Source: Candidatus Afararchaeum irisae
Lineage (GTDB): Archaea > Halobacteriota > Halobacteria > Halobacteriales > Afararchaeaceae
Direction: 5' to 3'
Length of the DNA: 64,000 nucleotides
Assembly: GCA_034190545.1 (NCBI GenBank)
Contig: JAXIOF010000031.1
Location: forward strand, 1 to 64,000
Notes under the pieces: model-generated
What the model saw: the letters and a program-made list of their open reading frames with translations, nothing else
The model's database searches: none
Told to the model about the DNA's origin: nothing
In this document: piece by piece, positions 1 through 64,000 of the stretch
Numbering within the stretch: position 1 is the stretch's first letter
Layout: each line of letters opens with the position of its first letter
Translations under genes and position numbers: made by a program

Positions 1-158
1 GTGGTGTAGACCTGACCGGCTCCATCGGTCTCTTAGTACGGTTCGTCGAAGACGGTCACATTTCTGCTGAGACCGCTGACAGGTATCTTAAGCGCTGGAT
101 CGATGAGGCGGGTTTCCGGTCGCCTGCCCGCGACTTTGACGTGTTTCTGGAGAATTGA
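1..158 (+). CDS. C-terminus of a PIN-like DUF3368 protein (partial)
   Basis: Reading from base 3, the frame is open to a TGA at 156-158. It encodes about 51 residues with the pattern TGSIGLLVRFVEDGHIS, then a Leu-Lys-Arg-rich helix and AGFRSPARD. This pattern (T-G-[ST]-[IL]-G-[VL]-L) closes DUF3368 PIN-domain proteins, which are predicted nucleases and usually the toxin of a two-gene module. The catalytic N-terminal part lies left of the window, so activity cannot be judged. Bases 159-296 hold no convincing gene; an 84-codon minus-strand frame across it is a shadow of this one. Confidence 0.6.
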   Translation, partial: GVDLTGSIGLLVRFVEDGHISAETADRYLKRWIDEAGFRSPARDFDVFLEN

Positions 159-296
159 GTCTCGTTGAGATTGCAGGTCATCCGTCCTTTTAGTCAATTT
201 CGATCTAGCAGACACGAGTGCCCTGGTCTCGTTAGCGACGGTCGGTCTTCTCGATTCCTTCCTGACCGAGTTCGACGTCCACACCACCTGGACTGT

Positions 297-914
297 CTAT
301 TCGACTGACACCAATCCTCGAACAGGCAGGTCGGGCATACCGCCTACGACGTCGCTCCTCTCGATTCTCGTCGTCTGCTTCGGAATATCCTTCGAGGCTG
401 TGAAGGGTCCCAACTCTATCTCGGCGGTACCCTCGATTCTCACGAAGACGTCGCCGTCGACGGCTAAAGTCCCTGCGAGCTTCGCGCTCTCGTCGTTCCG
501 AGCCTCGAACTCCGTTCTCTGTGTCACGGTCTCCGAAGGCGGGACTCTGACGTCCTCAAAGCTTCCGTTTCCGAGACGGCTGTACTCGCCGTCCTCGTCG
601 TCCGCCCAGTAGACATCGTAGTCGACTGACTTCACGGAGCCGCCTATCTCGTTCGCCGAGTTGTTGATGTAGAACGGGATGTCGAGTGTCACAGCGGATG
701 TGGATATCTCTGTAATTCTCACCTGAGGGACATCCACGGGACCCACCGACCCGGTGACCACGCCGATATCGGGAGCCTCAACGTCGCCTGTGGCTAACTG
801 TGAGACGGCACCTGCTGGATCACCGACTAGGACGTATCCTGATCCTACTGCACCTCCGATTACGACGGCGATGAGGACGACGACAGTTACTACTCCTTTT
901 CGTATGGCCCCCAT
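297..914 (-). CDS. Membrane-anchored LEA14/WHy-like protein
   Basis: A 205-residue protein with one hydrophobic N-terminal segment (about residues 6-32, with Gly-rich packing) followed by an extracellular beta-sandwich. The block ITEISTSAVTLDIPFYINNS (about 67-86) is the usual opening of the LEA14/WHy fold ('...N...P.....v.y.vy'), found in desiccation-related proteins of bacteria and archaea. It begins 5 nt after the HIT gene and is probably the last gene of the operon running leftward from about 8.6 kb. Its function is unknown; a structural or stress role at the cell surface is an inference from the fold. Confidence 0.65.
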   Translation of the reverse strand: MGAIRKGVVTVVVLIAVVIGGAVGSGYVLVGDPAGAVSQLATGDVEAPDIGVVTGSVGPVDVPQVRITEISTSAVTLDIPFYINNSANEIGGSVKSVDYDVYWADDEDGEYSRLGNGSFEDVRVPPSETVTQRTEFEARNDESAKLAGTLAVDGDVFVRIEGTAEIELGPFTASKDIPKQTTRIERSDVVGGMPDLPVRGLVSVE

Positions 915-919
915 CTGAT

Positions 920-1348
920 CTACTCTACGTTCCCCGAGATAGACTCAGCGATCTCGTCCATCTCGTCGTCTTCGAGTTCGACCGTAGAGGGTAGTATGTT
1001 GTGTATCGGACCGCCGCCGTCACCCTCGAAACGTGGGACTATATGAGCGTGAAGATGCGGAACCTCCTGTCCTGCTGCTTCTCCGTTGTTTATTCCGACG
1101 TTCGCGGCGTCGGCGTCGACAGCTTCTGTGACGGGCTCGACGAGTTCTCTCACCGCACTGAAGACCGCCTCCGAGTACTCATCGTCGAGGTCTTCGAGTG
1201 TCTCGGAGTGGTTCTTAGGTATCACGAGTGTGTGTCCGCGTGACAGGGGATTGACATCGAGGAACGAGAGTACTTTGTCGTCCTCGTATACCTTACGTGA
1301 CGGTAGCTCTCCGTCTATTATCTTACAGAATATACAGTCTTTTGACAT
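920..1348 (-). CDS. HIT-family nucleotide hydrolase
   Basis: A 142-residue protein with the histidine triad H98-L-H100-A-H102 and the N-terminal Cys pair C5/C8 (CIFC) that often binds zinc in this family. HIT proteins hydrolyse nucleoside phosphoramidates or adenylylated substrates such as AMP-lysine or Ap4A through a His nucleophile. Length and motif spacing are standard for Hint/HinT-like members. It follows glmS after 46 nt on the same strand, so it is likely cotranscribed, though no specific link to sugar metabolism is evident. Confidence 0.88.
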   Translation of the reverse strand: MSKDCIFCKIIDGELPSRKVYEDDKVLSFLDVNPLSRGHTLVIPKNHSETLEDLDDEYSEAVFSAVRELVEPVTEAVDADAANVGINNGEAAGQEVPHLHAHIVPRFEGDGGGPIHNILPSTVELEDDEMDEIAESISGNVE

Positions 1349-1394
1349 GGTTATGTGTAGTAACCGGTGGGAGCAAAAAGGTTACTCTCGTCGT

Positions 1395-3224
1395 CTACTC
1401 GACAGTCACACTCTTAGCGAGGTTTCTCGGCTTGTCTATGTTCCTGCCTTTGAGATCGGCGACGTTGTAGGCGAGAAGCTGGAGATAGACGTTAGCTAAG
1501 ACTGGCTCCATTGCACCCGCATCGGGGACTTCGAGTACCGTATCCGCGTACTTCTCGGCTCCGTCGACCCACGAAGATGCCACTCCTATAACGGGTGCTT
1601 CCCTCGACTTGACCTCCTTGACGTTGTTGACTGTCTCTCCGGGTCTCGTTCCTTCAGTCAGGACTGCGACTACGGCTGTCTCCGAAGTCACTAGAGCGAG
1701 AGGTCCGTGCTTTAGCTCCCCAGCGGGGAACCCCTCGGCGTGGTCGTACGAGATTTCCTTGAGCTTGAGAGCGCCTTCGAGCGAGACGGGATGTCCCAGC
1801 TTTCTACCGATATAGAAGAAGGCGTCCGAGTCGGCGTACTCCTCGGCGACTTGTCTGACCTCATCCTCGTTGTCGAGAACCTGCTGTACACCACCCGGGA
1901 GACTCCGTATGTCTTCGAGTATCTCCGAGGCGGTCTCGGAGCCTAACGCGCCCCGTTTTCGTCCGACGTAGACGGTGAGAAGACCGAGCGTGGCGACCTG
2001 TGAGACGAATGTCTTGGTCGCCGCGACGCCTATCTCGGGTCCTGCACGTATGTAGAGGGTTTCGTCAGCCTCACGCGTCACTGTGCTTCCTACGGTGTTT
2101 GTGACAGCGAGCGTCCTGGCTCCGCTCCTCTTCGCCCTCTTGAGAGCCGAGAGGGTGTCTGCGGTCTCACCGCTCTGTGTCACCGCGACGACGAGTGTCC
2201 GCCACGGGTCACGTCCCCCGTCGAAGTCGTACTCGTGGGAGTACTCCGCAGTCACACGTACGTCTGCGTACTCCTCCATGAGCTCCTCGGCGACGAGACA
2301 GGCGTGGTACGACGTTCCTGCGCCGACTACCTGTATCTCCTCGACTGAGTTGAGGTACTCGTCGGGAAGCGACACGTCGAGGTTCGCCTCACCCTCTATC
2401 TCGTCTATACGTCCCGAGAGGGTCTGGCGGAGCGACTGTGGCTGTTCGTGTATCTCCTTGAGCATGTAATGGTCGTATCCGCCTTTCTCGGCAGCCTCGG
2501 GCTCCCAGTCGACTGTCTCGACCTCACGTTCGACCCTCTCACCTGTCTCGGAGTCGTATATCTCGATGTCGTCGGCTGTTACGAGGGCGACGTCACCGTT
2601 TTCGAGGTAGGTGACTTCGTCAGTGTAGTCTATGAAAGCCGTGACGTCGCTTCCGACGTAGTTCTCGTCGTCTCCGTAGCCGAGTATCAGGGGGCTGTCC
2701 TGACGTGCGACCGCGATCTCGTCGTTCGACGAGGAGACTGCTGCGACAGCGTAGCTTCCCTCTATTCTCCCGACCGTCTTCCGGAACGCCTCGAAGAACC
2801 CCGCGCCGGCGTCGATCTCCTCCTCGATGAGATGTGGTATGACCTCTGTGTCGGTATCGCTACTGAATTCGTGGCTCGCGAGTTCGTGTTTCAGGTCGTC
2901 GAAGTTGTCGATTATGCCGTTGTGAACGACGCCTATCTCACCCGTACAGTCGGTGTGCGGATGTGCGTTCTCGTCTGTTGGCTCTCCGTGGGTCGACCAC
3001 CGGGTGTGTCCAATACCTGTACCTGTCTTGGCTTCCCCGGTTTCGGGTAGTATCTCTTCGAGACGGTCTATCTTGCCCTTTTTCTTGTAGACGTCGAGAC
3101 TGTCGGACGAGAGCGCGACACCCGCCGAGTCGTATCCCCTGTAGTCGAGGTTCCGGAGTCCGTTGACGAGGACTTCGAGAGCCTCGGAGCCGTCGTCGCT
3201 CGTGTATCCTACTATCCCACACAT
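1395..3224 (-). CDS. glmS: Glutamine--fructose-6-phosphate aminotransferase (isomerizing)
   Basis: A full-length GlmS (609 residues) that makes glucosamine-6-phosphate from fructose-6-phosphate and glutamine, the entry step to UDP-GlcNAc. It starts MCGIVGY, so Cys2 becomes the N-terminal nucleophile of the class II glutaminase domain (about 1-220; HTRWSTHG and HNGIIDN motifs follow). Two SIS sugar-isomerase domains come next (about 285-420 and 455-600), with GTSYHAC, TQSGETADT, and the terminal KPRNLAKSVTVE signature. The ATG lies 1 nt beyond the stop of the upstream nucleotidyltransferase, so translation is probably coupled. Placed with GlmU-type enzymes, it supplies amino sugar for the glycans built elsewhere in this window. 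Confidence 0.97.
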   Translation of the reverse strand: MCGIVGYTSDDGSEALEVLVNGLRNLDYRGYDSAGVALSSDSLDVYKKKGKIDRLEEILPETGEAKTGTGIGHTRWSTHGEPTDENAHPHTDCTGEIGVVHNGIIDNFDDLKHELASHEFSSDTDTEVIPHLIEEEIDAGAGFFEAFRKTVGRIEGSYAVAAVSSSNDEIAVARQDSPLILGYGDDENYVGSDVTAFIDYTDEVTYLENGDVALVTADDIEIYDSETGERVEREVETVDWEPEAAEKGGYDHYMLKEIHEQPQSLRQTLSGRIDEIEGEANLDVSLPDEYLNSVEEIQVVGAGTSYHACLVAEELMEEYADVRVTAEYSHEYDFDGGRDPWRTLVVAVTQSGETADTLSALKRAKRSGARTLAVTNTVGSTVTREADETLYIRAGPEIGVAATKTFVSQVATLGLLTVYVGRKRGALGSETASEILEDIRSLPGGVQQVLDNEDEVRQVAEEYADSDAFFYIGRKLGHPVSLEGALKLKEISYDHAEGFPAGELKHGPLALVTSETAVVAVLTEGTRPGETVNNVKEVKSREAPVIGVASSWVDGAEKYADTVLEVPDAGAMEPVLANVYLQLLAYNVADLKGRNIDKPRNLAKSVTVE

Positions 3225-3225
3225 A

Positions 3226-4386
3226 CTATCCCCTCCTCACCTCTGAGTCCGACGGTACTTTCCCCGAGAGTCTCACGCCTTCCTCGGCTGTCGTCCCGTC
3301 TCCGATTACCGTACCTGTTTCGACTGTCGCTCCGCCGCCTATACGTGAGTTGTCGCCTATGACACCGCCGAGACGGACGTCCTCGTGTATCTCGTTCTCG
3401 ACGACTACGTCGGATCTGCCGCCTGCGACGGTACTGTTGGGCTCTATAACGGCGTTAGCACCCACGACGGCGTCCTTGACGACCGCACCCTCTCCTATGT
3501 AGGCGTCTTCGAGTACGACGGAGTTAGATACGACAGCGTTCGCTCCGACACGTACGTTGTCCCCGAGAGACGTTCCCCGCATAACTGTGGAGTTGTGTCC
3601 GACACGGCAGCCGTCGCCGACACAGACCGATCCGACTACGTCTCCGTCGATACGGCTGTCACCGATCCCCTCGTACCCTCTGTCTATCGCGTTTGAGTTG
3701 ACCTGTATGAGATCCCAGAGATGTGAGACGTCTATCCACATCTCCGATCTCACCGCCCTGACTCTCTGACTCCGGTCTATCAGACGGCTGAGTGTCGAGG
3801 TTATAGATATCTCTCCGTCGGCACCCGTCGGAGTATCACGTATCTCGTCGAAGACAGAGACGTCGAATCCGTAGACTCCTGCGTTTATCACGTCTGTCTG
3901 TGTCTCGTACTCGGGTGGCTTCTCAGTTATGCTAACGACCTCGTCTCCTTCGGTTTCTACGACTCCGTAGTCACTCGGCTCGTCGGCGCGTGTGACTGCG
4001 ACCACAGTGCCGTCTCCGTCCCTGTGTTTGTCTACGATACTCTCGACAACGTCCGACTCTATCATCCTGTCGCCGTTGAGTACGACGAAGTCGCCGTCGA
4101 CGTACTCCTCAGCCTGTAGAACTGCGTGTCCCGTACCGAGCTGTCTCTCCTGTGCGGCGTACTCGACTGAGACGTCCCAGTCGTTTCCGTCTCCGAAGTA
4201 GCTCTGTATCCTCTCACGCTTGTATCCGACGACTATCACAGTCTCGTCGATACCCGCCTCGGCGACCGCCTCGACGACGTGTTCGAGAAGGGGCTTGTTG
4301 GCGACGGGTATCATCGGCTTCGGGCGCAGGTTCGTGAGAGGCTTGAGACGTCTACCCTCCCCCGCGGCGAGGATTACGGCTTTCAT
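3226..4386 (-). CDS. Sugar-1-phosphate nucleotidyltransferase with left-handed beta-helix tail
   Basis: A 386-residue protein. The N-terminal nucleotidyltransferase domain (about 1-230) has the pyrophosphorylase signature LAAGEGRRLKPLTNLRPKP and VLNGDRMI. The C-terminal part is a hexapeptide-repeat left-handed beta-helix. Unlike the next gene, it lacks the N-RHD...GRRKLG acetyltransferase motif of GlmU, so it is more likely a glucose-1-P or mannose-1-P nucleotidyltransferase with a structural or regulatory helix. Its ATG overlaps the stop of the upstream paralogue by 4 nt. The nucleotide and sugar cannot be fixed from sequence alone. Confidence 0.88.
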   Translation of the reverse strand: MKAVILAAGEGRRLKPLTNLRPKPMIPVANKPLLEHVVEAVAEAGIDETVIVVGYKRERIQSYFGDGNDWDVSVEYAAQERQLGTGHAVLQAEEYVDGDFVVLNGDRMIESDVVESIVDKHRDGDGTVVAVTRADEPSDYGVVETEGDEVVSITEKPPEYETQTDVINAGVYGFDVSVFDEIRDTPTGADGEISITSTLSRLIDRSQRVRAVRSEMWIDVSHLWDLIQVNSNAIDRGYEGIGDSRIDGDVVGSVCVGDGCRVGHNSTVMRGTSLGDNVRVGANAVVSNSVVLEDAYIGEGAVVKDAVVGANAVIEPNSTVAGGRSDVVVENEIHEDVRLGGVIGDNSRIGGGATVETGTVIGDGTTAEEGVRLSGKVPSDSEVRRG

Positions 4387-5576
4387 ACTCTGTCCTCCAT
4401 TACTGTCTCACCAGGCTTGGCTGTTTCCTTCGGTGCCATCTTGACTCCGGCGTTGAGACTCGTATTGATTCCAGTCTTGACCCCGTCTCCTAGGACGACG
4501 CCTAGCTTACGCCTGCCTGTATCGACTGACTCACCCTTGACGTTCATTCTGACGTTCTCGCCGTCGTGTCTCAGATTTGCGACCATACTACCCGCGCCTA
4601 AGTTGACGTCCTCTCCGACGACTGAGTCGCCGATGTACGACAGATGTCCTGCTGTCGCGCCCTCCATGAGTACGGAGTTCTTGACCTCTACGGAGCTTCC
4701 GACCTTGGCGTTCTCTCCGACTGTCGTCGAGCCTCTCACGTATGCGTTGGGTCCTACGACTGCACCCGACTTCACGACTACGTCGCCCTCTATACGTGTC
4801 CCCGACTTGATCTCAGCGCCCTCCTCGACGACGACGTTTCCGTCACCTACTACGACGCCGTCCTCGACATCGCCGTCTATCGATCTGTCGTTACGTGACA
4901 GGATCTCGGTGTTGGCTTCGAGTATCTCCCACGGACGTCCGACGTCGAGCCAGACACCGTCGTGTTCGACGACACCGAAGCCGAAGCCGTCATCGACCAT
5001 CGCACGTATCGTGTCGGTAATCTCGTACTCTCCTCTCTCGCTCTTGGGCGTCTCACGTATGTAGTCGAAGACGTCGGGTTCGAAGACGTATAGACCGAGG
5101 TTGGCGAGGTTCGACGGCGGGTCGTCGGGCTTCTCGACGACAGAGGTGACCTCACCGTCTTCGACTCCCACGACGCCGTACTCCGTCGGGTTTTCGACTC
5201 TTCTGACCGTGACTGCGGAGTCGTACTCGACGGGTCTCTCGACGAGTTCGGGGAAGACTACTACGTCCCCGTTGAGGGCTATGAACCTCTCGTCGACGTA
5301 GGGCTCCGCCGTGCCTATCGCGTGGGCGGTGCCTTCTTGGTCGTCCTGTACGGCGTACTCGACTGGCTTTCCGTCGTACTCGTCGCCGAAGTACTCCTTG
5401 ACGTCGTCGGAGGCGTATCCGACTACTATTACGAAGCCGTCGACGTACCCCGAACACGCGTCTAAGACGCCTTCGAGAAGAGGCTTGCCTCCGACGGGAA
5501 CCATCGGCTTCGGACGCGTCCGTGTGACCGGGCGCATACGTGTTCCCTCACCCGCGGCGAGGACTACCGCCTTCAT
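4383..5576 (-). CDS. glmU: Bifunctional GlmU: UDP-GlcNAc pyrophosphorylase / GlcN-1-P acetyltransferase
   Basis: A 397-residue enzyme with an N-terminal nucleotidyltransferase domain (LAAGEGTRMRPVTRTRPKP, ALNGDVVV) and a C-terminal left-handed beta-helix. The archaeal GlmU acetyltransferase pattern is present: HLSYIGDSVVGEDVNLGAGS, then N-LRHD, then GRRKLGVVLGD and TGINTSLNAG. These catalyse acetylation of GlcN-1-P and UTP transfer, giving UDP-GlcNAc. It overlaps the epimerase gene upstream and the paralogous nucleotidyltransferase downstream by 4 nt each. It sits two genes from glmS, so UDP-GlcNAc synthesis is co-encoded here apart from the mutase GlmM, which I do not see. Confidence 0.93.
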   Translation of the reverse strand: MKAVVLAAGEGTRMRPVTRTRPKPMVPVGGKPLLEGVLDACSGYVDGFVIVVGYASDDVKEYFGDEYDGKPVEYAVQDDQEGTAHAIGTAEPYVDERFIALNGDVVVFPELVERPVEYDSAVTVRRVENPTEYGVVGVEDGEVTSVVEKPDDPPSNLANLGLYVFEPDVFDYIRETPKSERGEYEITDTIRAMVDDGFGFGVVEHDGVWLDVGRPWEILEANTEILSRNDRSIDGDVEDGVVVGDGNVVVEEGAEIKSGTRIEGDVVVKSGAVVGPNAYVRGSTTVGENAKVGSSVEVKNSVLMEGATAGHLSYIGDSVVGEDVNLGAGSMVANLRHDGENVRMNVKGESVDTGRRKLGVVLGDGVKTGINTSLNAGVKMAPKETAKPGETVMEDRV

Positions 5577-6520
5577 TCGGATACCATCTCCCTGACTGCC
5601 CTCTCTATGTCGTACTCCGCCTCGAAGCCTATCCCGTCGCGTGCCTTTGTCGTGTCGACGGTGAAGTCGTCCACGAGTGTCTCGTCCTCACGTGGGTTGT
5701 CGACGAGTTCTACTTCGGGCGAATATCCCCTCTCTTCCTCGACTACCTCCTGTACTGTCTCGGCGATTTCGAGTATGCTACGGCAGTCTCCGCTCGCTAT
5801 CGGATACGTCGTCGCACCGTCTTCCTCGTCGAGTATGACGTCGAGAGAGTCGGCGTAGGCACGTGCTGTGTCCTTTACGTGTATGAAGTCGCGCGCCTGC
5901 GTCCCGGGCTTGAAGACTGTGAGTGGTTCTTTGTTGAGAGCCTTGTCGACGAATATGTTTATGACGGTGTTCTTTCCTATCTCCTTACCGCCGAGTTCGT
6001 GGTGTCCGTAGAGGTTCGACTTCATGTAGACGTGAGCCGGGAACTCGCCGCGCGAGAGTGAGTGGATGTCGTCCTCTCCCATCGACTTAGTGAGACCGTA
6101 GGTGTTGAGTGGATTCCTCGGGTGGTCAGAGGTGATCGGGAACTCGACGGGGTCACCGATTATAGCCATGCTACACGGGAAGACGAGTGGTATACCGTTC
6201 TCACGGCAGACCCAAGCGACGTTCTCGGTGCCTCCGACGTTGACGTCGAAGGCGAGTTCGGGGTTGTCATCACACGAGTCGACACCACTCACAGCTGCGA
6301 GATGCATCAGCACATCGACGTCGTCGTACGTCTCCCGCAGACCGTCCCTGTCACGTACGTCTAAGTCACGTATCTCGACTCCCTCGACCTCGTCGACCTT
6401 CGCGTTGTAGAAGTTGTCTGTCGGTACGACCTCATGTCCTTCTTCGAGTAGGTTCGCTGTTAGACGTGAACCTATGTATCCACCCGCTCCTGTGACTCCT
6501 ATCTTATATGTCTCTGTCAT
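5573..6520 (-). CDS. NAD-dependent sugar epimerase/dehydratase (extended SDR)
   Basis: A 315-residue extended short-chain dehydrogenase. The NAD-binding motif TGAGGYIGSRL (about residues 9-19) lies at the N-terminus. The usual LMHLAAVSG block follows at about 90, then the catalytic region SMAIIGDP, then a Y-G-L-T-K version of YxxxK (NTYGLTKSMGED). Such enzymes interconvert or dehydrate nucleotide sugars (UDP-GlcNAc, UDP-Glc, UDP-glucuronate). Substrate is not readable from the motifs. It is embedded by 4-nt overlaps between GlmU and another epimerase, so its product is likely a precursor for the same glycan. Confidence 0.9.
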   Translation of the reverse strand: MTETYKIGVTGAGGYIGSRLTANLLEEGHEVVPTDNFYNAKVDEVEGVEIRDLDVRDRDGLRETYDDVDVLMHLAAVSGVDSCDDNPELAFDVNVGGTENVAWVCRENGIPLVFPCSMAIIGDPVEFPITSDHPRNPLNTYGLTKSMGEDDIHSLSRGEFPAHVYMKSNLYGHHELGGKEIGKNTVINIFVDKALNKEPLTVFKPGTQARDFIHVKDTARAYADSLDVILDEEDGATTYPIASGDCRSILEIAETVQEVVEEERGYSPEVELVDNPREDETLVDDFTVDTTKARDGIGFEAEYDIERAVREMVSE

Positions 6521-7458
6521 ATCTGTTTCTCCTTAGTCTTGGCTCGGTCGGCTAAAAACCTGTCTCTGAGATCACGGACTCCTTCACGTAGGCTGTGTTC
6601 GAGTGTGAATCCCTGATCACTTACCTTGTCGAACGATACGTGGTACGACGGTCCGGGGTTCTCGCCACGCAGGTACTCGGTCTTCACATCAGTCCCGACC
6701 ACCTCGGACACAGTCTCGGCGATTCCGTCTACCGTGTAGTTCTCGCCTCCCGTGTTGTAGACTCCCTCGTCCCACGACAGAGCCTCGACGAAGGCTCGTG
6801 CTGCGTCTTTGACGTGTATGAAGGGTCTCCAGTTACTGCCGTCGCCGTAGACGGTGAGAGTCTCGTCTGCGAGCGCGCGGAATACGAAGCTGTTTACGAC
6901 GAGGTTGAAACGTACACCCGGCGACCAGCCGTAGTTGGTGGCGAGTCTGAGACTCACCGTCTCGACCTCCGACTCCTTACATCTCTCTTCCGCCATCAGC
7001 TTCGCTTCGGAGTAGGGGTTCATAGGGTCGGGGTCGTCGTCCTCTGTGAGATCGTCGGAGTAGCTTCCGCCGTAGACGTTGCACGAGCTAGCGAGGACGA
7101 ATCTCTCGACACCCTCCGACTCCGCCTCGTCTAGTACCGTCTCTACACCCTCATGGTTGACCTCGATAGTCTTCTTACGTATCTCGTGGGTGTCCGATGC
7201 TCCTGTGATTCCCGCGAGATGTATGATACTGTCGACTCCGTCTACCGCACGTCTCACGGCTTCTGTGTTACGTATATCGCCTCTGACGAACTCGATACCG
7301 TCGGTATCGCCCTTACTACTGCCGAAACTTCCCGCGAGGTTCCGTGGTGACGAAAGTGAGAAGTCATCGAGAACCACGACTTCGTGACCGCGTTCCTGAA
7401 GCATCGGCACGACTCCACTGCCCACGTAGCCCGCGCCTCCGGTGACGAGTACCTTAAT
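6517..7458 (-). CDS. NAD-dependent sugar epimerase/dehydratase, apparently starting at ATT
   Basis: An extended SDR of 313 residues. The first ATG/GTG/TTG in frame (GTG, complement of 7423-7425) would begin inside the Rossmann motif and delete it. The frame continues upstream for 11 more codons reading I-K-V-L-V-T-G-G-A-G-Y. That gives a complete TGGAGYVGSG dinucleotide motif at the expected distance from the N-terminus, and there is no canonical start before the frame enters the upstream gene. I therefore place the start at an ATT codon (complement of 7456-7458), which overlaps the TAA stop of the upstream gene. A G-rich GGGGGTG lies about 6 nt before it. Further motifs: SIIHLAGITG, ASSCNVYG, and YSEAK (YxxxK). 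It overlaps the next gene by 4 nt. Confidence 0.82.
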   Translation of the reverse strand: MKVLVTGGAGYVGSGVVPMLQERGHEVVVLDDFSLSSPRNLAGSFGSSKGDTDGIEFVRGDIRNTEAVRRAVDGVDSIIHLAGITGASDTHEIRKKTIEVNHEGVETVLDEAESEGVERFVLASSCNVYGGSYSDDLTEDDDPDPMNPYSEAKLMAEERCKESEVETVSLRLATNYGWSPGVRFNLVVNSFVFRALADETLTVYGDGSNWRPFIHVKDAARAFVEALSWDEGVYNTGGENYTVDGIAETVSEVVGTDVKTEYLRGENPGPSYHVSFDKVSDQGFTLEHSLREGVRDLRDRFLADRAKTKEKQI

Positions 7459-8596
7459 CCTGAAGCACCCCCGGAAGGAACCGGTCTTCGTGTGCCTCGA
7501 CTACGTCGCTGCGGTCGTCGAGTGTCGAGAGTATGCCACGAACCCCCTCCTCGAGCGTCTGCCTCTGTTCGCCGAGAAGATCCATGAAACGGTCGTTCTC
7601 CATCTCCATCTTGTGCTCCTCGTCCTCCTCACGCGGATTCTCGAAATGCTCAACATCGGCGTCTAGACCGAACTCGTCGCCGACGTCAGAGATAGTCTCG
7701 GCGAGCTCTACTATAGCTACGGGTCTCGTGACCTGGTTGTAGACCTCTAATCCGTCGCCTCCGTGTCCCTCTTCGACTAGGTTCACGAGACTCTCGACTG
7801 CGTCCTCTAAGCTCACCATCGGCTTTCTCTGTTCTCCTTTTCCGTAGACTGTGAGAGGGTATCCCGCGACAGCCTGTGCACAGAACCGGTTGACTACCGT
7901 CCCGAAGTAGTAGTCGAAGTCGTACCTCGTCCCGAGTCCCGTCTCACGTGTCTCCTCTGTCTCTGTGCCGTAGACGATCGCAGTACGTACGTCACTCACG
8001 GGCTGATCCCACTGTTTCGACGCGAGACGCATGTTGGCGGCGTCGAAGTCCTTCGTGGCGTGGTACCACGAACCTCCCATGTTGGGGAAAGGAACCTCGT
8101 CGGACTCGCCGTTACGGTCGACCTCGAAGCCTCCCTCGGGTATCTCGAAGTCGGGTGCTCCGTAGAGACCCGTCGTAGTCGTCTCTATGAAATGAGTGTC
8201 TTCGAGACCCGTCTCGCGGAGCCCCCAGAGAAGGTTGACGTTCATCGAGTTGTTGTTCCTCTGGGTTTCGAGGGCACGCTCGCCGTTTATCTGGGAGTAG
8301 GGAGCACTCGGCTGTGCGGCGGCGTGGACTACGGTGTCTGGCTCGTGGACTTCGAGAATCTGTTTGACGAACTCCCTGTCGGCGAGGTCTCCCTCTATAA
8401 AGCTGAGGTTGGGCTCGGCGTCGAACCTCTCCTCGGGCGAGTCGATCGGAACCGCCGAGACACTACCCGACTCCTCGACCCATCTCCTCCTGTCGAGGCT
8501 GTCGACTCCGATCACTCTCTCGTCGAGTCTCCTTGAAAGACGTAACGAGAGGGGCCATCCGACGTATCCGTCTGCTCCTGTGACTAAGACAGACAT
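7454..8596 (-). CDS. UDP-sulfoquinovose synthase-like enzyme (SQD1/Agl3 type)
   Basis: A 380-residue SDR whose features match UDP-sulfoquinovose synthase rather than ordinary epimerases. These are VLVTGADGYVGWPLSLRLS at the N-terminus, HAAAQPSAPYSQIN with a following TQRNNN segment (about 100-120), a Thr-rich catalytic block TTTTGLYG, WYHATKD providing YxxxK, then the long YDFDYYFGTVVNRFCAQA...LTVYGKG stretch. SQD1 converts UDP-glucose plus sulfite to UDP-sulfoquinovose. Its archaeal counterpart Agl3 supplies sulfoquinovose for Sulfolobus N-glycans. It is the first gene of the leftward operon. The function here is inferred by family resemblance; a related UDP-sugar epimerase of the same clade remains possible. 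Confidence 0.8.
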   Translation of the reverse strand: MSVLVTGADGYVGWPLSLRLSRRLDERVIGVDSLDRRRWVEESGSVSAVPIDSPEERFDAEPNLSFIEGDLADREFVKQILEVHEPDTVVHAAAQPSAPYSQINGERALETQRNNNSMNVNLLWGLRETGLEDTHFIETTTTGLYGAPDFEIPEGGFEVDRNGESDEVPFPNMGGSWYHATKDFDAANMRLASKQWDQPVSDVRTAIVYGTETEETRETGLGTRYDFDYYFGTVVNRFCAQAVAGYPLTVYGKGEQRKPMVSLEDAVESLVNLVEEGHGGDGLEVYNQVTRPVAIVELAETISDVGDEFGLDADVEHFENPREEDEEHKMEMENDRFMDLLGEQRQTLEEGVRGILSTLDDRSDVVEAHEDRFLPGVLQD

Positions 8597-8615
8597 TTAC
8601 TCAGATAATGAGTAA
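8597..8615. promoter_or_regulatory. TrmB-type operator (inverted repeat)
   Basis: TTACTC-agataat-GAGTAA is a perfect 6-bp inverted repeat with a 7-bp spacer in the 50-bp gap between the divergent sulfoquinovose-synthase operon and the TrmB-family gene. It contains TACT-N8-GAGTA, matching the consensus TACT(N7-8)GAGTA reported for TrmB in Halobacterium. It starts 1 bp beyond the operon's ATG and lies upstream of the TATA-like TTATCTTA of the regulator. This suggests control of both directions by the adjacent regulator. Confidence 0.65.
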
Positions 8616-8646
8616 CTATTATCTTAAAGCTTTGCATAGGTCATCT

Positions 8647-9477
8647 ATGTCAGACATAAACCGAGCCGCGGATCTCCTCGAAGACCTCGGATTCAAGGAG
8701 TACCACGCTAAGTCACTCGCTCATCTGCTTGAGATGGGAGAGTCGAAGGCTCCCGACCTCTCGCGTGCGAGCGGAGTCCCGAAGGCACGTATATACGGCG
8801 TTCTCGACGACTTAGTCGAGAGAGGCTTTGTCGACGTCGAACCCGGTAGACCCAAGATCTACTCACCCAGGAACCCCGACGAGATAGTCGAGACTATGAA
8901 GTCGAACCGGCGCGCCGAGTACGAGCGCGAGGTCGAGAGGATAGAGTCGAAGTCGGACGACCTAGTCGACGCCCTCCCCGACGACGAGACGGAAGCCGAG
9001 AAGAGGAGTCTTCTAAGACTCGTGCCCGTCGGGGAGCCGAGTGAACGTGAGACACGCGACCTCTACGACGACGCCGAGGACAGCATAGACATAGCCACGA
9101 AGTCGATGGAGTACTACGACTCGGTCTCGGAGTCTCTCAGGGACGCCGTCGACCGCGGCGTGGATCTGCGTATTCTCTTTCTGCATCCGTCACGTCTGGA
9201 GGAGTCGAACCGACGTGTACAGGAAGAGATAACTCAGAAGATCGAGGAAGAGATACCCGAGGCGTCTCTGCGGTACTCGAACTCAAAGCTACCACTGAGA
9301 GGATCGATAGTCGACCCGAGCATGGACTACACGACTGGGAAGGCTATCTTCGTCGTAGAAGGCGACGAACCCCTCTCTCTGCGTGACTCCGCGATTACTG
9401 ACAATCCGAGTCTTGTGGCAGGGACAGAGAAGTACTTTGATCTCGTATGGAAGCATGAGTCGGTGGAGAAAATATGA
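8647..9477 (+). CDS. TrmB-family transcriptional regulator
   Basis: A protein of about 276 residues with an N-terminal winged helix (LLEDLGFKEYHAKSLAHLL...ARIYGVLDDLVERGFV, first 70 residues), a short coiled linker, and a C-terminal phospholipase-D-like/TrmB effector domain (DDAEDSIDIATKSMEYYD, ILFLHPSRL). TrmB regulators sense sugars. I choose the ATG at 8647 rather than an in-frame ATG at 8608, because the latter lies inside the operator palindrome and a TATA-like TTATCTTA sits 21-28 nt upstream of 8647. It is divergent from the nucleotide-sugar operon and likely controls it. Confidence 0.9.
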   Translation: MSDINRAADLLEDLGFKEYHAKSLAHLLEMGESKAPDLSRASGVPKARIYGVLDDLVERGFVDVEPGRPKIYSPRNPDEIVETMKSNRRAEYEREVERIESKSDDLVDALPDDETEAEKRSLLRLVPVGEPSERETRDLYDDAEDSIDIATKSMEYYDSVSESLRDAVDRGVDLRILFLHPSRLEESNRRVQEEITQKIEEEIPEASLRYSNSKLPLRGSIVDPSMDYTTGKAIFVVEGDEPLSLRDSAITDNPSLVAGTEKYFDLVWKHESVEKI

Positions 9478-9566
9478 GGTGAGTAAGACTATCTCTGTCT
9501 TTGTATTATGAAGCTACAGTTTTGGTTTCATTCTCTGTGGAGTCGTATTCTCTGTCTGTTAGTTGA

Positions 9567-9842
9567 CGACGTCGCCGTCAGGTGCGCGACTTCGTGTACA
9601 TGAAGGAAGTCGTGCGTGTATCCGGTCTCGCTTGGAACTTCGTCGATATCGGCGATCCTACTGATAGTAAGTGGCAAGTGCATGAGAGCTCTTGGGATTT
9701 CTGAGTCAGTACGGAAAATGGGGAAATAAAGGAATACGCGCTCAAAGTGAAACTCATCGAAAGCTTGAGAGACGACGAAAATATTTTAGGGGACTTCAAA
9801 GCTGACACCTTGGAGGCGTGCGAAGAGATAATCTTGAGATAG
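9567..9842 (+). pseudogene. Possible decayed coding remnant with in-frame stop
   Basis: The 390-bp gap between the regulator and the first sulfatase-like gene holds one frame that looks coding but is broken. It reads VRDFVYMKEVVRVSGLAWNF...ESSWDF, stops at TGA 9702-9704, and continues in the same frame with EIKEYALKVKLIESLRDDEN to TAG at 9840. The first half loosely recalls the SGL-W segment of NmrA/isoflavone-reductase-like proteins, which is too weak to name. No start codon with a promoter is evident. It could also be chance. Confidence 0.3.
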
Positions 9843-9871
9843 AATACAGCATAGAAAGAGGTGGGTGGTAG

Positions 9872-11218
9872 TTAGCTGAGATAACCTAGTTCTTCGAGAC
9901 GTTCTTCCACCTCGTTGTCCATAGTTATGTCAGGGAGTTTTTCATTGGTTGACTTCACTTTGTCGAGGTGCTCGACCAATTCGTCATGTAACTCCTGCGC
10001 TACCTCCTCATATTCGGTTGAATTAATCATATTCTCCGTCTCTCCCGGATTCTCCGCGAGGTTATAGAGCTCACGTTCCTCGTTTCCAATGTCCCAGATG
10101 TATTTATACTCATCTGTCCTTACCGATATCTTGTATCCTTCCGGGTTGTTGGTCTCACTTATGATGTGACGGCGTTTGCCTTCGTTTTCGAGGGCGGAGA
10201 CACCTCTGTAGTTCGGAGGATTCTCCACACCGACGATATCGCAGACAGTAGGGGGAACGTCAAGTAGCTCTACCGGGATATCCTCGGATATATCACGAGC
10301 GTCTGTGCCGTGGATGACGAACGGAACGTGCAGAACCTCGTCGTACATCGAGTCGTTGTGGCTGAATCCACCGTGGTCGCGGAACTCCTCGCCGTGGTCC
10401 GACGTGAAGATAACCGCGGTGTCATCGGCAATACCTGACTCTTCGAGATGTTCATACAGCCTCCGTATCTGGTTATCGACGTACCGTATCTCGCAGTCGT
10501 ACAGGTCTATCAACGTTTTTAGGTCGTCGTCGGATATCTCGTCCGGCTCCTCAAGCATCTTACGCCGGAGTTTGACAGCCTCGCGTTCGGAGATGTTCAG
10601 ATCGATACCGAGTTCGCCGAGCGTGTCGTGTGGAACGTACGGGTGGTGGACATCCATGTAATGGGTCCAGACGAAAAAGTCATCTTCCTGTTCCGATATC
10701 CAGTCTACCGTGAGATCGGTCATCGTCTCGGCGTCCTTGTACGTCTGTCCTACGTCAACGCCGGACTTCTCCTCCGTGGTGTCGTAGAGCCACTGCAGAA
10801 TGCGGTACAGACGGCTGTCGTGGTCAAGGTTTGTCTTAACGTAGGCGCGTAGCTTTGCGAGTAAAGTAGGGTCGGACTTGGAGTCGTAGAAGGTGTCGAA
10901 TCCACGGTCATAGTTGTAGTCGCGCGAGAGCCACAGGTTGGAGTGAAACGCCGCCGTCGAGGCTTGGTCGGAGACCGCCTCACCGACCGTGACGCGGCTA
11001 TCTGACAGGTACTCGAAGCCTCCGTATTCGAGAGGGTAAGTCGACGTAAGTATCGACGGGAAGGACGCCCGTGTCCACGTGGAGTTGGCGTAGGCGTCAA
11101 ACGAAGCCCCTTCGTACGCGAGAGTGTCAATAAACGGAGTCGTATCCCGTTCGTATCCGTAACACCCTACGTGGTCTGCACGGAGCGAGTCTACGGTTAG
11201 TAAGACGACGTTCGTCAT
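9872..11218 (-). CDS. Sulfatase/alkaline-phosphatase superfamily hydrolase (Thr nucleophile)
   Basis: A 448-residue protein opening TNVVLLTVDSLRADHVGCYG, with D10 as a metal ligand. The central FTSDHGEEFRDHGG supplies the second metal cluster. The end is ERLEELGYLS. The nucleophile region reads N-S-T-W-T49-R-A-S-F-P, so the C-x-P-x-R signature needed for formylglycine conversion is absent. Such members may be phosphodiesterases, phosphotransferases or formylglycine-independent hydrolases instead. It is cytoplasmic by sequence (no signal peptide). It shares the sulfation cluster with a paralogue at 20-21 kb, so a role in trimming or transferring charged groups on glycan precursors is plausible but unproven. 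Confidence 0.85.
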   Translation of the reverse strand: MTNVVLLTVDSLRADHVGCYGYERDTTPFIDTLAYEGASFDAYANSTWTRASFPSILTSTYPLEYGGFEYLSDSRVTVGEAVSDQASTAAFHSNLWLSRDYNYDRGFDTFYDSKSDPTLLAKLRAYVKTNLDHDSRLYRILQWLYDTTEEKSGVDVGQTYKDAETMTDLTVDWISEQEDDFFVWTHYMDVHHPYVPHDTLGELGIDLNISEREAVKLRRKMLEEPDEISDDDLKTLIDLYDCEIRYVDNQIRRLYEHLEESGIADDTAVIFTSDHGEEFRDHGGFSHNDSMYDEVLHVPFVIHGTDARDISEDIPVELLDVPPTVCDIVGVENPPNYRGVSALENEGKRRHIISETNNPEGYKISVRTDEYKYIWDIGNEERELYNLAENPGETENMINSTEYEEVAQELHDELVEHLDKVKSTNEKLPDITMDNEVEERLEELGYLS

Positions 11219-11253
11219 CTGTTGCGTCGAGATACGTTACCTACATAAAAAGA

Positions 11254-12684
11254 CTACTGGTTGACCGAAGGCAGGGGTACGTACTCGGAAAAAACGTCGC
11301 GTATATCTTCATCAAGAAGGACGAGAACACCGTAGACGACGGCTCCAAGAGCGACCACGGCGACCAAGGAAGGAACGCGTCTCGGAGACAGAACGCGAGC
11401 GACGGCGTACACGACGCCCCCCATGATGAGCGCGGAGACCGTCTCCCATGCTATACTCCTCTTAGGTATCCTGAGTTCGACGACATCAGCTACGTAGTAC
11501 CACTGTATCGCCGTGTCGACGAACTTGGCGACGACCGTTGCAACCGCCGCGCCGACGAGACCGACCGTCGGTATGAGCGCGGCGTTCAGGACGAGCGCGA
11601 GTGTCACACCGACCATACGTGACCTGAAAGGGAGTTCGGGACGTTCCAGACCGACGAGTGTCGAGTTGACGACGCGCTGGATTGATTCGACCACCATGTA
11701 GCCGGCGAGTAACGTCATCGGTACGGCGGCGACGGCGTACTCGGGTCGATATACGACCGACAGAATCTCTTCACCAAGGACCGCGATACCGACGAGACCC
11801 GGAAGCGGGAAGAACAGCGTGAACAGGACCGCACCTGACAGGAGGCGTGACACCTCATCGGTGTCACCTTTGGTGGCGTGCTTGGATATCTTGGGAAAGA
11901 CCGTCTGGTTTATGGCGTAGGTTGCGATTATCATGACGCGCGTCGTCTGCCAAGCGACCTCGTATGCGCTGACATCGGGACGGGTGAGGAACAGTCCTAT
12001 CATGAGCGTATCAAACCAAAAGTAGACGAGGTTGGTGGGTCCGTAGAACATCGTGTACCGTGAGATGGAGAAGATACGTGAGAAGTGTTCGCGTAACGGA
12101 ATACGGAGGGAGACGTTGAGAAGGGGGTACGCGACCACCACGGTCGCCGCAAACCCGGCTATCACGCCCCAGATTAACCCAACCGCGCCGTATCCCAACG
12201 TTATGAGAACAGCCCCGACACCGACGCGCAAGACATCTTGTAGGAGCTGGACAGCGCCCGAAGTGAGAACGCGGTCCTCTCCCTGTAACGACCTTACGAG
12301 AACGTCGGCGACCAGCCACAGTCCGACGGCGACGACGATGAACACCGGAACGTCGAGTCCTATGTAGTCAGCGAGGTAGCCGCGGAAGACAAAGACGAGT
12401 ACAGCGACGGCGACGGACGCCGCGGTGGCTATAGTCACCGACGCAGAAAAGACGCCGTCGGTGTCTTCTCCCTCGCTTATCCGTTTGACCGCGGCGGACG
12501 TTACACCGAGGTTCGACATCAGGGAAGATAGCTGTACGACTGTGAAGAAAAGGAAGTATGCACCGAGTTCTTCGGGAGGTAGGACGCGTGCAAAGTAGAC
12601 GAGACCAAGGAAGCCGACTGCGCGCGCTGTAAGATGTATCCCGAACAGGATTATGCTCTGTCTACCCGCGTCTCCGTCAGTCAA
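11254..12684 (-). CDS. Polysaccharide/lipid-linked oligosaccharide flippase (MATE/MVF-like)
   Basis: A 476-residue integral membrane protein with about 12-14 hydrophobic segments spread evenly. It begins GRQSIILFGIHLTARAVGFLGL, typical of the Wzx-like RfbX/PST flippase family. In archaea such proteins (AglR-like) move dolichol-linked glycans to the outer face before AglB acts. Its position among glycosyltransferases, sulfotransferases and AglB fits this. Residues of the substrate cavity are not diagnostic. Confidence 0.88.
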   Translation of the reverse strand: MTDGDAGRQSIILFGIHLTARAVGFLGLVYFARVLPPEELGAYFLFFTVVQLSSLMSNLGVTSAAVKRISEGEDTDGVFSASVTIATAASVAVAVLVFVFRGYLADYIGLDVPVFIVVAVGLWLVADVLVRSLQGEDRVLTSGAVQLLQDVLRVGVGAVLITLGYGAVGLIWGVIAGFAATVVVAYPLLNVSLRIPLREHFSRIFSISRYTMFYGPTNLVYFWFDTLMIGLFLTRPDVSAYEVAWQTTRVMIIATYAINQTVFPKISKHATKGDTDEVSRLLSGAVLFTLFFPLPGLVGIAVLGEEILSVVYRPEYAVAAVPMTLLAGYMVVESIQRVVNSTLVGLERPELPFRSRMVGVTLALVLNAALIPTVGLVGAAVATVVAKFVDTAIQWYYVADVVELRIPKRSIAWETVSALIMGGVVYAVARVLSPRRVPSLVAVVALGAVVYGVLVLLDEDIRDVFSEYVPLPSVNQ

Positions 12685-12792
12685 TTTACCACCAACTGTA
12701 TCGAAGTTCCAGCGAAGGGATCAAATCTCCTGTGGTTCTTCGCCAATAACCGATGTCGCGTAACCGATGACAAATATACCAAACTAAGTAGA

Positions 12793-13656
12793 TTACCAAG
12801 AAGAATCTTGAACATATCCCAGTTCAGTCAGCATATTACCAGACTTCTGTTTGAACGCTTCCTTGTGTCTCTCGTTAAATTCATTTTCCCAGTCTCCGAT
12901 TAGCCCCTTTCGAAAGGTGCTACTTTCGGTGTCAAACAGATTATTAGCTATATAATCAACGTGTTTCTCTGAGATTGGTTTCCCTATGTGCCCAGATATC
13001 CTCTGTATCGTCTCTTTTTGTGATTGTTTATCACCCCCCCCATTAGGACCTATTAGGTTCTCAAATTTCACGGTCAGATTGTAATTTTCCGCATTCCATT
13101 TATAAAAAGAGTCCATCCACTCAAGCACCCCTTCAAATCGGTTACCATCATCAGCGTGTTTTCCAGAGACACCTTTTATAGATGCCATAAGACGTGCGTC
13201 ATCGTCAGGTAGATTAACGTAGTAGTCATGGAGCCTATGTGACGTATTTTTTTCCGTCACCCAGTGATAGTGGGAGACAGCGACGTCCCTAGGGTCTCGA
13301 ATTATAAGAAGAGATCGGATAGATTCCTGTTCAAGTATATTCGAATTCTCCTCGGTATAGAATACATGCCCTGTCATGTATTGGCCCGCTTTGGTTTTAT
13401 CCAGTTTCTGTCGAAAGTCATCGGAATCCCCATTCCTATTATAATTCATGTGAACATGTCTGCCAGCAATCCTAAGACGGTGAAGAGGGCCCGAAGGACG
13501 TAAGTAAGGGAAAAGAAAGAGACATTTTGCAAGGAGATTTGTACCGGATTTTGGCACACTATTTGCGAATACACGAGGAGCCCCCAAACGAGACATGATT
13601 CTGTTTGGCGAGTAACAATAGGCAAATATTTTGAACTTCTCTAATACCGAGTTCAT
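12793..13656 (-). CDS. PAPS-dependent sulfotransferase
   Basis: A 287-residue protein with the 5'-phosphosulfate-binding loop FANSVPKSGTNLLAKCL (about residues 31-47) and the 3'-phosphate-binding segment LLIIRDPRDVAVSHYHW (about 115-131). The C-terminus NMLTELGY is the usual sulfotransferase ending. It would transfer sulfate from PAPS to a hydroxyl, probably on a glycan or glycolipid. The gene is visibly A+T-richer than its neighbours, with runs such as aaatttcat, which suggests recent transfer. The 108-bp gap to the flippase holds no further gene. Confidence 0.9.
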   Translation of the reverse strand: MNSVLEKFKIFAYCYSPNRIMSRLGAPRVFANSVPKSGTNLLAKCLFLFPYLRPSGPLHRLRIAGRHVHMNYNRNGDSDDFRQKLDKTKAGQYMTGHVFYTEENSNILEQESIRSLLIIRDPRDVAVSHYHWVTEKNTSHRLHDYYVNLPDDDARLMASIKGVSGKHADDGNRFEGVLEWMDSFYKWNAENYNLTVKFENLIGPNGGGDKQSQKETIQRISGHIGKPISEKHVDYIANNLFDTESSTFRKGLIGDWENEFNERHKEAFKQKSGNMLTELGYVQDSSW

Positions 13657-13707
13657 TATTATAACCTCGAATTAACCAATTTAAGTAATTATTGATTTTT
13701 TGATACC

Positions 13708-14793
13708 CTAGCCAAGTGTATTCAGAATGTTGACTAGATCATCCATCTTATTTGCTCTACTAAACTCTTCAAAAACCGACTCCTCTGAAGGATATTCGAG
13801 TTCTCTCGAAAGAACTCTTTCGATACCGTCGGCTATCCCTTCGGTGTCTTCGGGATGTACCGCTATTCCTAAGTTGTTCTCCTCGATGAGTCGGGCTACA
13901 CGGAACGAAGGGTCGACGACGGCGAGTATCGGTGTTCTTGCACCCATGTAGTCCCATATCTTCGACGGAACGCTGAGTCGGTTCTCCGGGTCGTCGCCGC
14001 CGATGTAGACGACGATGTCGGAGCCTTTGAGAACGGGTATGATTTCGTTGTGAGGCACGAAGTCGTGTGTTTCGACGAATCCGGTGAGTTCAAGCTCCTC
14101 GACCTTCTCCTGATACCCCTCGTTCCAGTCACCGTAGAACTGTAAGTTTAGTTCGTCGGGTTCCGGTTCGTTCCTCTCCACGTACTCCGAAAATCCTTCG
14201 AGGAGCTCGTACGGCTCTATCCATCCCTCGTAGAACGAACCGGCGTACGTGACCGTGGTAGCGTCGTATCTCTCGGCGGGCGCGGACTCGAACTTCTCCG
14301 ACTCGAAGCCGAGGAAAGGCAACTCGTAGAACCTCTCAGACGGAACTTCCGGATACTTGTTTTCAAGATGGTCATCTCCCATCTGTATACCGTCTCCCCA
14401 GACAACTTGGTCAGCGTTCCGAACCGCCAAACCTTCGACCCACGACGCCACCTTGGTGAGGAACGCGTCAGGGTCACGGTCAGGGTTGTCAACCATAGGG
14501 TCGCGGAACTCAACGAGCCAAGGAAGACGCAGAAGACTGCTTACAACGTAACCTATCAGCTGGAGATGGAAGGGATTACTGACGGAGTTGACCACGTCAA
14601 CGTCGTGCTTTCGTCCGATATACAGGCACTTCAGAACCGCATAAGGAAAGAGAGGGATGTACGGTTGGGGAACACGTCCTACTACTACCTTCCATCCTCT
14701 CTCCCGTAGCATCCGTTTGCGTGTGGCGAACTTCTCGGAGCGTCCTCCTTCGTTGTCAATATCAACATTCGAAATTAGTAGGACAGTTGGCAT
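13708..14793 (-). CDS. Glycosyltransferase family 4-like protein
   Basis: A 361-residue GT-B fold enzyme. The N-terminal half starts MPTVLLISNVDIDNEGGRSE and includes LPWLVEFRDPMVDNP. The C-terminal donor-binding half has TVTYAGSFYEGW, GSDIVVYIGGDDP and the SVPSKIWDYMGARTPILAV block, which is the usual E-x7-E-like nucleotide-sugar region of GT4 enzymes. It is a cytosolic sugar transferase for the local glycan; donor and acceptor are not deducible. The 197-bp gap to the PHP gene contains no open gene. Confidence 0.88.
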   Translation of the reverse strand: MPTVLLISNVDIDNEGGRSEKFATRKRMLRERGWKVVVGRVPQPYIPLFPYAVLKCLYIGRKHDVDVVNSVSNPFHLQLIGYVVSSLLRLPWLVEFRDPMVDNPDRDPDAFLTKVASWVEGLAVRNADQVVWGDGIQMGDDHLENKYPEVPSERFYELPFLGFESEKFESAPAERYDATTVTYAGSFYEGWIEPYELLEGFSEYVERNEPEPDELNLQFYGDWNEGYQEKVEELELTGFVETHDFVPHNEIIPVLKGSDIVVYIGGDDPENRLSVPSKIWDYMGARTPILAVVDPSFRVARLIEENNLGIAVHPEDTEGIADGIERVLSRELEYPSEESVFEEFSRANKMDDLVNILNTLG

Positions 14794-14990
14794 TTATTCC
14801 CTATTGGACTGTGAGTACTTTATTATACCGGGAAAGGGTAGCTTGACCACCCTTAAACTAAAATAGAATCTCCCGTTCTAGAACATTCATACGTAGTTCT
14901 CTACAAAGTTTACGCTCATGCTGTTATCGCTGTACATCTTTTCAGGCAGGGTTAGGGAAGAGATATACTCTCTTGTATCGTAACCGCTAA

Positions 14991-15851
14991 TTATTCCACT
15001 GAAGACTCAGTTCTCAACTTCAACAGTTGTTCTTCCGTAACTGCCACCTTACCAATCCGAAACTTACCCGACTCTGGACCATGACAGTCCGAACCCCCCG
15101 TCTTCAGCAGACTGTGTCCCTCCGCGAGTGCCTCGGCTTCCTCTACACCTATATCGGCGTAGTCGTCCGATCTTACCTCGCCATACGGGTACCAGACTTC
15201 AATGGCATCCAGTCCACTCTCAACGAGTTCTTCGGTCATCTCCGGGACGCTTCCGGAGCGGATACGCCCCGGATGCGCGAGGGAGGTGACGCCGCCGGCT
15301 TCGTGTACCGCCTTGATTACTTCGTCGTACGGGGCGCGCTCCATAGGTACGTACACGTCACCACCCTCAGCGAGGTACTCGTCGAAAGCCTCCGAGACGG
15401 TGTCGACGTAGCCCTCGTCTATGAGAAGATCCGCGAGATGGGGACGTCCGAGACTTCCTTCGACGGAGTCGTTGAGCGACTCGTACGTGACATCAAGACC
15501 CGTAACTTCGGTCAGTCTGTCAACAATCTTTCGGTTACGCTTTTCCCTGTACCCGCGTACCTTCTCAAGCACCGAGTTGAGTCTGTCATTTGTAGGGTCG
15601 ATGTAATAGCCGAGTATCTCTATTTTGGTATCGAAGATATCGGCACGTATCTCAACGCCGGTGACAACCTCAATACCCTTGTACGATTTTCTGGGTGATT
15701 CGAGAGATGGAGGGATACGGTCGTGATCGGTGATAGATATAGCTTTCAGACCTCTGTCCTTTGCTTGTTCTACACGCTCCTCAACAGTGGATGTTCCATC
15801 TGAGTTCGTGGTATGTATATGTAAGTCAGCATATCCGTTCTTCATTCCCAT
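14991..15851 (-). CDS. PHP-domain phosphoesterase (candidate PAP/3',5'-bisphosphate nucleotidase)
   Basis: A 286-residue PHP phosphoesterase with all the metal motifs: ADLHIHTTNSDG near the N-terminus, SITDHD (about 38-43), VVTGVEI, SLAHPGR (about 188-194) and GGSDCHG near the C-terminus. Close bacterial relatives (RNase AM/YciV and the Chromobacterium enzyme) remove the 3'-phosphate from nucleoside 3',5'-bisphosphates including PAP. Here it is divergent from sat-cysC and flanked by sulfotransferases, which produce PAP. A PAP-recycling role is therefore a strong contextual inference; no classical CysQ-type phosphatase is visible in the window. Confidence 0.85.
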   Translation of the reverse strand: MGMKNGYADLHIHTTNSDGTSTVEERVEQAKDRGLKAISITDHDRIPPSLESPRKSYKGIEVVTGVEIRADIFDTKIEILGYYIDPTNDRLNSVLEKVRGYREKRNRKIVDRLTEVTGLDVTYESLNDSVEGSLGRPHLADLLIDEGYVDTVSEAFDEYLAEGGDVYVPMERAPYDEVIKAVHEAGGVTSLAHPGRIRSGSVPEMTEELVESGLDAIEVWYPYGEVRSDDYADIGVEEAEALAEGHSLLKTGGSDCHGPESGKFRIGKVAVTEEQLLKLRTESSVE

Positions 15852-15945
15852 ATATATGTATATCAGTTTCTACAGTATAATCACTGTCGGTCGGCTTCCA
15901 TTAATCAAAAACGGCTTATTAGTAGTATTCCTTAATAGGAAACAG

Positions 15946-17097
15946 ATGATAGATCCCCATGGCGGCTATCTCGTAGATAGAGTTATAGAAGATAAACACG
16001 CGGAGTCTGCAAAAGAGGAACTCTCCGATCTACCAAGCATACGTCTTGATTACGGTAGCTATCAAGATGCTATAAATATATCTAGCGGGCGTTACAGTCC
16101 CCTTACAGGGTTTCTGTCACAAAACGACCTATTAAAAGTCGCACATGACATGACGTTAGAGGACGGAACTGTTTGGCCTCTCCCCATAATTCTTGATGTC
16201 GGCAGCGAACTAGCTGCTGAACTCGAACCTGGCAGAAAGGCAGGCCTGGAGTCGCCCGACGGCGAACTAATAGGTTTCCTTAACATTGATGAGGTATATA
16301 GACAGAACAAAGAGGAGATTGCTGAAAGTATATTCGGGACAGACGACGAATCACACCCCGGCGTGAGAAGTTATCTGGAGATGGAGGACTTCCTTGTAGG
16401 TGGTTCAATAAAGCTCTTCGACGAACACAGGTACAACGACCGTGACCTACTTCCACGCGAGTCACGCGTTCTTTTCGACTCGAAGGACTGGGACACCGTC
16501 GTCGGATTCCAGACGAGGAACGCGCCGCACCGTGCCCACGAATACATACAGAAGTCAGCACTCGAACACGTAGATGGCATCCTGATACAGCCCAAGCTCG
16601 GCGACAAGAAAGAAGGAGACTACCAGGACGACGTGATAATTGGGGGATACGACAGACTCATTGAGAGCTACTATCCCGACAATAGAGCAGTTCTCTCGGT
16701 CTTCCCAAGCGTGATGCGATACGCAGGTCCGCGTGAAGCCGTCTTCGACTCGATAATCAGGAAGAACCAAGGCTGTACGCACTTCGTAATTGGAAGGGAT
16801 CACGCAGGTGTAGGTGACTTCTACGGCGGCTTTGACGCCCACCGAATCTTCGATGAAATAAGTGATATTGGTGTAGAACCTCTCTTCTTCAACTACTCGT
16901 TCTTCTGTGAGAAGTGCGACGGCATGACGTCTGAAAAGGTCTGTCCCCACAGTGATGAGAAGCGTATATATCCGAGTGGTAGCAAGATACGCGATATGAT
17001 AAGATCTGGAGAGGAACCGTCGGAGAAAATAATGCGTCCCGAGGTGGCTAACTTTATTATCGACGCGGAGGAACCGTTTGTAGGAGGAAAAGTATGA
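15946..17097 (+). CDS. sat: ATP sulfurylase
   Basis: A 383-residue sulfate adenylyltransferase making APS from ATP and sulfate. The nucleotide motif FQTRNAPHRAHE (about 187-198) carries QTRN and the HxxH element. GRDHAGVGDFYG (about 282-293) is the second signature, and a Cys-rich F-F-C-E-K-C...C-P-H segment (about 321-336) matches the zinc site of prokaryotic homologues. A longer frame exists upstream to 15730, but the ATG at 15946 gives the normal MIDPHGG start and avoids overlapping the divergent PHP gene. Its stop overlaps cysC by 4 nt (ATGA). Confidence 0.95.
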   Translation: MIDPHGGYLVDRVIEDKHAESAKEELSDLPSIRLDYGSYQDAINISSGRYSPLTGFLSQNDLLKVAHDMTLEDGTVWPLPIILDVGSELAAELEPGRKAGLESPDGELIGFLNIDEVYRQNKEEIAESIFGTDDESHPGVRSYLEMEDFLVGGSIKLFDEHRYNDRDLLPRESRVLFDSKDWDTVVGFQTRNAPHRAHEYIQKSALEHVDGILIQPKLGDKKEGDYQDDVIIGGYDRLIESYYPDNRAVLSVFPSVMRYAGPREAVFDSIIRKNQGCTHFVIGRDHAGVGDFYGGFDAHRIFDEISDIGVEPLFFNYSFFCEKCDGMTSEKVCPHSDEKRIYPSGSKIRDMIRSGEEPSEKIMRPEVANFIIDAEEPFVGGKV

Positions 17098-17711
17098 GCT
17101 TTACACTGTGGTTCATGGGGCTACCTGCGTCCGGGAAGTCTACGTTAGCCAAACGGGTGGAAGAACATCTACGGGAGGCGGGTTTGGATGTTGAGAACCT
17201 TGACGGCGACGAGATACGCAAGAACATGCATCCGGACCTCGGATTCACGCGTGAAGATCGAGCAACAAATAATCGACGGACTGCGTTCATCTGTAAACTA
17301 CTGAACAGGAACGGGATAGCGTGCGTAACAGGTATGATAACCCCGTTCCGCGAATCACAGCAGGAGATACGAGACATAATAGAGCCGACGGGGAAGGTAG
17401 TTCTGATATACGTTAAAGCCTCTGTTGAGACGTGCGCCGAAAGGGACCCCAAGGGACTATACGAGAAGGCTCAGGAGGGAAAGATAGAGAACTTCACCGG
17501 CGTAAATCATCCTTTCCAAGAGCCGCACAACCCCGACATAGTCGTGGATACAGAGGAAATGTCCGTGGACGCGAGTGTCGAACACGTAAAACGTAGGCTA
17601 TCGGAGATAGGGGTGCTTTCGGAGGTCAGCGAGGAAGACTACGGCATGGATCTGTCTCAACAGGAGGCAGAAGATATACAGGAACGCCTGAAAAATTTGG
17701 GGTACCTTTAG
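17094..17711 (+). CDS. cysC: Adenylylsulfate (APS) kinase
   Basis: A 205-residue kinase making PAPS from APS. P-loop GLPASGKST is at about residues 9-17, LDGDEIRKN at about 39-47, and FTREDRATNNRR and the lid/substrate motif KGLYEKAQEGKIENFTGV follow; all are canonical. The last 25-30 residues go beyond the usual kinase core and end EDIQERLKNLGYL, resembling the ends of the two sulfatase-like proteins nearby. Translationally coupled to sat. The stop codon TAG lies inside the 8-bp target duplication of the IS6-like element, so the insertion left the protein intact. Confidence 0.95.
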   Translation: MSFTLWFMGLPASGKSTLAKRVEEHLREAGLDVENLDGDEIRKNMHPDLGFTREDRATNNRRTAFICKLLNRNGIACVTGMITPFRESQQEIRDIIEPTGKVVLIYVKASVETCAERDPKGLYEKAQEGKIENFTGVNHPFQEPHNPDIVVDTEEMSVDASVEHVKRRLSEIGVLSEVSEEDYGMDLSQQEAEDIQERLKNLGYL

Positions 17712-17773
17712 GGGGGCGGTGTCAACCTTAGAGAGTAAGAGTGTGGTTGAGAAATTTTGTTATAGGATCAAAA

Positions 17774-18433
17774 ATGCTCAACCACATGATAGAGAAAGCA
17801 CGCGAAGAAGAAATATTTTGTCGTGAAGATACTCCGACGGAAAGACGTTGCAAACGCGAAACGTTTGCAGCCCACAAATCTTCGATTTGTGAACGCGTTG
17901 TCGCGTCTTTCCTGTACTATGCTGGATTATCGTATCGTGATATAGAACCGGTGGTCGACCGATCTTACGAAGCTGTGAGACAGTGGTATCACCGACTGTC
18001 TCACCTCTTCGAACCAGAAACTGACCACCGAGAAGTAGTTGCTGTCGACGAAACCAAGCTGGAAATTGACGGGGTGGAAGTGTATGTCTGGGCAGCTGTC
18101 GACGTGGACACCTTCGAGGTGATCCACGTCGACGTCAGTAAAGGTAGATCTAACCTCGACGCATTACTCTTTCTACGTGAGGTGATTAGTAGGTGTCGAG
18201 GTCGACCTTTGCTAAAGGTCGGCCGAGGCCCTTGGTACAACTGGCCATTACATGAGCTAGACTGTGACTTCGAACGTGAAACCTTCGGACAACGTAGCAT
18301 TATAGAGTCGTGGTTCGGTGTTTTAAGACACCGAACCACTCGATTCTGGAATCACTTCCCGACCAATAGCTCTATCAAATCAACCTCAAACTGGTTAAAA
18401 TCCTATGCTGCTCTCCACAACATCATGCTCTAA
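17774..18433 (+). CDS. IS6-like DDE transposase, catalytic residue altered
   Basis: The transposase of the element (219 residues from this ATG; an upstream in-frame ATG at 17741 is possible). It has an N-terminal helix-turn-helix-like region and a DDE domain: AVDET (Asp at 18047-18049), a KVGRGPWYNW block where the second catalytic Asp is expected, and SIIESWFG (Glu at 18305-18307). Haloarchaeal relatives have D-R-G-P-W-Y; here the codon at 18221-18223 is GGC (Gly), one base from GAC. The enzyme is therefore probably inactive. Two short hairpins are embedded in frame near the N-terminus. Confidence 0.85.
   Translation: MLNHMIEKAREEEIFCREDTPTERRCKRETFAAHKSSICERVVASFLYYAGLSYRDIEPVVDRSYEAVRQWYHRLSHLFEPETDHREVVAVDETKLEIDGVEVYVWAAVDVDTFEVIHVDVSKGRSNLDALLFLREVISRCRGRPLLKVGRGPWYNWPLHELDCDFERETFGQRSIIESWFGVLRHRTTRFWNHFPTNSSIKSTSNWLKSYAALHNIML
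17849..17891. repeat. Two hairpins inside the transposase gene
   Basis: Hairpin 1 (17849-17869): stem TGCAAACG/CGTTTGCA with a 5-nt loop. Hairpin 2 (17873-17891): stem CACAAATC/GATTTGTG with a TTC loop. They add about 16 residues (CKRETFAAHKSSIC region) between the N-terminal segment and the conserved ERVVASFLYYAGLSYR helix. The same stem core AAATC-TTC-GATTT recurs at 38889-38905. Confidence 0.6.
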
Positions 18434-18629
18434 ACTTGACACCCTCCTTTAGGGGATGAGTGCCCCAAGCCAAAGACTATATTCAGAACGCTCATCTGTA
18501 GCAGTGAATACTTGCCGTTATTTAAGCTATACTTGACTATTCAGTCTGGCAGATCTATTCATCGACTTTCGCTAGGTATTCGCATCTACACATGAGCGTA
18601 TTCAGAAATATGTCTGGTGAACCCTACTT

Positions 18630-19700
18630 CTATCCGAAGACACCGTACCTGAGTATCATATACCTGGAGAATGAGCGCGCCATTTGACGCCTAATCTGCT
18701 CACGAGGGCTTTCGCGCCAGTGTTTGAGAGTCCACCTACGTGTTATCTTTTTGTCTTTCTTTCGGTATTTTTCTTTGTCAATCTCAAACTCAGCCAGTTC
18801 GTCTTCGTTATATGTTCTTTCATAGCCGAACCGTTCTAAGATATCTCCCGCTATCTTTTCCGTTATCTTAATTTCTTCCTCTGGAAGTTGCTCGTGGAAC
18901 TTGTCGTAGTTGTCGCTCATTATTGGGGAGGTAAGGTTCTCAAAGACGTCGGCGCTTTCGGAAGCCGCCTCCGCCTCTTCTGTCTCATAGTAGTAGAGCA
19001 TACGCTCGTCGTACTCCATCTCCAAGAAGTCACAGATGTTTTTGACGACCGACTCTGGATCCTGTAGCAGATCCTTGTATCTCAGGAGATGGACGGATTC
19101 ATCATGTCGGTTGAGCAGTTCGGCACCTTTAGTCTGCTCGTCGTACCATCTTTTAGCATTGAAGTACGGATGGTATCTTCCGACGTTTGACGTCTTGAAT
19201 GACAGAACAACATCGCGGACGTCCCTGACGAGATAAACAAACTTGGGTTTCTCATAGTAGTCAAAGATATCATCAAGAAACTCCCAGAGAGCTGGGTACT
19301 TAGAAGCCCATGCCGAACATTCTTCCTGCTCGGCGTAGACGTTGTACAGGGACTTCTGTACGTCAAACAAGGCGTGACCCTGACTCTGCTCCGATATCTC
19401 ATACTCCTCATATACGTCATCAACACTAATGGGGGAATCAAGTGGGTGGAAAGAATAGTTTTTGTTAATAAGCACATCGCGTAGGAGTTTACGTGCGCGT
19501 TTGTCGCTCATATCTCCCGGTGAAACTATCCTTTGCCACGGATATGCCGTTTCGAGAGGATGAGGTGCAGATATTTCAGGATGCGTATTCAGTATGCTAC
19601 GTACTAGGTTTGACCCAGACCTCTCTGTTGAGATTAACATTATCGGTTGTTTGTCTTCATCTGTTCTATTAGTCTCAGTATTTAGAACACTCTCTGACAT
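18630..19700 (-). CDS. Sulfotransferase family protein
   Basis: A 356-residue protein with the PAPS 5'-phosphosulfate loop LISTERSGSNLVRSIL (about residues 22-37) and the 3'-phosphate segment FVYLVRDVRDVVLSFKTSN (about 153-171). These define the sulfotransferase/Stf0-like superfamily. It is larger than the first sulfotransferase, with a basic C-terminal extension (KKDKKITRRWTLKHWRESPR). It converges on sat-cysC from the other side of the IS. Substrate unknown; an acceptor on the glycan is likely. The gene and its upstream 108 bp are relatively A+T-rich. Confidence 0.88.
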   Translation of the reverse strand: MSESVLNTETNRTDEDKQPIMLISTERSGSNLVRSILNTHPEISAPHPLETAYPWQRIVSPGDMSDKRARKLLRDVLINKNYSFHPLDSPISVDDVYEEYEISEQSQGHALFDVQKSLYNVYAEQEECSAWASKYPALWEFLDDIFDYYEKPKFVYLVRDVRDVVLSFKTSNVGRYHPYFNAKRWYDEQTKGAELLNRHDESVHLLRYKDLLQDPESVVKNICDFLEMEYDERMLYYYETEEAEAASESADVFENLTSPIMSDNYDKFHEQLPEEEIKITEKIAGDILERFGYERTYNEDELAEFEIDKEKYRKKDKKITRRWTLKHWRESPREQIRRQMARSFSRYMILRYGVFG

Positions 19701-19808
19701 ACTTTGTAGTATGGTTGAGACGTAGTAAACTACTTGGTTAAACTTATCGATGAAACAGAGGCAAACTTGCGAAACTGATATGTCTGATACGGTTCTATTT
19801 TGGCCAAG

Positions 19809-19976
19809 ATGTCAGAAAACAGAATTGGTGGTGAGAAGTCACGTGTACTGTATCTTTTGATCTTCCTTACAGGCGTGCTGATAGGTAGTTGGGTAAGGGT
19901 AGTTACGTTCATCATGCCCAAAAGATTTGTTGAGTACTTTATACAAAGGTTACTTCCAAGTCAAGAGTCTGACTGA
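19809..19976 (+). CDS. Small single-span membrane protein (55 aa)
   Basis: A 55-codon frame from ATG 19809 to TGA 19974. It has a polar start (MSENRIGGEKSR), one hydrophobic helix VLYLLIFLTGVLIGSWVRVV (about 13-32), and an amphipathic, basic C-terminal part. It fills the space between a divergent sulfotransferase and a convergent sulfatase-like gene, ending 1 nt before the latter's stop. Organisation (positive residues next to the span, no stops, fits the gap) supports a real gene, but no homologue is recognised. Confidence 0.45.
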   Translation: MSENRIGGEKSRVLYLLIFLTGVLIGSWVRVVTFIMPKRFVEYFIQRLLPSQESD

Positions 19977-19977
19977 G

Positions 19978-21243
19978 TTACAGATATCCAAGATCCTCAA
20001 GACGGTTCTTCGTCGTCTGATTGACCTCGGCGGCGGTCACGTACATCTGTTCGTCCCCCTCAAGAATATCCTGTAGGTCGTCGAAGTACTCCTCGGCGAC
20101 CTCGCCCTCGTTGTCGAGTAGGTTACGCTCCTCGCCGGGATCCTGTGCGATATAGTAGAGTTCGACGGGTTCAAGTTCGCCGTTCGCCGTGCAGATGAGC
20201 TTCCACTCGTTGGAGCGTAGGCAGACGAGAGAGTCGAGTTCGTTCCACCCAAAGTCGTACCTCTCGTTCATTTTATGCGTGAGCTTGTTCTCCTTCGTTA
20301 GCTGTCCATGATACGTCTCGGAGTAGGCGAACTCCGGGTGTTCGCCGTCGAGCAACGTCTCCCCATCCATCTCGGGAGCATCTATTTCAAGCGCATCGAG
20401 GAGCGTAGGCACGATATCGATGCTACGCACCTGTTCGTGAACCGTCTTGTCGGGGAAAGGGTCGCCGCTGAAGACGAGAGGTACGCGTATCAGGTTATCG
20501 TAGAGTTCGACAGCGCGGAACTGCGATCCGACGCGGTTGCCCTCACTGTCGTAGACCCATGGGTAACCGTGTTCGCCGGGCATCTTGGAGCCGTGGTCAC
20601 CGGTTACAACCGTCGCGTCTATATCGACGAGTTCGTGTAGGTTTTCGAGTTGACGCGCGACAAACTCCGACTCCTCGCGGTACCTGCGCTGGTAACGCCC
20701 GATATACTGCTCTACGTTCTCGTAGACGTTGTTTTCGTCGAACTCCGGTTCGTCACGTTTGCCGAACTCAGAGCGTAGCGTCAGGTGTAGGTCGAACGAA
20801 TGTATGAAGACGAAGTTGTCCTCACCCTCATGGTCATCAAGCCAGTTCACAGCGCGGTTCACGAGGAGGTTTGCGGGTCCGAACTCGTCGCCACGCCCCT
20901 CCATACGGTCTTCCATCGGTGTTATGTGATGAAACTCGTCGAACGAATCGGGTATGTTTCCGGTCGGAAGAGGATATCCACCTGTGAATCCCACTGTGTT
21001 GTATCCTTCCTCGGAGAGTACCTCGGGCAGAAGCGTCGCGTCCGTCTCGTAGTCGATGAGCCACCGCACCCCGTGGTTGAACGGGTTGAGTCCGGACAGC
21101 ATTGAAGTATGAGACGGACTCGTGAACGCAGCCTGTGTAATACAGGTGTCGTAGTAGCTACCCGATGCCTTCAGTCTCTCGTAGAACCGGTGGTCGAAAA
21201 AGTCTGGTCTGATACAGTCCACTGACACGAAAACTACATTCAT
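19978..21243 (-). CDS. Sulfatase/alkaline-phosphatase superfamily hydrolase (Thr nucleophile), second copy
   Basis: A 421-residue protein opening MNVVFVSVDCIRPDFF (D9 and D14 in metal-binding positions). The nucleophile motif is A-A-F-T41-S-P-S-H-T-S: threonine where sulfatases carry the Cys/Ser that becomes formylglycine. VVTGDHGSKMPGEHG (around residues 215-230) supplies further metal ligands. The C-terminus is KNRLEDLGYL. As in the paralogue at 9.9-11.2 kb, a strict sulfate-ester hydrolase is not guaranteed; phosphatase, phosphodiesterase or transferase activity is equally compatible. It lies 38 nt upstream of (beyond) the aminotransferase gene on the same strand. Confidence 0.85.
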   Translation of the reverse strand: MNVVFVSVDCIRPDFFDHRFYERLKASGSYYDTCITQAAFTSPSHTSMLSGLNPFNHGVRWLIDYETDATLLPEVLSEEGYNTVGFTGGYPLPTGNIPDSFDEFHHITPMEDRMEGRGDEFGPANLLVNRAVNWLDDHEGEDNFVFIHSFDLHLTLRSEFGKRDEPEFDENNVYENVEQYIGRYQRRYREESEFVARQLENLHELVDIDATVVTGDHGSKMPGEHGYPWVYDSEGNRVGSQFRAVELYDNLIRVPLVFSGDPFPDKTVHEQVRSIDIVPTLLDALEIDAPEMDGETLLDGEHPEFAYSETYHGQLTKENKLTHKMNERYDFGWNELDSLVCLRSNEWKLICTANGELEPVELYYIAQDPGEERNLLDNEGEVAEEYFDDLQDILEGDEQMYVTAAEVNQTTKNRLEDLGYL

Positions 21244-21281
21244 AGGTGTTATTTCCGGTTATTCTCGTAAAACTGTTCCGT

Positions 21282-22346
21282 TCAGTCGAAGTAGGAGTTT
21301 ACCTCTGTAACTACTTTGTTCATGTCGTCCTCAGTAAGATTGGGGTGTATCGGCAAGAGAAGGACTTTGTCGGTGACACGTTCCGTGTTCGGAAAACGAG
21401 ATGCATCTGTTGAGGGAGCGAGACTGTAGTCGTAGAGGGGTTTTTCGTACACAATAGAGGACTCAACATCTCTCTCAGATAAGTACTCCCTCAGACCTAT
21501 GTTGTCTTCCGTGCGTATAGGAAAACCGTGGTATACGTTGGTTCTGTTAGGGCGAGTTTTGGGAAGAACCACGTTGGAGGTAAGTTCTTTTAGGTAGTAT
21601 TCGGCTACCCTTTGTCTGTCAGTAAGTATGCTGTCGTACTTCTTGAGTTGTTGTATTCCTATCGCAGCCTCGATATCGTTCATACGGACACTACGTAGAG
21701 GAGTTTCAAAGTCGCCGTTCGTATTCGATCTCAACGTCTTGACACGTTCGGTGTAATCCGGGTTGTCGGAGACCACCATTCCTCCCTCAGCAGTTGTTAT
21801 GTTCTTTGTAGCACCGAAGCTACATACACCGATGTCGCCATATGTAGCTATGCTGTTCTCATCATACTTAGCACCTGGTGACTGACCGAAGTCGTTTATC
21901 ACCATGAGGTCGTTGTCTTTGGCTATCTCGATAAGCCTGTCCATTTCACAGGACTGTCCGTAAAGAGGAGTTAACAGGATACCTTCAGCTTCCTGCCTTC
22001 CCAGTTCATTCTTGACGAAGTCAGGGTCTATGTTGTAGCTGTCTTTACGTATGTCACAGAACACGGGACAAAGATTCTGTCGTATGAGGGAGTAAAGAAC
22101 TGCGGCACAATTGAAGGGCGAGACTATGACTTCATCGCCATCTTCTAAGTCGCTAACCTCCAGAGCGAGTTCCAAGGCGACACTACCTGAACAGACAGCC
22201 GCTGCATTTTCCCTACCGGCGAACTCACAGAATCTCTCCTCAAACTCTTCAACCACGTTGCCTACTGAAAGCTCTCCCCTTGATAGAAGGTCGTTAACTG
22301 CTTCTATCTCATCTTCTCCCGTTCTTGGTGAGCCTAACGAAACCAT
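21282..22346 (-). CDS. DegT/DnrJ/EryC1/StrS aminotransferase
   Basis: A 354-residue PLP-dependent sugar aminotransferase. The PLP Schiff-base lysine is in CSFGATKNITTAEGG (about residues 175-189). The N-terminal GSPRTGEDEIEAVNDLLSRGEL and SGSVALELAL blocks are typical. It converts a keto-sugar nucleotide to an amino sugar. Its ATG overlaps the stop of the FemAB-like gene by 1 nt (TGATG), which couples the two and suggests that the amino group is then acylated. Confidence 0.92.
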   Translation of the reverse strand: MVSLGSPRTGEDEIEAVNDLLSRGELSVGNVVEEFEERFCEFAGRENAAAVCSGSVALELALEVSDLEDGDEVIVSPFNCAAVLYSLIRQNLCPVFCDIRKDSYNIDPDFVKNELGRQEAEGILLTPLYGQSCEMDRLIEIAKDNDLMVINDFGQSPGAKYDENSIATYGDIGVCSFGATKNITTAEGGMVVSDNPDYTERVKTLRSNTNGDFETPLRSVRMNDIEAAIGIQQLKKYDSILTDRQRVAEYYLKELTSNVVLPKTRPNRTNVYHGFPIRTEDNIGLREYLSERDVESSIVYEKPLYDYSLAPSTDASRFPNTERVTDKVLLLPIHPNLTEDDMNKVVTEVNSYFD

Positions 22347-23404
22347 CAGTTACTCTTTTCTATACGGTACTCCGGGAAGTATCCATCGCCGGTGTCGATG
22401 CCCGCATTCTCGGCTTTGTCTATCAGTTCGGCGTAGACTTGGGGCATGTGTACCGACGTACCAAGGTACATTTCAGCCCGGTCTGGCGAGAACGACTTCT
22501 TGAACTTGAAGACGCCGGGTCTACCTCCTTGGAAGTCGAACACCTTTCTTCCGGTGTCACGCATGTGCATCAAAGCCCCATAACAGAGCAGGTTGTTGAC
22601 GCGCATATCCCAGTAGTCGGGGTTGGAAGCCCGTAGGTAGTCGTGTGCCAGTTCTTCGTTGTGTACCACCATGGCACCGCCGACCACCTCGTCGTCGTAC
22701 GTGGCTACGAGAAGCGTCGACAGGTCTGTCTCCAGCATATCGGCGAAGAACCCGTACTCAAAGCGGTAGTGGTCGGTGGCGTCCTTTGCGTCCATTGCAT
22801 TGGTATAGATATCGTAGAAAGCCTTGTAGTCCTGAGTATCTTCGGTGGGTCTCACCTCAAGCTCCGTCTCCTGAGCCTGTCTTATGGCGTTCCTGTTACG
22901 TTTCTCAAACTTGTCCCAGATGGTCTCCTCGTCCTTTGTCAGATCAACAGGAACAGTCTCCCTGTTGAACTCGGGTTCCAGACAGTCGAACCGTTCGTGG
23001 TTCCTTTCGTTGGGGTCGAAACGGACGAACTCTGCGACGATGTTCTCCGACCGGCAGAAATCGCGGAACTCCTCCGCGAACTTATCACAGAGTTCGCTGT
23101 CGTCTCTTGACGTGAACGGTCCGCCATAGTACCACGAGGAGACTATATCGTCGTACTTCGACAGGTCGGTTTCGGCTTCGTCGGCGAAAGGAACAGATTC
23201 GAGCGACCGGCGCATGTACGGGTAGTAGACAACATCATCGCCGTCTTTGAGAACGAAAGCTTCAGCGCGCTCGTCGTCGTGTTCAAACTCTCCCGCGAGT
23301 ATTCGGAGATAGTCAGGTCGGTGGTATGGTCCGGGTTCGTCGACACGTTCGTAATACTCCCACCAATCTTCGGTATCCTCCGTAGTTAGGTGTATCGTCT
23401 CCAT
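22346..23404 (-). CDS. FemAB/GNAT-like N-acyltransferase
   Basis: A 352-residue protein resembling the FemAB-type tandem GNAT acyltransferases. Supporting features are GPYHRPDYLRIL near the N-terminus, WDKFEKRNRNAIRQAQE (about 165-181), then FYDIYTNAMDAKDATDHYRF, and a second GNAT core with TLLVATYDDEVVGGAMVVHNEE and LLCYGALMHMRDTG...FDFQGGRPG. These transfer an acyl or aminoacyl group to amines. Coupled to a sugar aminotransferase, it probably N-acylates the newly made amino sugar. The acyl donor is unknown. Confidence 0.75.
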   Translation of the reverse strand: METIHLTTEDTEDWWEYYERVDEPGPYHRPDYLRILAGEFEHDDERAEAFVLKDGDDVVYYPYMRRSLESVPFADEAETDLSKYDDIVSSWYYGGPFTSRDDSELCDKFAEEFRDFCRSENIVAEFVRFDPNERNHERFDCLEPEFNRETVPVDLTKDEETIWDKFEKRNRNAIRQAQETELEVRPTEDTQDYKAFYDIYTNAMDAKDATDHYRFEYGFFADMLETDLSTLLVATYDDEVVGGAMVVHNEELAHDYLRASNPDYWDMRVNNLLCYGALMHMRDTGRKVFDFQGGRPGVFKFKKSFSPDRAEMYLGTSVHMPQVYAELIDKAENAGIDTGDGYFPEYRIEKSN

Positions 23405-23407
23405 CTC

Positions 23408-24400
23408 TCACATGTAGGGGTACTCGGAGTTCCTGAAGTTATCTCTCTCGTAATCGGTAATATCCTCCTCCTTCATCCATTCCTTTATCTCCTGCACACC
23501 GTCTGCGATATCGTACTCCGCCTCCCATCCGAGTATATGGTTTATCTTGTCGAAGTTTACGCGGTAGGTACGGTCGTCCTCTTTGTGTTCGACGAAACGC
23601 ACTTCGGCGTCCTCTACGTTCTCCTCGACGATACGTCCGACCTCTTTTATCTGATGGTTCAGGTCGTTGTCGCCGACATTGAATATCTCGTGGTCAACTT
23701 TCTCCTCGTCGGCTTCGAGAGCGGCGACAAACGCGCGCGCAGCGTCGTGTACGTGTACAAGAGGACGGTACTGTTCGCCGCCGTAGACAGGTATGTCGTC
23801 TTCGAGTACTGCCTTTGCGGTTAGGAGATTGACCACTAGGTCGAAACGCATCCGGCGTGCCCATCCGAATATGGTTCCGAGACGCAGTATAGTAGGCGTA
23901 ATATCGTTGTCCGAGAACATATCATGCGTCTCGTGGAGTATTATCTCTTCGGACTCTATGTTAGTCTCTGCATAAAGTGAGAGCGGATTCAGGTACGACC
24001 CCTCGTTTAGCTCCATCAGCTCGCTTGCTCCATAGACACTACACGAAGATGCGAACAGAAGACGTTCTATGTCGTGTAGCTTACATACCTCGACGAGAGA
24101 CTTTGTCGCCTCGACATTGACCGCCTGTGTCGCCTGTTCGTTGACACCACACGCGGGATCTCCGACTATACCTGCCATGTGTATCACGGCTTCCATGTCT
24201 TCGAGAGCGTACGATAGATCCTCTATGTGACGTATGTCACCTTCACGGACTTCGAGGTTTTCGTTGTCAGAAAATGGCTCAAGGGCGTTGTCTCCCCAGA
24301 GCATCGAGTCAAGAACTCGTACCTCGTGTCCGTTCTCCAGTAATTCTTCGACTATGTAATTGCCTATGTATCCCGCGCCACCCGTTACAAGCGTTTTCAT
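23408..24400 (-). CDS. NAD-dependent sugar epimerase/dehydratase
   Basis: A 330-residue extended SDR beginning MKTLVTGGAGYIGNYIVEEL, with MEAVIHMAGIVGDPAC, FASSCSVYG, and a Y-A-E-T-N catalytic stretch (LYAETNIESE) in which the usual YxxxK lysine is replaced by asparagine. The position of that lysine should be checked, since loss would weaken ordinary epimerase chemistry. It is 3 nt from the acyltransferase gene and belongs to the aminotransferase/acyltransferase operon, suggesting it prepares the keto-sugar. Confidence 0.88.
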   Translation of the reverse strand: MKTLVTGGAGYIGNYIVEELLENGHEVRVLDSMLWGDNALEPFSDNENLEVREGDIRHIEDLSYALEDMEAVIHMAGIVGDPACGVNEQATQAVNVEATKSLVEVCKLHDIERLLFASSCSVYGASELMELNEGSYLNPLSLYAETNIESEEIILHETHDMFSDNDITPTILRLGTIFGWARRMRFDLVVNLLTAKAVLEDDIPVYGGEQYRPLVHVHDAARAFVAALEADEEKVDHEIFNVGDNDLNHQIKEVGRIVEENVEDAEVRFVEHKEDDRTYRVNFDKINHILGWEAEYDIADGVQEIKEWMKEEDITDYERDNFRNSEYPYM

Positions 24401-24474
24401 GCGGTGTGGTTTGATGGAGGGGTGGTCTATATGTGTTTTGGAATCCTCTTGACTCTCAAACTACCGAAAACGGT

Positions 24475-25638
24475 CTAAATACTGCTTCTACCAAACTCCC
24501 GCACTGTCTCGATAACGTACTCTACTTCTTCGTCCGTGATATTCGGATGATTCGGTAGACCTATCATATTTCCGACGACATCTTCAACGTTAGGTAGTGA
24601 CAGATCGTAGCTGTGATCGTTTGGATTAACACTCCAGGGGAACTCGGAGTTGAAACCGCGGTGTTCGGTAAAGACAGGCTGGTCGTATAATGGAACGTTG
24701 TACCGATGCCGCGTCTCAACGCCTTCTTCCTTGAGTTTACTCCAGACCTCTTTACCTGTCATACCTATCTCCTCTGTCTGGATCTCGAATGGTGCCCAGA
24801 AGTAGGCGTGTTCTACGTAGTTTCGAACAGTCGCGGGTTCGAGCCAATCGAGATCACCGAGTTCTTCGAATAGGCGTTCACTCACCTCTCGGCGTCGCTC
24901 GTTGAACTCGTCAAGACGGTCGACCTGTGCCTCTCCGATTGCACCGTTTAGCTCACTCATACGGTAGTTGTAGCCGAGCGTGACGTGTTCGTCGCGGTTC
25001 GCCATACCATGACTTCTGAGTGAACGGAGTTCTTCCGCGAGCTCACTGCTGTCGGTCGTAACTATACCTCCTTCCCCCGTTGTGATGTTCTTAGTAGCAT
25101 AGAAAGAGAAACATCCTGCGTCACCGATTGATCCGACTTTATCGCCCTTGTACGACGCGCCGTGAGCCTGTGCAGCGTCCTCTATGACATGTAGACCGTG
25201 TTTATTGGCGAACTCACGTATCTCGTCCATTTCAGCAGGATGCCCATAGAGATGAACAGGCATGACTGCGAAGGTCTCGTCAGTCACACAACGTTCGAGA
25301 TCGGTATGATCGAGACTGTAGAGTTCGCGGTCAATATCGGCGAAGACAGGCACACCTGCCTGATGTACCACTGCTGTAGCCGTCGAGCCGAACGTGAGAG
25401 AAGGCACGATAACTTCATCCCCGGGTTCGAGACCAAGTGCCTTGAGGGTTAGCTGGATCGCCGTCGTTCCATTCGATACGGCAACTGCGTGTTCCGTGCC
25501 GACGTATTCCGCCCACTTCTCCTCAAACTCTTCGACGTAAGGACCTTGAAGAAACCGTCCTGAGTCGAGAACCTCTTCTATATTTACTCTCTCTTCATCT
25601 CCTAGCACAGGCTCGGCTACACTCACGTTTTTCTCCAT
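24475..25638 (-). CDS. DegT/DnrJ/EryC1/StrS aminotransferase, second copy
   Basis: A 387-residue PLP enzyme with SNGTTAIQLTLKALGL (about 56-71), VIEDAAQAHGASYKG, and the PLP lysine motif CFSFYATKNITTGEGG (about 180-195). It is longer and diverged from the aminotransferase at 21-22 kb, so the two probably act on different sugar nucleotides. It is separated from the epimerase downstream by 74 nt and is divergent from lhgO. Confidence 0.93.
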   Translation of the reverse strand: MEKNVSVAEPVLGDEERVNIEEVLDSGRFLQGPYVEEFEEKWAEYVGTEHAVAVSNGTTAIQLTLKALGLEPGDEVIVPSLTFGSTATAVVHQAGVPVFADIDRELYSLDHTDLERCVTDETFAVMPVHLYGHPAEMDEIREFANKHGLHVIEDAAQAHGASYKGDKVGSIGDAGCFSFYATKNITTGEGGIVTTDSSELAEELRSLRSHGMANRDEHVTLGYNYRMSELNGAIGEAQVDRLDEFNERRREVSERLFEELGDLDWLEPATVRNYVEHAYFWAPFEIQTEEIGMTGKEVWSKLKEEGVETRHRYNVPLYDQPVFTEHRGFNSEFPWSVNPNDHSYDLSLPNVEDVVGNMIGLPNHPNITDEEVEYVIETVREFGRSSI

Positions 25639-25720
25639 AACTTAAATCAAACCTATACTTCCTAAAGGGCTAACGGTTTGCAAGCAAAAGCCATAATACC
25701 GTCTTGGAGTACTTCTATAT

Positions 25721-26935
25721 ATGTCTGATTATGACGTTGCTATAGTAGGTGGTGGCTGTGTAGGAATTTCAGTAGCATACCATCTTGCAAGAGAGACCTC
25801 ACTCAGTATATGTATCATAGAGAAGGAGTACCATCTTGCTCAACACCAGAGTGGTCGGAACTCAGGAGTTTTACATCCAGGATTTAACTACTCTCCCGAT
25901 ACACTTAAAGCGAGGTTTGCCACAGAAGGTACTCGGAGACTCAAGGATTACTGTGAGAAAAAAAGCATACCCATTGAGGAACTAGGTGTTGTAGTAATAG
26001 CGAAAAATCAGAGGGAGCGGGAGACTCTGTCGAATCTCAAACACCAAGCTGAAGAGAACGGAGTAGATGCACGAATACTTGAGGATAAGAAAACGATACA
26101 AGAGTACGAGCCACATGCATCCGGGGAGTACGCCCTTTATTCTCCTGAAGCTGCATCGATTGATTCCCAGAAATATCTATATTCTCTTGCGGGGGATGCT
26201 GAAAATCTCGGAGTCGACTTCTATATGGGACATGAGGTTGAACATATAGAGACTAATAAGGACAGAAAACACACGCTCAAAACATCAAACGGAGAGATCA
26301 CCTCATCGTATCTCGTAAATACGGCAGGACTACACGCTGACAAGCTAGCTCATCAGATGGATATTGGAGGCGAGTATCAAGTAATACCGTTTCGTGGAGA
26401 GTACTATGAACTCGTACCTCATAAAAGGGACTTAGTTAAATCGATGGTATATCCAACCCCCGATCCCAAACTGCCTTTCCTCGGTGTTCATTTTACGAGG
26501 CGAACTGATGATAAGGTGATAGCTGGACCCAACGCAGTTCTTGCGTTTGGACGTGAGGCATATGAAAACACGAATATCAGCTTTACAGATACTCTGTCAA
26601 CACTCGGATATCCAGGCTTTTGGAAGCTTTTTTCGTCTTACAAGATGTTGAAAGTTGGTGCTTCTGAGATGAATAAGTCGTACAGAAAAAAAGCCTTCGT
26701 CAAGCGGGCGAGACGTTTAGTTCCAGATGCTGAGTCGGAACACTTTCGGAAAAGCTACTCGGGGATACGTGCACAGATAGTTAGGAAAGATGGTAAGATA
26801 ATCAAAGATCCAGTTATCGAACAGGGTTCGGATTCTATACATGTGTTGAATGCTGTCTCACCTGGACTCACTTCGTCATTGCCGTTTGGTGAGCACGTCG
26901 CTGAAATAGTTATTGATGATACTGACCAAACATAA
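25721..26935 (+). CDS. lhgO: L-2-hydroxyglutarate oxidase (LhgO-like FAD oxidoreductase)
   Basis: A 404-residue FAD-dependent enzyme. The dinucleotide motif DVAIVGGGCVGISVAYHLAR starts at residue 5, HQSGRNSGVLHPGFNY (about 44-59) is characteristic of LhgO/DAO family members, and FRGEYYEL plus SYSGIRAQI lie in the substrate region. LhgO oxidises L-2-hydroxyglutarate to 2-oxoglutarate. Why it sits in a glycan cluster is unclear; it may recycle 2-hydroxyglutarate arising from 2-oxoglutarate-coupled sugar oxidation. The gene is distinctly A+T-rich compared with its flanks, a sign of separate origin. Confidence 0.85.
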   Translation: MSDYDVAIVGGGCVGISVAYHLARETSLSICIIEKEYHLAQHQSGRNSGVLHPGFNYSPDTLKARFATEGTRRLKDYCEKKSIPIEELGVVVIAKNQRERETLSNLKHQAEENGVDARILEDKKTIQEYEPHASGEYALYSPEAASIDSQKYLYSLAGDAENLGVDFYMGHEVEHIETNKDRKHTLKTSNGEITSSYLVNTAGLHADKLAHQMDIGGEYQVIPFRGEYYELVPHKRDLVKSMVYPTPDPKLPFLGVHFTRRTDDKVIAGPNAVLAFGREAYENTNISFTDTLSTLGYPGFWKLFSSYKMLKVGASEMNKSYRKKAFVKRARRLVPDAESEHFRKSYSGIRAQIVRKDGKIIKDPVIEQGSDSIHVLNAVSPGLTSSLPFGEHVAEIVIDDTDQT

Positions 26936-26942
26936 TGGGTCA

Positions 26943-27869
26943 TCATCTCCACTTCGATATACCATAAAAATATCCCAAACCTACACACATGGTTAATACA
27001 CCGAGCATAACGAACTTCTTCGCCTCAGTCAGAGATAGATCCACAACTGCGTTACGAAGACGGTCGGGCATGAAATCCAGTAATAGCTTACCCAGAAACT
27101 CGTCCTCTTCCCCACCCGACTCAGGCACAAGAACCTCCATAGCTCTCTTAGAGTAGCCCTGCCAGAAGGCACGTTCTAACAACCACTTCTTACTCGTTCT
27201 GTAATCAAACACCTTGTGAGCGACCTCGGCGTCGGGATTGTACCAGACGCGTTCGCCGTACTCGTCGTAGAGACGTGCACACAGCTCCGTCTCGCCGCCC
27301 TGTAAGTTCTTGTCGCCTTTACGCCCACCTATATTAGGGTCGAAGCCACCGAGTTTGAGGAAGACGTCACGCCGGAACGAGATATTCGATCCGAAGGTGT
27401 TACGCACCTCCTGTTCTTCCTCGTCATCAACGAAGCCCCTGTGTGTGACTCCGACGAGCCAGTAGAACTCCTCGGGAAGGAACGACGGCTTGCCCGCGAC
27501 CCAGTCTGGTACCATCTTTCCTCCTGCGGCGAGGGCATCGTGTCTCTGGTAAGTAGCTACAAGTTCGTCCACCCACTCTTCGTCGGCGACGGCGTCGTCG
27601 TCTATGAAAGCGACTACGTCACCCGACGAGAGTTCGGCACCTTTGTTCCTACTCCTTAGAAGCCCCAGGTTCTCGTCGTTGAGATGTAGAACTACGCCAT
27701 CTCTGCCGCCGTAGTCGTCCTCGACTCTTTCGTAGACCTCATCGGTACCGTCGACGACTACCACGACTTCGAGTTCGTCGTAGGTCTGGGACAGAAGACT
27801 CTCGACTGCCTCCTTAAAATCGTCGTACATATCGAGAGAGTAGGTACACAGAACCACCGAGACCTTCAT
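26943..27869 (-). CDS. Glycosyltransferase family 2
   Basis: A 308-residue GT-A enzyme. It begins MKVSVVLCTYSLDMYDDF, carries VVVVDGTDEVYE, then DVVAFIDDDAVADEEWVDEL with the D-D-D metal site (about 89-92), and GGETELCARLYDEYG as the acceptor/catalytic region. A C-terminal hydrophobic helix (FVMLGVLTMCVGLGYFYG) may anchor it to the membrane. Divergent from aglB with the starts adjacent, it probably adds a sugar to the lipid-linked oligosaccharide (AglG/AglE/AglI-like). Donor unknown. Confidence 0.9.
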   Translation of the reverse strand: MKVSVVLCTYSLDMYDDFKEAVESLLSQTYDELEVVVVVDGTDEVYERVEDDYGGRDGVVLHLNDENLGLLRSRNKGAELSSGDVVAFIDDDAVADEEWVDELVATYQRHDALAAGGKMVPDWVAGKPSFLPEEFYWLVGVTHRGFVDDEEEQEVRNTFGSNISFRRDVFLKLGGFDPNIGGRKGDKNLQGGETELCARLYDEYGERVWYNPDAEVAHKVFDYRTSKKWLLERAFWQGYSKRAMEVLVPESGGEEDEFLGKLLLDFMPDRLRNAVVDLSLTEAKKFVMLGVLTMCVGLGYFYGISKWR

Positions 27870-27922
27870 TGGGCGGGATAGGATGTAAAAAGTTAAACCG
27901 TCTTCGGAACGTGGTTAGTGCG

Positions 27923-30721
27923 ATGGATAACGACGACAGTCTGTCCCTCGCGTATAAGTACGCGCCGTATCCGTTGCTCGCTGCCATTGTCGGCTTCATG
28001 GCGTGGGTACGTACCATGCCGTACGACGAGATGGTGACGGAGAGCGGAGTATACTTCTCTGGAAACGATCCGTGGTACCACATGCGAATAATACGTCTGA
28101 CCGTGAAGCACTTTCCTACCACTCCCAACTTCGACCCGTGGTCTTACTTTCCTTACGGCACGGGACGTCACTCGGGATTCGGCGGATTATTCGACCAGAT
28201 AATCGCTCTGTTCGCGATCATAGCAGGCGGTGGTGACCCGTCGACACGCACGATCGAGACGGTCGGGGCACTCGCCCCCGTAGCATTTGGCGCGCTGACT
28301 GCGGTCATCGTCTTTTTCATAGTCAAGAGGATCGCCGACCGCTGGACCGCTGTCTTCTCGGCGTTCGTCCTCGCGCTCTTCACGGGGCAGTTCCTCAACA
28401 GGACGATGGTAGGAAACCCCGACCATCAGTCGGCAGAGGCTTTCTTCGGCTCTCTCGCACTACTCGGATTCATCTATGCGGTACAGACCGCCTACACCGA
28501 GAAGCCGACGGTCGCACATCTCAAGGACTCCGACTGGAAGGGACTCAAGACCCCGATAGTCGCGTCGGTACTCGGCGGAATAGCGATTGCGTCGTACCTG
28601 ATGACCTGGCCTCCCGGCGTGATGGTAATCTTCGCTTTCGGTATATTCGTCCTCCTACAGGCGTCGCGCGACCATTACGACGGTGTCTCGACAGAGTATC
28701 TCGCATTCGGTACGACGGCAACACTCGGGGTCACAGCAGTTCTGACACTACTCTACGCGAAGACCTACGCGCTCGAAGGCACCGGATTCTCGCTTCTCCA
28801 GCCTCTCACGGCAGTCGGCGTAGCCGTAGGTGCTGTCGTTCTACATTATCTCTCGGAGTACATGCGTGACGAGTACGACCCCGAGTACTATCCCGCGGTT
28901 GTAATAGGTGGTGCAGTACTCGGCAGCATTCTTCTGTGGTTCACGGTTCCTCAGTTCCAGTCTCTCATAAACCGTGTGTACAGCTTTGGTCTCTTGACCT
29001 CTGCGTCCGGTCTTACAGTCGCAGAGATACAGCCTGCGAGTATACAGGACGCGTGGCGGTCGTTCGGGGCGATGTTCTTCGTCGGACTCGCGGGACTCGC
29101 AGTCGTACTCTTCCGATCTCTGTCTGACAGGAATCCCGGCGAACTCATAGTCTTCGTCTTCGGATTCACGATGTTCTCGGCGTACTTCACGTCGATACGT
29201 TTCGGCTACTACATGGCTGTGACAGTCGCAGTCCTCTCGGGCTTCTTCGTCTGGTGGCTCGTAAAACAGATAGGCATAGAACACGACACAGATCTGAGCG
29301 AGATAAAGGGCTATCAGGCTATAGCCATAGTCCTCGTGTTAGTCCTCGTGATACCGGGTAACGTCCTCGCAGTCGCGGGAACTTCTCCAGCGTGGAGTCA
29401 GGCACCGCGTCTCGCGGGATACGACGGCGCGTGGAACGACGAACTCAGCTGGATGCAGAACAACACTCCTGAGGAACCGCTTAGCTACGATAAATACTAT
29501 AAGCCTCCCCAGGACGGAGACTTCGACTATCCCGAAGAAGCCTACGGCGTCCAGTCGTGGTGGGACTACGGACACTGGATAACCTACCAAGCACACCGCA
29601 TACCCAACGCAAATCCGTTCCAGCAAGGTCCAGATCCAGCGTCGGCGTACCTCACGGCACAGACCGAGGAGAGGGCGAATCTGATACTCGACACTCTCCC
29701 CTCTGTGGATGAGAAGAATATAGACTGGGCAAATGTCTCTAACGAGAGGCTGAGATCGATAGCCGAGTCACAGACTCAGCAGGAGAAACAGGAGCGCAAC
29801 ACGCGGTACGTCATGATCGACGACCAGATGGCGGCGGGTAAGTTCGGCGCGATAGCGACGTGGACGCAGTTCGACAACTACACGTCGAGACAGAGCTTCC
29901 AGATGAGCCAGGGCAACCAGACACTGCGTCTCCCAGCTACGAATCAGAGGTACGAGAACACGACCCTCGCACGTCTCTACTTCGACGACGCTAACGGTAT
30001 GTCACATTACAGGCTCGTCCACGAGACACAGCAGTACTCGCTGATAGGTAATGTGCTCAGGAGAGGATTACAGCAGGGACAGCAGGGACAGATCACGGCT
30101 TTCAACCGTATAATCAAGAGAGGAAACGCGAGCAGATTCGCCAACACCGACACGCGCAACCAGCTAATCCCGGCTGGCGGTAGCTCGTATGTCTACGACG
30201 CGAAGGGAGTCGCACGTGTCAAAACCTTCGAGAAGGTTGAAGGAGCTAAACTCACGGGAAGCGTGAGCATGAAGAACACCTCGAACGCGACTATAACCGC
30301 TATACTCAACCTCCAGACGACCAACACGGGACGTAACTTCACCTACAGCCAGGACGTCTCAGTCGATGAAGACGGCGACTTCACGATGACGGTACCGTAC
30401 CCGACCCAGAACGATGTCTCCGTCGCTGAGGGAGGCACAGACGAAGGCGTGAGAGCGACCGGAAACTACACTCTCTACAAGGGCGGTGCCTACGTCCCCA
30501 TGTTCGGAACAGTCTTAGGAGCCAGCAGCGTAGGAAACGCCGAAGTCCCCGAGTCGGCAGTCTATGATGATGAGACGATAGAAGTCGAGATGCAGAAGGT
30601 TCAGCAGAACCAGGGTAACCAGACCCAGACCCAGACTCAGACTCAGGCGAACACGACATCGACGGCGACCAACAGTACTTCGACGGCGACGAATACGACG
30701 AGTAACGGTAACACCAGCTAA
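27923..30721 (+). CDS. aglB: Oligosaccharyltransferase AglB (STT3)
   Basis: The archaeal oligosaccharyltransferase (932 residues from this start; a longer frame to 27869 would overlap the divergent glycosyltransferase). It transfers the lipid-linked glycan to Asn in N-X-S/T sequons on the outer face. About 13 hydrophobic segments fill the first 500 residues, with the metal/catalytic G-N-D-P-W-Y-H motif at about 46-52. A large extracellular domain carries the signature SWWDYGHW at about 543-550. The tail is rich in Gln, Asn and Thr (QTQTQT... NTTS) encoded by short DNA repeats. It defines the window's N-glycosylation locus. Confidence 0.97.
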   Translation: MDNDDSLSLAYKYAPYPLLAAIVGFMAWVRTMPYDEMVTESGVYFSGNDPWYHMRIIRLTVKHFPTTPNFDPWSYFPYGTGRHSGFGGLFDQIIALFAIIAGGGDPSTRTIETVGALAPVAFGALTAVIVFFIVKRIADRWTAVFSAFVLALFTGQFLNRTMVGNPDHQSAEAFFGSLALLGFIYAVQTAYTEKPTVAHLKDSDWKGLKTPIVASVLGGIAIASYLMTWPPGVMVIFAFGIFVLLQASRDHYDGVSTEYLAFGTTATLGVTAVLTLLYAKTYALEGTGFSLLQPLTAVGVAVGAVVLHYLSEYMRDEYDPEYYPAVVIGGAVLGSILLWFTVPQFQSLINRVYSFGLLTSASGLTVAEIQPASIQDAWRSFGAMFFVGLAGLAVVLFRSLSDRNPGELIVFVFGFTMFSAYFTSIRFGYYMAVTVAVLSGFFVWWLVKQIGIEHDTDLSEIKGYQAIAIVLVLVLVIPGNVLAVAGTSPAWSQAPRLAGYDGAWNDELSWMQNNTPEEPLSYDKYYKPPQDGDFDYPEEAYGVQSWWDYGHWITYQAHRIPNANPFQQGPDPASAYLTAQTEERANLILDTLPSVDEKNIDWANVSNERLRSIAESQTQQEKQERNTRYVMIDDQMAAGKFGAIATWTQFDNYTSRQSFQMSQGNQTLRLPATNQRYENTTLARLYFDDANGMSHYRLVHETQQYSLIGNVLRRGLQQGQQGQITAFNRIIKRGNASRFANTDTRNQLIPAGGSSYVYDAKGVARVKTFEKVEGAKLTGSVSMKNTSNATITAILNLQTTNTGRNFTYSQDVSVDEDGDFTMTVPYPTQNDVSVAEGGTDEGVRATGNYTLYKGGAYVPMFGTVLGASSVGNAEVPESAVYDDETIEVEMQKVQQNQGNQTQTQTQTQANTTSTATNSTSTATNTTSNGNTS

Positions 30722-30766
30722 AGTCAACTACCCCTGCTTACTCACTTCTCTTGAGCTCAGAGATGC

Positions 30767-30789
30767 AGTAAAACATTTGTCTCTTTACT
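30767..30789. promoter_or_regulatory. Candidate operator of the vapBC operon
   Basis: AGTAAA (30767-30772) and TTTACT (30784-30789) form a perfect inverted repeat 14-36 bp before the vapB ATG, followed by TATGTAAAATATG at the start. AbrB/VapB proteins typically bind such A+T-rich dyads to repress their own operon. Position and symmetry support it; binding is inferred. Confidence 0.4.
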
Positions 30790-30802
30790 CTCTATGTAAA
30801 AT

Positions 30803-31012
30803 ATGGGAAAGATATCCGAGAAAGGTCAGGTAACCATCCCTAAGAAATACAGGGAGAAATTCGGTCTTAGACCTGGTGACGAAGTTGATTTTGAGGAGGA
30901 AGATGGAAAGCTAGTTCTGAAGAAAGAGAAAACCGACTTCAGCGATTATTCGGGATATCTTGGGAAGAGGGACACTGACGACTACATCGAGAAACTCCGC
31001 GGAGAAGAATGA
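30803..31012 (+). CDS. vapB: AbrB/SpoVT-type antitoxin (VapB)
   Basis: A 69-residue swapped-hairpin DNA-binding protein with GKISEKGQVTIPKKYREKFG and LRPGDEVDFEEEDGKLVLKK, the complete AbrB fold motif. The C-terminal 25 residues (DYSGYLGKRDTDDYIEKLRG) would wrap the toxin. The stop overlaps the toxin's ATG by 4 nt. Likely represses its own promoter through the dyad just upstream. Confidence 0.9.
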   Translation: MGKISEKGQVTIPKKYREKFGLRPGDEVDFEEEDGKLVLKKEKTDFSDYSGYLGKRDTDDYIEKLRGEE

Positions 31013-31488
31013 TATTCGCTCTCGATACGAATGTTCTGTTTGACGTCCTCTTCGAAGATGAAAGTTATCACGAAGAGTCAAAGCAAGTATTAGAGACTGC
31101 TTCTGAGAGGGGCTTTTTTGTCATATCTCCAGAAGTATACTCCGAGCTAGTCACAGGATTTGATATACGGTTCTCTAACCCACAGCAGGAAACTGATACT
31201 TTTCTCGAAGAAAAGAACATCAAGCTCAAGTCACATACAAAGAAATCTCTAGCTCTTGCAGGACAAAAGTGGAGTGAGTACGACTCCTCCGAGGATGTAC
31301 AGTGTCCTAACTGTGGTCACGTGAACAGGTATGAATGCGAGAACTGTGGTGAAACGGTTAGCTGGAGAAATCATCTAATTACTGACTTTTTGATAGGAGG
31401 TCATGCCGAAGAGATTGCAGACCGTCTTATTACGAGGGATAGAGGCTATTATGAGACTTATTTCGATATCAACGTCTATTATAGTTGA
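31009..31488 (+). CDS. vapC: PIN-domain toxin (VapC-like) with inserted zinc ribbon
   Basis: A 159-residue PIN ribonuclease. Acidic residues of the active site: D6 in LDTNVLFD, E43 region (SPEVYSELV), and D124-like in HLITDFLIGGHAE, plus TRDRGYY. Between the third and fourth helices it carries an insertion C-P-N-C-G-H-V-N-R-Y-E-C-E-N-C (about 101-115), two CxxC knuckles that should bind one zinc. Ordinary VapC toxins are about 130 residues without this ribbon, so it may contribute RNA recognition. Confidence 0.85.
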   Translation: MIFALDTNVLFDVLFEDESYHEESKQVLETASERGFFVISPEVYSELVTGFDIRFSNPQQETDTFLEEKNIKLKSHTKKSLALAGQKWSEYDSSEDVQCPNCGHVNRYECENCGETVSWRNHLITDFLIGGHAEEIADRLITRDRGYYETYFDINVYYS

Positions 31489-31581
31489 AGATTTTGAGGT
31501 ACTCTAACTGTTAACCTGAGTCACCTGACCCAGCTTAACACCGACACCACCACACCCGCTTTGGAATGTATCTCTCCCCCT

Positions 31582-31627
31582 AGCTAACCAACATCCCTAG
31601 ACAATTCTCCGAAAATGTTGGTTAGCT
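31582..31627. repeat. 13-bp perfect inverted repeat
   Basis: AGCTAACCAACAT (31582-31594) and its exact complement (31615-31627) are separated by 20 bp, about 95 bp after the vapC stop. It could form a cruciform or hairpin and act as a bidirectional terminator between vapC and the convergent TumE-like gene. A degraded relative (GCTAATCAA...TTGGTTAG) occurs at 33571-33608. Confidence 0.6.
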
Positions 31628-31702
31628 CTTATCTCAAGTTACCAGATTAGCATCTCGTCCAGAGAGTAAACAAACAAATCTGAAAGACAACTTCCGACGA
31701 CT

Positions 31703-32086
31703 TCAGGGAGGATTGGAGTAGCCGTTTACACCGTCCATCGACCCTGTTTCGTAGGCTCTTCGCCAGAGTTCGTGTACGGCACGAGCCACTAGCTCGATTT
31801 CACTGACCTGTATACATGACTCTTCTACATCGTCAGTATCCGTCGACGCGTCGGGAGGCGGGTGAAAATGTCTATCGTCGGCTGGTCTCGGATACTCATG
31901 AGGATGCAGATCCCAGCGAAAGTCCCGACCGGCATCGTCGGTATAATGGATATTGTAGTCGTCGTGGACAGTCCAGACGACGTCGATTCTAGAGCTCTGA
32001 GCGTCTCCTATACCGTCGTCGAGACGAATACGGAGTACATCGGGACTCAGAAAGCCGTCTAGCTCTGCCGTCGCTAACGGCTCCAT
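31703..32086 (-). CDS. TumE-like (DUF6516-type) protein, 5' end doubtful
   Basis: 127 residues from the first ATG, with LDGFLSPDVLRIRLDDGIGD, DYNIHYTDDAGRDFRWDLHPHEYP, HFHPPPDAS and LVARAVHELWRRAYETGS. This pattern is common in haloarchaea and resembles the DUF6516/TumE toxin group. The frame stays open upstream for another 19 codons (L-G-G-A-T-D-R-G-A-L-L-D-F-R-D-T-F-E-E) without any start codon before a TGA, and then meets the hairpin array. The natural start may have been lost by rearrangement. Function uncertain; possibly a translation-targeting toxin. Confidence 0.6.
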   Translation of the reverse strand: MEPLATAELDGFLSPDVLRIRLDDGIGDAQSSRIDVVWTVHDDYNIHYTDDAGRDFRWDLHPHEYPRPADDRHFHPPPDASTDTDDVEESCIQVSEIELVARAVHELWRRAYETGSMDGVNGYSNPP

Positions 32087-32158
32087 CTCTTCGAAGGTAT
32101 CACGGAAGTCGAGAAGAGCACCTCGATCCGTCGCGCCACCTAATCAGCGAGGGAGTCC

Positions 32159-32324
32159 CGCCGTTTACGGCGTTCACAAGACCTTCGGTCTTGTGGGCTC
32201 GAAATACGCAAAGCGTCTTTCGAACGTTTACGAGACGCGATGCGTCTCGTTCGCACACCAGGACGCGAAGCGTTCTGGGGACGTCACCAGAACTGCGTTC
32301 TGGTTGCTCGCCAGACGCAGTCTG
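32159..32324. repeat. Array of seven tandem short hairpins
   Basis: Seven consecutive perfect or near-perfect hairpins: 32159-32172 (5-bp stem, TTTA loop), 32175-32195 (9 bp, TTC), 32200-32222 (10 positions with one mismatch, AAA), 32230-32250 (9 bp, GAT), 32258-32278 (9 positions with one G/T pair, GAA), 32286-32304 (8 bp, TGC), 32312-32324 (5 bp, GCA). Spacers are 2-8 nt. The stems differ in sequence while geometry is kept. A TTTA-loop hairpin followed by 3-nt-loop hairpins also occurs at the TnpB 3' end (38832-38905). The 32087-32413 gap contains no gene besides this array. Confidence 0.75.
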
Positions 32325-32413
32325 ACGACCGGGCGGGAATCGCGTAAGCTCCAAGAATCACACAATAATCAACAACCCGGCCTACCCCCTACATTTTTAT
32401 AAACATAGAATCC

Positions 32414-32572
32414 ATGAGCGAGAAAAAAGTTAAGGAAATAGAGAGTCTGAAAGAAGGTGTGCTCGCACTCAAGACAGTCGTCGAAGAGGAAGTTCTCGAA
32501 GATGGACAGTCATTCAAAGATTATGGGTTGGACGAGGAGCGTTCTCATAGTCCTTTATACGATCTCTCTTAG
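32414..32572 (+). CDS. Small acidic protein (52 aa), unknown
   Basis: A 52-codon frame behind an A+T-rich TTTTTATAAA (32394-32403): MSEKKVKEIESLKEGVLALK, then a helix rich in Glu/Val and SFKDYGLDEERSHS. It is helical and acidic like small antitoxins. Its 3' end overlaps the convergent regulator gene by 59 bp, so either could be misplaced or truncated. No family recognised. Confidence 0.35.
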   Translation: MSEKKVKEIESLKEGVLALKTVVEEEVLEDGQSFKDYGLDEERSHSPLYDLS

Positions 32573-32918
32573 TACGTTGATATAGCTCGTTCAGCTTATC
32601 CTCGGCTTTCATCAAGCTGTGAACTTCAATCAGATCTTCTCCTTTATCCGAGATCTCATAGAACTTGTAGGGTAGGTCATTAGACTTTTTCTCGTCTTCG
32701 AGTTCTCTTTCTTCAAGTATACCGGCATCAACGAGTTTCTCTATGTGGTTACGGATAGTTGCCTCGCTTTTATCGGGGATCATGTAGTCGAGCTCTCCCA
32801 TACTTATAGACTGCTTGGGATGTCCGATTATGAGCTCAAGAATCTTAAGACGGGTCTCTTGAAGCATCAGACTGAGGTCTTGTACTGTTGATCTATCCCC
32901 ACTCTCTTCGATGCTCAT
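32514..32918 (-). CDS. Winged-helix transcriptional regulator
   Basis: A 134-residue protein. LSLMLQETRLKILELIIGHPKQSISMGEL then SEATIRNHIEKLVDAGILEERE form a winged helix-turn-helix (about 15-75), followed by FYEISDKGEDLIEVH (the wing/dimer strand). It resembles haloarchaeal PadR/ArsR-like regulators. It is divergent from the unknown gene at 33.0 kb across 76 bp of A+T-rich DNA and probably regulates it and itself. Ligand unknown. Confidence 0.8.
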   Translation of the reverse strand: MSIEESGDRSTVQDLSLMLQETRLKILELIIGHPKQSISMGELDYMIPDKSEATIRNHIEKLVDAGILEERELEDEKKSNDLPYKFYEISDKGEDLIEVHSLMKAEDKLNELYQRTKRDRIKDYENAPRPTHNL

Positions 32919-32994
32919 AGGTCATCTACAGTCTCCAAGTACTATAGCTTTACGTAGGCTAACTTAGCTACTAAGTCATGTATTAACTAATATA

Positions 32995-33531
32995 ATGAGT
33001 CAGGACGTAGATACCACAGAGATGACTGAAGAGATCGAGCCAGAGGAGCTAAACGAGATACTTGACACGGTTAACCAAAATGAGATACGTCCTGTGCTCA
33101 GATATGGTACAAGCTACTTCGTGCTCGGCAATTACACCAAAATAAGGAATCTAGATTTAGTTAAAGACAGACTAAATAGAAGAAAGGATGCCTATGCTTT
33201 TCTGATGAGTGACATATTACTCTCCCTGAGAAACTTCACAGACAAATTCGAATTAATAGCTAAGATATCAAGTTATGTAGTTGGGGTCGCAGAGGATTCA
33301 GAGGGGGATTTCAGGCTCGAATCAGGCGGTATACGGTTCGCAGACTGGCTAAAAAAGAAATCATATGTCCTAAAGCGAGAGTACGAGGAGAAAGATCCGT
33401 ACAGTCCTATGCACAAAGGAGTCTTCGAAGAGTTAGACAAACTCAACAGACTATACAGATGGAGGGACAGAGACGAACTCGTAGAGTCCACAGAAAAGTT
33501 GCCTTCTAAAACAGAAGAAGAATCTGTCTAA
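32995..33531 (+). CDS. Unknown 178-residue protein
   Basis: I do not recognise this protein. It has an acidic N-terminus, a central helical part (KDRLNRRKDAYAFLMSDILLSLRNF, about 58-82), a possibly structured middle, and a charged Lys/Glu-rich end. No Cys, signal peptide or membrane span. It is divergently paired with a winged-helix regulator and lies within a string of toxin-antitoxin genes, so a role in defence or stress is possible but unsupported by motifs. Confidence 0.65.
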   Translation: MSQDVDTTEMTEEIEPEELNEILDTVNQNEIRPVLRYGTSYFVLGNYTKIRNLDLVKDRLNRRKDAYAFLMSDILLSLRNFTDKFELIAKISSYVVGVAEDSEGDFRLESGGIRFADWLKKKSYVLKREYEEKDPYSPMHKGVFEELDKLNRLYRWRDRDELVESTEKLPSKTEEESV

Positions 33532-33655
33532 GAAACACACATACCTGATTTTGAGCATAACATACCGCGAGCTAATCAATAATTTTTCTCTAGAAGGCGT
33601 TGGTTAGATCTTCTACCCACAGGGCTTATAATCCTTACAGTTTTTACAGTATAGT

Positions 33656-33844
33656 ATGAGCAAGGCAGACAAGAGAATACCTGTGACAGAAGACACCTGG
33701 CAGGAGCTAAGTGAGATGAAACAGGCAGGTGAGACTTACGACGAACTGATACAGGAGTTGATAGAAAAGAGAAGGGAGGAGAACAGACGCCGTCTTCTAG
33801 AAGAGACTGACGACGACGAGTACGTCGCTCTCGAAGATCTATGA
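33656..33844 (+). CDS. RelB-like antitoxin (DUF7557 type)
   Basis: A 62-residue protein: KADKRIPVTEDTWQELSEMK then a long helix YDELIQELIEKRREENRRRLL and an acidic C-terminus. This matches haloarchaeal ribbon-helix-helix antitoxins (VxxDTWxxLxxxKxxGETYDELI). Promoter-like CTTATAAT lies about 35 nt upstream. The stop overlaps the toxin start by 4 nt. Confidence 0.85.
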   Translation: MSKADKRIPVTEDTWQELSEMKQAGETYDELIQELIEKRREENRRRLLEETDDDEYVALEDL

Positions 33845-34122
33845 GTTACCGAGTTCTGTTAGGAGAACAGCCCAGAGAGTTCCTCTCCGATCTCGACGAC
33901 AAAAGTGAACACATTGTCAAAGAGAACCTTGAGAAACTGGGTGAGAACCCGTATCCAGGAGAAGGTAAAGGCGACAAAGAGAAGCTTCCGGTCGATGGAC
34001 GTGTAATGTACCGACTACACATAGGAAGGACGTATACGGCGTTCTATACTATCGCGGACGATGAGGTACGTGTCCGAGAAATACTTCCTATCGATGACGC
34101 ACACAAAAAATACGGTGCGTGA
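33841..34122 (+). CDS. RelE/ParE-family toxin
   Basis: A 93-residue mRNA-interferase-like protein: YRVLLGEQPREFLSDLDDKSEHIVKENLEKLGENPYP, then KLPVDGRVMYRLHIGRTYTAFYTIADDEVRVREILPIDDAHKKY. The R-V-x-Y-R-L-x-I-G-x-x-R/Y-x-x-Y core and the C-terminal strand are typical RelE. Coupled to its antitoxin by ATGA overlap. The frame ends in GTGCGTGA, which also starts the next small frame. Confidence 0.88.
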   Translation: MSYRVLLGEQPREFLSDLDDKSEHIVKENLEKLGENPYPGEGKGDKEKLPVDGRVMYRLHIGRTYTAFYTIADDEVRVREILPIDDAHKKYGA

Positions 34123-34246
34123 GGCTAACAACATCTTCGAAGATCCTCTGGAACGTTGGTTAAAACTCATAGAGGCAGTATCTCGATCCATTAAGGACGA
34201 AGATACCGAAAAGCTCCGTCTCGAACTCTATGGATTCGATGCGTGA
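34115..34246 (+). CDS. Small downstream protein of the RelBE operon (43 aa)
   Basis: A 43-codon frame starting at GTG 34115 and overlapping the toxin stop by 8 nt. Sequence REANNIFEDPLERWLKLIEA followed by a charged helix ending KLRLELYGFDA. Codon use and acidity look genuine. It could be a third gene of the module or the residue of a longer gene. No family recognised. Confidence 0.35.
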   Translation: MREANNIFEDPLERWLKLIEAVSRSIKDEDTEKLRLELYGFDA

Positions 34247-34330
34247 GTACATCGCATCGCCCAGAAACCTAACCGCTCCCAGCTCCGGTACAGCTCGCCA
34301 AAAAAATAGACGTACGTCTGTGTTTCTTAC

Positions 34331-34942
34331 TTAGCCGTGAAGCTCGCCTAGTTCCTTCGCCGTCTCGTACCTCTCGGCTATGTCGTCCCAGTCGACGACC
34401 TCAAAGACGTTGTCGACGAAGTCGCCGCGGTCAGGTCCGTAGTCGTGGTAGTACGAGTGCTCCCAGACATCGACTGCGAAGATGGGATGTGTGTGCCAGA
34501 GCGCGCCGTCGTTGTGCTTCTGGACAGCGAGGTTACGCAGGCAGTCGGAGACGGGATCGTAGACGAGAAGTGCCCAGCCACCCGCGGACCAGCCGGCTGC
34601 CTCCTTGAACTCTCCCTTCCACGCCTCGTAGCTTCCGAAGTCCTCTTCTATGCGGTCGGCGAGCTCTCCCTCGGGCTCTCCGCCTCCGTTGGGCGACATG
34701 TTCTCCCAGAAGAGAGTGTGGAGATAATGTCCACAGCCGTTGTGGCTCATGCTTCTCATCGCGGCGGCACTTCCGTCGAAGTCTCCTGCCTCGCGGTTCT
34801 CCTCAAGCGTCTCCTCGGCGCTGTTGAGTCCGTTTACGTATCCCTGATGGTGAGTGTCGTGGTGCCAGCGGACGACCTGTTCGCTTATGTGCGGTTCAAG
34901 AGCGTCGTAATCGTACGGCAGTTCAGGCAGTTCATGCGACAT
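34331..34942 (-). CDS. sod: Superoxide dismutase (Fe/Mn type)
   Basis: A 203-residue Fe/Mn SOD converting superoxide to oxygen and peroxide. It begins SHELPELPYDYDALEPHIS with the first metal His nearby (HHDTHHQGYVNGLN), then MRSMSHNGCGHYLHTLFWENMSPNGGG, and the D-x-W-E-H-x-x-Y metal motif in VDVWEHSYYHDYG. Standard length. Cytoplasmic; typical of aerobic haloarchaea. Confidence 0.96.
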   Translation of the reverse strand: MSHELPELPYDYDALEPHISEQVVRWHHDTHHQGYVNGLNSAEETLEENREAGDFDGSAAAMRSMSHNGCGHYLHTLFWENMSPNGGGEPEGELADRIEEDFGSYEAWKGEFKEAAGWSAGGWALLVYDPVSDCLRNLAVQKHNDGALWHTHPIFAVDVWEHSYYHDYGPDRGDFVDNVFEVVDWDDIAERYETAKELGELHG

Positions 34943-35118
34943 ACGGTATCAAAGTATGCACTTACCTTACATGAAGTTACCGCTCGTATTGGTTTTTTCT
35001 CGTCTCATCCATCTGTACCAAGCTGCGAAAGCATTTTCTCCGAAAAGATACCCAGTACCGGTGTAGTTACAGACATCTTTGTCTCTCTTTGCCCGTTTTG
35101 TGACATAACCACGGTGGT

Positions 35119-35532
35119 CTATACGGGGTCTTCTCTGAATCTATCGACTTCGACGTCGTCGATTGTGTCGAAGTCGTCGTCAGCTCCGGCGAGGAGAGTG
35201 CCGTCGACGTAGTTAGCGGTTGCTAGAGAGTAGGCGTCTCCGAGTGCGATCTGGTGTTTTTCCTTGTATCGTGCTGCGTCATTCCAACAGTCCGACGCGT
35301 CTACTCTGTGTAGTAGGGTCTGTATCCAACTAAGGAAGACGTCAGTCGGTATAGCTGTCTCAACTCTCTGTGTTATGTACTTGACCTCGGTTAGGGTAAC
35401 AGGACTGACGAAGCCTTCGAGGTCGCCTTCTTTGACGCGGTTAAGGTATGACTCTACTACCTCCTCGCCCGTTTCTGAGGCGGCTTGTGCGACGAGTGGT
35501 TCCGTGTCGAAGACGATACGTTCCTTATTCAT
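35119..35532 (-). CDS. PIN-domain ribonuclease toxin
   Basis: A 137-residue PIN protein: IVFDTEPLVAQAASETGEEVVESYLN (Asp9 and Glu11 region), VSPVTLTEVKYIT (acidic residue 2), and IALGDAYSLATANYVDGTLLAGADDDF (D-A-Y-x-x-A-x-A motif with acidic residues). This pattern is common in haloarchaeal two-gene modules. It overlaps the upstream wHTH gene by 8 nt, indicating a coupled pair. Confidence 0.85.
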   Translation of the reverse strand: MNKERIVFDTEPLVAQAASETGEEVVESYLNRVKEGDLEGFVSPVTLTEVKYITQRVETAIPTDVFLSWIQTLLHRVDASDCWNDAARYKEKHQIALGDAYSLATANYVDGTLLAGADDDFDTIDDVEVDRFREDPV

Positions 35533-35923
35533 TCTTCGCTACGTCCATAAGACGCTCTTCGCGCTCGCGATCCTTCTCACGGGCTTCTTCGACGAGTTGC
35601 TTAGCTGTCTTGTCTGTCTTTATGATTCCGCGGAAGTCAGATGCGTCCATATCCTCGATGTCGGCGTCGACCTCGGGTTGGGGCTTGACTTTAGCCCACC
35701 ATGCGACGGCACGTGCACCTGTCTTCTTTCGTCCTACGAGCCCGCTGTCGTGCATCTCTTTGAGCCTTTCTCCTACGATGACGTTCGAGGCGTCGAGCTC
35801 GTCGGCTATCTCCTTAGCCGTCATTATAGGAGCGTCGTCACTGTCGAGTGTCTTCAGTATGTCTTGTTCGGTGACTGTTTTCTCGAACGTCCCGTCTTCG
35901 CGTCGCGGTCTCTCTCCACTCAT
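35525..35923 (-). CDS. wHTH antitoxin/regulator of the PIN toxin
   Basis: A 132-residue protein. The N-terminal winged helix is TVTEQDILKTLDSDDAPIMTAKEIADELDASNVIVGERLKEMHDSGLVGRKK, and the C-terminal part is a charged helix (AKQLVEEAREKDREREERLM) likely to bind the PIN partner. Length and order match the haloarchaeal MarR-like antitoxin upstream of PIN toxins. Expected to repress its own operon. The 200-bp gap to the next gene holds only promoters. Confidence 0.8.
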   Translation of the reverse strand: MSGERPRREDGTFEKTVTEQDILKTLDSDDAPIMTAKEIADELDASNVIVGERLKEMHDSGLVGRKKTGARAVAWWAKVKPQPEVDADIEDMDASDFRGIIKTDKTAKQLVEEAREKDREREERLMDVAKNE

Positions 35924-36075
35924 AGAACGACGTACGAATGGATTATACTTAAGCCTATTTACTCGTGTTATATGGGCGGTGTGTTACGCAGGGTAGTTTA
36001 GATACAGACCGTACATTCAGCACTTTTAACAGGCGGTGGCAGCCGCGATCAAACTCGGTACGAAACTCTTATATT

Positions 36076-36114
36076 GATGTAAAGTATTCTTTACTGTAAA
36101 GGGTGTTTTACATC
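36076..36114. promoter_or_regulatory. Nested palindromic operator before the membrane-protein/XRE operon
   Basis: GATGTAAA (36076-36083) pairs exactly with TTTACATC (36107-36114), and between them lies a perfect 13-bp palindrome CTTTAC-T-GTAAAG (36089-36101). There are thus four copies of a GTAAA half-site 10-48 bp before the ATG at 36124, next to a TATA-like CTTATATTG. This is a plausible binding site for the XRE regulator encoded two genes downstream. Confidence 0.55.
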
Positions 36115-36123
36115 CTGGTGCCA

Positions 36124-36561
36124 ATGACAGAAGAACTCACCGCGAAACAACAAGTCCGGAAGCGCGAACAGTACACCAAGTGGATCAACAGATCCGTTGG
36201 GTTCGGTGTTGCGAGTTTCTTCATTGCGACGGCGATATGGATGGTCACCGAAGAACAGCTTGTGCTCTTCGCCGGATTAGGGCTTTATTGGCTCGGTGCC
36301 ATCGGAATGGGAATCGGATACTGGTACTCGCCAGTTGCACTCAGGGATGAATTCGAACAGCACACGGAGCGGGAAGCAAGCCAAGCGACATTGACATTCA
36401 TTACCGCTGTCGTTATCATCGGAATTCCGGCAGATGTCGTCCTCAGCACGACTGGCGTGTATACCGCTCCCGCAGCTATCCGAGGAGCGATCTGGAGTTA
36501 TCTCCTGTTGACGTTTATCTTCGGAGCTGCTCACTGGTATGTAAAACGACAGTACGAATAG
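36124..36561 (+). CDS. DUF2178-like membrane protein
   Basis: A 145-residue protein (ATG chosen after the operator; the frame extends upstream to 36103). Four hydrophobic segments, beginning FGVASFFIATAIWMV and LVLFAGLGLYWLGAIGMGIGYWY, separated by a short acidic/basic loop (RDEFEQHTEREASQAT). Such proteins are frequently paired with a small XRE regulator, as here 14 bp downstream. Function unknown; the R-D-E-x-x-x-x-H loop is typical of the family. Confidence 0.78.
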   Translation: MTEELTAKQQVRKREQYTKWINRSVGFGVASFFIATAIWMVTEEQLVLFAGLGLYWLGAIGMGIGYWYSPVALRDEFEQHTEREASQATLTFITAVVIIGIPADVVLSTTGVYTAPAAIRGAIWSYLLLTFIFGAAHWYVKRQYE

Positions 36562-36574
36562 CAGCGACGTATCC

Positions 36575-36784
36575 ATGAAAAATAAAATAGATGTTTACCG
36601 CGAACGCAAAGGGATAAGTCAAGGGGACTTAGCCACAGCCGTTGGCGTCTCACGTCAAACGATAAACGCAGTCGAACGTAACCGCTACGATCCATCGCTA
36701 GAGTTGGCATTCAAACTTGCTGCGTACTTCGATTGCCGGATCGAAGAGCTGTTCGATCCCAACATCGAACCGGTTGGGGAGTGA
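36575..36784 (+). CDS. XRE-family (Cro/CI-like) regulator
   Basis: A 69-residue protein consisting of one helix-turn-helix: YRERKGISQGDLATAVGVSRQTINAVERNRYDPSLELAFKLAAYFDCRIEELF. This is the small 'YozG-type' XRE regulator commonly encoded after a DUF2178-type membrane protein. Likely autoregulates through the operator at 36076-36114. Confidence 0.9.
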   Translation: MKNKIDVYRERKGISQGDLATAVGVSRQTINAVERNRYDPSLELAFKLAAYFDCRIEELFDPNIEPVGE

Positions 36785-36899
36785 CCGATTCGCGCTTGTA
36801 TCACGTATATAAATTCAAGAGGTCTGGATGAATAGACCGTGGGATGCCTTCTGTGACACGCTGAGAAAGCGTTGGTATTGAGGCGATTAAGTACAGTTC

Positions 36900-36968
36900 G
36901 TCAAATCAATCTCAAACTGGCTGAAATCCTATTCTCCTCTTCACAACATCATGCTCTAAACTTGACCC
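36900..36968 (+). mobile_element. Relic of the IS6-like element (3' end only)
   Basis: Bases from about 36900 match the 3' end of the IS at 18.37-18.44 kb almost base for base: AATC-CTCAAACTGG, then AAATCCTAT, then CACAACATCATGCTCTAAACTTGAC. It encodes VKSISNWLKSYSPLHNIML followed by the same TAA. Only the last ~22 codons and inner part of the right end remain; upstream, to 36785, I see only degenerate sequence. Confidence 0.75.
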
Positions 36969-37010
36969 TCACACCAGAAGGGTTAACGAATCTCGGGCTA
37001 ATTAACCGGT

Positions 37011-38153
37011 ATGCTCCTCAAAAATTCGAAAGTAGCCGACTCCGACGGCGAGAGACACGGCGACGTCTTGATACGTGACGGTAAGATAGATGAGATAGAC
37101 TCCGATATCTCCGATGTTGACGGAGACCACGAGATCTACGACCTCGACGGCGACTACGTCGTCCCGGGTGTCATAGACTGCCACGTACATCTCGTCTCGG
37201 AATGTCTCCCGACTAACAGACACGGCGACGACAGTATGAGATGGTACCGAGTCGTCGACAACATGGAGAAGACCCTCTCTGCTGGAGTGACGACGGTCAG
37301 AGACCTCAACGCACCCGACTCGTCGGTGATAGACGCCGGCAGAGCGGTCGAGGAGGATCTGATCGACGGTCCGCGCGTCGTGGCGTGTGGACAGGGTATA
37401 TCGTGTACGGGAGGACATTTCTCGGGAAGCTGTCGCGAGGCAGACGGCGTCTCAGAGGTCAGAAAGGCTGTGAGGGAACAGATCGAACGGGGTGCCGAAG
37501 TCATAAAGCTGATGACGACTTCGAGTGCCTACTCGTCGACACGGGGCGCACAGGAGATGACGCGCGACGAGATAGAGGCGGCTGTCGAGGTCGCCGAGAT
37601 GAAGGACGTCCCTACTGCGGCACACGCCGAGGGGAAAGACGGCATACTCGCGGCGTCGGAGGCGGGTGTCGACAGCGTCGAACACTGTAAGTTCGCCGAC
37701 GACGAAGCCGCCGAGACTCTCGCGCGGAACGGTACCTTCTGGGTTCCGACCCACAAGCCGACACGTATGTCCATCGAGAATCCCGAGAAGGTCTCCGACG
37801 AGAAGCTACGTAAGGCGGAGGAAACCGTCGAGAGACAGAAGGCAGTCGTCGAAAGAATGGTCGAGAACGGCGTCAGGGTCGCCATGGGAAGTGACGCCGG
37901 TACGTCGTACAACTACCACGGTGAGAACCTCCACGAGTTAGAACTCATGGCGGAGTACGGCATCGACGAGAAGACCGTACTCGACGCCGCGACCTCGAAC
38001 GCCGCCGAGCTCTTGGGCATCGACGACAAGGTGGGATACGTGCGCGAGGGTTACACAGCCGACCTCCTCGTACTGTCGGGAGACCCCCTCGAAGACGTCT
38101 CGAACTGGAGGAACCAGAGGCTCGTAATAAAGGACGGCGACCTCGTAGACTAG
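37011..38153 (+). CDS. Amidohydrolase family protein (imidazolonepropionase/prolidase-like)
   Basis: A 380-residue metal-dependent hydrolase. Motifs: VVPGVIDCHVHL (H-x-H, about 56), EVIKLMTTSSAYS (carbamylated Lys candidate, about 163), PTAAHAEGKDG (His, about 204), VEHCKFADDEA (His, about 225) and MGSDAGTSYN (Asp, about 294), then GYVREGYTADLLVLSGDPL. Such enzymes cleave cyclic amides or Xaa-Pro peptides. Substrate cannot be deduced. It is unlinked to the neighbouring genes. Confidence 0.88.
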   Translation: MLLKNSKVADSDGERHGDVLIRDGKIDEIDSDISDVDGDHEIYDLDGDYVVPGVIDCHVHLVSECLPTNRHGDDSMRWYRVVDNMEKTLSAGVTTVRDLNAPDSSVIDAGRAVEEDLIDGPRVVACGQGISCTGGHFSGSCREADGVSEVRKAVREQIERGAEVIKLMTTSSAYSSTRGAQEMTRDEIEAAVEVAEMKDVPTAAHAEGKDGILAASEAGVDSVEHCKFADDEAAETLARNGTFWVPTHKPTRMSIENPEKVSDEKLRKAEETVERQKAVVERMVENGVRVAMGSDAGTSYNYHGENLHELELMAEYGIDEKTVLDAATSNAAELLGIDDKVGYVREGYTADLLVLSGDPLEDVSNWRNQRLVIKDGDLVD

Positions 38154-38182
38154 ACTCATAGTAGACGAAGACGAAAATGGGA

Positions 38183-38797
38183 TCAGTCGATAAGAGACTC
38201 TGCCTCTTTTCTCGCCTTCTCCCTCTCGTGGCACTTGTAACAGTCGCCACAGCCCTCGGGGTCGTCGGTGAGTATACACGAGACTGTGTCGTCGAATCCC
38301 ACCTCGAACTCTCTATTTATAAGCTCGGCGACGATCTCCGCCTTCTCCCTGCCGTAGAGCGGGGTGTGTATACTCAGGTCGTCGTCGAGCCCCGTCGAGA
38401 GAGCGTCCTCGATCGCGTCGTAGAATCCACGTGACGAGTCACGGAAGGATCTGTCGCCCGATGCGAGAGTCCCCTCGTAGATATCCGTGACATCCATAGC
38501 CGTCAACTCGACCGAGGCGTTTGTTATGAGACTACTCGACCTGCCGTGTATGTAGGTGAAGTACTTGTCCTCAGGACTGACATCGTCACGTCTCAGCCTC
38601 GAAGGGTCGTCGTGCCGTACCTCAATCTCCATGAGTTCTTCCGCTCTCTCTACTCTTTCGACGTGCTGCATCGCCTTCTTCCGCTCGTACTCCTCCCACG
38701 GAAAGCCGTAGCTGACATAGACGGGCTGGATCTCGCCGTCGAGACTCTGTAGGAGGTAGGCGCTCTCGACCCCGCCGCTGTAGAGTAGCCCTTTCAT
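38183..38797 (-). CDS. QueC-like PP-loop protein (7-cyano-7-deazaguanine synthase family)
   Basis: A 204-residue protein. The PP-loop is at the N-terminus (LLYSGGVESAYLL), and the C-terminal zinc motif C-I-L...C-G-D-C-Y-K-C-H-E-R matches QueC/ExsB. True QueC carries SGGxDS; here glutamate replaces aspartate (SGGVES). Many haloarchaea encode such a paralogue. It may act in preQ0/archaeosine or in another ATP-dependent nitrile/amide synthesis. Convergent with the amidohydrolase, with no operon. Confidence 0.75.
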   Translation of the reverse strand: MKGLLYSGGVESAYLLQSLDGEIQPVYVSYGFPWEEYERKKAMQHVERVERAEELMEIEVRHDDPSRLRRDDVSPEDKYFTYIHGRSSSLITNASVELTAMDVTDIYEGTLASGDRSFRDSSRGFYDAIEDALSTGLDDDLSIHTPLYGREKAEIVAELINREFEVGFDDTVSCILTDDPEGCGDCYKCHEREKARKEAESLID

Positions 38798-38831
38798 ATT
38801 TCGTCTTGTGGGTCTCGACTCTTGACCTCCT

Positions 38832-38905
38832 CCCCCGCGTTTACGCGGGGGAATCCCGAGTCAAGCGAATCGAAGATTCGCGTACATCGCAAATCTTCGA
38901 TTTGC
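38832..38905 (-). ncRNA. 3'-end hairpins of the TnpB element (possible omega RNA/right end)
   Basis: Downstream of tnpB, in gene direction: hairpin at 38905-38889 (stem GCAAATC/GATTTGC, GAA loop), hairpin at 38881-38865 (GCGAATC/GATTCGC, TTC loop), then a G+C hairpin 38851-38832 (8-bp CCCCCGCG/CGCGGGGG, TAAA loop). IS200/IS605 elements carry such hairpins at their right end, where the guide (omega) RNA also overlaps the tnpB 3' end. Transcription is inferred. Confidence 0.5.
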
Positions 38906-38933
38906 TCAGCGTTGGGATATTAGGGTTTACACG

Positions 38934-40193
38934 TCACTCGGCGGTTGCTCGCGGTTGGAATCCGTGAGTCCGGCTGAACTGAATGACGCGAGGCTGGGCC
39001 AAACAGCCGTTACCGCTATCCCCCAATGGAGGAGTTACGGTTAGCGTTTTCTGTCTGATATTATCGGCTCCATTCACGTCGCCATGTGAGACAACTCCAC
39101 AGCGGTCGCATTTCCACAAGCCACGTTCAACACGACTGTCGTCATCTGCGTGGCCACAGACACTACACGACGATGATGTCCCGCGTTCGTCTGGCATTTC
39201 TACCTCGATGCCACGCTCACGGGCTTTGTAGTCGATGAGGTTCATCAGCCGCTTGTACGCCCAGTTATCCAGACGTTTGTTGCCGTGCCTGCCCCAGTCG
39301 TCTTCATCGACACCACTGGGGTCGCCTACGACCAACGTACCCACGTTGTGGTCTACACAGCGTTCAACAATGTCTTTTGACAGGGCGTGCAGGAAGTGGT
39401 CTTTCCGCCGTGATAGCTTCTCACGCGCCCACTGTGCTTTCTGGCTGGGGCCATGGGCCCCTTCTGTCTGGTATACTTCTCGTTGGAAGTAGTGCTTGTC
39501 TTCACGTAGTGTGTTGCCCGGATACAACAGGGCATCATCAGGGAACGCGACGACAGCAGGATTACAGATACCAAGGTCAACTCCTGCGGTTTTCTCGCCG
39601 GGCGACTCTGCGGTAATTTCCGTCTCACAGACGACGTGCAACTCCCAGCGACTCTTGGCGCTGTTGTAGACAGCACGAACCTGTTGGATGTTCTCCAGTT
39701 CAACAGCAGGCGGCGTATCGTATTCGCAGAGGATGAAATCGCGTCCGTCTTTGTGGTTCTTGCCTTTGCTCAGACGGATATGGTCGTGTTTCGTGTCGTG
39801 GCGAATGCCTTTCTTCTTCCACGTCACGGTCGAGCGCGGATGTTCTTCGTGGACTCTGTTGCCGTCACTATCGTAGTAGTTGGTTTTACGGTATCCCGGT
39901 GGGTTGTCCTGGTCGTCGTCGGAGCCGAACCACGAACTGAACGCTTCAGAAAGCTCTTCGAGAACTTTCTGACTGGACTGGCTATGCAGTCCTTTGTATT
40001 TCGGGTGGGTTTTCAGTTCGCGTTTGAGTTCGTCTTCGTCGGGGATTTCGCCGGTTTCGTCCCACTGTTGGCGGGCGTAGTAATTGGCGACGTTCCAGAG
40101 TTTGGATGCCGACCAGCCGTGTCTGTCCAGCGCACCAGCTACTTGCGAGTGATTCTGGATGCGGCAAACGTAGGTGCGACGTGTTGTCGGCAT
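38934..40193 (-). CDS. tnpB: TnpB-family RNA-guided nuclease, altered RuvC-II position
   Basis: A 419-residue TnpB. The RuvC-I aspartate is D206 in TAGVDLGICNPAVV; the zinc ribbon is C343-S-V-C346...C362-D-R-C365; the RuvC-III aspartate is D372 in SHGDVNGADNI. The position of the RuvC-II glutamate (canonical I-x-x-E-D-L) reads TLVVG290-D291-PSG. So glutamate is absent at the canonical place, as I recall for some haloarchaeal IS1341 relatives; activity then depends on a rearranged site or is lost. The C-terminal tail of about 40 residues after the RuvC motif is usual. Confidence 0.9.
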   Translation of the reverse strand: MPTTRRTYVCRIQNHSQVAGALDRHGWSASKLWNVANYYARQQWDETGEIPDEDELKRELKTHPKYKGLHSQSSQKVLEELSEAFSSWFGSDDDQDNPPGYRKTNYYDSDGNRVHEEHPRSTVTWKKKGIRHDTKHDHIRLSKGKNHKDGRDFILCEYDTPPAVELENIQQVRAVYNSAKSRWELHVVCETEITAESPGEKTAGVDLGICNPAVVAFPDDALLYPGNTLREDKHYFQREVYQTEGAHGPSQKAQWAREKLSRRKDHFLHALSKDIVERCVDHNVGTLVVGDPSGVDEDDWGRHGNKRLDNWAYKRLMNLIDYKARERGIEVEMPDERGTSSSCSVCGHADDDSRVERGLWKCDRCGVVSHGDVNGADNIRQKTLTVTPPLGDSGNGCLAQPRVIQFSRTHGFQPRATAE

Positions 40194-40399
40194 CCGTTAC
40201 ATATTGTTATGAGTGTCTGTTTTTTAAATATTGTGGAATATCCAGCAGTGGCGTAGCCGATGGATAGGTCAACTGAGTGACGGCGCGTATCCACGGCGTG
40301 AACGCCGTGGTATTGCGCCTGCTCCGCCTATAAACCGAACGGAGCCTCTGTCATCACATCAGACGGTACGGTTTTCCGGTTTCGCCTCGTCGTATACGT

Positions 40400-41125
40400 A
40401 TGTCCGAACTCGACTCTAAGACAGCCCTCGTGACGGGGAGTCCTAAACGCGTCGGGAAGGAGATAGCGCTCGCTCTCGCCGACGAAGGAGCTGACGTTGG
40501 AGTCCATTACAGGACGAGCGCCGACGCCGCCGAGAAGACCGCTGAGGAGATACGTCAGAAAGGCGTCGAGTCTTCGGTGTTTCAGGCAGACCTCTCTGAG
40601 GTTGAGGAGTCTGAAACCCTCGTCGACGACGTAGCCGATGAATTCGGCGGTCTCGACATAGTCGTAAACAGCGCGTCGGTCTTCTACGAGACTCCTTTCG
40701 GCGAGGTCGACGAAGACGACTGGAACCACAACATAGACGTCAACCTCAGAGCGCCTTTCTTCGTCTCACAGAGGGCGGCGGAGGTCATCGACGAGGGTAA
40801 GATAGTCAATATCGCGGGAGTCGGCGGTATAACGCCGTACCCGAGCTATCTCCCATACTCCGCCTCGAAGTCGGGTCTGATCTCTCTCACGAAGGGGATG
40901 GCGAAGGAGCTCGCGCCCGATATCTCCGTAAACGCCGTAGCACCCGCTACAGTCCTCTCACCTCCCGACAGGGACGAGGAAGAGGAGAGACGTATCGCCG
41001 AGACGATCCCCGTCGGAAGTATAGGCTCCCCGGACGACGTCTCAGAGGCGGTCGTCTATCTCACGTCGGCGTCGGAGTTCGTGACCGGTGTCGTACTCCC
41101 GGTCGACGGCGGCAAGACGGCTTAA
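40400..41125 (+). CDS. SDR-family oxidoreductase (pteridine reductase-like)
   Basis: A 241-residue classical SDR: TALVTGSPKRVGKEIALALA (NADP motif, about 9-28), DIVVNSAS (NAG-like), the catalytic Ser region NIAGVGG, YSASK (Y-x-x-x-K), and LPVDGGK at the end. The T-G-x-x-x-R-x-G variant is typical of pteridine/dihydrofolate-type reductases; FabG-like function is the alternative. It lies after the TnpB left end and before tRNA-Phe. Confidence 0.82.
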   Translation: MSELDSKTALVTGSPKRVGKEIALALADEGADVGVHYRTSADAAEKTAEEIRQKGVESSVFQADLSEVEESETLVDDVADEFGGLDIVVNSASVFYETPFGEVDEDDWNHNIDVNLRAPFFVSQRAAEVIDEGKIVNIAGVGGITPYPSYLPYSASKSGLISLTKGMAKELAPDISVNAVAPATVLSPPDRDEEEERRIAETIPVGSIGSPDDVSEAVVYLTSASEFVTGVVLPVDGGKTA

Positions 41126-41150
41126 ATGAAAACTGTTATGTCATCCAGTC

Positions 41151-41158
41151 TTATAAAG
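41151..41158 (+). promoter_or_regulatory. TATA box of tRNA-Phe
   Basis: TTATAAAG, centred about 25 nt upstream of the tRNA-Phe 5' end (41179), with A+T-rich surroundings. It is the clearest archaeal core promoter in this part of the window. Confidence 0.7.
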
Positions 41159-41178
41159 AAGTAATGCAGTAAGACGAA

Positions 41179-41252
41179 GCCGCCTTAGCTCAGCCTGGGA
41201 GAGCGCTCGACTGAAGATCGAGTTGTCCCTGGTTCAAATCCGGGAGGCGGCA
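41179..41252 (+). tRNA. tRNA-Phe (anticodon GAA)
   Basis: A 74-nt cloverleaf without CCA. Acceptor GCCGCCT (41179-41185) pairs with AGGCGGC (41245-41251), discriminator A at 41252. Anticodon stem-loop CGACT-GAA-GATCG gives GAA. T-arm CCTGG-TTCAAAT-CCGGG closes normally with one T-G pair. No intron. Confidence 0.96.
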
Positions 41253-41321
41253 TTTTCCTGCGAACAACGTGAGCGGTGAAACTCCTCCCGAGCGACCTAA
41301 TTTCTAAATTCGAAGAGATAA

Positions 41322-41726
41322 CTACTCGAACTTAGAGCCTATCCACGCGCCGATCTCACTCCCGATCACACCTAACACACCGCTGACTACGAGCACGAAG
41401 CCAGCCGCTACGGCTGTTATGGCTGTGGTGGGAGCCAGAGACCACTCCGCCGCGAAGTCGTTACGTGACGCCATTACCAAGACCTATATCGCGCTCGGGA
41501 CGCCTCCTATCATACCTGCGCGGGCTCCTACGGAGTTAGAGTTCAACGACTTTTTCTCAGCTAAGTAGCCCGCGAGTATCCCTCCGAAGAAGACCATGCT
41601 GACTGAGAAGTACTCCATCCCTGTTAGCCAGAACCTCAGGAAAGTCAGTGGGAGGGAAGCGGCTCCGGCGACGACTGCGTACTTCCATGTCTCGGATATC
41701 CTACTGTATGTCTGAGTCGAGGACAT
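41322..41726 (-). pseudogene. DUF5518-like membrane protein interrupted by an in-frame TAG
   Basis: An 80-codon frame (TWKYAVVAGAASLPLTFLRFW... SVSMVFFGGILAGYLAEKKS...GARAGMIGGVPSAI) stops at TAG (complement of 41484-41486). In the same frame it continues VLVMASRNDFAAEWSLAPTT and then a hydrophobic segment AAGFVLVVSGVLGVIGSEIG, ending at 41322. The combined 134-codon protein has the order of DUF5518-like haloarchaeal membrane proteins (GARAG motif, then a Gly-rich last span). A single base change would restore it. The second half could also be an independent 50-aa protein from ATG at 41474. Confidence 0.6.
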
Positions 41727-41813
41727 TCGTGAGTCGGTGGTAGAAGTCGTGTGCCTGCATACTAAGGGCTTCTGGTGGTCGACGTCGACACTAACTAAAG
41801 ACAGTCAAAGTCA

Positions 41814-41889
41814 AGCCAAGGGCCGGATTTGAACCGGCGATAGGCGGCTCTGCAGGCCGCTGCATTAGGCCGGACTCTGCCACCTTGGC
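41814..41889 (-). tRNA. tRNA-Cys (anticodon GCA)
   Basis: A 76-nt tRNA: acceptor GCCAAGG pairs with CCTTGGC, discriminator U73 (as required for tRNA-Cys). Anticodon arm CGGCCT-GCA-GAGCCG gives GCA, and T-arm GCCGG-TTCAAAT-CCGGC is perfect. No intron. It is divergent from the pitA gene. Confidence 0.96.
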
Positions 41890-41986
41890 GCGTTCACGCA
41901 CTCAGGTTGGTCGGCTTGAGACAAAAACCTATCGGAGAGACGCCGTCATCCGGGGGATATAAGGTCGTCGCGGGACATCTTCGTGT

Positions 41987-43327
41987 ATGGTAGAAGCACC
42001 CGACACAGCAGAAGGCTGGTACATGCTCCACGACATGAGAACCGTCGACTGGGAAGACTGGGAGTCGGCGGGGAGAGGAAAGAAGAAGTCCGCAGCCTCC
42101 GACGGCGAGGAGTTCTTAGAAGGTCTCGAAGGAGACGGAGACGGAGACGGGGGCGACCAGGCGGTCTACTCCGTAGTCGGCGACAAGGCTGACCTGATGT
42201 TCATCTATCTGCGTGAGACACTCGAAGAGCTAAACGCGATAGAGAGACAGTTCGAGTCGACAGCCCTCGCGGAGTTCACGACACGCACTGACTCACACGT
42301 CTCGGTCACAGAGCTCGGAGGCTACACAAACGAGGAGATCGCCTCCGACGAACTCGAGGAGTCGACGAGGAAGTTCGTCGAGTCACGTCTCTACCCGAGC
42401 ATACCCGACACCAACTTCGTCTCGTTCTATCCGATGAACAAGAAGCGCGAGAAGGGACAGAACTGGTACAGCCTCCCGAAGGAGGAGCGTGAGGAGATGA
42501 TGAAGAGCCACGGGATGATAGGACGACAGTACGCCGGTGAGGTCACACAGACGATCTCGGGATCGGTCGGAATTGACGACTGGGAGTGGGGTGTCGACCT
42601 CTTCGGCGATGACATGATCCCTATCAAGCACCTAGTCTACGAGATGCGTTTCGACGAGGCGAGTGCGAAATACGCCGACTTCGGACCCTTCTACACCGGA
42701 ATCCGTTTCCCCGCTTCCGACCTCGACGCATTCATGTCGGGTGATGAAGTCCCGACGACTGACATAAGGGCGGAGCTTGAGGAGAGAGGAATCTACTCGG
42801 GAGAGCCCCACGGAGAGGACGTCTTCGCAATGGTCGTCTACTCCGACGCAGACGCCGACGACCTCCACGACGAGGTCGAGGAGATCAGATCGGGCATAGA
42901 CGCCGACGGACATATATCGACAGACGTCTACACCACAGAAGCCGAGAACGCCGTCGTCTCACTCTGGGAGTCGAGACAGGGAGCCGAGGAGGTCTACGAG
43001 GAGCTCGGCGAGATAGAGGGAGCGCGCAAAGCCGGAGAGGGCAGCGGCTTCTCGACGATGGGTATGTTCTACAAGGTCGAGCCCGAGTACAAGGACGAGT
43101 TCGTGGGAATGTTCGACGACGCCGGAGAGCTACTCGAAGACATGGACGGACACAGGGAGACATATCTCCTCGAAAACGTCGAGGACGAGAACGACATGTT
43201 CATAACTTCGAGATGGGACTCGAAGGACGCCGCGATGGGATTCTTCCGCTCGGACGCCTTCAAGGACACGGTTGACGCAGGCAGGGAGATACTCGCAGAC
43301 AGACCCCGCCACGTCTTCCTCGCATAG
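41987..43327 (+). CDS. pitA: PitA-like HemQ (chlorite-dismutase family)-ABM monooxygenase fusion
   Basis: A 446-residue two-part protein. The N-terminal half (about 1-250) is a chlorite-dismutase/HemQ-family fold with GWYMLHDMR, FVSFYPMNKKR and the heme-ligand segment KSHGMIGRQYAGEV (about 172-185). The C-terminal half (from about 290) carries antibiotic-biosynthesis-monooxygenase-like ferredoxin folds, ending RHVFLA. This architecture is known from haloarchaeal PitA. HemQ-type activity decarboxylates coproheme to heme; the ABM part may handle heme degradation or accessory chemistry. TATA-like GATATAAGG is about 28 nt before the ATG. Confidence 0.9.
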   Translation: MVEAPDTAEGWYMLHDMRTVDWEDWESAGRGKKKSAASDGEEFLEGLEGDGDGDGGDQAVYSVVGDKADLMFIYLRETLEELNAIERQFESTALAEFTTRTDSHVSVTELGGYTNEEIASDELEESTRKFVESRLYPSIPDTNFVSFYPMNKKREKGQNWYSLPKEEREEMMKSHGMIGRQYAGEVTQTISGSVGIDDWEWGVDLFGDDMIPIKHLVYEMRFDEASAKYADFGPFYTGIRFPASDLDAFMSGDEVPTTDIRAELEERGIYSGEPHGEDVFAMVVYSDADADDLHDEVEEIRSGIDADGHISTDVYTTEAENAVVSLWESRQGAEEVYEELGEIEGARKAGEGSGFSTMGMFYKVEPEYKDEFVGMFDDAGELLEDMDGHRETYLLENVEDENDMFITSRWDSKDAAMGFFRSDAFKDTVDAGREILADRPRHVFLA

Positions 43328-43342
43328 ATAAAGGAAAAGACG

Positions 43343-45577
43343 TCAGAGGTTCTCGTTAACCTTCTCCCCTATCCCGTCGAGTAGAACGAGTGTCGGCGGG
43401 AGTGTCACGAGCGCGGCGACGAGTGTCATACCGAGTATTCCGACCGTCACTGTACCGAAGTCGCTGAGTATCGGGAACGGCGAGGCGACCAGAGCCGAGA
43501 AGCCGAATATAGTCGTGAGACCCGAGACGGTTATAGCCTCTCCGACACGTGAGGTCGCAGTCTCGACGGCGTCGAGCTTCGAGGCTCCCGATCTCTTCTC
43601 CTCGAAGTACCTCTCCATCACTATCACTGTGTACTCGGCGCCTATTCCTATAGTGAGTGCGCCGAGTGACGCGCTCAGGGGTGAGACCTTGATCCCGAGT
43701 AGGTACATGTATAGACCCTGCCATCCCACGACGAACAGCATCGGGACTACCGGCGCGACTGACTTCACGGGGCTCCTGTAGTAGACGAGAAGGAGCATGA
43801 AGACGAGGAAGGCACCGAGGGCTGTCGTCGTGTTCCTCGACTCTATCCCGCTGACTGTGTTCTGTGGCGAGAGAACCGACGACCCCGTCAGATCGGCTTC
43901 GACACCGGGAGGCGGCTGACTCGTCTCTATCGCTCTCTCGACGTTGTCGATGAACGACAGTACTTCGTCGGTGTCCATTCCCCGCTCGGCGTTGACCGTG
44001 ATATGTGCGTATCCGTCGGAGTAGTACCTCGCAGTCTGGCTCTCTGGGAGTCGTGAGATGACTTCATCTACTCCTGCCTGAGTCGCGGGTATCTCGCCCC
44101 CGTTGTTCTGCTTGACGAGGTCGGCAGGCGAGTCGACTCCCGTAATCAGGGGCTTACCCGTCGCTACGGTCTCGAACTCCTCCATCCACTCCAGTGTCTC
44201 GGGATTCCGGAGATCCGAGCCACTCACGAGAACCGAGTACTGAACGCTACTTCCTCCTCCTGTCACGCTCCGGAAGTTCTGGAGGTTGACGTACGCGGGG
44301 AGATCCTGTGGTATGAACTCCTCGCTGTCTGTGAGGGTACCGAGATCCTCGCTGACGTAGAGACCTCCCACCATGAGGAGTCCTGCGACGAGTATGATGG
44401 CACCGGGACGCTGAGCCAGCTTCCTCGAACCCTTTCCTATTATACTGCCGAAGAGGGTTGCCGTCATGACCTCCTGTCTCGGCTTCTCCTTCGTGTAGGT
44501 TCCCTCCCTGTCGTCCTCGTCGACATCCGACCTTCTCTCCTTCCAGTGGGCGTAGATAGTCAGGACTGAGAGGAGAAGTATGATACCGGATATGTACGAC
44601 AGGATTATGCCGATGATCGACGTCTGTGAGAACCAGACGAGTGCGGGCGTGCCAATCGAAGTGATCCACGTCGCCGCGAAGCCGAGTCCCGCCGCGAGCA
44701 TAGCTACCAAGACCGCAGGTCCTATTCCCTTGAGAGCACGTGGAAGCGCGACACTCGGCGGGTTTCTGTCGAGCTCTTCCTCGTATCTCTGGTGGAACTG
44801 TACTGAGTAGTCTATGCCGAGTCCTATGAGTATCGGGAAGACAGCACTCGTGAGTGTCGAGTTGGGTATTCCGAGGTAACCCATCGCACCGAAGGTATAG
44901 ATGACCCCTACGAAGACCGCGACTATCGGAAGGAGACGCAGACGCACTCCTCTGAAGAAGAAGAAGAGAGCGACGATCATCAGACCGACTGCGAGACGGA
45001 GCTGGCTCTGTGTGCTACTCTGTATCGTGTCGGAGAGCTGTGCCGAGAAAGCGGGGTTTCCGGTGATGGTGACCGACACTCCCGCGGGGAACTCCGCCCA
45101 GTCCTTCGCCTCGACCGACTTCTCGTAGACGGGCTTCTCGTCTTTCTGTGTCAGGTCGGGTTTGAGAATTACCTGTACAACTGTGTACCTCGGATTCCCC
45201 ACGACGGAGTTTATCTTTTCTGAGGACTCGGGTATTCCGCCGTACTCCGCTCTCACTCTGTCAGCGGGACTCACGACCGTCTCGACGTTCTCGACCTCCG
45301 ACATACGTGAGTCGAACCTGTCTATCGCCTCCATCGTCTTGGGGTCGTCGACCTCTCCTCTCACGAGTACGGCTATCGCGCCTCTGTCGAAGTTCTCAGT
45401 GTACTGGTCGTAGGTCGGGTTCTCGCTTATGAACGCCCTGTCACCCGTCACGCTGTTTATCTGTGAGGCTCCTCCCACCGCTACGAATAAAAGGACGACT
45501 GCGAGACCGAGGAAGAAGAAGGGATGTCTCTCTATCCTCTCGCCGAGGTACTCAAACGGCTTTCTTAGTAACTCCAT
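43343..45577 (-). CDS. RND/MMPL-family exporter
   Basis: A 744-residue transporter of the archaeal RND superfamily, with two repeated halves. Each has one N-terminal span, a large extracytoplasmic loop (about 35-180 and 410-570), then five spans. The sterol-sensing/MMPL-like blocks GLGIDYSVQFHQRYEEEL and GIGAEYTVIVMERYFEEKR are visible in TM4 regions. Proton-driven export of lipids or small molecules is expected. It follows, by 16 nt, a secreted beta-sandwich protein that probably forms its partner. Confidence 0.9.
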   Translation of the reverse strand: MELLRKPFEYLGERIERHPFFFLGLAVVLLFVAVGGASQINSVTGDRAFISENPTYDQYTENFDRGAIAVLVRGEVDDPKTMEAIDRFDSRMSEVENVETVVSPADRVRAEYGGIPESSEKINSVVGNPRYTVVQVILKPDLTQKDEKPVYEKSVEAKDWAEFPAGVSVTITGNPAFSAQLSDTIQSSTQSQLRLAVGLMIVALFFFFRGVRLRLLPIVAVFVGVIYTFGAMGYLGIPNSTLTSAVFPILIGLGIDYSVQFHQRYEEELDRNPPSVALPRALKGIGPAVLVAMLAAGLGFAATWITSIGTPALVWFSQTSIIGIILSYISGIILLLSVLTIYAHWKERRSDVDEDDREGTYTKEKPRQEVMTATLFGSIIGKGSRKLAQRPGAIILVAGLLMVGGLYVSEDLGTLTDSEEFIPQDLPAYVNLQNFRSVTGGGSSVQYSVLVSGSDLRNPETLEWMEEFETVATGKPLITGVDSPADLVKQNNGGEIPATQAGVDEVISRLPESQTARYYSDGYAHITVNAERGMDTDEVLSFIDNVERAIETSQPPPGVEADLTGSSVLSPQNTVSGIESRNTTTALGAFLVFMLLLVYYRSPVKSVAPVVPMLFVVGWQGLYMYLLGIKVSPLSASLGALTIGIGAEYTVIVMERYFEEKRSGASKLDAVETATSRVGEAITVSGLTTIFGFSALVASPFPILSDFGTVTVGILGMTLVAALVTLPPTLVLLDGIGEKVNENL

Positions 45578-45593
45578 CTTGTCTTGTTTTATT

Positions 45594-47228
45594 TTACGTT
45601 CTGCGTCTCCAGACGAAGGCTCCTGCGGCGACTACCACGACGACTAAGCCAGCGACGACGTACGGAACCGGGGGTCCGCCACCCTCCGACTCCTCGACGG
45701 GTATACCTACTGGGAGACTGTCGGTGAACTGGGTGTCACCCCCTCTGTCGTCGTACCTGACCTCTATCGATCCCGTGTACTCCTTCGGTATCGCTGACGA
45801 AGTCGCGCTGACTGTGAAGACGGCGGTCTTGGTCTCGCCGGGCTTCATCTTACCGAGGAATGTTTCGTCGTCGCCGCTCGATATGGGATCGGTCACGAAT
45901 ATCTTAGCGTTAACGTTGTCGGCGGTGTAGTCGGCGTTGTTGGTGACACCGACACGCATCTCGGCTGTGCCTCCCGACGTTAGGCTCGTGTTGACCGAGG
46001 TGACCTTGAAGGGATCGACCTCCTCACCGACTTCGAAGCTCTTGCGTATAGGCTCGGAGTACCGTCTTGTCTCTCCGTAGGCGTTCTCGTACTTGACGTC
46101 GAAGACGAGTTCTCGTTTTCCGGGCTCGGCATCCTCGCTCACAGACAACTTGAAACTCACATTCGATGACTCTCCTGCTCCGAGGTCGCCGACTGCTGAC
46201 TCTCCACCGGTGACAGTTATACCTGATTTCTTATCCGCGGAGACAGTCACGACGACGTTTCTGACTGACGAGTTAGCGGTATTGGTCAGCCTCCCTGAGA
46301 CCATCGCGTCGTCCTCGTCGACTCTGAGAGCTTCCGACGTGGTGTCTTCGAGAGTGAACGTCCTCTCGGGCATCACATCGACGTTAGTGCGAAGGGTCTC
46401 CGAGGTCTCTGTGACTCCGTTCGTGTTCTCGTACTCGACGACGGCATTCACGGGGTACTTACCCGGTACTACGTCGGAGTCGGCTCCCACCTTGACTGTG
46501 TACTCCTTTACCGATCCCGGCTCTATGGGACTTGACGCTACTGTTCTCGACCTCTGTCTCTGGTTTATACCACCGAAGAAGACGCCCTCCGTCTCCGATG
46601 TCAGCTTTATACGTGGGTCGTAGGCAGTCTCGACACCCGTGTTTCGGAGGCTGAACCTGAGACGTCCCGTGTCTCCCGCGAAGACGTTCTCTGACTCGGA
46701 GGTGACTATCTCGAACTCGGGTCTCCTCTCGACGACTATCTCTATGTACTTAGTCTCCTCGCGCGAGAAGTCGTTGTACTGAGGTGCTGTGACGTCGCTG
46801 TACTCGACCGAGCGTGTGTAGTCATAGCTCACCTCGACCGGAATTCGGTAGGTGCCCGGCTCGGCATCTCCAATCTCTATCTTGAACGAGTAGGGTCCTG
46901 CGCCACCCTCGGGAACCGACCCTACAGAGACGGTTCCCGACTGGACGTCTATCGGAGCGTCAAGTCGGCTCTCGTCTATGCTCATCTGGAGGTTACGTGC
47001 CGTCTTGACACGCTGTTCGTGCTGTGCGGGACCTCCCTGTTCGAGGTCACCGTTGTTGGTGATCCAGACCTCGATGGTAGCGTCTGTGTTAGACGAGAAG
47101 TGGTTGTCACGCACAGAGAGGTCGATCTCGGGGCTTCCTATCACCGAGTCAGCCCCGGCGACGGGCTGTACAGATACCATGATAAGGAGTAGTAACGTGG
47201 CTATACCAGACACAGATATACGTTTCAT
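45594..47228 (-). CDS. Secreted beta-sandwich (COG1361-like) partner of the RND exporter
   Basis: A 544-residue protein with a signal peptide (residues 1-25, ISVSGIATLLLLIMVSVQPVAGA) and repeated NEW3/CARDB-like beta-sandwich domains rich in Gly/Asn (WITNNGDLEQGG, RLRFSLRNTGVETAY, MRVGVTNNADYTADN). It ends with a C-terminal membrane helix (VPYVVAGLVVVVVAAGAFVW) and a short Arg-rich stop. Such S-layer-like proteins are regularly encoded next to archaeal RND exporters. Likely extracellular, membrane-anchored. Confidence 0.82.
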   Translation of the reverse strand: MKRISVSGIATLLLLIMVSVQPVAGADSVIGSPEIDLSVRDNHFSSNTDATIEVWITNNGDLEQGGPAQHEQRVKTARNLQMSIDESRLDAPIDVQSGTVSVGSVPEGGAGPYSFKIEIGDAEPGTYRIPVEVSYDYTRSVEYSDVTAPQYNDFSREETKYIEIVVERRPEFEIVTSESENVFAGDTGRLRFSLRNTGVETAYDPRIKLTSETEGVFFGGINQRQRSRTVASSPIEPGSVKEYTVKVGADSDVVPGKYPVNAVVEYENTNGVTETSETLRTNVDVMPERTFTLEDTTSEALRVDEDDAMVSGRLTNTANSSVRNVVVTVSADKKSGITVTGGESAVGDLGAGESSNVSFKLSVSEDAEPGKRELVFDVKYENAYGETRRYSEPIRKSFEVGEEVDPFKVTSVNTSLTSGGTAEMRVGVTNNADYTADNVNAKIFVTDPISSGDDETFLGKMKPGETKTAVFTVSATSSAIPKEYTGSIEVRYDDRGGDTQFTDSLPVGIPVEESEGGGPPVPYVVAGLVVVVVAAGAFVWRRRT

Positions 47229-47274
47229 GCTTGTCTTAAACCGGGTCTCGGCGGTACATAATACTGTCTATCTA

Positions 47275-47322
47275 AACACTCAGAAGGTTGTTTCTATCCT
47301 GAGCTGAAACCATAAGAGTGTT
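47275..47322. promoter_or_regulatory. Inverted repeat between exporter operon and TrmB/MFS operon
   Basis: AACACTC (47275-47281) and its exact complement GAGTGTT (47316-47322) flank 34 bp in the 120-bp gap between two divergent operons. It could be the binding site for the TrmB-family protein encoded at 47349. It does not fit the TACT-N8-GAGTA consensus. Confidence 0.35.
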
Positions 47323-47348
47323 GTTTACTGTCTCCGAAGACGACTTAG

Positions 47349-48158
47349 ATGGACACGGAGCTACTCGAACGTCTGAAGGAGCTCGGTCTCTCGGAGTACG
47401 AGGCTCGGGCGTATCTAGTTCTCGCTAAGGGGTCTGTGATCTCGGCGGAGGAGGTCTCCGAGAGGTCGGAGGTGCCGAAGGGACGTATCTACGACGTACT
47501 CAACTCTCTCTCGGAGAAGTCTCTCGTGAGATGTGACGAGTCACGTCCCAAGAGGTACTCCGCCGTCGACCCCGAGACCTCTGTCGGTCGACTTCTGAGT
47601 TCGCGCGAGAAAGAGCTTTCGAGGAAGGAGAAGAAGTACGAGGAAGCCGCCGACGAGGCTAAGGATCTACTCTCACGTCTCGGCTCCGACGACTCCGTCG
47701 AGTCGGGGTCGGGATTCTGGACTACAGCGGTTCACGAGGAGAACGCGAAGGAGCTTCTCTTCGAGAGGTTCTCGACCGCAGAAGACGAGATACTGATCTG
47801 TGCTAGCTCGGGCGACACTCCGCGGGAGATACAGAAGAAGTTCGTCGAGAAGATCTACGGTATACTCGCCGACGGCGTCGATGTCAGACTCATAACCGGA
47901 GAGGACGATGAACTCGTCGACCTGAGTCTTCTTATAGAGGAGGGGCTCGAACTGAGACGTATAGACGATGTCCCGAGACAGCGTTTCAACGTCATAGACT
48001 CGTCGGAGGCGTGTATAGAGGTTCTTCATCCTTCCGACGAGTCGGAGATACTCTCTGTCATAAACTTCAGGGACGGACGTGTAGTCGACGAGCTACACAC
48101 GACATTCGAGTCTCTGTGGGAGAGGGGTGAAAGAGAGAGACAAGGAGGTACCAACTGA
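47349..48158 (+). CDS. TrmB-family transcriptional regulator
   Basis: A 269-residue protein. The N-terminal winged helix reads LLERLKELGLSEYEARAYLVLAKGSVISAEEVSERSEVPKGRIYDVLNSL, with a linker helix and the C-terminal TrmB domain (AEDEILICASSGDTPREIQ, ADGVDVRLITGEDDELVDL). It shares a TGATG 1-nt overlap with the MFS transporter after it, so it likely senses the substrate of that transporter or regulates the divergent RND operon. Confidence 0.9.
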   Translation: MDTELLERLKELGLSEYEARAYLVLAKGSVISAEEVSERSEVPKGRIYDVLNSLSEKSLVRCDESRPKRYSAVDPETSVGRLLSSREKELSRKEKKYEEAADEAKDLLSRLGSDDSVESGSGFWTTAVHEENAKELLFERFSTAEDEILICASSGDTPREIQKKFVEKIYGILADGVDVRLITGEDDELVDLSLLIEEGLELRRIDDVPRQRFNVIDSSEACIEVLHPSDESEILSVINFRDGRVVDELHTTFESLWERGERERQGGTN

Positions 48159-49480
48159 TGTCTGGTTCCGGGTCAGGATCGGAGTCAGAATCAGAGTCGG
48201 ACTCGGAGTCAAGAACTTACCTCGGAATCGACACCGACAGACGTGTACTCGCTCTCGCTCTCGCCCGTATGGCGGACTCGCTCGGAAACTCGTTCCTCAT
48301 AATCGTACTCCCTCTCTACATACACAGCGGACGTATAACCGGCGACTTCGTCGGCTTCTCAGTCGGAGAGACGGGTGCTATAAGCATAGGTCTCATAACC
48401 GGAATAATCCTCTCGTCGTTCGGCTTTCTCAACAGCTTCGGACAGCCTTTCACGGGTAGGCTCTCCGACTCACTCCGGAGGAGGAAGATATTCGTTATAA
48501 CGGGTCTTGGAATACTCGCGGTCACCAACTTCCTCTACTCAGTAGTCGGGAGCTACGAGGTCATGTTCGTCGTCCGTGCTGTACAGGGTATTGGGGTCGC
48601 CTTCACAATACCCACCTCGATAGCACTCGTCAACGAGCTTGCGACCGACACGACACGTGGTAGCAACATGGGTGTCTACAACACCTTCCGTCTCCTCGGC
48701 TTCGGCGCGGGACCTCTAGTCGCGGGCGGCATAGTCGAGGCAGGTCCCTACATGGTCGCGGGTCTCACTGTGAACGGCTTCAACGCTGCTTTCTACATCG
48801 CGTCGGTCTCGGCGATGTTGAGCATCCTCTTAGTCCACGTACTCGTCGATGACCCCGAGGAGCTCGAAGAGGAAGCTGGAGGCGACCTCTCTGTGTCGGT
48901 CTTCTACAAAGGGGACGGGGACAAACTCCTCGATCCCGTCTTCACTCTCGGCGTAGCCTCGCTCTTCATGGCGGTCGGGATAGCCCTCCTCGCCGCGATA
49001 GAGACACACGTCAACTCACGTCTCGGACAGGGAAGCTTTCTCTTCGGTGTCGAGTTCGCCGCCTTCGTGGGCGCACAGGTTCTCCTACAGGCACCCATAG
49101 GCAGCGTGAGTGACCGTATAGGACGTAAGCCATTCATCGTCGCGGGACTCGTCTTACTCGTACCCTCGACAGTCGCACAGGGTCTCGTCACAGTCCCCGC
49201 ACAGATGATAGTCGCGCGTTTCGTACAGGGTGTCGCGGGTGCTATGGTCTTCGCTCCCGCTCTCGCACTCGCGGGTGACATAGCAAAGACTGGCGAGTCG
49301 GGAACTCAGCTCTCAGTCCTGACTATGAGCTTCGGTCTCGGAATAGCAATAGGTCCGCTGTCGTCGGGCTTTCTCGTCGACTACGGCTACGTCTACCCCT
49401 TCGTCTTCGGCTCTTTCCTAGCCGCGGTCGGTGCGGTCTTAGTCTACACACAGGTCGAGGACACCGTCGACCCCAACTGA
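48158..49480 (+). CDS. MFS transporter
   Basis: A 440-residue major-facilitator protein with 12 predicted spans. The signature between TM2 and TM3 is GQPFTGRLSDSLRRRK, repeated in the second half as GSVSDRIGRKP. The first 20 residues are an unusual Ser/Glu/Asp-rich low-complexity tail (SGSGSESESESDSES) coded by near-tandem hexamers. Likely a drug or sugar efflux/uptake carrier; cotranscribed with a TrmB regulator. Confidence 0.9.
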   Translation: MSGSGSGSESESESDSESRTYLGIDTDRRVLALALARMADSLGNSFLIIVLPLYIHSGRITGDFVGFSVGETGAISIGLITGIILSSFGFLNSFGQPFTGRLSDSLRRRKIFVITGLGILAVTNFLYSVVGSYEVMFVVRAVQGIGVAFTIPTSIALVNELATDTTRGSNMGVYNTFRLLGFGAGPLVAGGIVEAGPYMVAGLTVNGFNAAFYIASVSAMLSILLVHVLVDDPEELEEEAGGDLSVSVFYKGDGDKLLDPVFTLGVASLFMAVGIALLAAIETHVNSRLGQGSFLFGVEFAAFVGAQVLLQAPIGSVSDRIGRKPFIVAGLVLLVPSTVAQGLVTVPAQMIVARFVQGVAGAMVFAPALALAGDIAKTGESGTQLSVLTMSFGLGIAIGPLSSGFLVDYGYVYPFVFGSFLAAVGAVLVYTQVEDTVDPN

Positions 49481-49516
49481 ACCGAGACCGCTGAGGCTGG
49501 GTAGAGAAGTATCAAG

Positions 49517-50086
49517 TCAGTAGGTCGGACGTTCCTCCTTGGTGCCTTCCCTGTGGTTGACTACACGTCCGAGTATGAACAGGAGGTCAGACAGGCGGTT
49601 GAGGAACTTCACAACCTTCTGTGTGTCGTCGACGTCGGCACCCTCTGTCTCTTCTACCTCGGCGAGAAGACCCACCGCCCTTCTCTCGGCTCGTCTCCCG
49701 ACCGTCCGCGCGAGATGTAGCGACGATCCCGCCGACGATCCGCTCGGGAGTATGAACGACTCAAGAGCCGGGATCTCCTCGTCGAAGTCATCACACTTCT
49801 CCTCGAGCCAGTCGGTGTCGTCCTGGGTCACACGCGGGTCGTCGTCTCCCTTGTCGGGGTTCGAGAGATGAGCCTGTGCCTTGAAGAGACGGTTCTGTAC
49901 CTCCTTGAGAACGTCGACGACGTTGCTGTGCTGACCCGAGTCGAGCTTAGACGCCGCGAATCCTATGAAGGCGTTGAGTTCGTCGACTGTTCCGTAAGCC
50001 TCTATCCTCGCAGACGACTTCGAGACGCGTCCGCCGTTTCTGAGATCAGTCTGTCCCTTGTCACCTCTTCCCGTGTAGATCTTCAT
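49517..50086 (-). CDS. Cob(I)alamin adenosyltransferase (PduO type)
   Basis: A 189-residue PduO/MMAB-like enzyme forming adenosylcobalamin from ATP and cob(I)alamin. Diagnostic blocks: MKIYTGRGDKGQTDLRNGGRVSKSS, then GTVDELNAFIGFA, LPSGSSAGSSLHLARTVGRRAERRAV, and FLNRLSDLLFILGRVVN. Length and order are standard. It is not linked to other cobalamin genes here. Confidence 0.93.
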   Translation of the reverse strand: MKIYTGRGDKGQTDLRNGGRVSKSSARIEAYGTVDELNAFIGFAASKLDSGQHSNVVDVLKEVQNRLFKAQAHLSNPDKGDDDPRVTQDDTDWLEEKCDDFDEEIPALESFILPSGSSAGSSLHLARTVGRRAERRAVGLLAEVEETEGADVDDTQKVVKFLNRLSDLLFILGRVVNHREGTKEERPTY

Positions 50087-50127
50087 GGTTCTACATCGTC
50101 GGATCGGAGATTAAGGCTTGTGTTGTG

Positions 50128-50685
50128 TCACGACGCCTTGAGAGTCTCGTCTATTATAACTGAGGATGTCGGCTTGTGGACGACACGGACGTCGACCTCG
50201 TCGCCGGAGTTGATCTCACATTCTCCGCTTGTGATACGGAACCTCGCAGTTTCACCGGGTGACCATGTGCCATCAGTCACGTCCTCGTCAAGCTCTCCCC
50301 CCTCCGGGCTGTTATAGTCGAATATGTCGTCGCCCTCGTAGTTGTCACTTCCGAGTGTGTTCGTTGGAAGGTCGACTATCCTCGCAGTCTTGCCGCAAGC
50401 GTCGGTAGCGTCGACCTGTATCTCGATCTCTGAGACATCTATCGGATCTCCGGATATATGCCGTAGACGCACTATCTGGTCGTCCTCGCCACCCTCAGTG
50501 TCGATATTATGGACTAGTTCGCCCGACGACTCACCGACCATAGGTGCGGGCTCGTTGAGATATGATCCGTACTCCGAGGCGAGTACCATAGTAATCCCTG
50601 CTATCAGAACAGTTATCGCGACGAGAAGAACAACTCCGACGGCGGGCGAGACAGCTCTCCCCGCCCTTTCTCCGTCAAGATACAT
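50128..50685 (-). CDS. Archaeal type IV pilin-like protein
   Basis: A protein of about 185 residues starting MYLDGERAGRAVSPAVGVVLLVAITVLIAG. The conserved archaeal pilin N-terminus (R-A-V-S-P-[AV]-[VI]-G-x-[VI]-L-L-V-A-[IV]-[TI]) would be cut by PibD and inserted in the membrane, leaving a beta-rich surface domain. An in-frame ATG 11 codons earlier (50718) exists, but this start places the signal correctly. Likely part of surface pili or an S-layer-associated structure. Confidence 0.85.
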   Translation of the reverse strand: MYLDGERAGRAVSPAVGVVLLVAITVLIAGITMVLASEYGSYLNEPAPMVGESSGELVHNIDTEGGEDDQIVRLRHISGDPIDVSEIEIQVDATDACGKTARIVDLPTNTLGSDNYEGDDIFDYNSPEGGELDEDVTDGTWSPGETARFRITSGECEINSGDEVDVRVVHKPTSSVIIDETLKAS

Positions 50686-50825
50686 ACGACGACTTAGAAC
50701 CACCCCATTAAAACTCACGGGGCTTTTTCTAGGACTCTACTCACAGCGGTAGCAGCGCGGAATCCCACGGCTTTAGGCAGGTAGCTGACCACGCCACTTA
50801 TACACCACAAGACACAATCTCGGTT

Positions 50826-51461
50826 ATGGAACAAGAACACCGACGTGACGAGACGGCTGACACCGATCCCGACGTAGTCGTCGACTGTCCCGCGTGCGGA
50901 AGGACGCCCCACGTTGTCCTCAAGGAGGACTCACAGGCTACAGTGAAATGTACTGAGTGTGGACACGTACATAAGGTCAAGGTACAGAAGCCCGAGACGG
51001 TCGAGAGACGAGTCGTCGTAAGCCAGGGCGAGGACAGCTTCTCGACCCGGTCGCCGATGGAGTCCGACGAGTTCATACAGGTCGGCGACGAGTTCGTCCT
51101 TGAGTCCGACGAGGGTATCTTCGGCGTCGAGGTCACGAGCGTCGAGGTCACAGAGGAGGACACCCAGGGAACCGAGACGACTAAACGTGTCGAGTCGGCG
51201 ACTGCCGACGAGGTCGAGACAGTCTGGACACGTACCGTCGACAACGTCAACGTCGATGTCACCGTACATTCCGAGGGCGACTCCGAGGGCACTAAGGTCA
51301 GGCTCCCGGGAGACTACTCGGTAGTCGTAGGTGAGACCCTCGACATAGACGGTAGGAGCTACGAAATCACGGCGTTTATCACCGACGACGGCACGAGACT
51401 GCGTTACGAGGGCGATGATGTCGAGGCGAAGAATGCCAAAAGAGTCTACGTCGAGTCTTAG
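50826..51461 (+). CDS. HVO_0476-type zinc finger protein
   Basis: A 211-residue haloarchaeal protein. The N-terminal zinc ribbon C-P-A-C-G-R-T-P-H-V...K-C-T-E-C-G-H (about 22-46) is followed by two beta-rich stretches with KVKVQKPETVERRVVVSQGED and GDEFVLESDEGIFGVEVTSVEV. Members are widely conserved in Halobacteria, with unknown function. A promoter with CACTTATACAC lies about 30 nt upstream. Convergent with the nucleotidyltransferase (4-bp overlap of 3' ends). Confidence 0.85.
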   Translation: MEQEHRRDETADTDPDVVVDCPACGRTPHVVLKEDSQATVKCTECGHVHKVKVQKPETVERRVVVSQGEDSFSTRSPMESDEFIQVGDEFVLESDEGIFGVEVTSVEVTEEDTQGTETTKRVESATADEVETVWTRTVDNVNVDVTVHSEGDSEGTKVRLPGDYSVVVGETLDIDGRSYEITAFITDDGTRLRYEGDDVEAKNAKRVYVES

Positions 51462-52423
51462 TCCTCGGAGTTGAGGTGTGAGTGTTCTCCGACGAGAGCG
51501 TTGTTGAAGTCGACCCCGTCTAAGACGGTTTCCCTGTCGACTATCGAATGTCTGACGGTACAGTCGTCTATCCGGGCGTTCTCGAATACTATCGAGTCCT
51601 CTATCTCGGAGTCGTGTATCTCGGCGCCTGACATCACATAGACGTCTTCACCGACCTCGGTGTTCTCGACCACCGCGCCGTCTTCTATTACGCTCTCGTC
51701 CATAGTATACGAGTTGGCGTCGAGGTACGAGTCGGGGGTTCCGACGTCGAACCACGCGCCGTCGAAGACGTACGAGTATACGTTCTCACGCGTGTGGAGC
51801 CACTCGATGAAGAATCCGGGAGCGTCGGGGTTGTTGTCACCCCTGAGGTACTCGTCTAAGAGACGCAGAGTGTCTGCGGGGAAGGCATAACACGCTATCG
51901 AGACGAGTGTACTCTTGGGATCGTCGGGCTTCTCCTGGAAGTCGACGACCTGTCCGCCCTCGACATCCACGAGACCGTACTGCTTGGCGTCCTCGCGCGA
52001 CCCGACGTCGTACGAGGCGATACACGTCGATCCCTTAGAGTCGAAGAACTCTATGAAGTCGTTGACCTCGAACGAGAAGAGGTTGTCGCCGGCTATCACG
52101 ACGGTGTCCTCGTCTATCGACTCACGTTCTACGAGGTCGGCGAGAGCTCCTATAGTTCCGAGCTTCTCGTCCTCCGAGGTCGTGGGCTCGACTGCGACGG
52201 TCGCTTTCTCATAGCCCTCCGACTCTATGTGTTCCTCGAAGTCGTCGGCGAACCTCTGGTTAGTGCTCACGAATACCTCGGAGACAGCGTCCTCGTCTTC
52301 GAGAGGGTCGAGTATGTAGTCTACTATGGGCTTTCCCCCGAGAGGAAGAAGAGGCTTCGCGCGGTTCTTGGTTATAGGCCAGAGACGTGTTGCGTAACCG
52401 CCTGCCAGAACGACAGCTTTCAT
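51458..52423 (-). CDS. Sugar-1-phosphate nucleotidyltransferase (AglF/RmlA-like)
   Basis: A 321-residue enzyme. LAGGYATRLWPITKNRAKPLLPLGGKPIVDYIL is the nucleotide-binding signature, VIAGDNLFSF the metal-binding region, DGAWFDVGTPDSYL the sugar site, and a short C-terminal beta-helix follows (EDVYVMSGAEIHDSEIEDSIV). Likely a UDP- or dTDP-glucose pyrophosphorylase supplying glycans. Alternative: mannose-1-P guanylyltransferase. It lies 19 nt from the acetyltransferase upstream. Confidence 0.9.
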   Translation of the reverse strand: MKAVVLAGGYATRLWPITKNRAKPLLPLGGKPIVDYILDPLEDEDAVSEVFVSTNQRFADDFEEHIESEGYEKATVAVEPTTSEDEKLGTIGALADLVERESIDEDTVVIAGDNLFSFEVNDFIEFFDSKGSTCIASYDVGSREDAKQYGLVDVEGGQVVDFQEKPDDPKSTLVSIACYAFPADTLRLLDEYLRGDNNPDAPGFFIEWLHTRENVYSYVFDGAWFDVGTPDSYLDANSYTMDESVIEDGAVVENTEVGEDVYVMSGAEIHDSEIEDSIVFENARIDDCTVRHSIVDRETVLDGVDFNNALVGEHSHLNSED

Positions 52424-52442
52424 AAACAGCCCTAAACAGAGA

Positions 52443-52946
52443 TTACTCCGACTTATTCTTGGCGTTGTGATCCGACTGGTAGCTGTCAGTTATAGGCACA
52501 CCCACGACCTTCTCGCCCGGTTCGACGTCCCTGTCGACGAGACTGTTCGCGCCGATAACGGCTCCGTCTCCTATCTCGACGCCGGGAAGGACGGTGACGT
52601 TCGCGCCGATCATGACGTCGTCGCCTATAACGACCTCCCCCTTCCTCCACTCGTGTCTCAGGAACTCGTGGCAGAGTATAGTGGCGTCGTAGCCTATTAT
52701 GACGTCGTCTCCTATCTCTATGAGATCAGGGAAGAAGACGTCGGGTGTCGACTCTAAACCCCACGAGACGCGTTCGCCCTGTTCGACGCCTATGAGTCGG
52801 AGTAGGAATCTCTTGAGACGCAGACTCGGGGAGTGTCTCGCTAAGAGTATCACGACGTAGTTGACGACGACCCTGACGGGGTGTCGTGCCTCCGTCCAGT
52901 ACCTCAACGAGTTGTGCTGGGTCTCGAACCTCCGAGTGCGTCTCAT
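52443..52946 (-). CDS. Left-handed beta-helix acyltransferase (maltose acetyltransferase-like)
   Basis: A 167-residue hexapeptide-repeat protein. Repeats I-G-D-D-V-I-I-G and I-G-D-D-V-M-I-G-A-N-V and the terminal I-G-D-G-A-V-I-G-A-N-S-L-V-x-R-D-V are typical of CysE/maltose acetyltransferases, with a likely catalytic His in LCHEFLRHEW. It would O-acetylate a sugar, probably in cooperation with the adjacent nucleotidyltransferase. The acceptor is unknown. Confidence 0.82.
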   Translation of the reverse strand: MRRTRRFETQHNSLRYWTEARHPVRVVVNYVVILLARHSPSLRLKRFLLRLIGVEQGERVSWGLESTPDVFFPDLIEIGDDVIIGYDATILCHEFLRHEWRKGEVVIGDDVMIGANVTVLPGVEIGDGAVIGANSLVDRDVEPGEKVVGVPITDSYQSDHNAKNKSE

Positions 52947-52961
52947 TACTTACTCTACTCT

Positions 52962-54242
52962 CTACTGTCTCAGACTCTCCATATGGTCGATACGTCTCTG
53001 TATCAGTTCGGAGTTGCCTATGTCGTGTCTCACACGGAGTCCGTCTCCGAGTATCGAGAGGGCGTCCTCGGCTATCTCCTCGGCTCCTTCTATCGTCGCG
53101 TCGACGCCGACGACCCCGAGAGACCTAGAGGTCGTGGTGTAGAGTGTGTCGTCCCTCTTGTCGACGCTCGCGTAGTAGACGAGTGCATCGGTGTCGCCCT
53201 CGTCTATCTCTATACGCGCGCCGCTCTCGGGGTTCGTGGGATACCCCTCTGGTACGGCGTACTTACAGACAGTCGCCTTCTTCTCGAACTCGACCTCAGG
53301 CAGGTCACCGTCTCGCGCGCCTTCGAGTATATCGACGAAGTCGGTTTCGAGTATAGGGAGTACGTTCATAGCCTCGGGGTCGCCGAAACGTGCGTTGAAC
53401 TCGACGACCTTAGGGCCCTCTGAGGTGAGCATGAACTGTCCGTAGAGTATCCCCTTGTACTCGGGGAGGGCGTCGACGGTCTCCTCTATTATAGAGAGTG
53501 CGTCGTCGTACTCCTCCTGAGTCATGAAAGGCAGGAGATATCCCGCGTCGTTGTAGCTTCCCATTCCACCAGTGTTGGGTCCTTCGTCGCCCTCGTAGGC
53601 GCGTTTGTGATCCTGGACGGCGGGTGTCGGACGTACCTCGCCGTCGGCTACGAAAGCCTGGAGAGTGAACTCCTCTCCGACGAGACGTTCCTCTAAGACG
53701 AACTCGTCGTAGCCCGAGTCACGTATGTACTCCTTCGCCTCTTCCTTGGTGATCTGGTCTCCCGTGACCCTCACACCTTTTCCTCCGGTGAGTCCACGAG
53801 GCTTCACAGCCAGGTCTCCGTCGTACTCGTCGACGTACTCACACGCCTCGTCGACGTCTGAGAAGACGGCGAAGTCGGGTGTGCCGGATATACCGTTTTG
53901 GCGCATGAACTCACGCGCCCACGCCTTGTCGGTCTCTATACGTGCTTCCTCCTTTCTGGGACCGAAGCCGTAGATACCTCTCTCCTCAAGAGCGTCGACG
54001 ACTCCCGACTGAAGCGGTGACTCGGGTCCCACGACAGCGATCTCGGCACCGACCTCCTCGGCGTAGTCGGCGACAGCCTCGGGATCTTCCGTCTCGATCT
54101 CCCTCATGCCGTCGGCGAGTTCTTCTATCCCGGGATTCCTGTTAGTCACAGCAGCGTAGATCTCGACTTCTTGGTCGGACTCCGACACGGCGCGCGTAAT
54201 CGCGTGCTCGCGTCCGCCCGATCCGACTACGAGTATGTCCAT
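52962..54242 (-). CDS. purD: Phosphoribosylamine--glycine ligase
   Basis: A 426-residue PurD (GARS), second step of purine synthesis: phosphoribosylamine + glycine + ATP to GAR. MDILVVGSGGREHAI at the N-terminus, the ATP-grasp core AVKPRGLTGGKGVRVT (about 142-157), GPNTGGMGSYNDAG, and FNARFGDPEAMNVLPIL are all present. The start is close to the structured intergenic segment. Confidence 0.97.
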   Translation of the reverse strand: MDILVVGSGGREHAITRAVSESDQEVEIYAAVTNRNPGIEELADGMREIETEDPEAVADYAEEVGAEIAVVGPESPLQSGVVDALEERGIYGFGPRKEEARIETDKAWAREFMRQNGISGTPDFAVFSDVDEACEYVDEYDGDLAVKPRGLTGGKGVRVTGDQITKEEAKEYIRDSGYDEFVLEERLVGEEFTLQAFVADGEVRPTPAVQDHKRAYEGDEGPNTGGMGSYNDAGYLLPFMTQEEYDDALSIIEETVDALPEYKGILYGQFMLTSEGPKVVEFNARFGDPEAMNVLPILETDFVDILEGARDGDLPEVEFEKKATVCKYAVPEGYPTNPESGARIEIDEGDTDALVYYASVDKRDDTLYTTTSRSLGVVGVDATIEGAEEIAEDALSILGDGLRVRHDIGNSELIQRRIDHMESLRQ

Positions 54243-54369
54243 ACGCGAGATACGTTGTCGTCTAAATCAATCTGGTGGTTGTACGCAGACGTACCGATAC
54301 TTAATAATTTAAAATGATGCTATCCTGAAACTTAATCCCCATCTTTTTGGGACTACGTCTCCAACACGG

Positions 54370-54487
54370 TACAGGGATCGTCAGAGATCCCGGAGGCGGC
54401 AATTTGGCCTTTCGTGGGCAGGTTGGAGAAGCCCTCAAGGAGTCGAGGTATCACCTCGTCCATAGCCTGCCGATGCCGGCCGCCTCG
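54370..54487 (-). ncRNA. Candidate structured non-coding RNA in the purD-folCP gap
   Basis: No supported gene occupies 54243-54621. The segment shows nested complementary arms: GAGGCGGC (54393-54400) with GCCGCCTC (54479-54486), GGCAGG (54417-54422) with CCTGCC (54466-54471), CGAGGT (54444-54449) with ACCTCG (54453-54458), plus the hairpin GGGATC/GATCCC (54374-54379 with 54386-54391). An alternative 8-bp pairing TCTCCAAC (54358-54365) with GTTGGAGA (54422-54429) is possible. On the minus strand a TATA-like AAAAATTAT lies about 25 nt before the outer stem, so minus-strand transcription is favoured. A 62-codon minus frame here is probably not real. Confidence 0.5.
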
Positions 54488-54565
54488 AATTACTGTTATG
54501 ATCGATAATTTTTGTATTTTATCATACAGTTGTAGTAGCATCCGTGGGACTACGACGACACTCAG

Positions 54566-54587
54566 ACCGACACCGACACCGACACCG
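54566..54587 (+). repeat. Hexanucleotide repeat ACCGAC
   Basis: Three full copies plus a partial fourth of ACCGAC upstream of the chosen folCP start. If translation began at an upstream in-frame ATG (54544), this would encode an Arg/His-rich tail, which is implausible. Similar in-frame hexamer repeats occur in the MFS and Fcf1-like genes. Confidence 0.6.
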
Positions 54588-54621
54588 TAACTGCCTTAGC
54601 AACGACTACCCTCTTCTGGGT

Positions 54622-57036
54622 ATGGAACCCGACGCGGCGATTGAGTATCTATTCAGGCTCAGGAGGTTCGGGATGAAGAAGGGCTTCGAGAGGGCGGAAC
54701 GTCTCCTCGAAGCTCTCGGAGATCCCCACGAGGAGGTCGACGGTATACAGATCGGGGGCACGAACGGCAAAGGAAGTACGGCACGTATGGTCGAGTCGTG
54801 TCTCCGGCGTGACGGCTACGACGTCGGTCTCTATACCTCTCCACATATGGTCGACCTCGGCGAGAGAATACGTGTCAACGGCACGAAGATGACACAGTCA
54901 GCCATGGCGGAGTTCGTCGAGGAGATCGGACCACTCGTGGACGAGATGGTCGCAGACGGCGACGCTCCGACATTCTTCGAGACTACGACAGTGATGGCTT
55001 TCTACGAGTTCGCGAGGAGAGACCTCGACTACGCAGTCTTAGAGGTGGGTCTCGGCGGGAGATACGACATCACGAGCCTGTGTAACGCCGACGCCGCGGC
55101 TGTAACCTCCGTGTCTCTCGAACACACAGACGTTCTCGGAGACGACACCCAAGAGATAGCGTGGGAGATAGGACACATAATACCCGAGGACGGCTTCTGT
55201 TCGACGGGAGCGCGCGGTGATCCGCTCGGTGTCATACGTGAGATGGCTGACGACAGGGACGCGAGCCTGACCGTCGTCGACGAGGATCTCGGATACGAGC
55301 CGGGGGAGATCGACAGACGTCTGCGTCAGACTCTGAGTCTCGAATCCTCACGCAGACGGCTCGAAGACGTCAGTCTACCCTTAGCGGGCGAACACCAGTC
55401 GAGGAACGCCGCGGTCGCTCTAGGTCTCCTCGACCGTCTCGGTGTCTCCGACGACGCGGTCAGGCAGGGACTCGAACGCGCCGACTGGCCCGGACGTTTC
55501 GAGGCGGTAGAGTACGACCCCGTCGTTGTACTTGAGTCCGCACACAACCCCGCGGGTGCGGAGGCAGCAGTCGAGACAGTCGAAGACGTGAAAGAGACAC
55601 TGGAGTACGAGAGCCTCGACGTCGTCTTCGGTGTTATGTCGGATAAGGATCTACGCGGCATAGTGTCGGAGATAGCCGAAGCCGAGCCTCGGCGTATCTA
55701 TGCGTGTGAGCCGTCGACCTCCCGTTCAGAGGACGCCTCAGTCGTAGCCGAGGTATTCGACGAAGCCGGGGTCGAGTCACAAGTCCACCGAGACGTACGT
55801 GAGGCTGTCAGGCAAGCCGTCGACTCAGCCGGCGACGACGACGCCGTACTCGTGACGGGATCTATCTTCACAGTCGGCGAGGCGAGGACCCTCTGGAAGA
55901 CGAATACGGCTTCGAGGGTCTTCGACTCGGTCGAGGACGCAGACGGAGTCATCCGAGACATCTCCGAGGCGAGAGACGCAGTACATCCGTCCGTCTTACT
56001 CAGGGAGACAACGCCTAACGAGGAAAGGGCTCTCAGACAGACTGCCTCCGACTCCGACGCCGAGGTGTCGCCGTCTCACTCCTCCGTCTCGTCACCGTCC
56101 TCCGGGGCACAGACACGGTCTCAGACCTATACCGACCTACGTCTAACCGCCTCGGTCTCGGAGTATGACGAGATAACCCAAGACGACCGAACCCCGGGAT
56201 ATCTCCGTCACAGACTGAGTTCGGCTCTCGAAGACAGAGGTGAGGACGACTCGGAGACGAAGGTCATGGGAATACTAAACGTCACGCCCGACTCGTTCTA
56301 CGACGGAGGAAGGTACGCAGCCGTAGACGACGCAGTCGAGAGGGCTTACGAGATGGTCGAGGAAGGAGCCGACATAATTGACGTAGGGGGTGAGTCGACA
56401 CGTCCCGGAGCCGAACCCGTGCCACCCGGGGAGGAGGCTGACCGTGTCATCCCAGTGATCGACGAGATAGACGTCGACGTTCCGATATCCGTAGACACGA
56501 GACATCCCGAGGTCGCTCGGCGCGCTGTCGAGGCGGGAGCCGAGATAGTAAACGACGTCACCGGACTCGACGACCCCGGGATGAGGCAGGTCGTAGCCGA
56601 GACAGGCTGCCGAGTCGTCGTGATGGACTCGGTCAACGTACCCGTAGATCCCGCGACGAAGCCGGAGTACGACGACGTCGTCTACGATGTCATAGACCGT
56701 CTCTCGGAGAAGGTCATACAGGCGCGGCGTGCGGGGATAGGCGACGAACAGATAATACTCGATCCGGGTATAGGATTCGGGAAAGGAAAGGAAGGCGACG
56801 CCGAGGTTCTCGCGCGCACCGACGAGTTCGCGTCACTCGGCTATCCGGTTCTGATCGGCTGTTCGAGGAAGTCGTTTCTGCGTGGAGTCACCGACCTCCC
56901 GAAGGACGAACGTCTCGAAGCCAGCTTAGCCGCCAACGTCGTTGCGTCCCTCAGGGGAGCCGACATACTCCGAGTACACGACGTGAAGGAGACAGTGAGG
57001 GCGGTCAAGGTCGCCGACGCGCTTGACACTCGGTGA
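54622..57036 (+). CDS. FolC-FolP fusion: folylpolyglutamate/dihydrofolate synthase and dihydropteroate synthase
   Basis: An 804-residue bifunctional enzyme (ATG at 54622 gives the normal MEPDAAIEYLF start). FolC half: IQIGGTNGKGSTARMVES (P-loop, about 44-61), YTSPHMVDLGERI, LEVGLGGRYDIT, and ESAHNPAG at about 310. A Ser/Asp-rich linker at about 470-510. FolP half from about 550: MGILNVTPDSFYDGG, DVGGESTRPGAEPV, SVDTRHPEVA, and IGCSRKSFLRG near the end. This fusion is known in haloarchaea, which make folate-type cofactors. Confidence 0.93.
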   Translation: MEPDAAIEYLFRLRRFGMKKGFERAERLLEALGDPHEEVDGIQIGGTNGKGSTARMVESCLRRDGYDVGLYTSPHMVDLGERIRVNGTKMTQSAMAEFVEEIGPLVDEMVADGDAPTFFETTTVMAFYEFARRDLDYAVLEVGLGGRYDITSLCNADAAAVTSVSLEHTDVLGDDTQEIAWEIGHIIPEDGFCSTGARGDPLGVIREMADDRDASLTVVDEDLGYEPGEIDRRLRQTLSLESSRRRLEDVSLPLAGEHQSRNAAVALGLLDRLGVSDDAVRQGLERADWPGRFEAVEYDPVVVLESAHNPAGAEAAVETVEDVKETLEYESLDVVFGVMSDKDLRGIVSEIAEAEPRRIYACEPSTSRSEDASVVAEVFDEAGVESQVHRDVREAVRQAVDSAGDDDAVLVTGSIFTVGEARTLWKTNTASRVFDSVEDADGVIRDISEARDAVHPSVLLRETTPNEERALRQTASDSDAEVSPSHSSVSSPSSGAQTRSQTYTDLRLTASVSEYDEITQDDRTPGYLRHRLSSALEDRGEDDSETKVMGILNVTPDSFYDGGRYAAVDDAVERAYEMVEEGADIIDVGGESTRPGAEPVPPGEEADRVIPVIDEIDVDVPISVDTRHPEVARRAVEAGAEIVNDVTGLDDPGMRQVVAETGCRVVVMDSVNVPVDPATKPEYDDVVYDVIDRLSEKVIQARRAGIGDEQIILDPGIGFGKGKEGDAEVLARTDEFASLGYPVLIGCSRKSFLRGVTDLPKDERLEASLAANVVASLRGADILRVHDVKETVRAVKVADALDTR

Positions 57037-57080
57037 CATCCTAATATCTGTTTTGAGAAGCTTTAATAACCGTCTCCGAG

Positions 57081-57108
57081 TATATAAGTACGGATTCCTT
57101 TCCGGAGG
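57081..57108 (+). promoter_or_regulatory. Promoter and Shine-Dalgarno of the aIF2-gamma operon
   Basis: TATATAAGTA (57081-57090) is a TATA box, and GGAGG (57104-57108) is a strong Shine-Dalgarno 9 nt before the TTG start at 57118. The ribosome site supports the unusual TTG codon as the true start, giving [16 protein letters not shown] directly after it. Confidence 0.65.
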
Positions 57109-57117
57109 ATAAAACAG

Positions 57118-58323
57118 TTGCAACCAGAAGTAAATATAGGACTCGTCGGACACGTCGACCACGGCAAGACTACTCTCGTCCAGGCTCTGAGCGGTAAATG
57201 GACGGACGAACACTCAGAGGAGATGGAGAGAGGCATCTCTATCCGTCTAGGATACGCTGATGCCACCTTCCGCAACTGTCCTGATCTCGATCCTCCCGAG
57301 TCGTACACTGTAGAGGAGACATGTCCCGATGGGAGTGAGAGCGAGGTTCTCAGAGAGGTCTCGTTCGTCGACTCTCCGGGGCACGAGACACTCATGGCGA
57401 CGATGCTCGCAGGGGCGTCGCTGATGGACGGAGCCGTTCTCGTGATAAGCGCGAACGATGAATGTCCACAGCCACAGACGAAGGAGCATCTGATGGCTCT
57501 CGACATCATCGGTATAGAAAACATCGTCATAGCACAGAACAAGATAGACCTCGTCTCACGTGACGAGGCGGTCGAGAGCCATGACGAGATAAAGGAGTTC
57601 GTCGAGGGAACCGTCGCGGAGGACGCTCCTATCGTCCCGGTGAGTGCCGAACAGAACGTCAACATAGACCTTCTCATAGAGGCGATTCAGGAAGAGATTC
57701 CGACCCCCGACCGCAACCCCGACGCTCCCCCGCATATGCTCGTCGCGCGTTCGTTCGACGTCAACAGACCCGGAACGCCGCCCGACAGTCTCAGAGGTGG
57801 TGTCATAGGTGGCTCGCTCGCGAGCGGAGTCTTCGAGGAGGGCGACGAGATAGAGGTACGTCCCGGTGTCGAACGTGACGGAGACTGGCAGCCGATACAG
57901 ACCGAGATACGTTCGTTAATGGCGGGAGAGGAGCCCGTCGAGAAGGTGACTCCCGGAGGTCTCATAGGTGTCGGCACCGGACTCGATCCCTCGCTCACTA
58001 AGGGGGACTCACTCGCGGGTCAGATAGCGGGAGACCCCGACGAGTTACCTCCTGTTGTCGACGAGTTCACGATGGAGGTCGATCTCCTCGACCGTGTCGT
58101 CGGAATGGACGAGGGCAAGAAGGTCGAACCCATCAACACGGGAGAGCCTCTCATGATCTCGGTCGGGACGGCGACGACAGTCGGGACAGTCACAAGTGCG
58201 AGGGGCGACGAGGCGGAGGTCAAGCTCAAACGTCCTGTCTGTGCGAGGCAGGGGAGCCGTATGGCGATAAACCGACGCATGGGGACGAGATGGCGTCTCA
58301 TAGGCGTCGGAGTCCTAAAGTAA
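57118..58323 (+). CDS. eif2g: Translation initiation factor 2 subunit gamma
   Basis: A 401-residue GTPase starting at TTG. G1 [10 protein letters not shown] (about 11-20), DSPGHET (G3, about 83-89), NKID (G4, about 140), and SAEQ (G5). The Zn-knuckle region [19 protein letters not shown] has only two of the four cysteines found in other archaea, as usual for haloarchaea. It delivers Met-tRNAi to the ribosome in complex with the alpha and beta subunits. Confidence 0.97.
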
Positions 58324-58332
58324 AGTGAACGG

Positions 58333-58791
58333 ATGGGACGTGGCTCTGACGGAGACGAGAACCGGGACAGAGACAAGGATGAGGACACCGGGAGACAGAG
58401 ACAGAGACAGAGACAGAAAGTGATTTTTGACACGAACGCATTGATGGTACCATCACAGTTCGGAGTCGATGTCTTCGACGAGGTCGAGAGGCTCGTCGGA
58501 GGCTACGTCGCGGTGGTGCCGAGAGGCGTCGTGAACGAGCTCAAGAGTCTCGCGACCTCAGACACAGACGCCGAGATGGGGCTCGAAATTGCCGACGAGA
58601 GATGTGAGGTCGTCGAACACGAGACCGAGGGACGTAAGACCGACGACGTCATAGTCAGCATAGCAGAGAACTCCGACGAGGTATCGGCGGTAGTTACGAA
58701 CGACAGAGAGCTTATAGACAGGCTCCTCGATGTGGGTGTTCGCGTCGTACGTCTCAGACAGAGGAGCCATCTTCAGATAAAGTATCCATAA
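58333..58791 (+). CDS. Fcf1-like PIN-domain nuclease
   Basis: A 152-residue protein: after a low-complexity Arg/Asp/Gln-rich tail (about 1-28, RQRQRQRQ coded by GACAGA repeats at 58392-58416) comes a PIN domain: VIFDTNALMVPSQFGVDVFDE, VVPRGVVNELKSLA, KTDDVIVSIAEN and VVTNDRELIDRLL with the acidic catalytic residues. Archaeal Fcf1/UTP24-like proteins process rRNA. It is encoded between aIF2-gamma and Rpo7, as in other archaea. Confidence 0.88.
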   Translation: MGRGSDGDENRDRDKDEDTGRQRQRQRQKVIFDTNALMVPSQFGVDVFDEVERLVGGYVAVVPRGVVNELKSLATSDTDAEMGLEIADERCEVVEHETEGRKTDDVIVSIAENSDEVSAVVTNDRELIDRLLDVGVRVVRLRQRSHLQIKYP

Positions 58792-58797
58792 GAAACA

Positions 58798-59382
58798 ATG
58801 TACAAACGCGTCAGACTCGTTGACACGGTAAGAGTGCCTCCTGAGAGGCTCGGAGACGTAGACACGGAGCTCATCCGTGAGCTTCTTCAGGACAAGCTCG
58901 AAGGAAGAATGGACGAGGACCTGGGTTCGATAGTCGCAGTCACTGAAGTCGAAGATGTCGGAGAGGGGCATATACTCTACAACGAAGCCGGAGTCTTCTA
59001 CGAGGCGACATTCGACGCCATAGTCTTCGACCCCACGATGCAGGAGGTCGTCGACGGAAAGGTCACAGAGGTCGTCAGCTTCGGAGCCTTCGTCGGCATA
59101 GGACCTATAGACGGTCTTCTCCACGTCTCTCAGATAAGCGAGGACTACTACTCGTACGACGAGGCGAACCAGAGGCTCGTCTCGAACGAGTCGAACCAGG
59201 CACTCGGTGTCGACGACCCTATACGTGTACGTATAGTCGCAGTATCGATAGACGAGAGAAACCCGCGTGAGTCGAAGATAGGACTCACAGCGCGACAGGT
59301 CGCTCTCGGAAAACACGGATGGCTCCAGGAAGAGAGGGACGCCTCCGAGACAGACGCCGAGACACAGACTCCTGATCAGTAA
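58798..59382 (+). CDS. rpo7: RNA polymerase subunit Rpo7 (E')
   Basis: A 194-residue protein: N-terminal RNP-like part (YKRVRLVDTVRVPPERLG), then an S1 domain (GKVTEVVSFGAFVGIGPIDGLLHVSQIS). It forms the stalk of RNA polymerase with Rpo4 and helps initiation and RNA binding. Overlaps spt4 by 1 nt. Confidence 0.96.
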   Translation: MYKRVRLVDTVRVPPERLGDVDTELIRELLQDKLEGRMDEDLGSIVAVTEVEDVGEGHILYNEAGVFYEATFDAIVFDPTMQEVVDGKVTEVVSFGAFVGIGPIDGLLHVSQISEDYYSYDEANQRLVSNESNQALGVDDPIRVRIVAVSIDERNPRESKIGLTARQVALGKHGWLQEERDASETDAETQTPDQ

Positions 59383-59570
59383 TGTCGGAAGTAATGGTCT
59401 GCCGTGAGTGTCACAGGGTCGTAGAGGGAGAAGAGTGCCCCGTCTGTATGTCGACCAACCTGAGCGAGGACTGGTCGGGATACGTCGTAATCACAGATCC
59501 CGAGAAGAGCGAGATAGCCGACAAGATGGACGTAGACATGAAGGGGAAGTTCGCCCTTAAGGTTCGTTAA
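59382..59570 (+). CDS. spt4: Transcription elongation factor Spt4 (RpoE2)
   Basis: A 62-residue zinc protein: C-R-E-C-H-R-V-V-E-G-E-E-C-P-V-C (two CxxC), then the acidic tail W-S-G-Y-V-V-I-x-D-P-E-K-S-E-I-A-D-K-M. It binds Spt5 and increases RNA polymerase processivity. One nucleotide separates it from the DUF359 gene. Confidence 0.95.
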   Translation: MSEVMVCRECHRVVEGEECPVCMSTNLSEDWSGYVVITDPEKSEIADKMDVDMKGKFALKVR

Positions 59571-59571
59571 G

Positions 59572-60135
59572 ATGTCACTCATAGAGCTTCCGAAGGATCT
59601 GAGGTCGGAGCTAAAAGAGCCCCTCGGTCCCGTCTACACCGAGATAGACGAGGCTGTCGAGGGTAGAGACGCAGATACAGACGGAGACCGAGACCCGAGG
59701 TACATAACCGTCGGCGACATAGTCACCTACCACTTCTTAGTCGAGGGGATACTCCCCGACGTCTCCGTAGTCGACGGAATGACCGAGAGACACGAGGTCG
59801 ACGAAGAGGTCGTCGAGAGATGGCTTGAAATCCCCGACTCGTTAGAAGTCGAGAACCCCGCGGGAACCGTCACGCGTGACCTCCTAAACGGTCTGTGTCA
59901 AGGACTCGAATCCGACGACTCGATACGTGTCGATGTCGACGGTGAGGAAGACCTCGCTACGCTTCCGGTGATAGCCAAGGCAGACATCGGAGACACCGTA
60001 GTCTACGGACAGCCCGGAGAGGGCATGGTCTTCGTCGATGTCACCGAGGAGAAGAAAGACGAGGCTGTCTCTCTCATGAGACGTATGGATATCGAGGACA
60101 CAGACGAGATGGAGTCACTCCTCGAACTCGGCTGA
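59572..60135 (+). CDS. GTP-dependent dephospho-CoA kinase (DUF359)
   Basis: A 187-residue archaeal dephospho-CoA kinase of the GTP type, which phosphorylates dephospho-CoA to CoA. ITVGDIVTYHFLVEGILPDVSVVDGMTERH is the nucleotide/metal region; NPAGTVTRDLLNGLCQG and VYGQPGEGMVFVDVTEEKK follow. Standard length. It ends the first part of the transcription/translation cluster. Confidence 0.93.
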   Translation: MSLIELPKDLRSELKEPLGPVYTEIDEAVEGRDADTDGDRDPRYITVGDIVTYHFLVEGILPDVSVVDGMTERHEVDEEVVERWLEIPDSLEVENPAGTVTRDLLNGLCQGLESDDSIRVDVDGEEDLATLPVIAKADIGDTVVYGQPGEGMVFVDVTEEKKDEAVSLMRRMDIEDTDEMESLLELG

Positions 60136-60212
60136 GGTCTTGGCATTGTCTCTCTCCGCAGGCGGCTGACTTAATCAGTAGTAGCCGAGATTTCTAGGAC
60201 AGGGAACAGGTT

Positions 60213-60225
60213 TTACTATTAGTAA
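60213..60225. promoter_or_regulatory. Candidate operator of the CopG/RelE operon
   Basis: TTACTA-T-TAGTAA is a perfect 13-bp palindrome 20 bp before the CopG start. A further partial copy (TATTACTATAATA) follows directly. Ribbon-helix-helix antitoxins typically bind such palindromes to autorepress. Confidence 0.5.
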
Positions 60226-60245
60226 GACGCACGTATTACTATAAT

Positions 60246-60536
60246 ATGTCTAAAGCAACTACGGAGGATGATGAGATAGTCACTGTCAACTTCAAGACTA
60301 CTCAGTCGTTTCTCGACGAGGTAGACGAAGCATGGCAGGGACGGGGCTTCAACAGCCGTAGTGAGTTCATACGGTACACACTTAGAGACGCAGTCGAAAA
60401 TCCGACTTTCGACAGGGACGAGCTTATAGCCCTTCTACAAGCCGAGGAAGACGTACGTGAGGGAGAGACTATGGGCTCCGACGAAGCACGTCAGAACTTC
60501 GGTACAGACACAGACTCACAGGACGAGGATGACTGA
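60246..60536 (+). CDS. CopG-like ribbon-helix-helix antitoxin
   Basis: A 96-residue protein: EIVTVNFKTTQSFLDEVDEAWQGRGFNSRSEFIRYTLRDAVENP (ribbon-helix-helix), followed by an acidic tail with a helix (DELIALLQAEEDVREGE). Overlaps the RelE-like gene by 8 nt. The module interrupts the otherwise conserved run from DUF359 to S24e. Confidence 0.88.
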   Translation: MSKATTEDDEIVTVNFKTTQSFLDEVDEAWQGRGFNSRSEFIRYTLRDAVENPTFDRDELIALLQAEEDVREGETMGSDEARQNFGTDTDSQDEDD

Positions 60537-60807
60537 CAGCGGTTGGACGTGGGAGCTCTCTAAGAAAGCCCAAGACGACCTCGGGGGTCTCGAAGCTAAA
60601 GACCAAGACCAGATCCTCGACAAACTCGACGAGATAGTAGACTCACCGTGGCGTGATCCTCCGGACTACGGCGAGCCTCTACAGAATAGCCCTCACAAGA
60701 AGATACGAGTCGGTCAGTACCGGCTGTCTGTGTCTTTTCAGCAGGACGAATCCCGCTTAGTCGTCGCTCGGATTAAGCGCCGCGGCGGGGCGTATACCGC
60801 TGACTGA
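60529..60807 (+). CDS. RelE-family toxin
   Basis: A 92-residue protein from ATG 60529: WTWELSKKAQDDLGGLEAKDQDQILDKLDEIVDSPW, then PLQNSPHKKIRVGQYRLSVSFQQDESRLVVARIKRRGGAY. The R-V-G-x-Y-R-L core and final R-I-K-R-R-G-x-x-Y are typical RelE motifs. A longer in-frame start at 60457 would overlap the antitoxin by 80 nt and is rejected. Confidence 0.85.
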   Translation: MTDSGWTWELSKKAQDDLGGLEAKDQDQILDKLDEIVDSPWRDPPDYGEPLQNSPHKKIRVGQYRLSVSFQQDESRLVVARIKRRGGAYTAD

Positions 60808-60889
60808 TTGACATGGCTTCACCAACGGCAATCTCTTACTCCCTGCGTCCTTCGTAATTCTTAAGCGACGTACTCACTTTTAACTAAAT

Positions 60890-61198
60890 ATGCAGATAGA
60901 TATCACCGACGAGGAGGAAAACAGTCTCCTCGACAGGAAGGAGATAGAGTTCAGCATAGTACACGACGAGGAGACGCCTTCGAGGCTCGCAGTACGTGAC
61001 TCTCTCACGGCGAAGCTCGGAAAGTCGAGTGACGAGGTCGTCGTCCACAGCATGAAGACGAAGAGAGGCATCAACGAGACTGTCGGCTACGCCAAGGTCT
61101 ATGACTCCGCCGAGGCGGCGCGCGAGGTCGAGGAGGAGTACATGCTCGAACGTAACAAGATAGGAGCCGAGGAAGGCGAGGAGGAGGCGGAAGCGTAG
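60890..61198 (+). CDS. rps24e: Ribosomal protein S24e
   Basis: A 102-residue small-subunit protein. [32 protein letters not shown] and [38 protein letters not shown] are the S24e signature, ending in an acidic tail. Its stop overlaps the start context of rps27ae. A TATA-like element lies at about 60856. Confidence 0.96.
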
Positions 61199-61199
61199 T

Positions 61200-61346
61200 A
61201 TGACACAGAGACACGACTACTACGACGTCACAGACGACGGCGTCGAGGAGACGAAGGAGAACTGCCCGAGATGCGGCGACACCTTCCTCGCCGACCACGG
61301 CGACAGGAAACACTGTGGCAGATGCGGATACACCGAGTTCGAGTAG
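61200..61346 (+). CDS. rps27ae: Ribosomal protein S27ae
   Basis: A 48-residue zinc protein: [23 protein letters not shown]. The two CxxC pairs bind zinc. Short but unmistakable, and located directly after S24e as in other archaea. The ATG is 61200. Confidence 0.95.
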
Positions 61347-61373
61347 ACCGTCTCTGTACTTCTATTCTAATTA

Positions 61374-62990
61374 ATGAGGATCGTAGGCATAGAGGGTACG
61401 GCGTGGAACGCGAGTGCGGCGGTCTTCGACTCCGAGGCTGGGAACGGAGGCGGAGATGTACTCAGTCTTGTAACCGACCCGTATGTCCCCGATGAGGGAG
61501 GCATACATCCGAGAGAGGCGAGCGAACATATCTCGTCGGCGATCCCCGGCGTGATAGACGAGGCACTCGAAGACGTCTCCGACGACAGTATAGACGCCGT
61601 CGCCTTCTCACGTGGTCCAGGCTTGGGACCCTGCCTCAGAGTCGCGGCGACCGCCTCACGCGCACTCTCGCTCAGACTCGACGTTCCTCTCGTAGGCGTC
61701 AACCACACAGTCGCACATATAGAGATGGGAAGGTTCTCGTCGGGCTTCGAAGACCCCGTGGCACTCGACGCCGCGGGCGCGAACACTATGGTGACGACCT
61801 ACAGAAACGGACGTTACCGTATACTCGGAGAGACTATGGACACCGGAGTCGGCAACTCACTCGACAAGTTCGGTCGACACGTCGGTCTCTCCCATCCCGG
61901 AGGACCCAAGATAGAGGAACTCGCGTCGTCGGTCGATGACTCGGAGTACGTCGAACTCCCCTACACAGTCAAGGGAATGGACTTCTCTTTCTCGGGGATA
62001 ATAAATGCCGCACAGAAGAAGTACGACGACGGAGTCGAAGTCGAGAGGCTCGCCTACTCGGTACAGGAGAACGTCTTCGGCATGCTCACAGAGGTCTGTG
62101 AACGCGCACTCGCTCTCACGGGGAAGGATACGCTCGTGGTCGGAGGAGGCGTCTCGCGTAACTCACGTCTCAGGGAGATGCTCGAAGAGATGTGTGACGA
62201 GAGAGGCGCGGAGTTCGAGTCGCCCGACCCCGACTATCTCTCCGACAACGCGGGTATGATCGCAGTACTCGGATATATGATGTACCGAGCGGGCGAGACG
62301 GTCGATGTAAAGGATAGCCACGTCAAGCCCGACTGGAGACCCGACGAGGTCGATGTCGTCTGGAGGGACGGAGTCGAGGAGAGCCGACGAGGCGACAGCG
62401 TGATACACGGTGCCGAGGCGGTCGTCGACTTCGACGGGTCTGAGGTCACCAAGACGAGACTTCCGAAGTCCTACAGAAGCCCGAGTCTCGACGCCGAACT
62501 AAGGAGAAAGAGGACTGTCTCGGAGGCACGTCTCACCTCGGAGGCACGGAAGGCGGGGGTTCCGACACCCGCGGTCTTAGACATCGACAGTCACGGCTTC
62601 GAACTCCGTTCCGAGCGGATAGGTATAGGAACCGACGCGTCTGACCTCTCCGACTCGGGTATAGACACAGAAGACGCAGACGAGATCGGACGGCATCTCG
62701 CGCGTCTCCACTCGTCGGGAATCGCACACGGCGACCCGACGACACGTAACATGGTGAGGTCGTCGGACGGACGTATCTACCTCATAGACTTCGGACTGTC
62801 GTACGCGACACGTGACACCGAGGACTTCGGCATGGACGTCCACGTCCTGAGACGTACTCTCGAAGGCACTGTCTCGGACTCCGACGAAATCTTAGACGCC
62901 TTCTGGTCGGGATACTCGAAGGTCTGGGACAAAGCTGACGAGATCTACGACCAGGTAAGAGAGATAGAGGAACGCGGCAGGTATCTGTAG
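61374..62990 (+). CDS. Kae1-Bud32 fusion of the KEOPS complex
   Basis: A 538-residue bifunctional protein. Kae1 part (about 1-325): RIVGIEGTAWNASAAV, SRGPGLGPCLRVA, VNHTVAHIEMG (metal His), KFGRHVGLSHPGGP, and NAGMIAVLG. Bud32 kinase part (about 340-538): HGAEAVVDFDGSEVTKTRLPKSYR, then GIAHGDPTTRNMV and LIDFGLSYATRD. KEOPS makes threonylcarbamoyl-adenosine 37 in tRNA. Fused in many euryarchaea. Confidence 0.96.
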   Translation: MRIVGIEGTAWNASAAVFDSEAGNGGGDVLSLVTDPYVPDEGGIHPREASEHISSAIPGVIDEALEDVSDDSIDAVAFSRGPGLGPCLRVAATASRALSLRLDVPLVGVNHTVAHIEMGRFSSGFEDPVALDAAGANTMVTTYRNGRYRILGETMDTGVGNSLDKFGRHVGLSHPGGPKIEELASSVDDSEYVELPYTVKGMDFSFSGIINAAQKKYDDGVEVERLAYSVQENVFGMLTEVCERALALTGKDTLVVGGGVSRNSRLREMLEEMCDERGAEFESPDPDYLSDNAGMIAVLGYMMYRAGETVDVKDSHVKPDWRPDEVDVVWRDGVEESRRGDSVIHGAEAVVDFDGSEVTKTRLPKSYRSPSLDAELRRKRTVSEARLTSEARKAGVPTPAVLDIDSHGFELRSERIGIGTDASDLSDSGIDTEDADEIGRHLARLHSSGIAHGDPTTRNMVRSSDGRIYLIDFGLSYATRDTEDFGMDVHVLRRTLEGTVSDSDEILDAFWSGYSKVWDKADEIYDQVREIEERGRYL

Positions 62991-62991
62991 T

Positions 62992-64000
62992 CTAGGTCAG
63001 CTCAAGACGGATACGTATCGTGGTTCCGTCGTCTGTGTCGAACTCTATCTCGCCGCGTGACTTCCTGACTATCCAGTGGACGAGCCAGAGCCCGAGACCG
63101 CTTCCGTGGTAGAGCGACTGTATCTCCCTCTCACCCGTTAGAACCTCGACCTCGTCGTCGGGTATTCCGTCGCCGTTGTCCGAGACCAGTATCTCGGCTG
63201 TATCAGCCAACGTCCTGACATTCACCTCGACCTCGGTCTGACCGTGACCGTCGTTATCGTTGTCGTTATGTACCACGGCGTTCTGTACGACCTCCGAGAC
63301 AGCCTTGTCTATGTCGGGATCGGCGACCGCGGTCACGTCGGGCTCTATATCCGTTTCTATCTCCGCAGTCTCGTATCTCTCGCCGACCTCCCTGACGGCT
63401 TTCTCGACTGTCTCTGAGATGTCTACGGGCTCTGTCGTAGACTCCTCTCCGAGTATAGTCTCACTTAGCTCCCTCGCCTTCTCGCTCGTCGAAAGTATTC
63501 CCTCTCCGGTTCGGATTATCTCGTTGACCTCGTCCTCGACTTCCTCCGGGGCTTTCTGTTCGATGACATCGGCGTATCCGAGTATGACGTTCATCTTGTT
63601 CCGGAGATTGTGTCTCAGAACCCTGTCGAAAATCTTGATCTGTTTCTCGCGCTCGTTTCTCTCTATCTCGTAGCCAAGCCATCTCGAAAGCAGACGTACG
63701 AAGGACTTCTCTGAATCCTTGATCTCCGACCCAGGCTCGGGGTCGCCGAAACACAGCGTTCCGTAGAGACGGTCTCTGACCTTGACCTTCGTGCCTATGT
63801 AACTCCTGAGACCCAGCTTCGAGTAAGCCATGCTGTCCTCCCCCCACTCCTCAGGTATGTCAGTCACACCGAGGAAGTCGTCGTCTGTCTCGAGGAGTCT
63901 CTTACAGTAAGTTCCCGAGAGCGGAAGCCGACGCCCCTCGTATATCTCGTCGCTGTCCCCCTCGTGTGCTACTACCTCGATACCGTCTCGGAATCCCTCA
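62992..64000 (-). CDS. GAF-domain sensor histidine kinase (partial, 5' end outside)
   Basis: The frame continues to the right window edge (base 64000). Visible order: part of a GAF domain (VVAHEGDSDEIYEGRRLPLSG, TYCKRLLE, LGLRSYIGTKVKVRDRLYGTLCF), then a HisKA-like helix with the phospho-acceptor in VLRHNLRNKMNVI, and an HATPase_c domain (VVQNAVVHND, VSDNGDGIPDDE, GSGLGLWLVHWIV). Cytosolic, light- or redox-type sensing typical of haloarchaeal kinases. The input signal is unknown. Confidence 0.9.
   Translation of the reverse strand, partial: EGFRDGIEVVAHEGDSDEIYEGRRLPLSGTYCKRLLETDDDFLGVTDIPEEWGEDSMAYSKLGLRSYIGTKVKVRDRLYGTLCFGDPEPGSEIKDSEKSFVRLLSRWLGYEIERNEREKQIKIFDRVLRHNLRNKMNVILGYADVIEQKAPEEVEDEVNEIIRTGEGILSTSEKARELSETILGEESTTEPVDISETVEKAVREVGERYETAEIETDIEPDVTAVADPDIDKAVSEVVQNAVVHNDNDNDGHGQTEVEVNVRTLADTAEILVSDNGDGIPDDEVEVLTGEREIQSLYHGSGLGLWLVHWIVRKSRGEIEFDTDDGTTIRIRLELT

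Follow-up and report, generated by a model that had tools for sequence, protein, structure and literature searches.

A 64,000-nt stretch of the Candidatus Afararchaeum irisae genome (assembly GCA_034190545.1, contig JAXIOF010000031.1, positions 1-64,000; hereafter the window) appears to carry a dedicated cassette for PAPS-dependent sulfation built into the N-glycan locus of the oligosaccharyltransferase AglB, a reading that we favour with moderate confidence. Judged by sequence, the window encodes an ATP sulfurylase (Sat), an APS kinase and two predicted PAPS-type sulfotransferases (ST1 and ST2). Pfam and NCBIfam searches showed that all genes named in the initial annotation are intact open reading frames, located where it had placed them or close by. 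The features discussed here are:

1395..8596, minus strand: nucleotide-sugar supply genes, encoding a GlmS-like protein, two nucleotidyltransferases and three SDR epimerase/dehydratases (Pfam)
9872..11218, minus strand: sulf1, alkaline-phosphatase (AlkP)-superfamily protein related to haloarchaeal AlkP-fold transferases/hydrolases (PF00884, E=3e-43)
11254..12684, minus strand: MOP-superfamily polysaccharide flippase, Wzx/MurJ-like (PF13440, E=1e-22; PF01943, E=2e-21)
12793..13656, minus strand: ST1, predicted PAPS-dependent sulfotransferase (PF00685, E=1.4e-13; motifs)
13708..14793, minus strand: GT4-type glycosyltransferase (PF13692, PF00534)
14991..15851, minus strand: PHP-domain phosphoesterase, putative 3'-phosphoadenosine-5'-phosphate (PAP) phosphatase (PF02811)
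15946..17097, plus strand: sat, homomeric ATP sulfurylase (PF01747, E=1e-81; PF14306)
17094..17711, plus strand: apsK, APS kinase (PF01583, E=5e-54; TIGR00455, 186 bits against a cut-off of 138.7)
17741..18433, plus strand: IS6-family transposase (NF033587, E=7e-33, 114 against a cut-off of 125; PF13610)
18630..19700, minus strand: ST2, predicted PAPS-dependent sulfotransferase (PF13469, E=9e-27; motifs)
19978..21243, minus strand: sulf2, second AlkP-superfamily protein (PF00884, E=3e-18; alignments)
21282..25638, minus strand: amino-sugar genes, encoding a DegT aminotransferase, a FemAB/GNAT-like N-acyltransferase, an SDR epimerase and a second DegT aminotransferase (Pfam)
26943..27869, minus strand: GT2 glycosyltransferase (PF00535)
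27869..30721, plus strand: AglB oligosaccharyltransferase (TIGR04154, 758 bits, cut-off 450)

AglB, glycosyltransferases and nucleotide-sugar genes thus lie clustered in the window, the arrangement by which an AglB-dependent N-glycosylation locus is recognised, and a homologue of the GT2 gene also adjoins aglB in Haloarculaceae H-GB1-1 (64% identity) and in the Halobacterium genome G071. Whole-genome searches found a single Sat and a single full-length APS kinase in the 1.9-Mb genome, both in the window, and ST1 and ST2 as the only PF00685/PF13469 proteins. Since the sole genomic copies all fall in this region, the clustering of the PAPS genes is not a matter of chance. The IS6-family transposase, which the initial annotation did not mention, sits between apsK and ST2 and lies outside the pathway proposed below.

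All four predicted enzymes of PAPS synthesis and use carry their expected signatures. Sat exceeds the curated cut-offs of both NF003166 and TIGR00339, possesses the full domain set (PF14306 and PF01747) and has intact QTRNAPHRAH (HxxH-type) and GRDHAGVG motifs. The APS kinase, whose gene overlaps sat by 4 bp, is full-length with an intact P-loop (GLPASGKST). Both sulfotransferases score above the Pfam gathering threshold and display a 5'-phosphosulfate-binding loop (PKSGTN in ST1, ERSGSN in ST2) and a 3'-phosphate-binding R...S motif (RDPRDVAVS and RDVRDVVLS, respectively), to which ST1 adds an aligned catalytic His and RKGxxGDW. Matches of ST1 to SULT structures are weak but consistent; ST2 aligns with structures of CurM and of polyketide-synthase sulfotransferases (E=1e-8).

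The genome yielded no PAPS/APS reductase, the sole PF01507 match being the tRNA-thiolation enzyme NcsA, and PAPS would therefore be made for sulfotransfer rather than assimilation. A role of Sat and apsK in assimilatory sulfate reduction was accordingly rejected, also because assimilatory Sat loci are organised differently: in two other haloarchaeal genomes (G024, G036) a homologous Sat (44-47% identity) lies in operons with sulfite reductase and siroheme genes but without APS kinase, and a PF01507 reductase is seen in G024. The missing reductase here and the location of these APS-kinase-less Sat genes point to two separate uses of the enzyme.

The module is rare, as the initial annotation had supposed: Sat (counted in its homomeric form) occurs together with APS kinase in 5 of 245 Halobacteriales genomes. 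A sulfotransferase is present in all five, and a PHP protein of the same clade as that of the window lies near Sat in four. Across the whole set (n=245), a real APS kinase is found in 15 of the 16 sulfotransferase-positive genomes compared with 2 of the remaining 229 (Fisher p=6e-21, or 9e-20 when the window's own genome is left out). Of six Sat-apsK loci, four (the window, G216, L003 and G186) have glycan genes as neighbours. Three loci (the window, Halobellus inordinatus and Haloarculaceae H-GB1-1) place aglB no more than 13 kb from Sat, and the G186 locus includes a flippase and glycosyl genes, with a divergent STT3 about 20 kb from Sat. Halobellus inordinatus, an isolated strain, shares the Sat-apsK-PHP-sulfotransferase-AglB arrangement of the window. 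Proximity to aglB hence holds for three loci, the window among them, but not for G196 and G224, whose Sat-apsK-sulfotransferase genes lie far from aglB among no recognisable glycan genes.

Based on these predictions, Sat and APS kinase would convert sulfate and ATP via APS to PAPS, from which ST1 and ST2 would transfer the sulfuryl group to a sugar chain, at two positions, while the chain is being extended on a lipid carrier on the cytoplasmic side. The PHP phosphoesterase would remove the 3'-phosphate from the by-product PAP, the MOP flippase would turn over the sulfated lipid-linked glycan, and AglB would finally attach it to Asn residues of surface proteins. The identities of Sat, APS kinase and the two PAPS-type sulfotransferases, the linkage of these genes to flippase, glycosyltransferases and AglB, their unique copies and the absence of a reductase are read directly from the genome sequence; the order of the steps is the one we infer, and our best guess for the acceptor is the AglB glycan, ahead of other glycans or a lipid. 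Of the self-contained module claimed in the initial annotation, the capacity to make and to use PAPS is well founded, while recycling is only probable.

The acceptor could also be one that AglB does not handle, such as a membrane glycolipid, a small molecule or an exopolysaccharide that the flippase exports, with AglB a mere neighbour of an otherwise real PAPS cassette. Haloarchaea do make sulfated glycolipids. The non-glycan surroundings of G196 and G224 and their distance from aglB count against the cassette model and imply that this Sat-apsK-sulfotransferase family is able to act on other acceptors too. In 12 other haloarchaeal genomes a distinct, second PAPS module is accompanied by a GntA-like hydroxylase and in one of them by amidinotransferase-like genes, and therefore haloarchaeal PAPS may serve small molecules. 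Our literature search yielded nothing direct on haloarchaeal PAPS use or on sulfotransferases for sulfated glycolipids. Against a foreign acceptor stand the glycan-gene neighbours in four of the six loci, three of them with aglB at most 13 kb away; such proximity in half of the loci is very unlikely to arise by chance, though glycan genes cluster for other reasons too. We thus regard an acceptor outside the AglB pathway as rather unlikely, and retain the AglB glycan. A related question is posed by sulf1 and sulf2, which the initial annotation had called sulfatase-like hydrolases. By sequence, the solved structures closest to them are those of choline sulfatase, arylsulfatases and glycosaminoglycan sulfatases, and their metal ligands are kept (D10, D274 and H275 in sulf1), as would suit sulfatases or phosphodiesterases that strip sulfate or phosphate off imported glycans or those of the cell itself. 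However, the formylglycine (FGly) motif C/S-x-P-x-R is absent from both proteins, a Thr occupies the FGly (nucleophile) position in each alignment (Thr49 in sulf1), and a search confined to the FGE family (PF03781), as distinct from the anaerobic sulfatase-maturating radical enzymes, found no member in the genome. An identity as FGly (S1) sulfatases was consequently rejected, and a stripping role seems quite improbable. The tested haloarchaeal relatives are in fact sulfotransferases, and Thr-nucleophile AlkP proteins in such loci should not be annotated as sulfatases.

With their AlkP fold, Ser/Thr at the nucleophile position and setting in an aglB locus, sulf1 and sulf2 resemble Agl30 (VNG1056C) and Agl31 (VNG1057C), the AlkP-fold sulfotransferases of Halobacterium salinarum N-glycan sulfation (PMC11980604), and could be additional transferases for the glycan of the present locus. 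That proven haloarchaeal N-glycan sulfation relies on AlkP-fold enzymes (PMC11980604) also speaks against the cassette model, and sulf1 and sulf2 might be the true glycan sulfotransferases, the PAPS-type ones acting elsewhere or both chemistries serving one glycan. The Ser/Thr position is shared with the Agl30/Agl31 candidates of the H. salinarum genome G063 (identified there from gene order, size and membrane segment rather than from their names), and AlkP-fold genes are found together with Sat in the window, G216, L003 and G186 and with aglB-cluster genes in Halobacterium, where a search beside aglB of G071 for Agl30/31 found just one short AlkP protein. Yet sulf1 belongs to a clade (support 97/92) that excludes the Agl31 candidate, its nearest relative being in G239, while sulf2 sits unplaced on a long branch of the AlkP tree, so that simple orthology with Agl30/31 is unsupported. 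The Thr-nucleophile AlkP class moreover covers phosphoethanolamine and glycerolphosphate transferases and phosphodiesterases, and no donor has been reported for Agl30/31. We consider it unlikely that sulf1 and sulf2 take this part, and keep ST1 and ST2 as the predicted transferases of the cassette.

The PHP protein is probably a PAP phosphatase, an assignment that is well supported, if indirectly. Its gene lies 94 bp upstream of sat, divergently transcribed, and its metal-ligand motifs (HxH, TDHD, GVE, AHP, SDxH) are retained. Members of its clade (support 100/100) adjoin Sat-apsK or lie close to it in five separate loci with three different gene arrangements (the window, G216, L003, G186 and G196; p=3e-5 for the co-occurrence with the window's own genome excluded), and the remaining haloarchaeal PHP proteins group in a clade far from this one. 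The second PAPS module, too, has a PHP, of a different kind, next to apsK and a sulfotransferase-like gene. These recurrent associations make it improbable that an oligoribonuclease-like enzyme or unrelated nucleotidase has come to lie near Sat by happenstance, even though the RNase RNM model scores the protein nearly as high (133 bits) as the best NCBIfam model, NF041577 for 3',5'-nucleoside bisphosphate phosphatase (148 bits, cut-off 400), and in G239 a member of this clade occupies a glycan locus, yet Sat, APS kinase and any other PAPS genes are missing. The score far under the NF041577 cut-off and the G239 locus also weigh against the cassette model. PDB 2YB1, which we take to be the characterised phosphatase of this type from Chromobacterium violaceum, shares the PHP domain and the metal-ligand motifs with the protein of the window, which falls far short of the model's cut-off and for which PAP is a putative substrate. 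Other archaeal PAP phosphatases belong to the DHH family (Methanothermococcus; PMC10322725), and the locus thus proposes a PHP-family counterpart in this domain.

Collectively, these results make the locus a probable and rare PAPS-type form of glycan sulfation in archaea. That archaeal N-glycans can be sulfated has been recognised since the 1980s, and the literature on the subject that we examined does not report the sulfate donor or its supply. The parallel with Halobacterium drawn in the initial annotation is looser than it supposed: the N-glycan is sulfated there by AlkP-fold enzymes (PMC11980604), and in the H. salinarum genome G063 no homomeric Sat, APS kinase or PF00685/PF13469 sulfotransferase was found. 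Both organisms have an aglB-centred glycan locus with a GT2 gene and AlkP-fold proteins bearing Ser/Thr at the nucleophile position, but H. salinarum uses AlkP-fold sulfotransferases with an unreported donor, whereas the window encodes a full PAPS pathway and two PAPS-type sulfotransferases. The window is therefore a genetically complete PAPS-based case beside a model organism apparently without PAPS genes, whose sulfated glycoproteins, the best studied among archaea, are apparently made without sulfate-activation genes, possibly by a second route to the same kind of decoration. This raises a testable question, namely whether haloarchaeal glycan sulfation employs two donors and two enzyme folds. 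Only tentatively do we suggest that haloarchaea possess two independent chemistries, one PAPS-independent with AlkP-fold Thr/Ser-nucleophile enzymes, as in Halobacterium, and one that is rarer, depends on PAPS and employs a PHP-type PAP phosphatase, both acting here on one glycan. Among bacteria, the study of Vibrio sp. KMM 8419 (PMC11641403) regards PAPS synthesis genes and sulfotransferases within a polysaccharide locus as a hallmark of sulfated polysaccharide synthesis. The sulfated capsular polysaccharide locus of that strain likewise has both kinds of gene, but with cysDN and cysC in place of the homomeric Sat and APS kinase, the PHP phosphoesterase and the archaeal oligosaccharyltransferase neighbour that distinguish the window.

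The genes named in the initial annotation are all present, as confirmed by ORF listing, Pfam and NCBIfam, and are arranged around a core running from the PHP gene to sulf2:

Left of the core: GT4 glycosyltransferase, MOP flippase and the AlkP-fold protein sulf1
12793-13656, minus strand: ST1 sulfotransferase, left of the core
14991-15851, minus strand: PHP phosphoesterase
15946-17097, plus strand: sat (ATP sulfurylase), divergent from the PHP gene, 94 bp between
17094-17711, plus strand: apsK (APS kinase), 4-bp overlap with sat
17741-18433, plus strand: IS6-family transposase, inside the sulfation cluster
18630-19700, minus strand: ST2 sulfotransferase
19978-21243, minus strand: sulf2, AlkP-fold protein
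Right of the core: DegT aminotransferases, FemAB/GNAT protein, epimerase and GT2
27869-30721: AglB, right of the core

The PAPS-binding, Sat, APS kinase and PHP metal-site motifs are all intact. G+C content is 45-52% across 12-28 kb, whereas the bulk of the window has about 56%, a pattern often seen in glycan loci that have been exchanged. Around the IS6-family copy, a search for exact terminal inverted repeats of at least 10 bases found none; a related second copy lies in the same genome (L083:2813-3430), next to another AlkP-fold gene. The two aminotransferases, the acyltransferase-like FemAB/GNAT protein and the epimerase (21282-25638) suggest that the glycan contains an N-acylated amino sugar, whose acyl or aminoacyl substituent may be an unusual one.

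Searches of this genome (1.9 Mb, 98.9% complete) returned one Sat, one full-length APS kinase (the other match being a 55-residue P-loop only) and two PF00685/PF13469 sulfotransferases, all inside the window. The only PAPS reductase family match is NcsA, a tRNA-thiolation enzyme, leaving sulfotransfer as the only visible use for PAPS made here. In our judgement, which is not a computed value, the PAPS cassette very likely works.

Among 245 Halobacteriales genomes, APS kinase tracks the sulfotransferase families (15 of 16 sulfotransferase-positive genomes versus 2 of 229 others, p=6e-21). Sat occurs in seven. Two of these (G024, G036) lack APS kinase and carry Sat among sulfite-reductase and siroheme genes in one operon, which in G024 also encodes a PF01507 reductase. 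Such assimilatory sulfate-reduction operons, rare in this order, were seen at L025:5878-12141 and from L023:17845 to L024:3765. The other five genomes (the window's, Halobellus inordinatus G216, G186, G196 and G224) have a Sat-APS kinase pair with a PF00685 sulfotransferase nearby, and a sixth pair was found in Haloarculaceae archaeon H-GB1-1 (L003). A second, divergent STT3/AglB-like protein is encoded in the window's genome (G000:C3:6762-8735) and in G186 (G186:C1:713117-715105), in the latter about 20 kb from the pair.

Such a module needs a 3'-phosphoadenosine-5'-phosphate (PAP) phosphatase, a role for which we propose the PHP protein as a candidate; known archaeal PAP phosphatases belong to the DHH family (PMC10322725). 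PHP proteins of some kind are encoded in all haloarchaeal genomes that reach 90% completeness, but that of the window falls in a separate clade (support 100/100; members 53-58% identical to it) whose genes are adjacent to Sat-apsK, divergently in the window, G216 and L003 and convergently in G196, and lie about 5 kb off in G186. G224 has no PHP gene near its pair. Clade members also occur in G047 (a genome only 64% complete), in G059 (long-branched, 43% identical, without Sat) and in G239, where a flippase and a pair of AlkP genes accompany it but Sat and APS kinase are absent. The G239 glycan locus (L051:2787-10268), which also holds a GT2-like gene and whose AlkP-fold genes include a sulf1 relative (45% identity), is possibly a PAPS-independent relative of the window's locus. 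The top NCBIfam model for the window's protein is 3',5'-nucleoside bisphosphate phosphatase, at 148 bits versus 400 required and with the RNase RNM model close behind, so membership of that family is not established.

The AlkP-fold pair had been called sulfatase-like hydrolases, a label that their sequences do not support: sulf1 and sulf2 keep the metal ligands, lack C/S-x-P-x-R and have Thr at the nucleophile position, and a genome search found no FGE-family protein. AlkP-superfamily proteins with a Thr nucleophile are typically transferases or phosphodiesterases; EptA/MCR and LtaS are examples. Contig C17 of G063, which we take to be Halobacterium salinarum from a 100% match to a bacteriorhodopsin sequence, carries three AlkP genes that we tentatively assign to VNG1063H, VNG1057C and VNG1056C from order, sizes and, for one of them, an N-terminal membrane segment. 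In all three, too, the nucleophile position is occupied by Thr or Ser. sulf1 and sulf2 are relatives, but orthology to the H. salinarum AlkP sulfotransferases is not supported. Two more Thr-nucleophile AlkP-fold proteins are encoded elsewhere in the window's genome (L082:8754-10196, L083:4865-6232), the former grouping with an H. salinarum protein located outside its aglB cluster.

As to the acceptor, the proposed association with aglB holds in part: AglB lies within 13 kb at three of the six Sat-apsK loci and flippase and glycan genes occur at four, whereas in G196 and G224 the Sat-apsK-sulfotransferase unit stands in other surroundings. The former contexts favour a glycan that is assembled on a lipid carrier and that AglB probably transfers; the latter make the target the least certain step. 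We judge, again without computation, that the acceptor is quite probably a glycan, and lean more cautiously towards an AglB-linked one.

A second PAPS module was seen in 12 genomes without the window-type Sat (e.g., L049:8319-12862, L047:7511-13740, L048:6796-11287; also L053, L054, L055, L056, L060 and L061). It comprises a divergent sulfotransferase of about 407 aa, an APS kinase, a GntA-like (YqcI/YcgG) hydroxylase and, in several, a PHP phosphoesterase. The one kinase scanned is a fusion protein, whose C-terminal domain is nucleotidyltransferase-like and may be a minimal ATP sulfurylase. G039 adds ADI/amidinotransferase-like and argininosuccinate synthase genes, and the module looks like a cluster for a sulfated guanidine-type small molecule.

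Sulfated N-glycans are already known in haloarchaea. Neither G063 nor the control genome of Haloferax volcanii has Sat or a PF00685/PF13469 sulfotransferase, and the APS kinase search in G063 gave a 25-bit P-loop match only. Yet sulfation occurs in both: Agl30 and Agl31, AlkP-fold proteins encoded in the aglB cluster, are proven N-glycan sulfotransferases of H. salinarum, and H. volcanii supports sulfation by them when introduced (PMC11980604) and makes a sulfated hexose (PMC4022621). The known haloarchaeal route thus appears independent of recognisable PAPS genes, although those organisms may have CysDN-type ATP sulfurylases or unknown APS kinases. Whereas H. salinarum relies on AlkP-fold Agl30/Agl31, the window's locus, with sat, apsK and two PAPS-type sulfotransferases, is a different, PAPS-based variant. 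With respect to the literature searched, this contrast is new, as are the combination of PAPS genes with AglB in archaea, its rarity and the PHP partner. In bacteria, PAPS genes and sulfotransferases are likewise joined within a polysaccharide locus (PMC11641403), to which the archaeal locus adds AglB and the PHP protein.

Follow-up and report, generated by a model that had tools for sequence, protein, structure and literature searches.

A haloarchaeal hairpin array consists of three double-hairpin units inserted in a degenerate IS200/IS605 left end

What is the run of seven hairpins that lies near the middle of the 64,000 nucleotides of Candidatus Afararchaeum irisae DNA analysed here (the window, that is, the whole stretch), and how did it arise? 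The hairpins occupy positions 32159-32328: one with a TTTA loop is followed by six with 3-nt loops, the spacers measure 2-7 nt and the stems 5-11 bp, and in the predicted fold an outer stem (TCCCGCC, 32156-32162, with GGCGGGA, 32332-32338) surrounds them all. The cluster stands far above chance: the 211-base stretch that holds it carries six triloop or tetraloop hairpins with 6 bp or more, whereas 500 dinucleotide shuffles gave 0.24 on average and never more than 2, and the next-best stretch elsewhere in the 64 kb has 2. Its fold has a z-score of -7.1, with 0 of 200 shuffles equally stable. The seven-hairpin array described in an earlier note on this DNA is present, but it ends at 32328 rather than 32324 and has stems of up to 11 bp, and three of the six triloop stems contain one mismatch or wobble. 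The array is made of three end-to-end copies of an inserted two-hairpin unit of about 57 bp, lying in a degenerate IS200/IS605 left end. What we are looking at is very probably a mobile double-hairpin element that inserted in an IS end; on the plainest view, the array is mobile DNA that has accumulated in a dead transposon end. Its parts are the following.

32145-32360: whole region, CAGCGAGGGAGTCCCGCC GTTTA CGGCG, six triloop hairpins, then CGGGCGGGAATCGCGTAAGCTC
32145-32172, plus strand: left half of the near-terminal palindrome of a TnpB-type (IS200/IS605) left end, CAGCGAGGGAGTCCCGCCGTTTACGGCG, containing the TTTA-loop hairpin
32159-32172: hairpin 1, CGCCG-TTTA-CGGCG
32171-32226, minus strand: unit 1, 56 nt from CG to CG, hairpins 2 and 3 (32175-32195 and 32199-32223), spacer GGC
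32225-32283, plus strand: unit 2, 59 nt from CG to CG, hairpins 4 and 5, CGTT-(32230-32250)-TCGCACA-(32258-32278)-GGACG
32282-32331, no strand given: unit 3, 50 nt from CG to CG, hairpins 6 and 7 (32286-32304 and 32308-32328), spacer TGC, a diverged class, read from the sequence
32330-32360, plus strand: right half of the left-end palindrome, CGGGCGGGAATCGCGTAAGCTC, assigned from the fold, with the GGCGGGA of the outer stem

The relatives of the array reveal its unit. BLASTN of the array region against the window's own genome returned 28 places. The majority are arrays of 2-16 hairpins whose loops are almost always 3 nt long; they share a common stem vocabulary and differ in order and loops, and their spacers alternate between an ACGT type and a GCACA, GCCA or GGC type, so the real unit is a pair of hairpins. 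Its plan is CGTT-(hairpin 1)-(T)CGCACA, CAGCCCA or GCCA-(hairpin 2)-GGACG, over 50-62 bp, and its two termini match over merely 3-4 bp, imperfectly (CGTT/GACG). Among 148 non-redundant copies, 143 start with CGTT and 138 end with GGACG. A covariance model of the 59-nt unit (R1), built from 19 sequences, matches unit 2 of the window with 79.7 bits (E = 2.4e-21, unit 2 itself being among the 19 sequences) and unit 1 on the minus strand with E = 6e-6; unit 1 also occurs at loci L009 and L010, and at L009, L010 and L012 the equivalent of unit 3 matches with E = 1.3e-8, reversed relative to unit 2. Neighbouring units in the window share one CG dinucleotide at each join. In the window's genome arrays or units also stand at contig ends (L010, L011, L017 and L024; contigs C23, C51, C67 and C1) and probably cause assembly breaks, so that copy number is underestimated. 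A CRISPR-like array was considered and rejected: there is no constant repeat with unique spacers, and the array matched no phage record.

The units are inserted sequences, as filled and empty forms of the same place demonstrate. One tnpB-tail site in the window's genome occurs with no unit (G000:C1:44787), with one (L028) and with two (L013); its translation reads GVGHSERTPVETALP when empty, GVGHSEST plus 19 residues plus PVETALP with one unit, and has 38 additional residues with two, each unit amounting to 19 codons. The empty form was found 59 times, in 39 of 97 genomes (reversed-pattern control, 0), and in many genera the same site is filled by different unit classes (CGCACA, CAGCCCA). In genome G039 an ABC transporter gene (PF00005) carries a 57-bp in-frame unit behind its Walker A motif, and five orthologues, from two genera, are without exactly those 57 bp. 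Of two near relatives beyond the order, one has a six-hairpin block that the other lacks (L227 vs L223), with flanks about 93-95% identical. A tetrapyrrole methylase ORF (PF00590) also has a unit, in frame, at its N-terminus (L021:1366-2148).

Could local processes alone, namely replication slippage and template switching in palindromes (quasi-palindrome correction), have made the arrays with no dedicated mobility? The arrays are located in palindromic DNA, their loops occur in both complementary forms (GAA/TTC), as expected for re-copied hairpins, and their length differs between near relatives such as the pair just named (L223 vs L227). However, a 57-bp unit sits with exact borders in an unrelated gene and one unit type recurs across most haloarchaeal genera, and we consider this explanation improbable. 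Slippage may nevertheless contribute to array length and loop inversion, and tandem arrays could alternatively come from slippage or unequal exchange.

The inserted units have to be told apart from the transposon end that received them. The outer palindrome of the array is common to L024, L027, L049 and L050, and is a near-terminal palindrome of the kind common to tnpB-bearing elements of the IS200/IS605 group or PATEs. The CAGCGAGGGAGTCCCGCCGTTTACGGCG-type motif occurs without any array at L024 and L027, and with arrays or units upstream of tnpB at L009, L050, L090 and L154, where this end (type A) lies about 110-300 bp from the gene. A similar flank (GGCGTGAATCGCG and variants) adjoins many other unit copies. 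The earlier note had likened the array to the right end of the TnpB element in the window:

38831-38905, minus strand: right end of that TnpB element, with two 7-bp triloop hairpins and a TAAA-loop palindrome

The solo IS200/IS605 end proposed there is supported, but it is a left end and not a right one; the right-end origin is rejected, the outer palindrome being of the left-end type and found upstream of tnpB. The 3-nt-loop hairpins, taken in the same proposal as part of the end, turn out to be separate insertions within it, and R1 has no match at 38831-38905 despite hairpins of similar style. The same division sets the array apart from PATEs and IS200/IS605 (IS1341-type) ends as described (PMC3119063): the outer palindrome is alike, and the triloop units are separate insertions within it. 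That all seven hairpins are intrinsic to a solo IS200/IS605 end or PATE would explain why the outer palindrome is an IS end common to four loci, yet it is contradicted by the empty ends at L024 and L027 and by hairpin units in other contexts that lack this end, and we regard it as extremely improbable. The window's TnpB element itself spans 38831-40310, with an ORF at 38934-40193 on the minus strand (PF07282 and PF01385) and a left end with the palindrome CCACGGCGTTCACGCCGTGG.

The end that hosts the array is a left end standing alone, with no tnpB, a short way upstream of an uncharacterised minus-strand ORF (31703-32086). The ORF had been called TumE-like and the array placed at its start. 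The TumE identity finds no Pfam match, though the frame, open upstream as GGATDRGALLDF, is closed by a stop at the edge of the IS-type end near 32139, so that the insertion may have replaced the original start of the ORF. The surroundings form a toxin-antitoxin-like gene cluster (30803-35532, by Pfam).

30803-31012: MazE-like antitoxin, followed by a PIN-domain protein (31009-31488)
33841-34122: ParE-like protein, just under the curated cut-off
35119-35532: second PIN protein

As for targets, of the 148 copies, 75 lie in tnpB or at most 400 bp from it and 5 more at most 400 bp upstream of a Y1 tnpA; in 8-kb loci, 54% of copies are within 400 bp of tnpB vs 1.7% of control positions. Over 102 site types, position -2 is G in 76 and position -1 is G or A in 96 (70 G, 26 A), giving G[GA]CG; a small number of IS families account for many of the sites, so the independent target sites are fewer than these counts. 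The units thus favour IS200/IS605/TnpB sequences and G[GA]CG, and they add 57 bp, in frame in the genes examined. Tandem units join exactly at the GGACG end, which contains the target; because a unit ends in GACG and this fits G[GA]CG, units can insert into units and build arrays. A strand rule relative to tnpB was looked for and rejected, as both orientations occur. IS200/IS605 is not the sole IS family hit, as units recur at one site at the start of an IS6-type element (L051, on Haloferax mediterranei pHME132, with an annotated IS6-family transposase; L066, L083 and L101; flank GGCGA^CG^CCCGTCAGGGCGTTCGCCGTCC). In Halalkalicoccus paucihalophilus, three loci (L094, L099 and L133) with near-identical flanks carry a unit at one point, outside recognisable TnpB.

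Nearly all copies have CG at both borders and the empty sites a single CG, a pattern that a 2-bp target duplication or a recombinase core could also produce. It is the argument for a double-hairpin unit moved by a double-strand recombinase, whether an IS607-type serine recombinase with a CG core or a DDE transposase with a 2-bp CG duplication. Yet the stem sequence varies with pairing kept and there are no conserved long terminal repeats, which is hard to square with double-strand sequence recognition, and the preference spans four bases (G[GA]CG on the left, GACG on the right). Such a recombinase is therefore an unlikely mover.

What the copies conserve is the fold. In 113 distinct copies from named contigs, 97.2% of stem cells are paired vs 81.0% with shuffled partners, 17 of the 19 stem pairs are changed on both sides, and double-change cells number 303 vs 76 in shuffles, figures that lean upward because the rows were aligned to the model and the copies share ancestry. 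Sliding the alignment brings pairing down to 37-46%. Several stem pairs display four or five different standard pair types, and conservation is higher at the stem feet than at the tips. The selection for structure over sequence that the earlier note implied is thereby supported. Pairing does not continue into the flanks: past the closing CG, 1 copy has at least 3 contiguous pairs vs 4.65 expected in shuffles.

Is the fold one of DNA or of RNA? GNA or its complement TNC, closed by C-G, makes up 171 of 244 loops (chance expectation 12.5%), and loops of the GNA kind form very stable small DNA hairpins, such as d(GCGAAGC). Mismatches within stems are A.C in 15 cases and G.T in 10. This lack of a G.U bias on one strand, together with the 70% of GNA/TNC loops, points to folded DNA rather than RNA. 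The alternative is that the array is transcribed and that its hairpins act as RNA, as an expanded omegaRNA scaffold, a terminator or an mRNA-stability element. In its favour, the RNA fold is strong (z = -7.1), many copies are at TnpB ends or in the 3' part of tnpB, where omegaRNA is made, and haloarchaeal omegaRNAs are expressed (PMC12558985). But the reverse strand folds about equally (z = -6.4), the mismatches give no sign of G.U tolerance on one strand, units lie in either orientation relative to tnpB and also within unrelated genes, and in an Rfam search no family came near threshold (best 23.8 bits vs a gathering score of 39.8). The array therefore lacks the RNA-family match and the one-strand, G.U-tolerant pairing of omegaRNAs and other structured RNAs; the structured RNA envisaged in the earlier note is weakened to a slim chance.

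The prediction that similar arrays exist elsewhere was confirmed, by the 28 related places in the window's own genome and by the near universality of units in haloarchaea: R1 matches in 184 of the 194 genomes of the order and in 62 of its 64 genera, unit numbers being counted up to 28 per genome and genome comparisons resting on the stretches around matches. In an exact-pattern scan of 84,980 species genomes, the titled loci among the matches listed are haloarchaea or an unclassified Euryarchaeota MAG (L120, L189), and named plasmid hosts of units include Natronomonas pharaonis, Haloferax mediterranei, Natrinema and Natronococcus. Beyond the order, a sample of the phylum yielded five weakly matching genomes, four of which (G231, G240, G247 and G338) have arrays of similar hairpin style, a C at the stem end, a triloop and then a G, with other spacers; some G231 copies end in AGGACG. 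Arrays with spacers ACATGT, GG, GCAT or TATGC are found in two other families, at L225, L229 and L233 in G338 and, for arrays of that style in G231, G240 and G247, at L222-L224, L227, L228, L230, L231, L234 and L235.

How would such units move? We propose that a degenerate left end of a TnpB-type IS200/IS605 element received three non-autonomous double-hairpin units of about 57 bp. The unit would move as single-stranded DNA, its folded hairpins being bound in trans by a Y1 (HUH) transposase, IS200/IS605 TnpA or a relative, which would cut 3' of G[GA]CG on the left and, on the right, after GACG; hairpin-rich, single-strand-prone IS200/IS605 DNA would be the preferred place of insertion, and the arrays would grow by repeated insertion at the end of the unit itself. 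Overall, the locus is best read as a REPIN-like, CGTC-tagged, non-autonomous single-strand element nested in an IS end, which we consider likely; the Y1 mechanism with mobilisation in trans is a serious candidate that we would stop just short of calling probable. In IS200/IS605 elements the transposase binds folded subterminal hairpins; the left end abuts a target tetranucleotide, and the four bases that close the right end form the second cut site (PMC6006769). The TnpA-REP of S. maltophilia requires a stem without breaks and one loop base in particular (PMC8266576). The unit fits this Y1 logic, having G[GA]CG outside on the left, GACG last on the right and unbroken hairpins at both feet.

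The genomic record of the enzyme is mixed. PF01797 (Y1) was found in 129 of the 194 genomes; the mean number of units is at least 7.6 with it vs at least 5.2 without, and Y1 copy number and unit number are weakly correlated (Spearman 0.31). Strict dependence on a Y1 transposase of the same genome is rejected, since 88% of the 65 genomes without PF01797 still have units, 11 of them at least 10. No REPtron, that is, a transposase gene flanked by its own units, was found, and units near TnpA occupy the left-end site of TnpB-only elements. The weakness of the Y1 mechanism is that no transposase is tied to the unit; the absent tnpB strand rule, which a single-strand target on one IS strand might show, also counts against it. 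Lost, diverged or plasmid-borne enzymes are possible, as is a different mover, and Haloquadratum poses a similar puzzle with mobile IS605 relatives whose tnpA is disrupted (PMC3119063).

Among known systems, SMR-A repeats are the nearest in host and target and CGTC-tagged REP dimers the nearest in anatomy, and neither description covers the haloarchaeal units fully. SMR-A (HqIRS42, 43 and 55) of Haloquadratum walsbyi are sequences of about 110 bp in near-terminal palindromes of IS605-type transposons or PATEs, and their mobilisation is enigmatic (PMC3119063). They resemble the units in being short, gene-less, haloarchaeal and free of a conventional transposase link, and in their insertion into near-terminal palindromes of IS605-type elements or PATEs. 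However, SMR-A have prominent inverted terminal repeats, commonly share more than 95% identity within a type and belong to one species (PMC3119063), whereas the units, to judge by that description, are about 57 bp long with two hairpins, variable stems, an order-wide distribution and tandem arrangement; at 50-62 bp and with a 3-4 bp imperfect terminal match, they have neither the size nor the terminal inverted repeats of SMR-A. The 110 bp come near the length of two units, and it is the SMR-A description that sets the families apart. In the open-access literature on haloarchaeal REPs, MITEs and palindromes, the Haloquadratum SMR/PATE paper is the sole close relative found, an earlier description elsewhere being possible.

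The CGTC-tagged REPs form head-to-head dimers, including Rickettsia RPE-4 and RPE-6, in a survey of bacterial phyla only, with an unpaired CGTC (or TGTC, CCTC) tag at the outer feet, stems of 8-9 bp and loops of 4-5 nt (PMC3733652). Two hairpins, 8-9 bp stems and CA- or CCA-like tails between the hairpins are shared, and the outward CGTY tags are alike in part: the right end of the unit, GGACG, reads CGTCC and fits the tag, while the left end is CGTT; the unit's stems of 8-10 bp fit, but its loops have 3 nt (both loops in 122 of 148 copies, by a parse that keeps triloop copies with the CGCACA spacer only). Copies are intragenic in both (here in TnpB, an ABC transporter and a tetrapyrrole methylase), with no dedicated transposase and no requirement for Y1. 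Clusters are rare among CGTC REPs and common among the units, which are archaeal and strongly IS200/IS605-targeted. Formal membership fails because of loop length for the CGTC REPs and because of size and inverted repeats for SMR-A. GTAG REPs and REPINs are mobilised by RAYT (TnpA-REP) (PMC3116915, PMC6006769, PMC8266576); the likeness lies in a two-hairpin non-autonomous unit with a tag at the outer feet, in mosaics and arrays and in the recognition of folded single-stranded hairpins known for REPINs, and the difference in the tag, CGTY and not GTAG or GTGG. The units also resemble by description, in an unrelated host, the double-hairpin elements of fungal mitochondrial DNA (Allomyces). These have two short hairpins, variable stems and apparent mobility, and their mover is unknown. 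A more tentative generalisation, which we hold to be possible though doubtful, is a class of mobile DNA recognised by its fold: a gene-less element of about 57 nt with two hairpins whose stems are free to change, a shared single-strand transposase and stacking into its own end. Two further families (G231/G240/G247 and G338) show this hairpin style with other spacers, which would make the haloarchaeal units one branch of a wider archaeal class.

If our reading is true, an overlooked REPIN-like element is present in almost all haloarchaeal genomes, where it edits IS200/IS605 transposons and inserts in-frame stretches of 19 residues into proteins, and the tagged-REP world reaches archaea. Annotation is affected too, since the insertions make TnpB tails longer and are a probable cause of assembly breaks, as the arrays that end contigs in the window's genome suggest. 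The reading would also give a testable handle on the movers of SMR-A and CGTC repeats, and one on how mobile elements persist through fold rather than sequence. With filled and empty sites, borders and a target preference defined, the transposase question becomes directly testable in Haloferax or Halobacterium.
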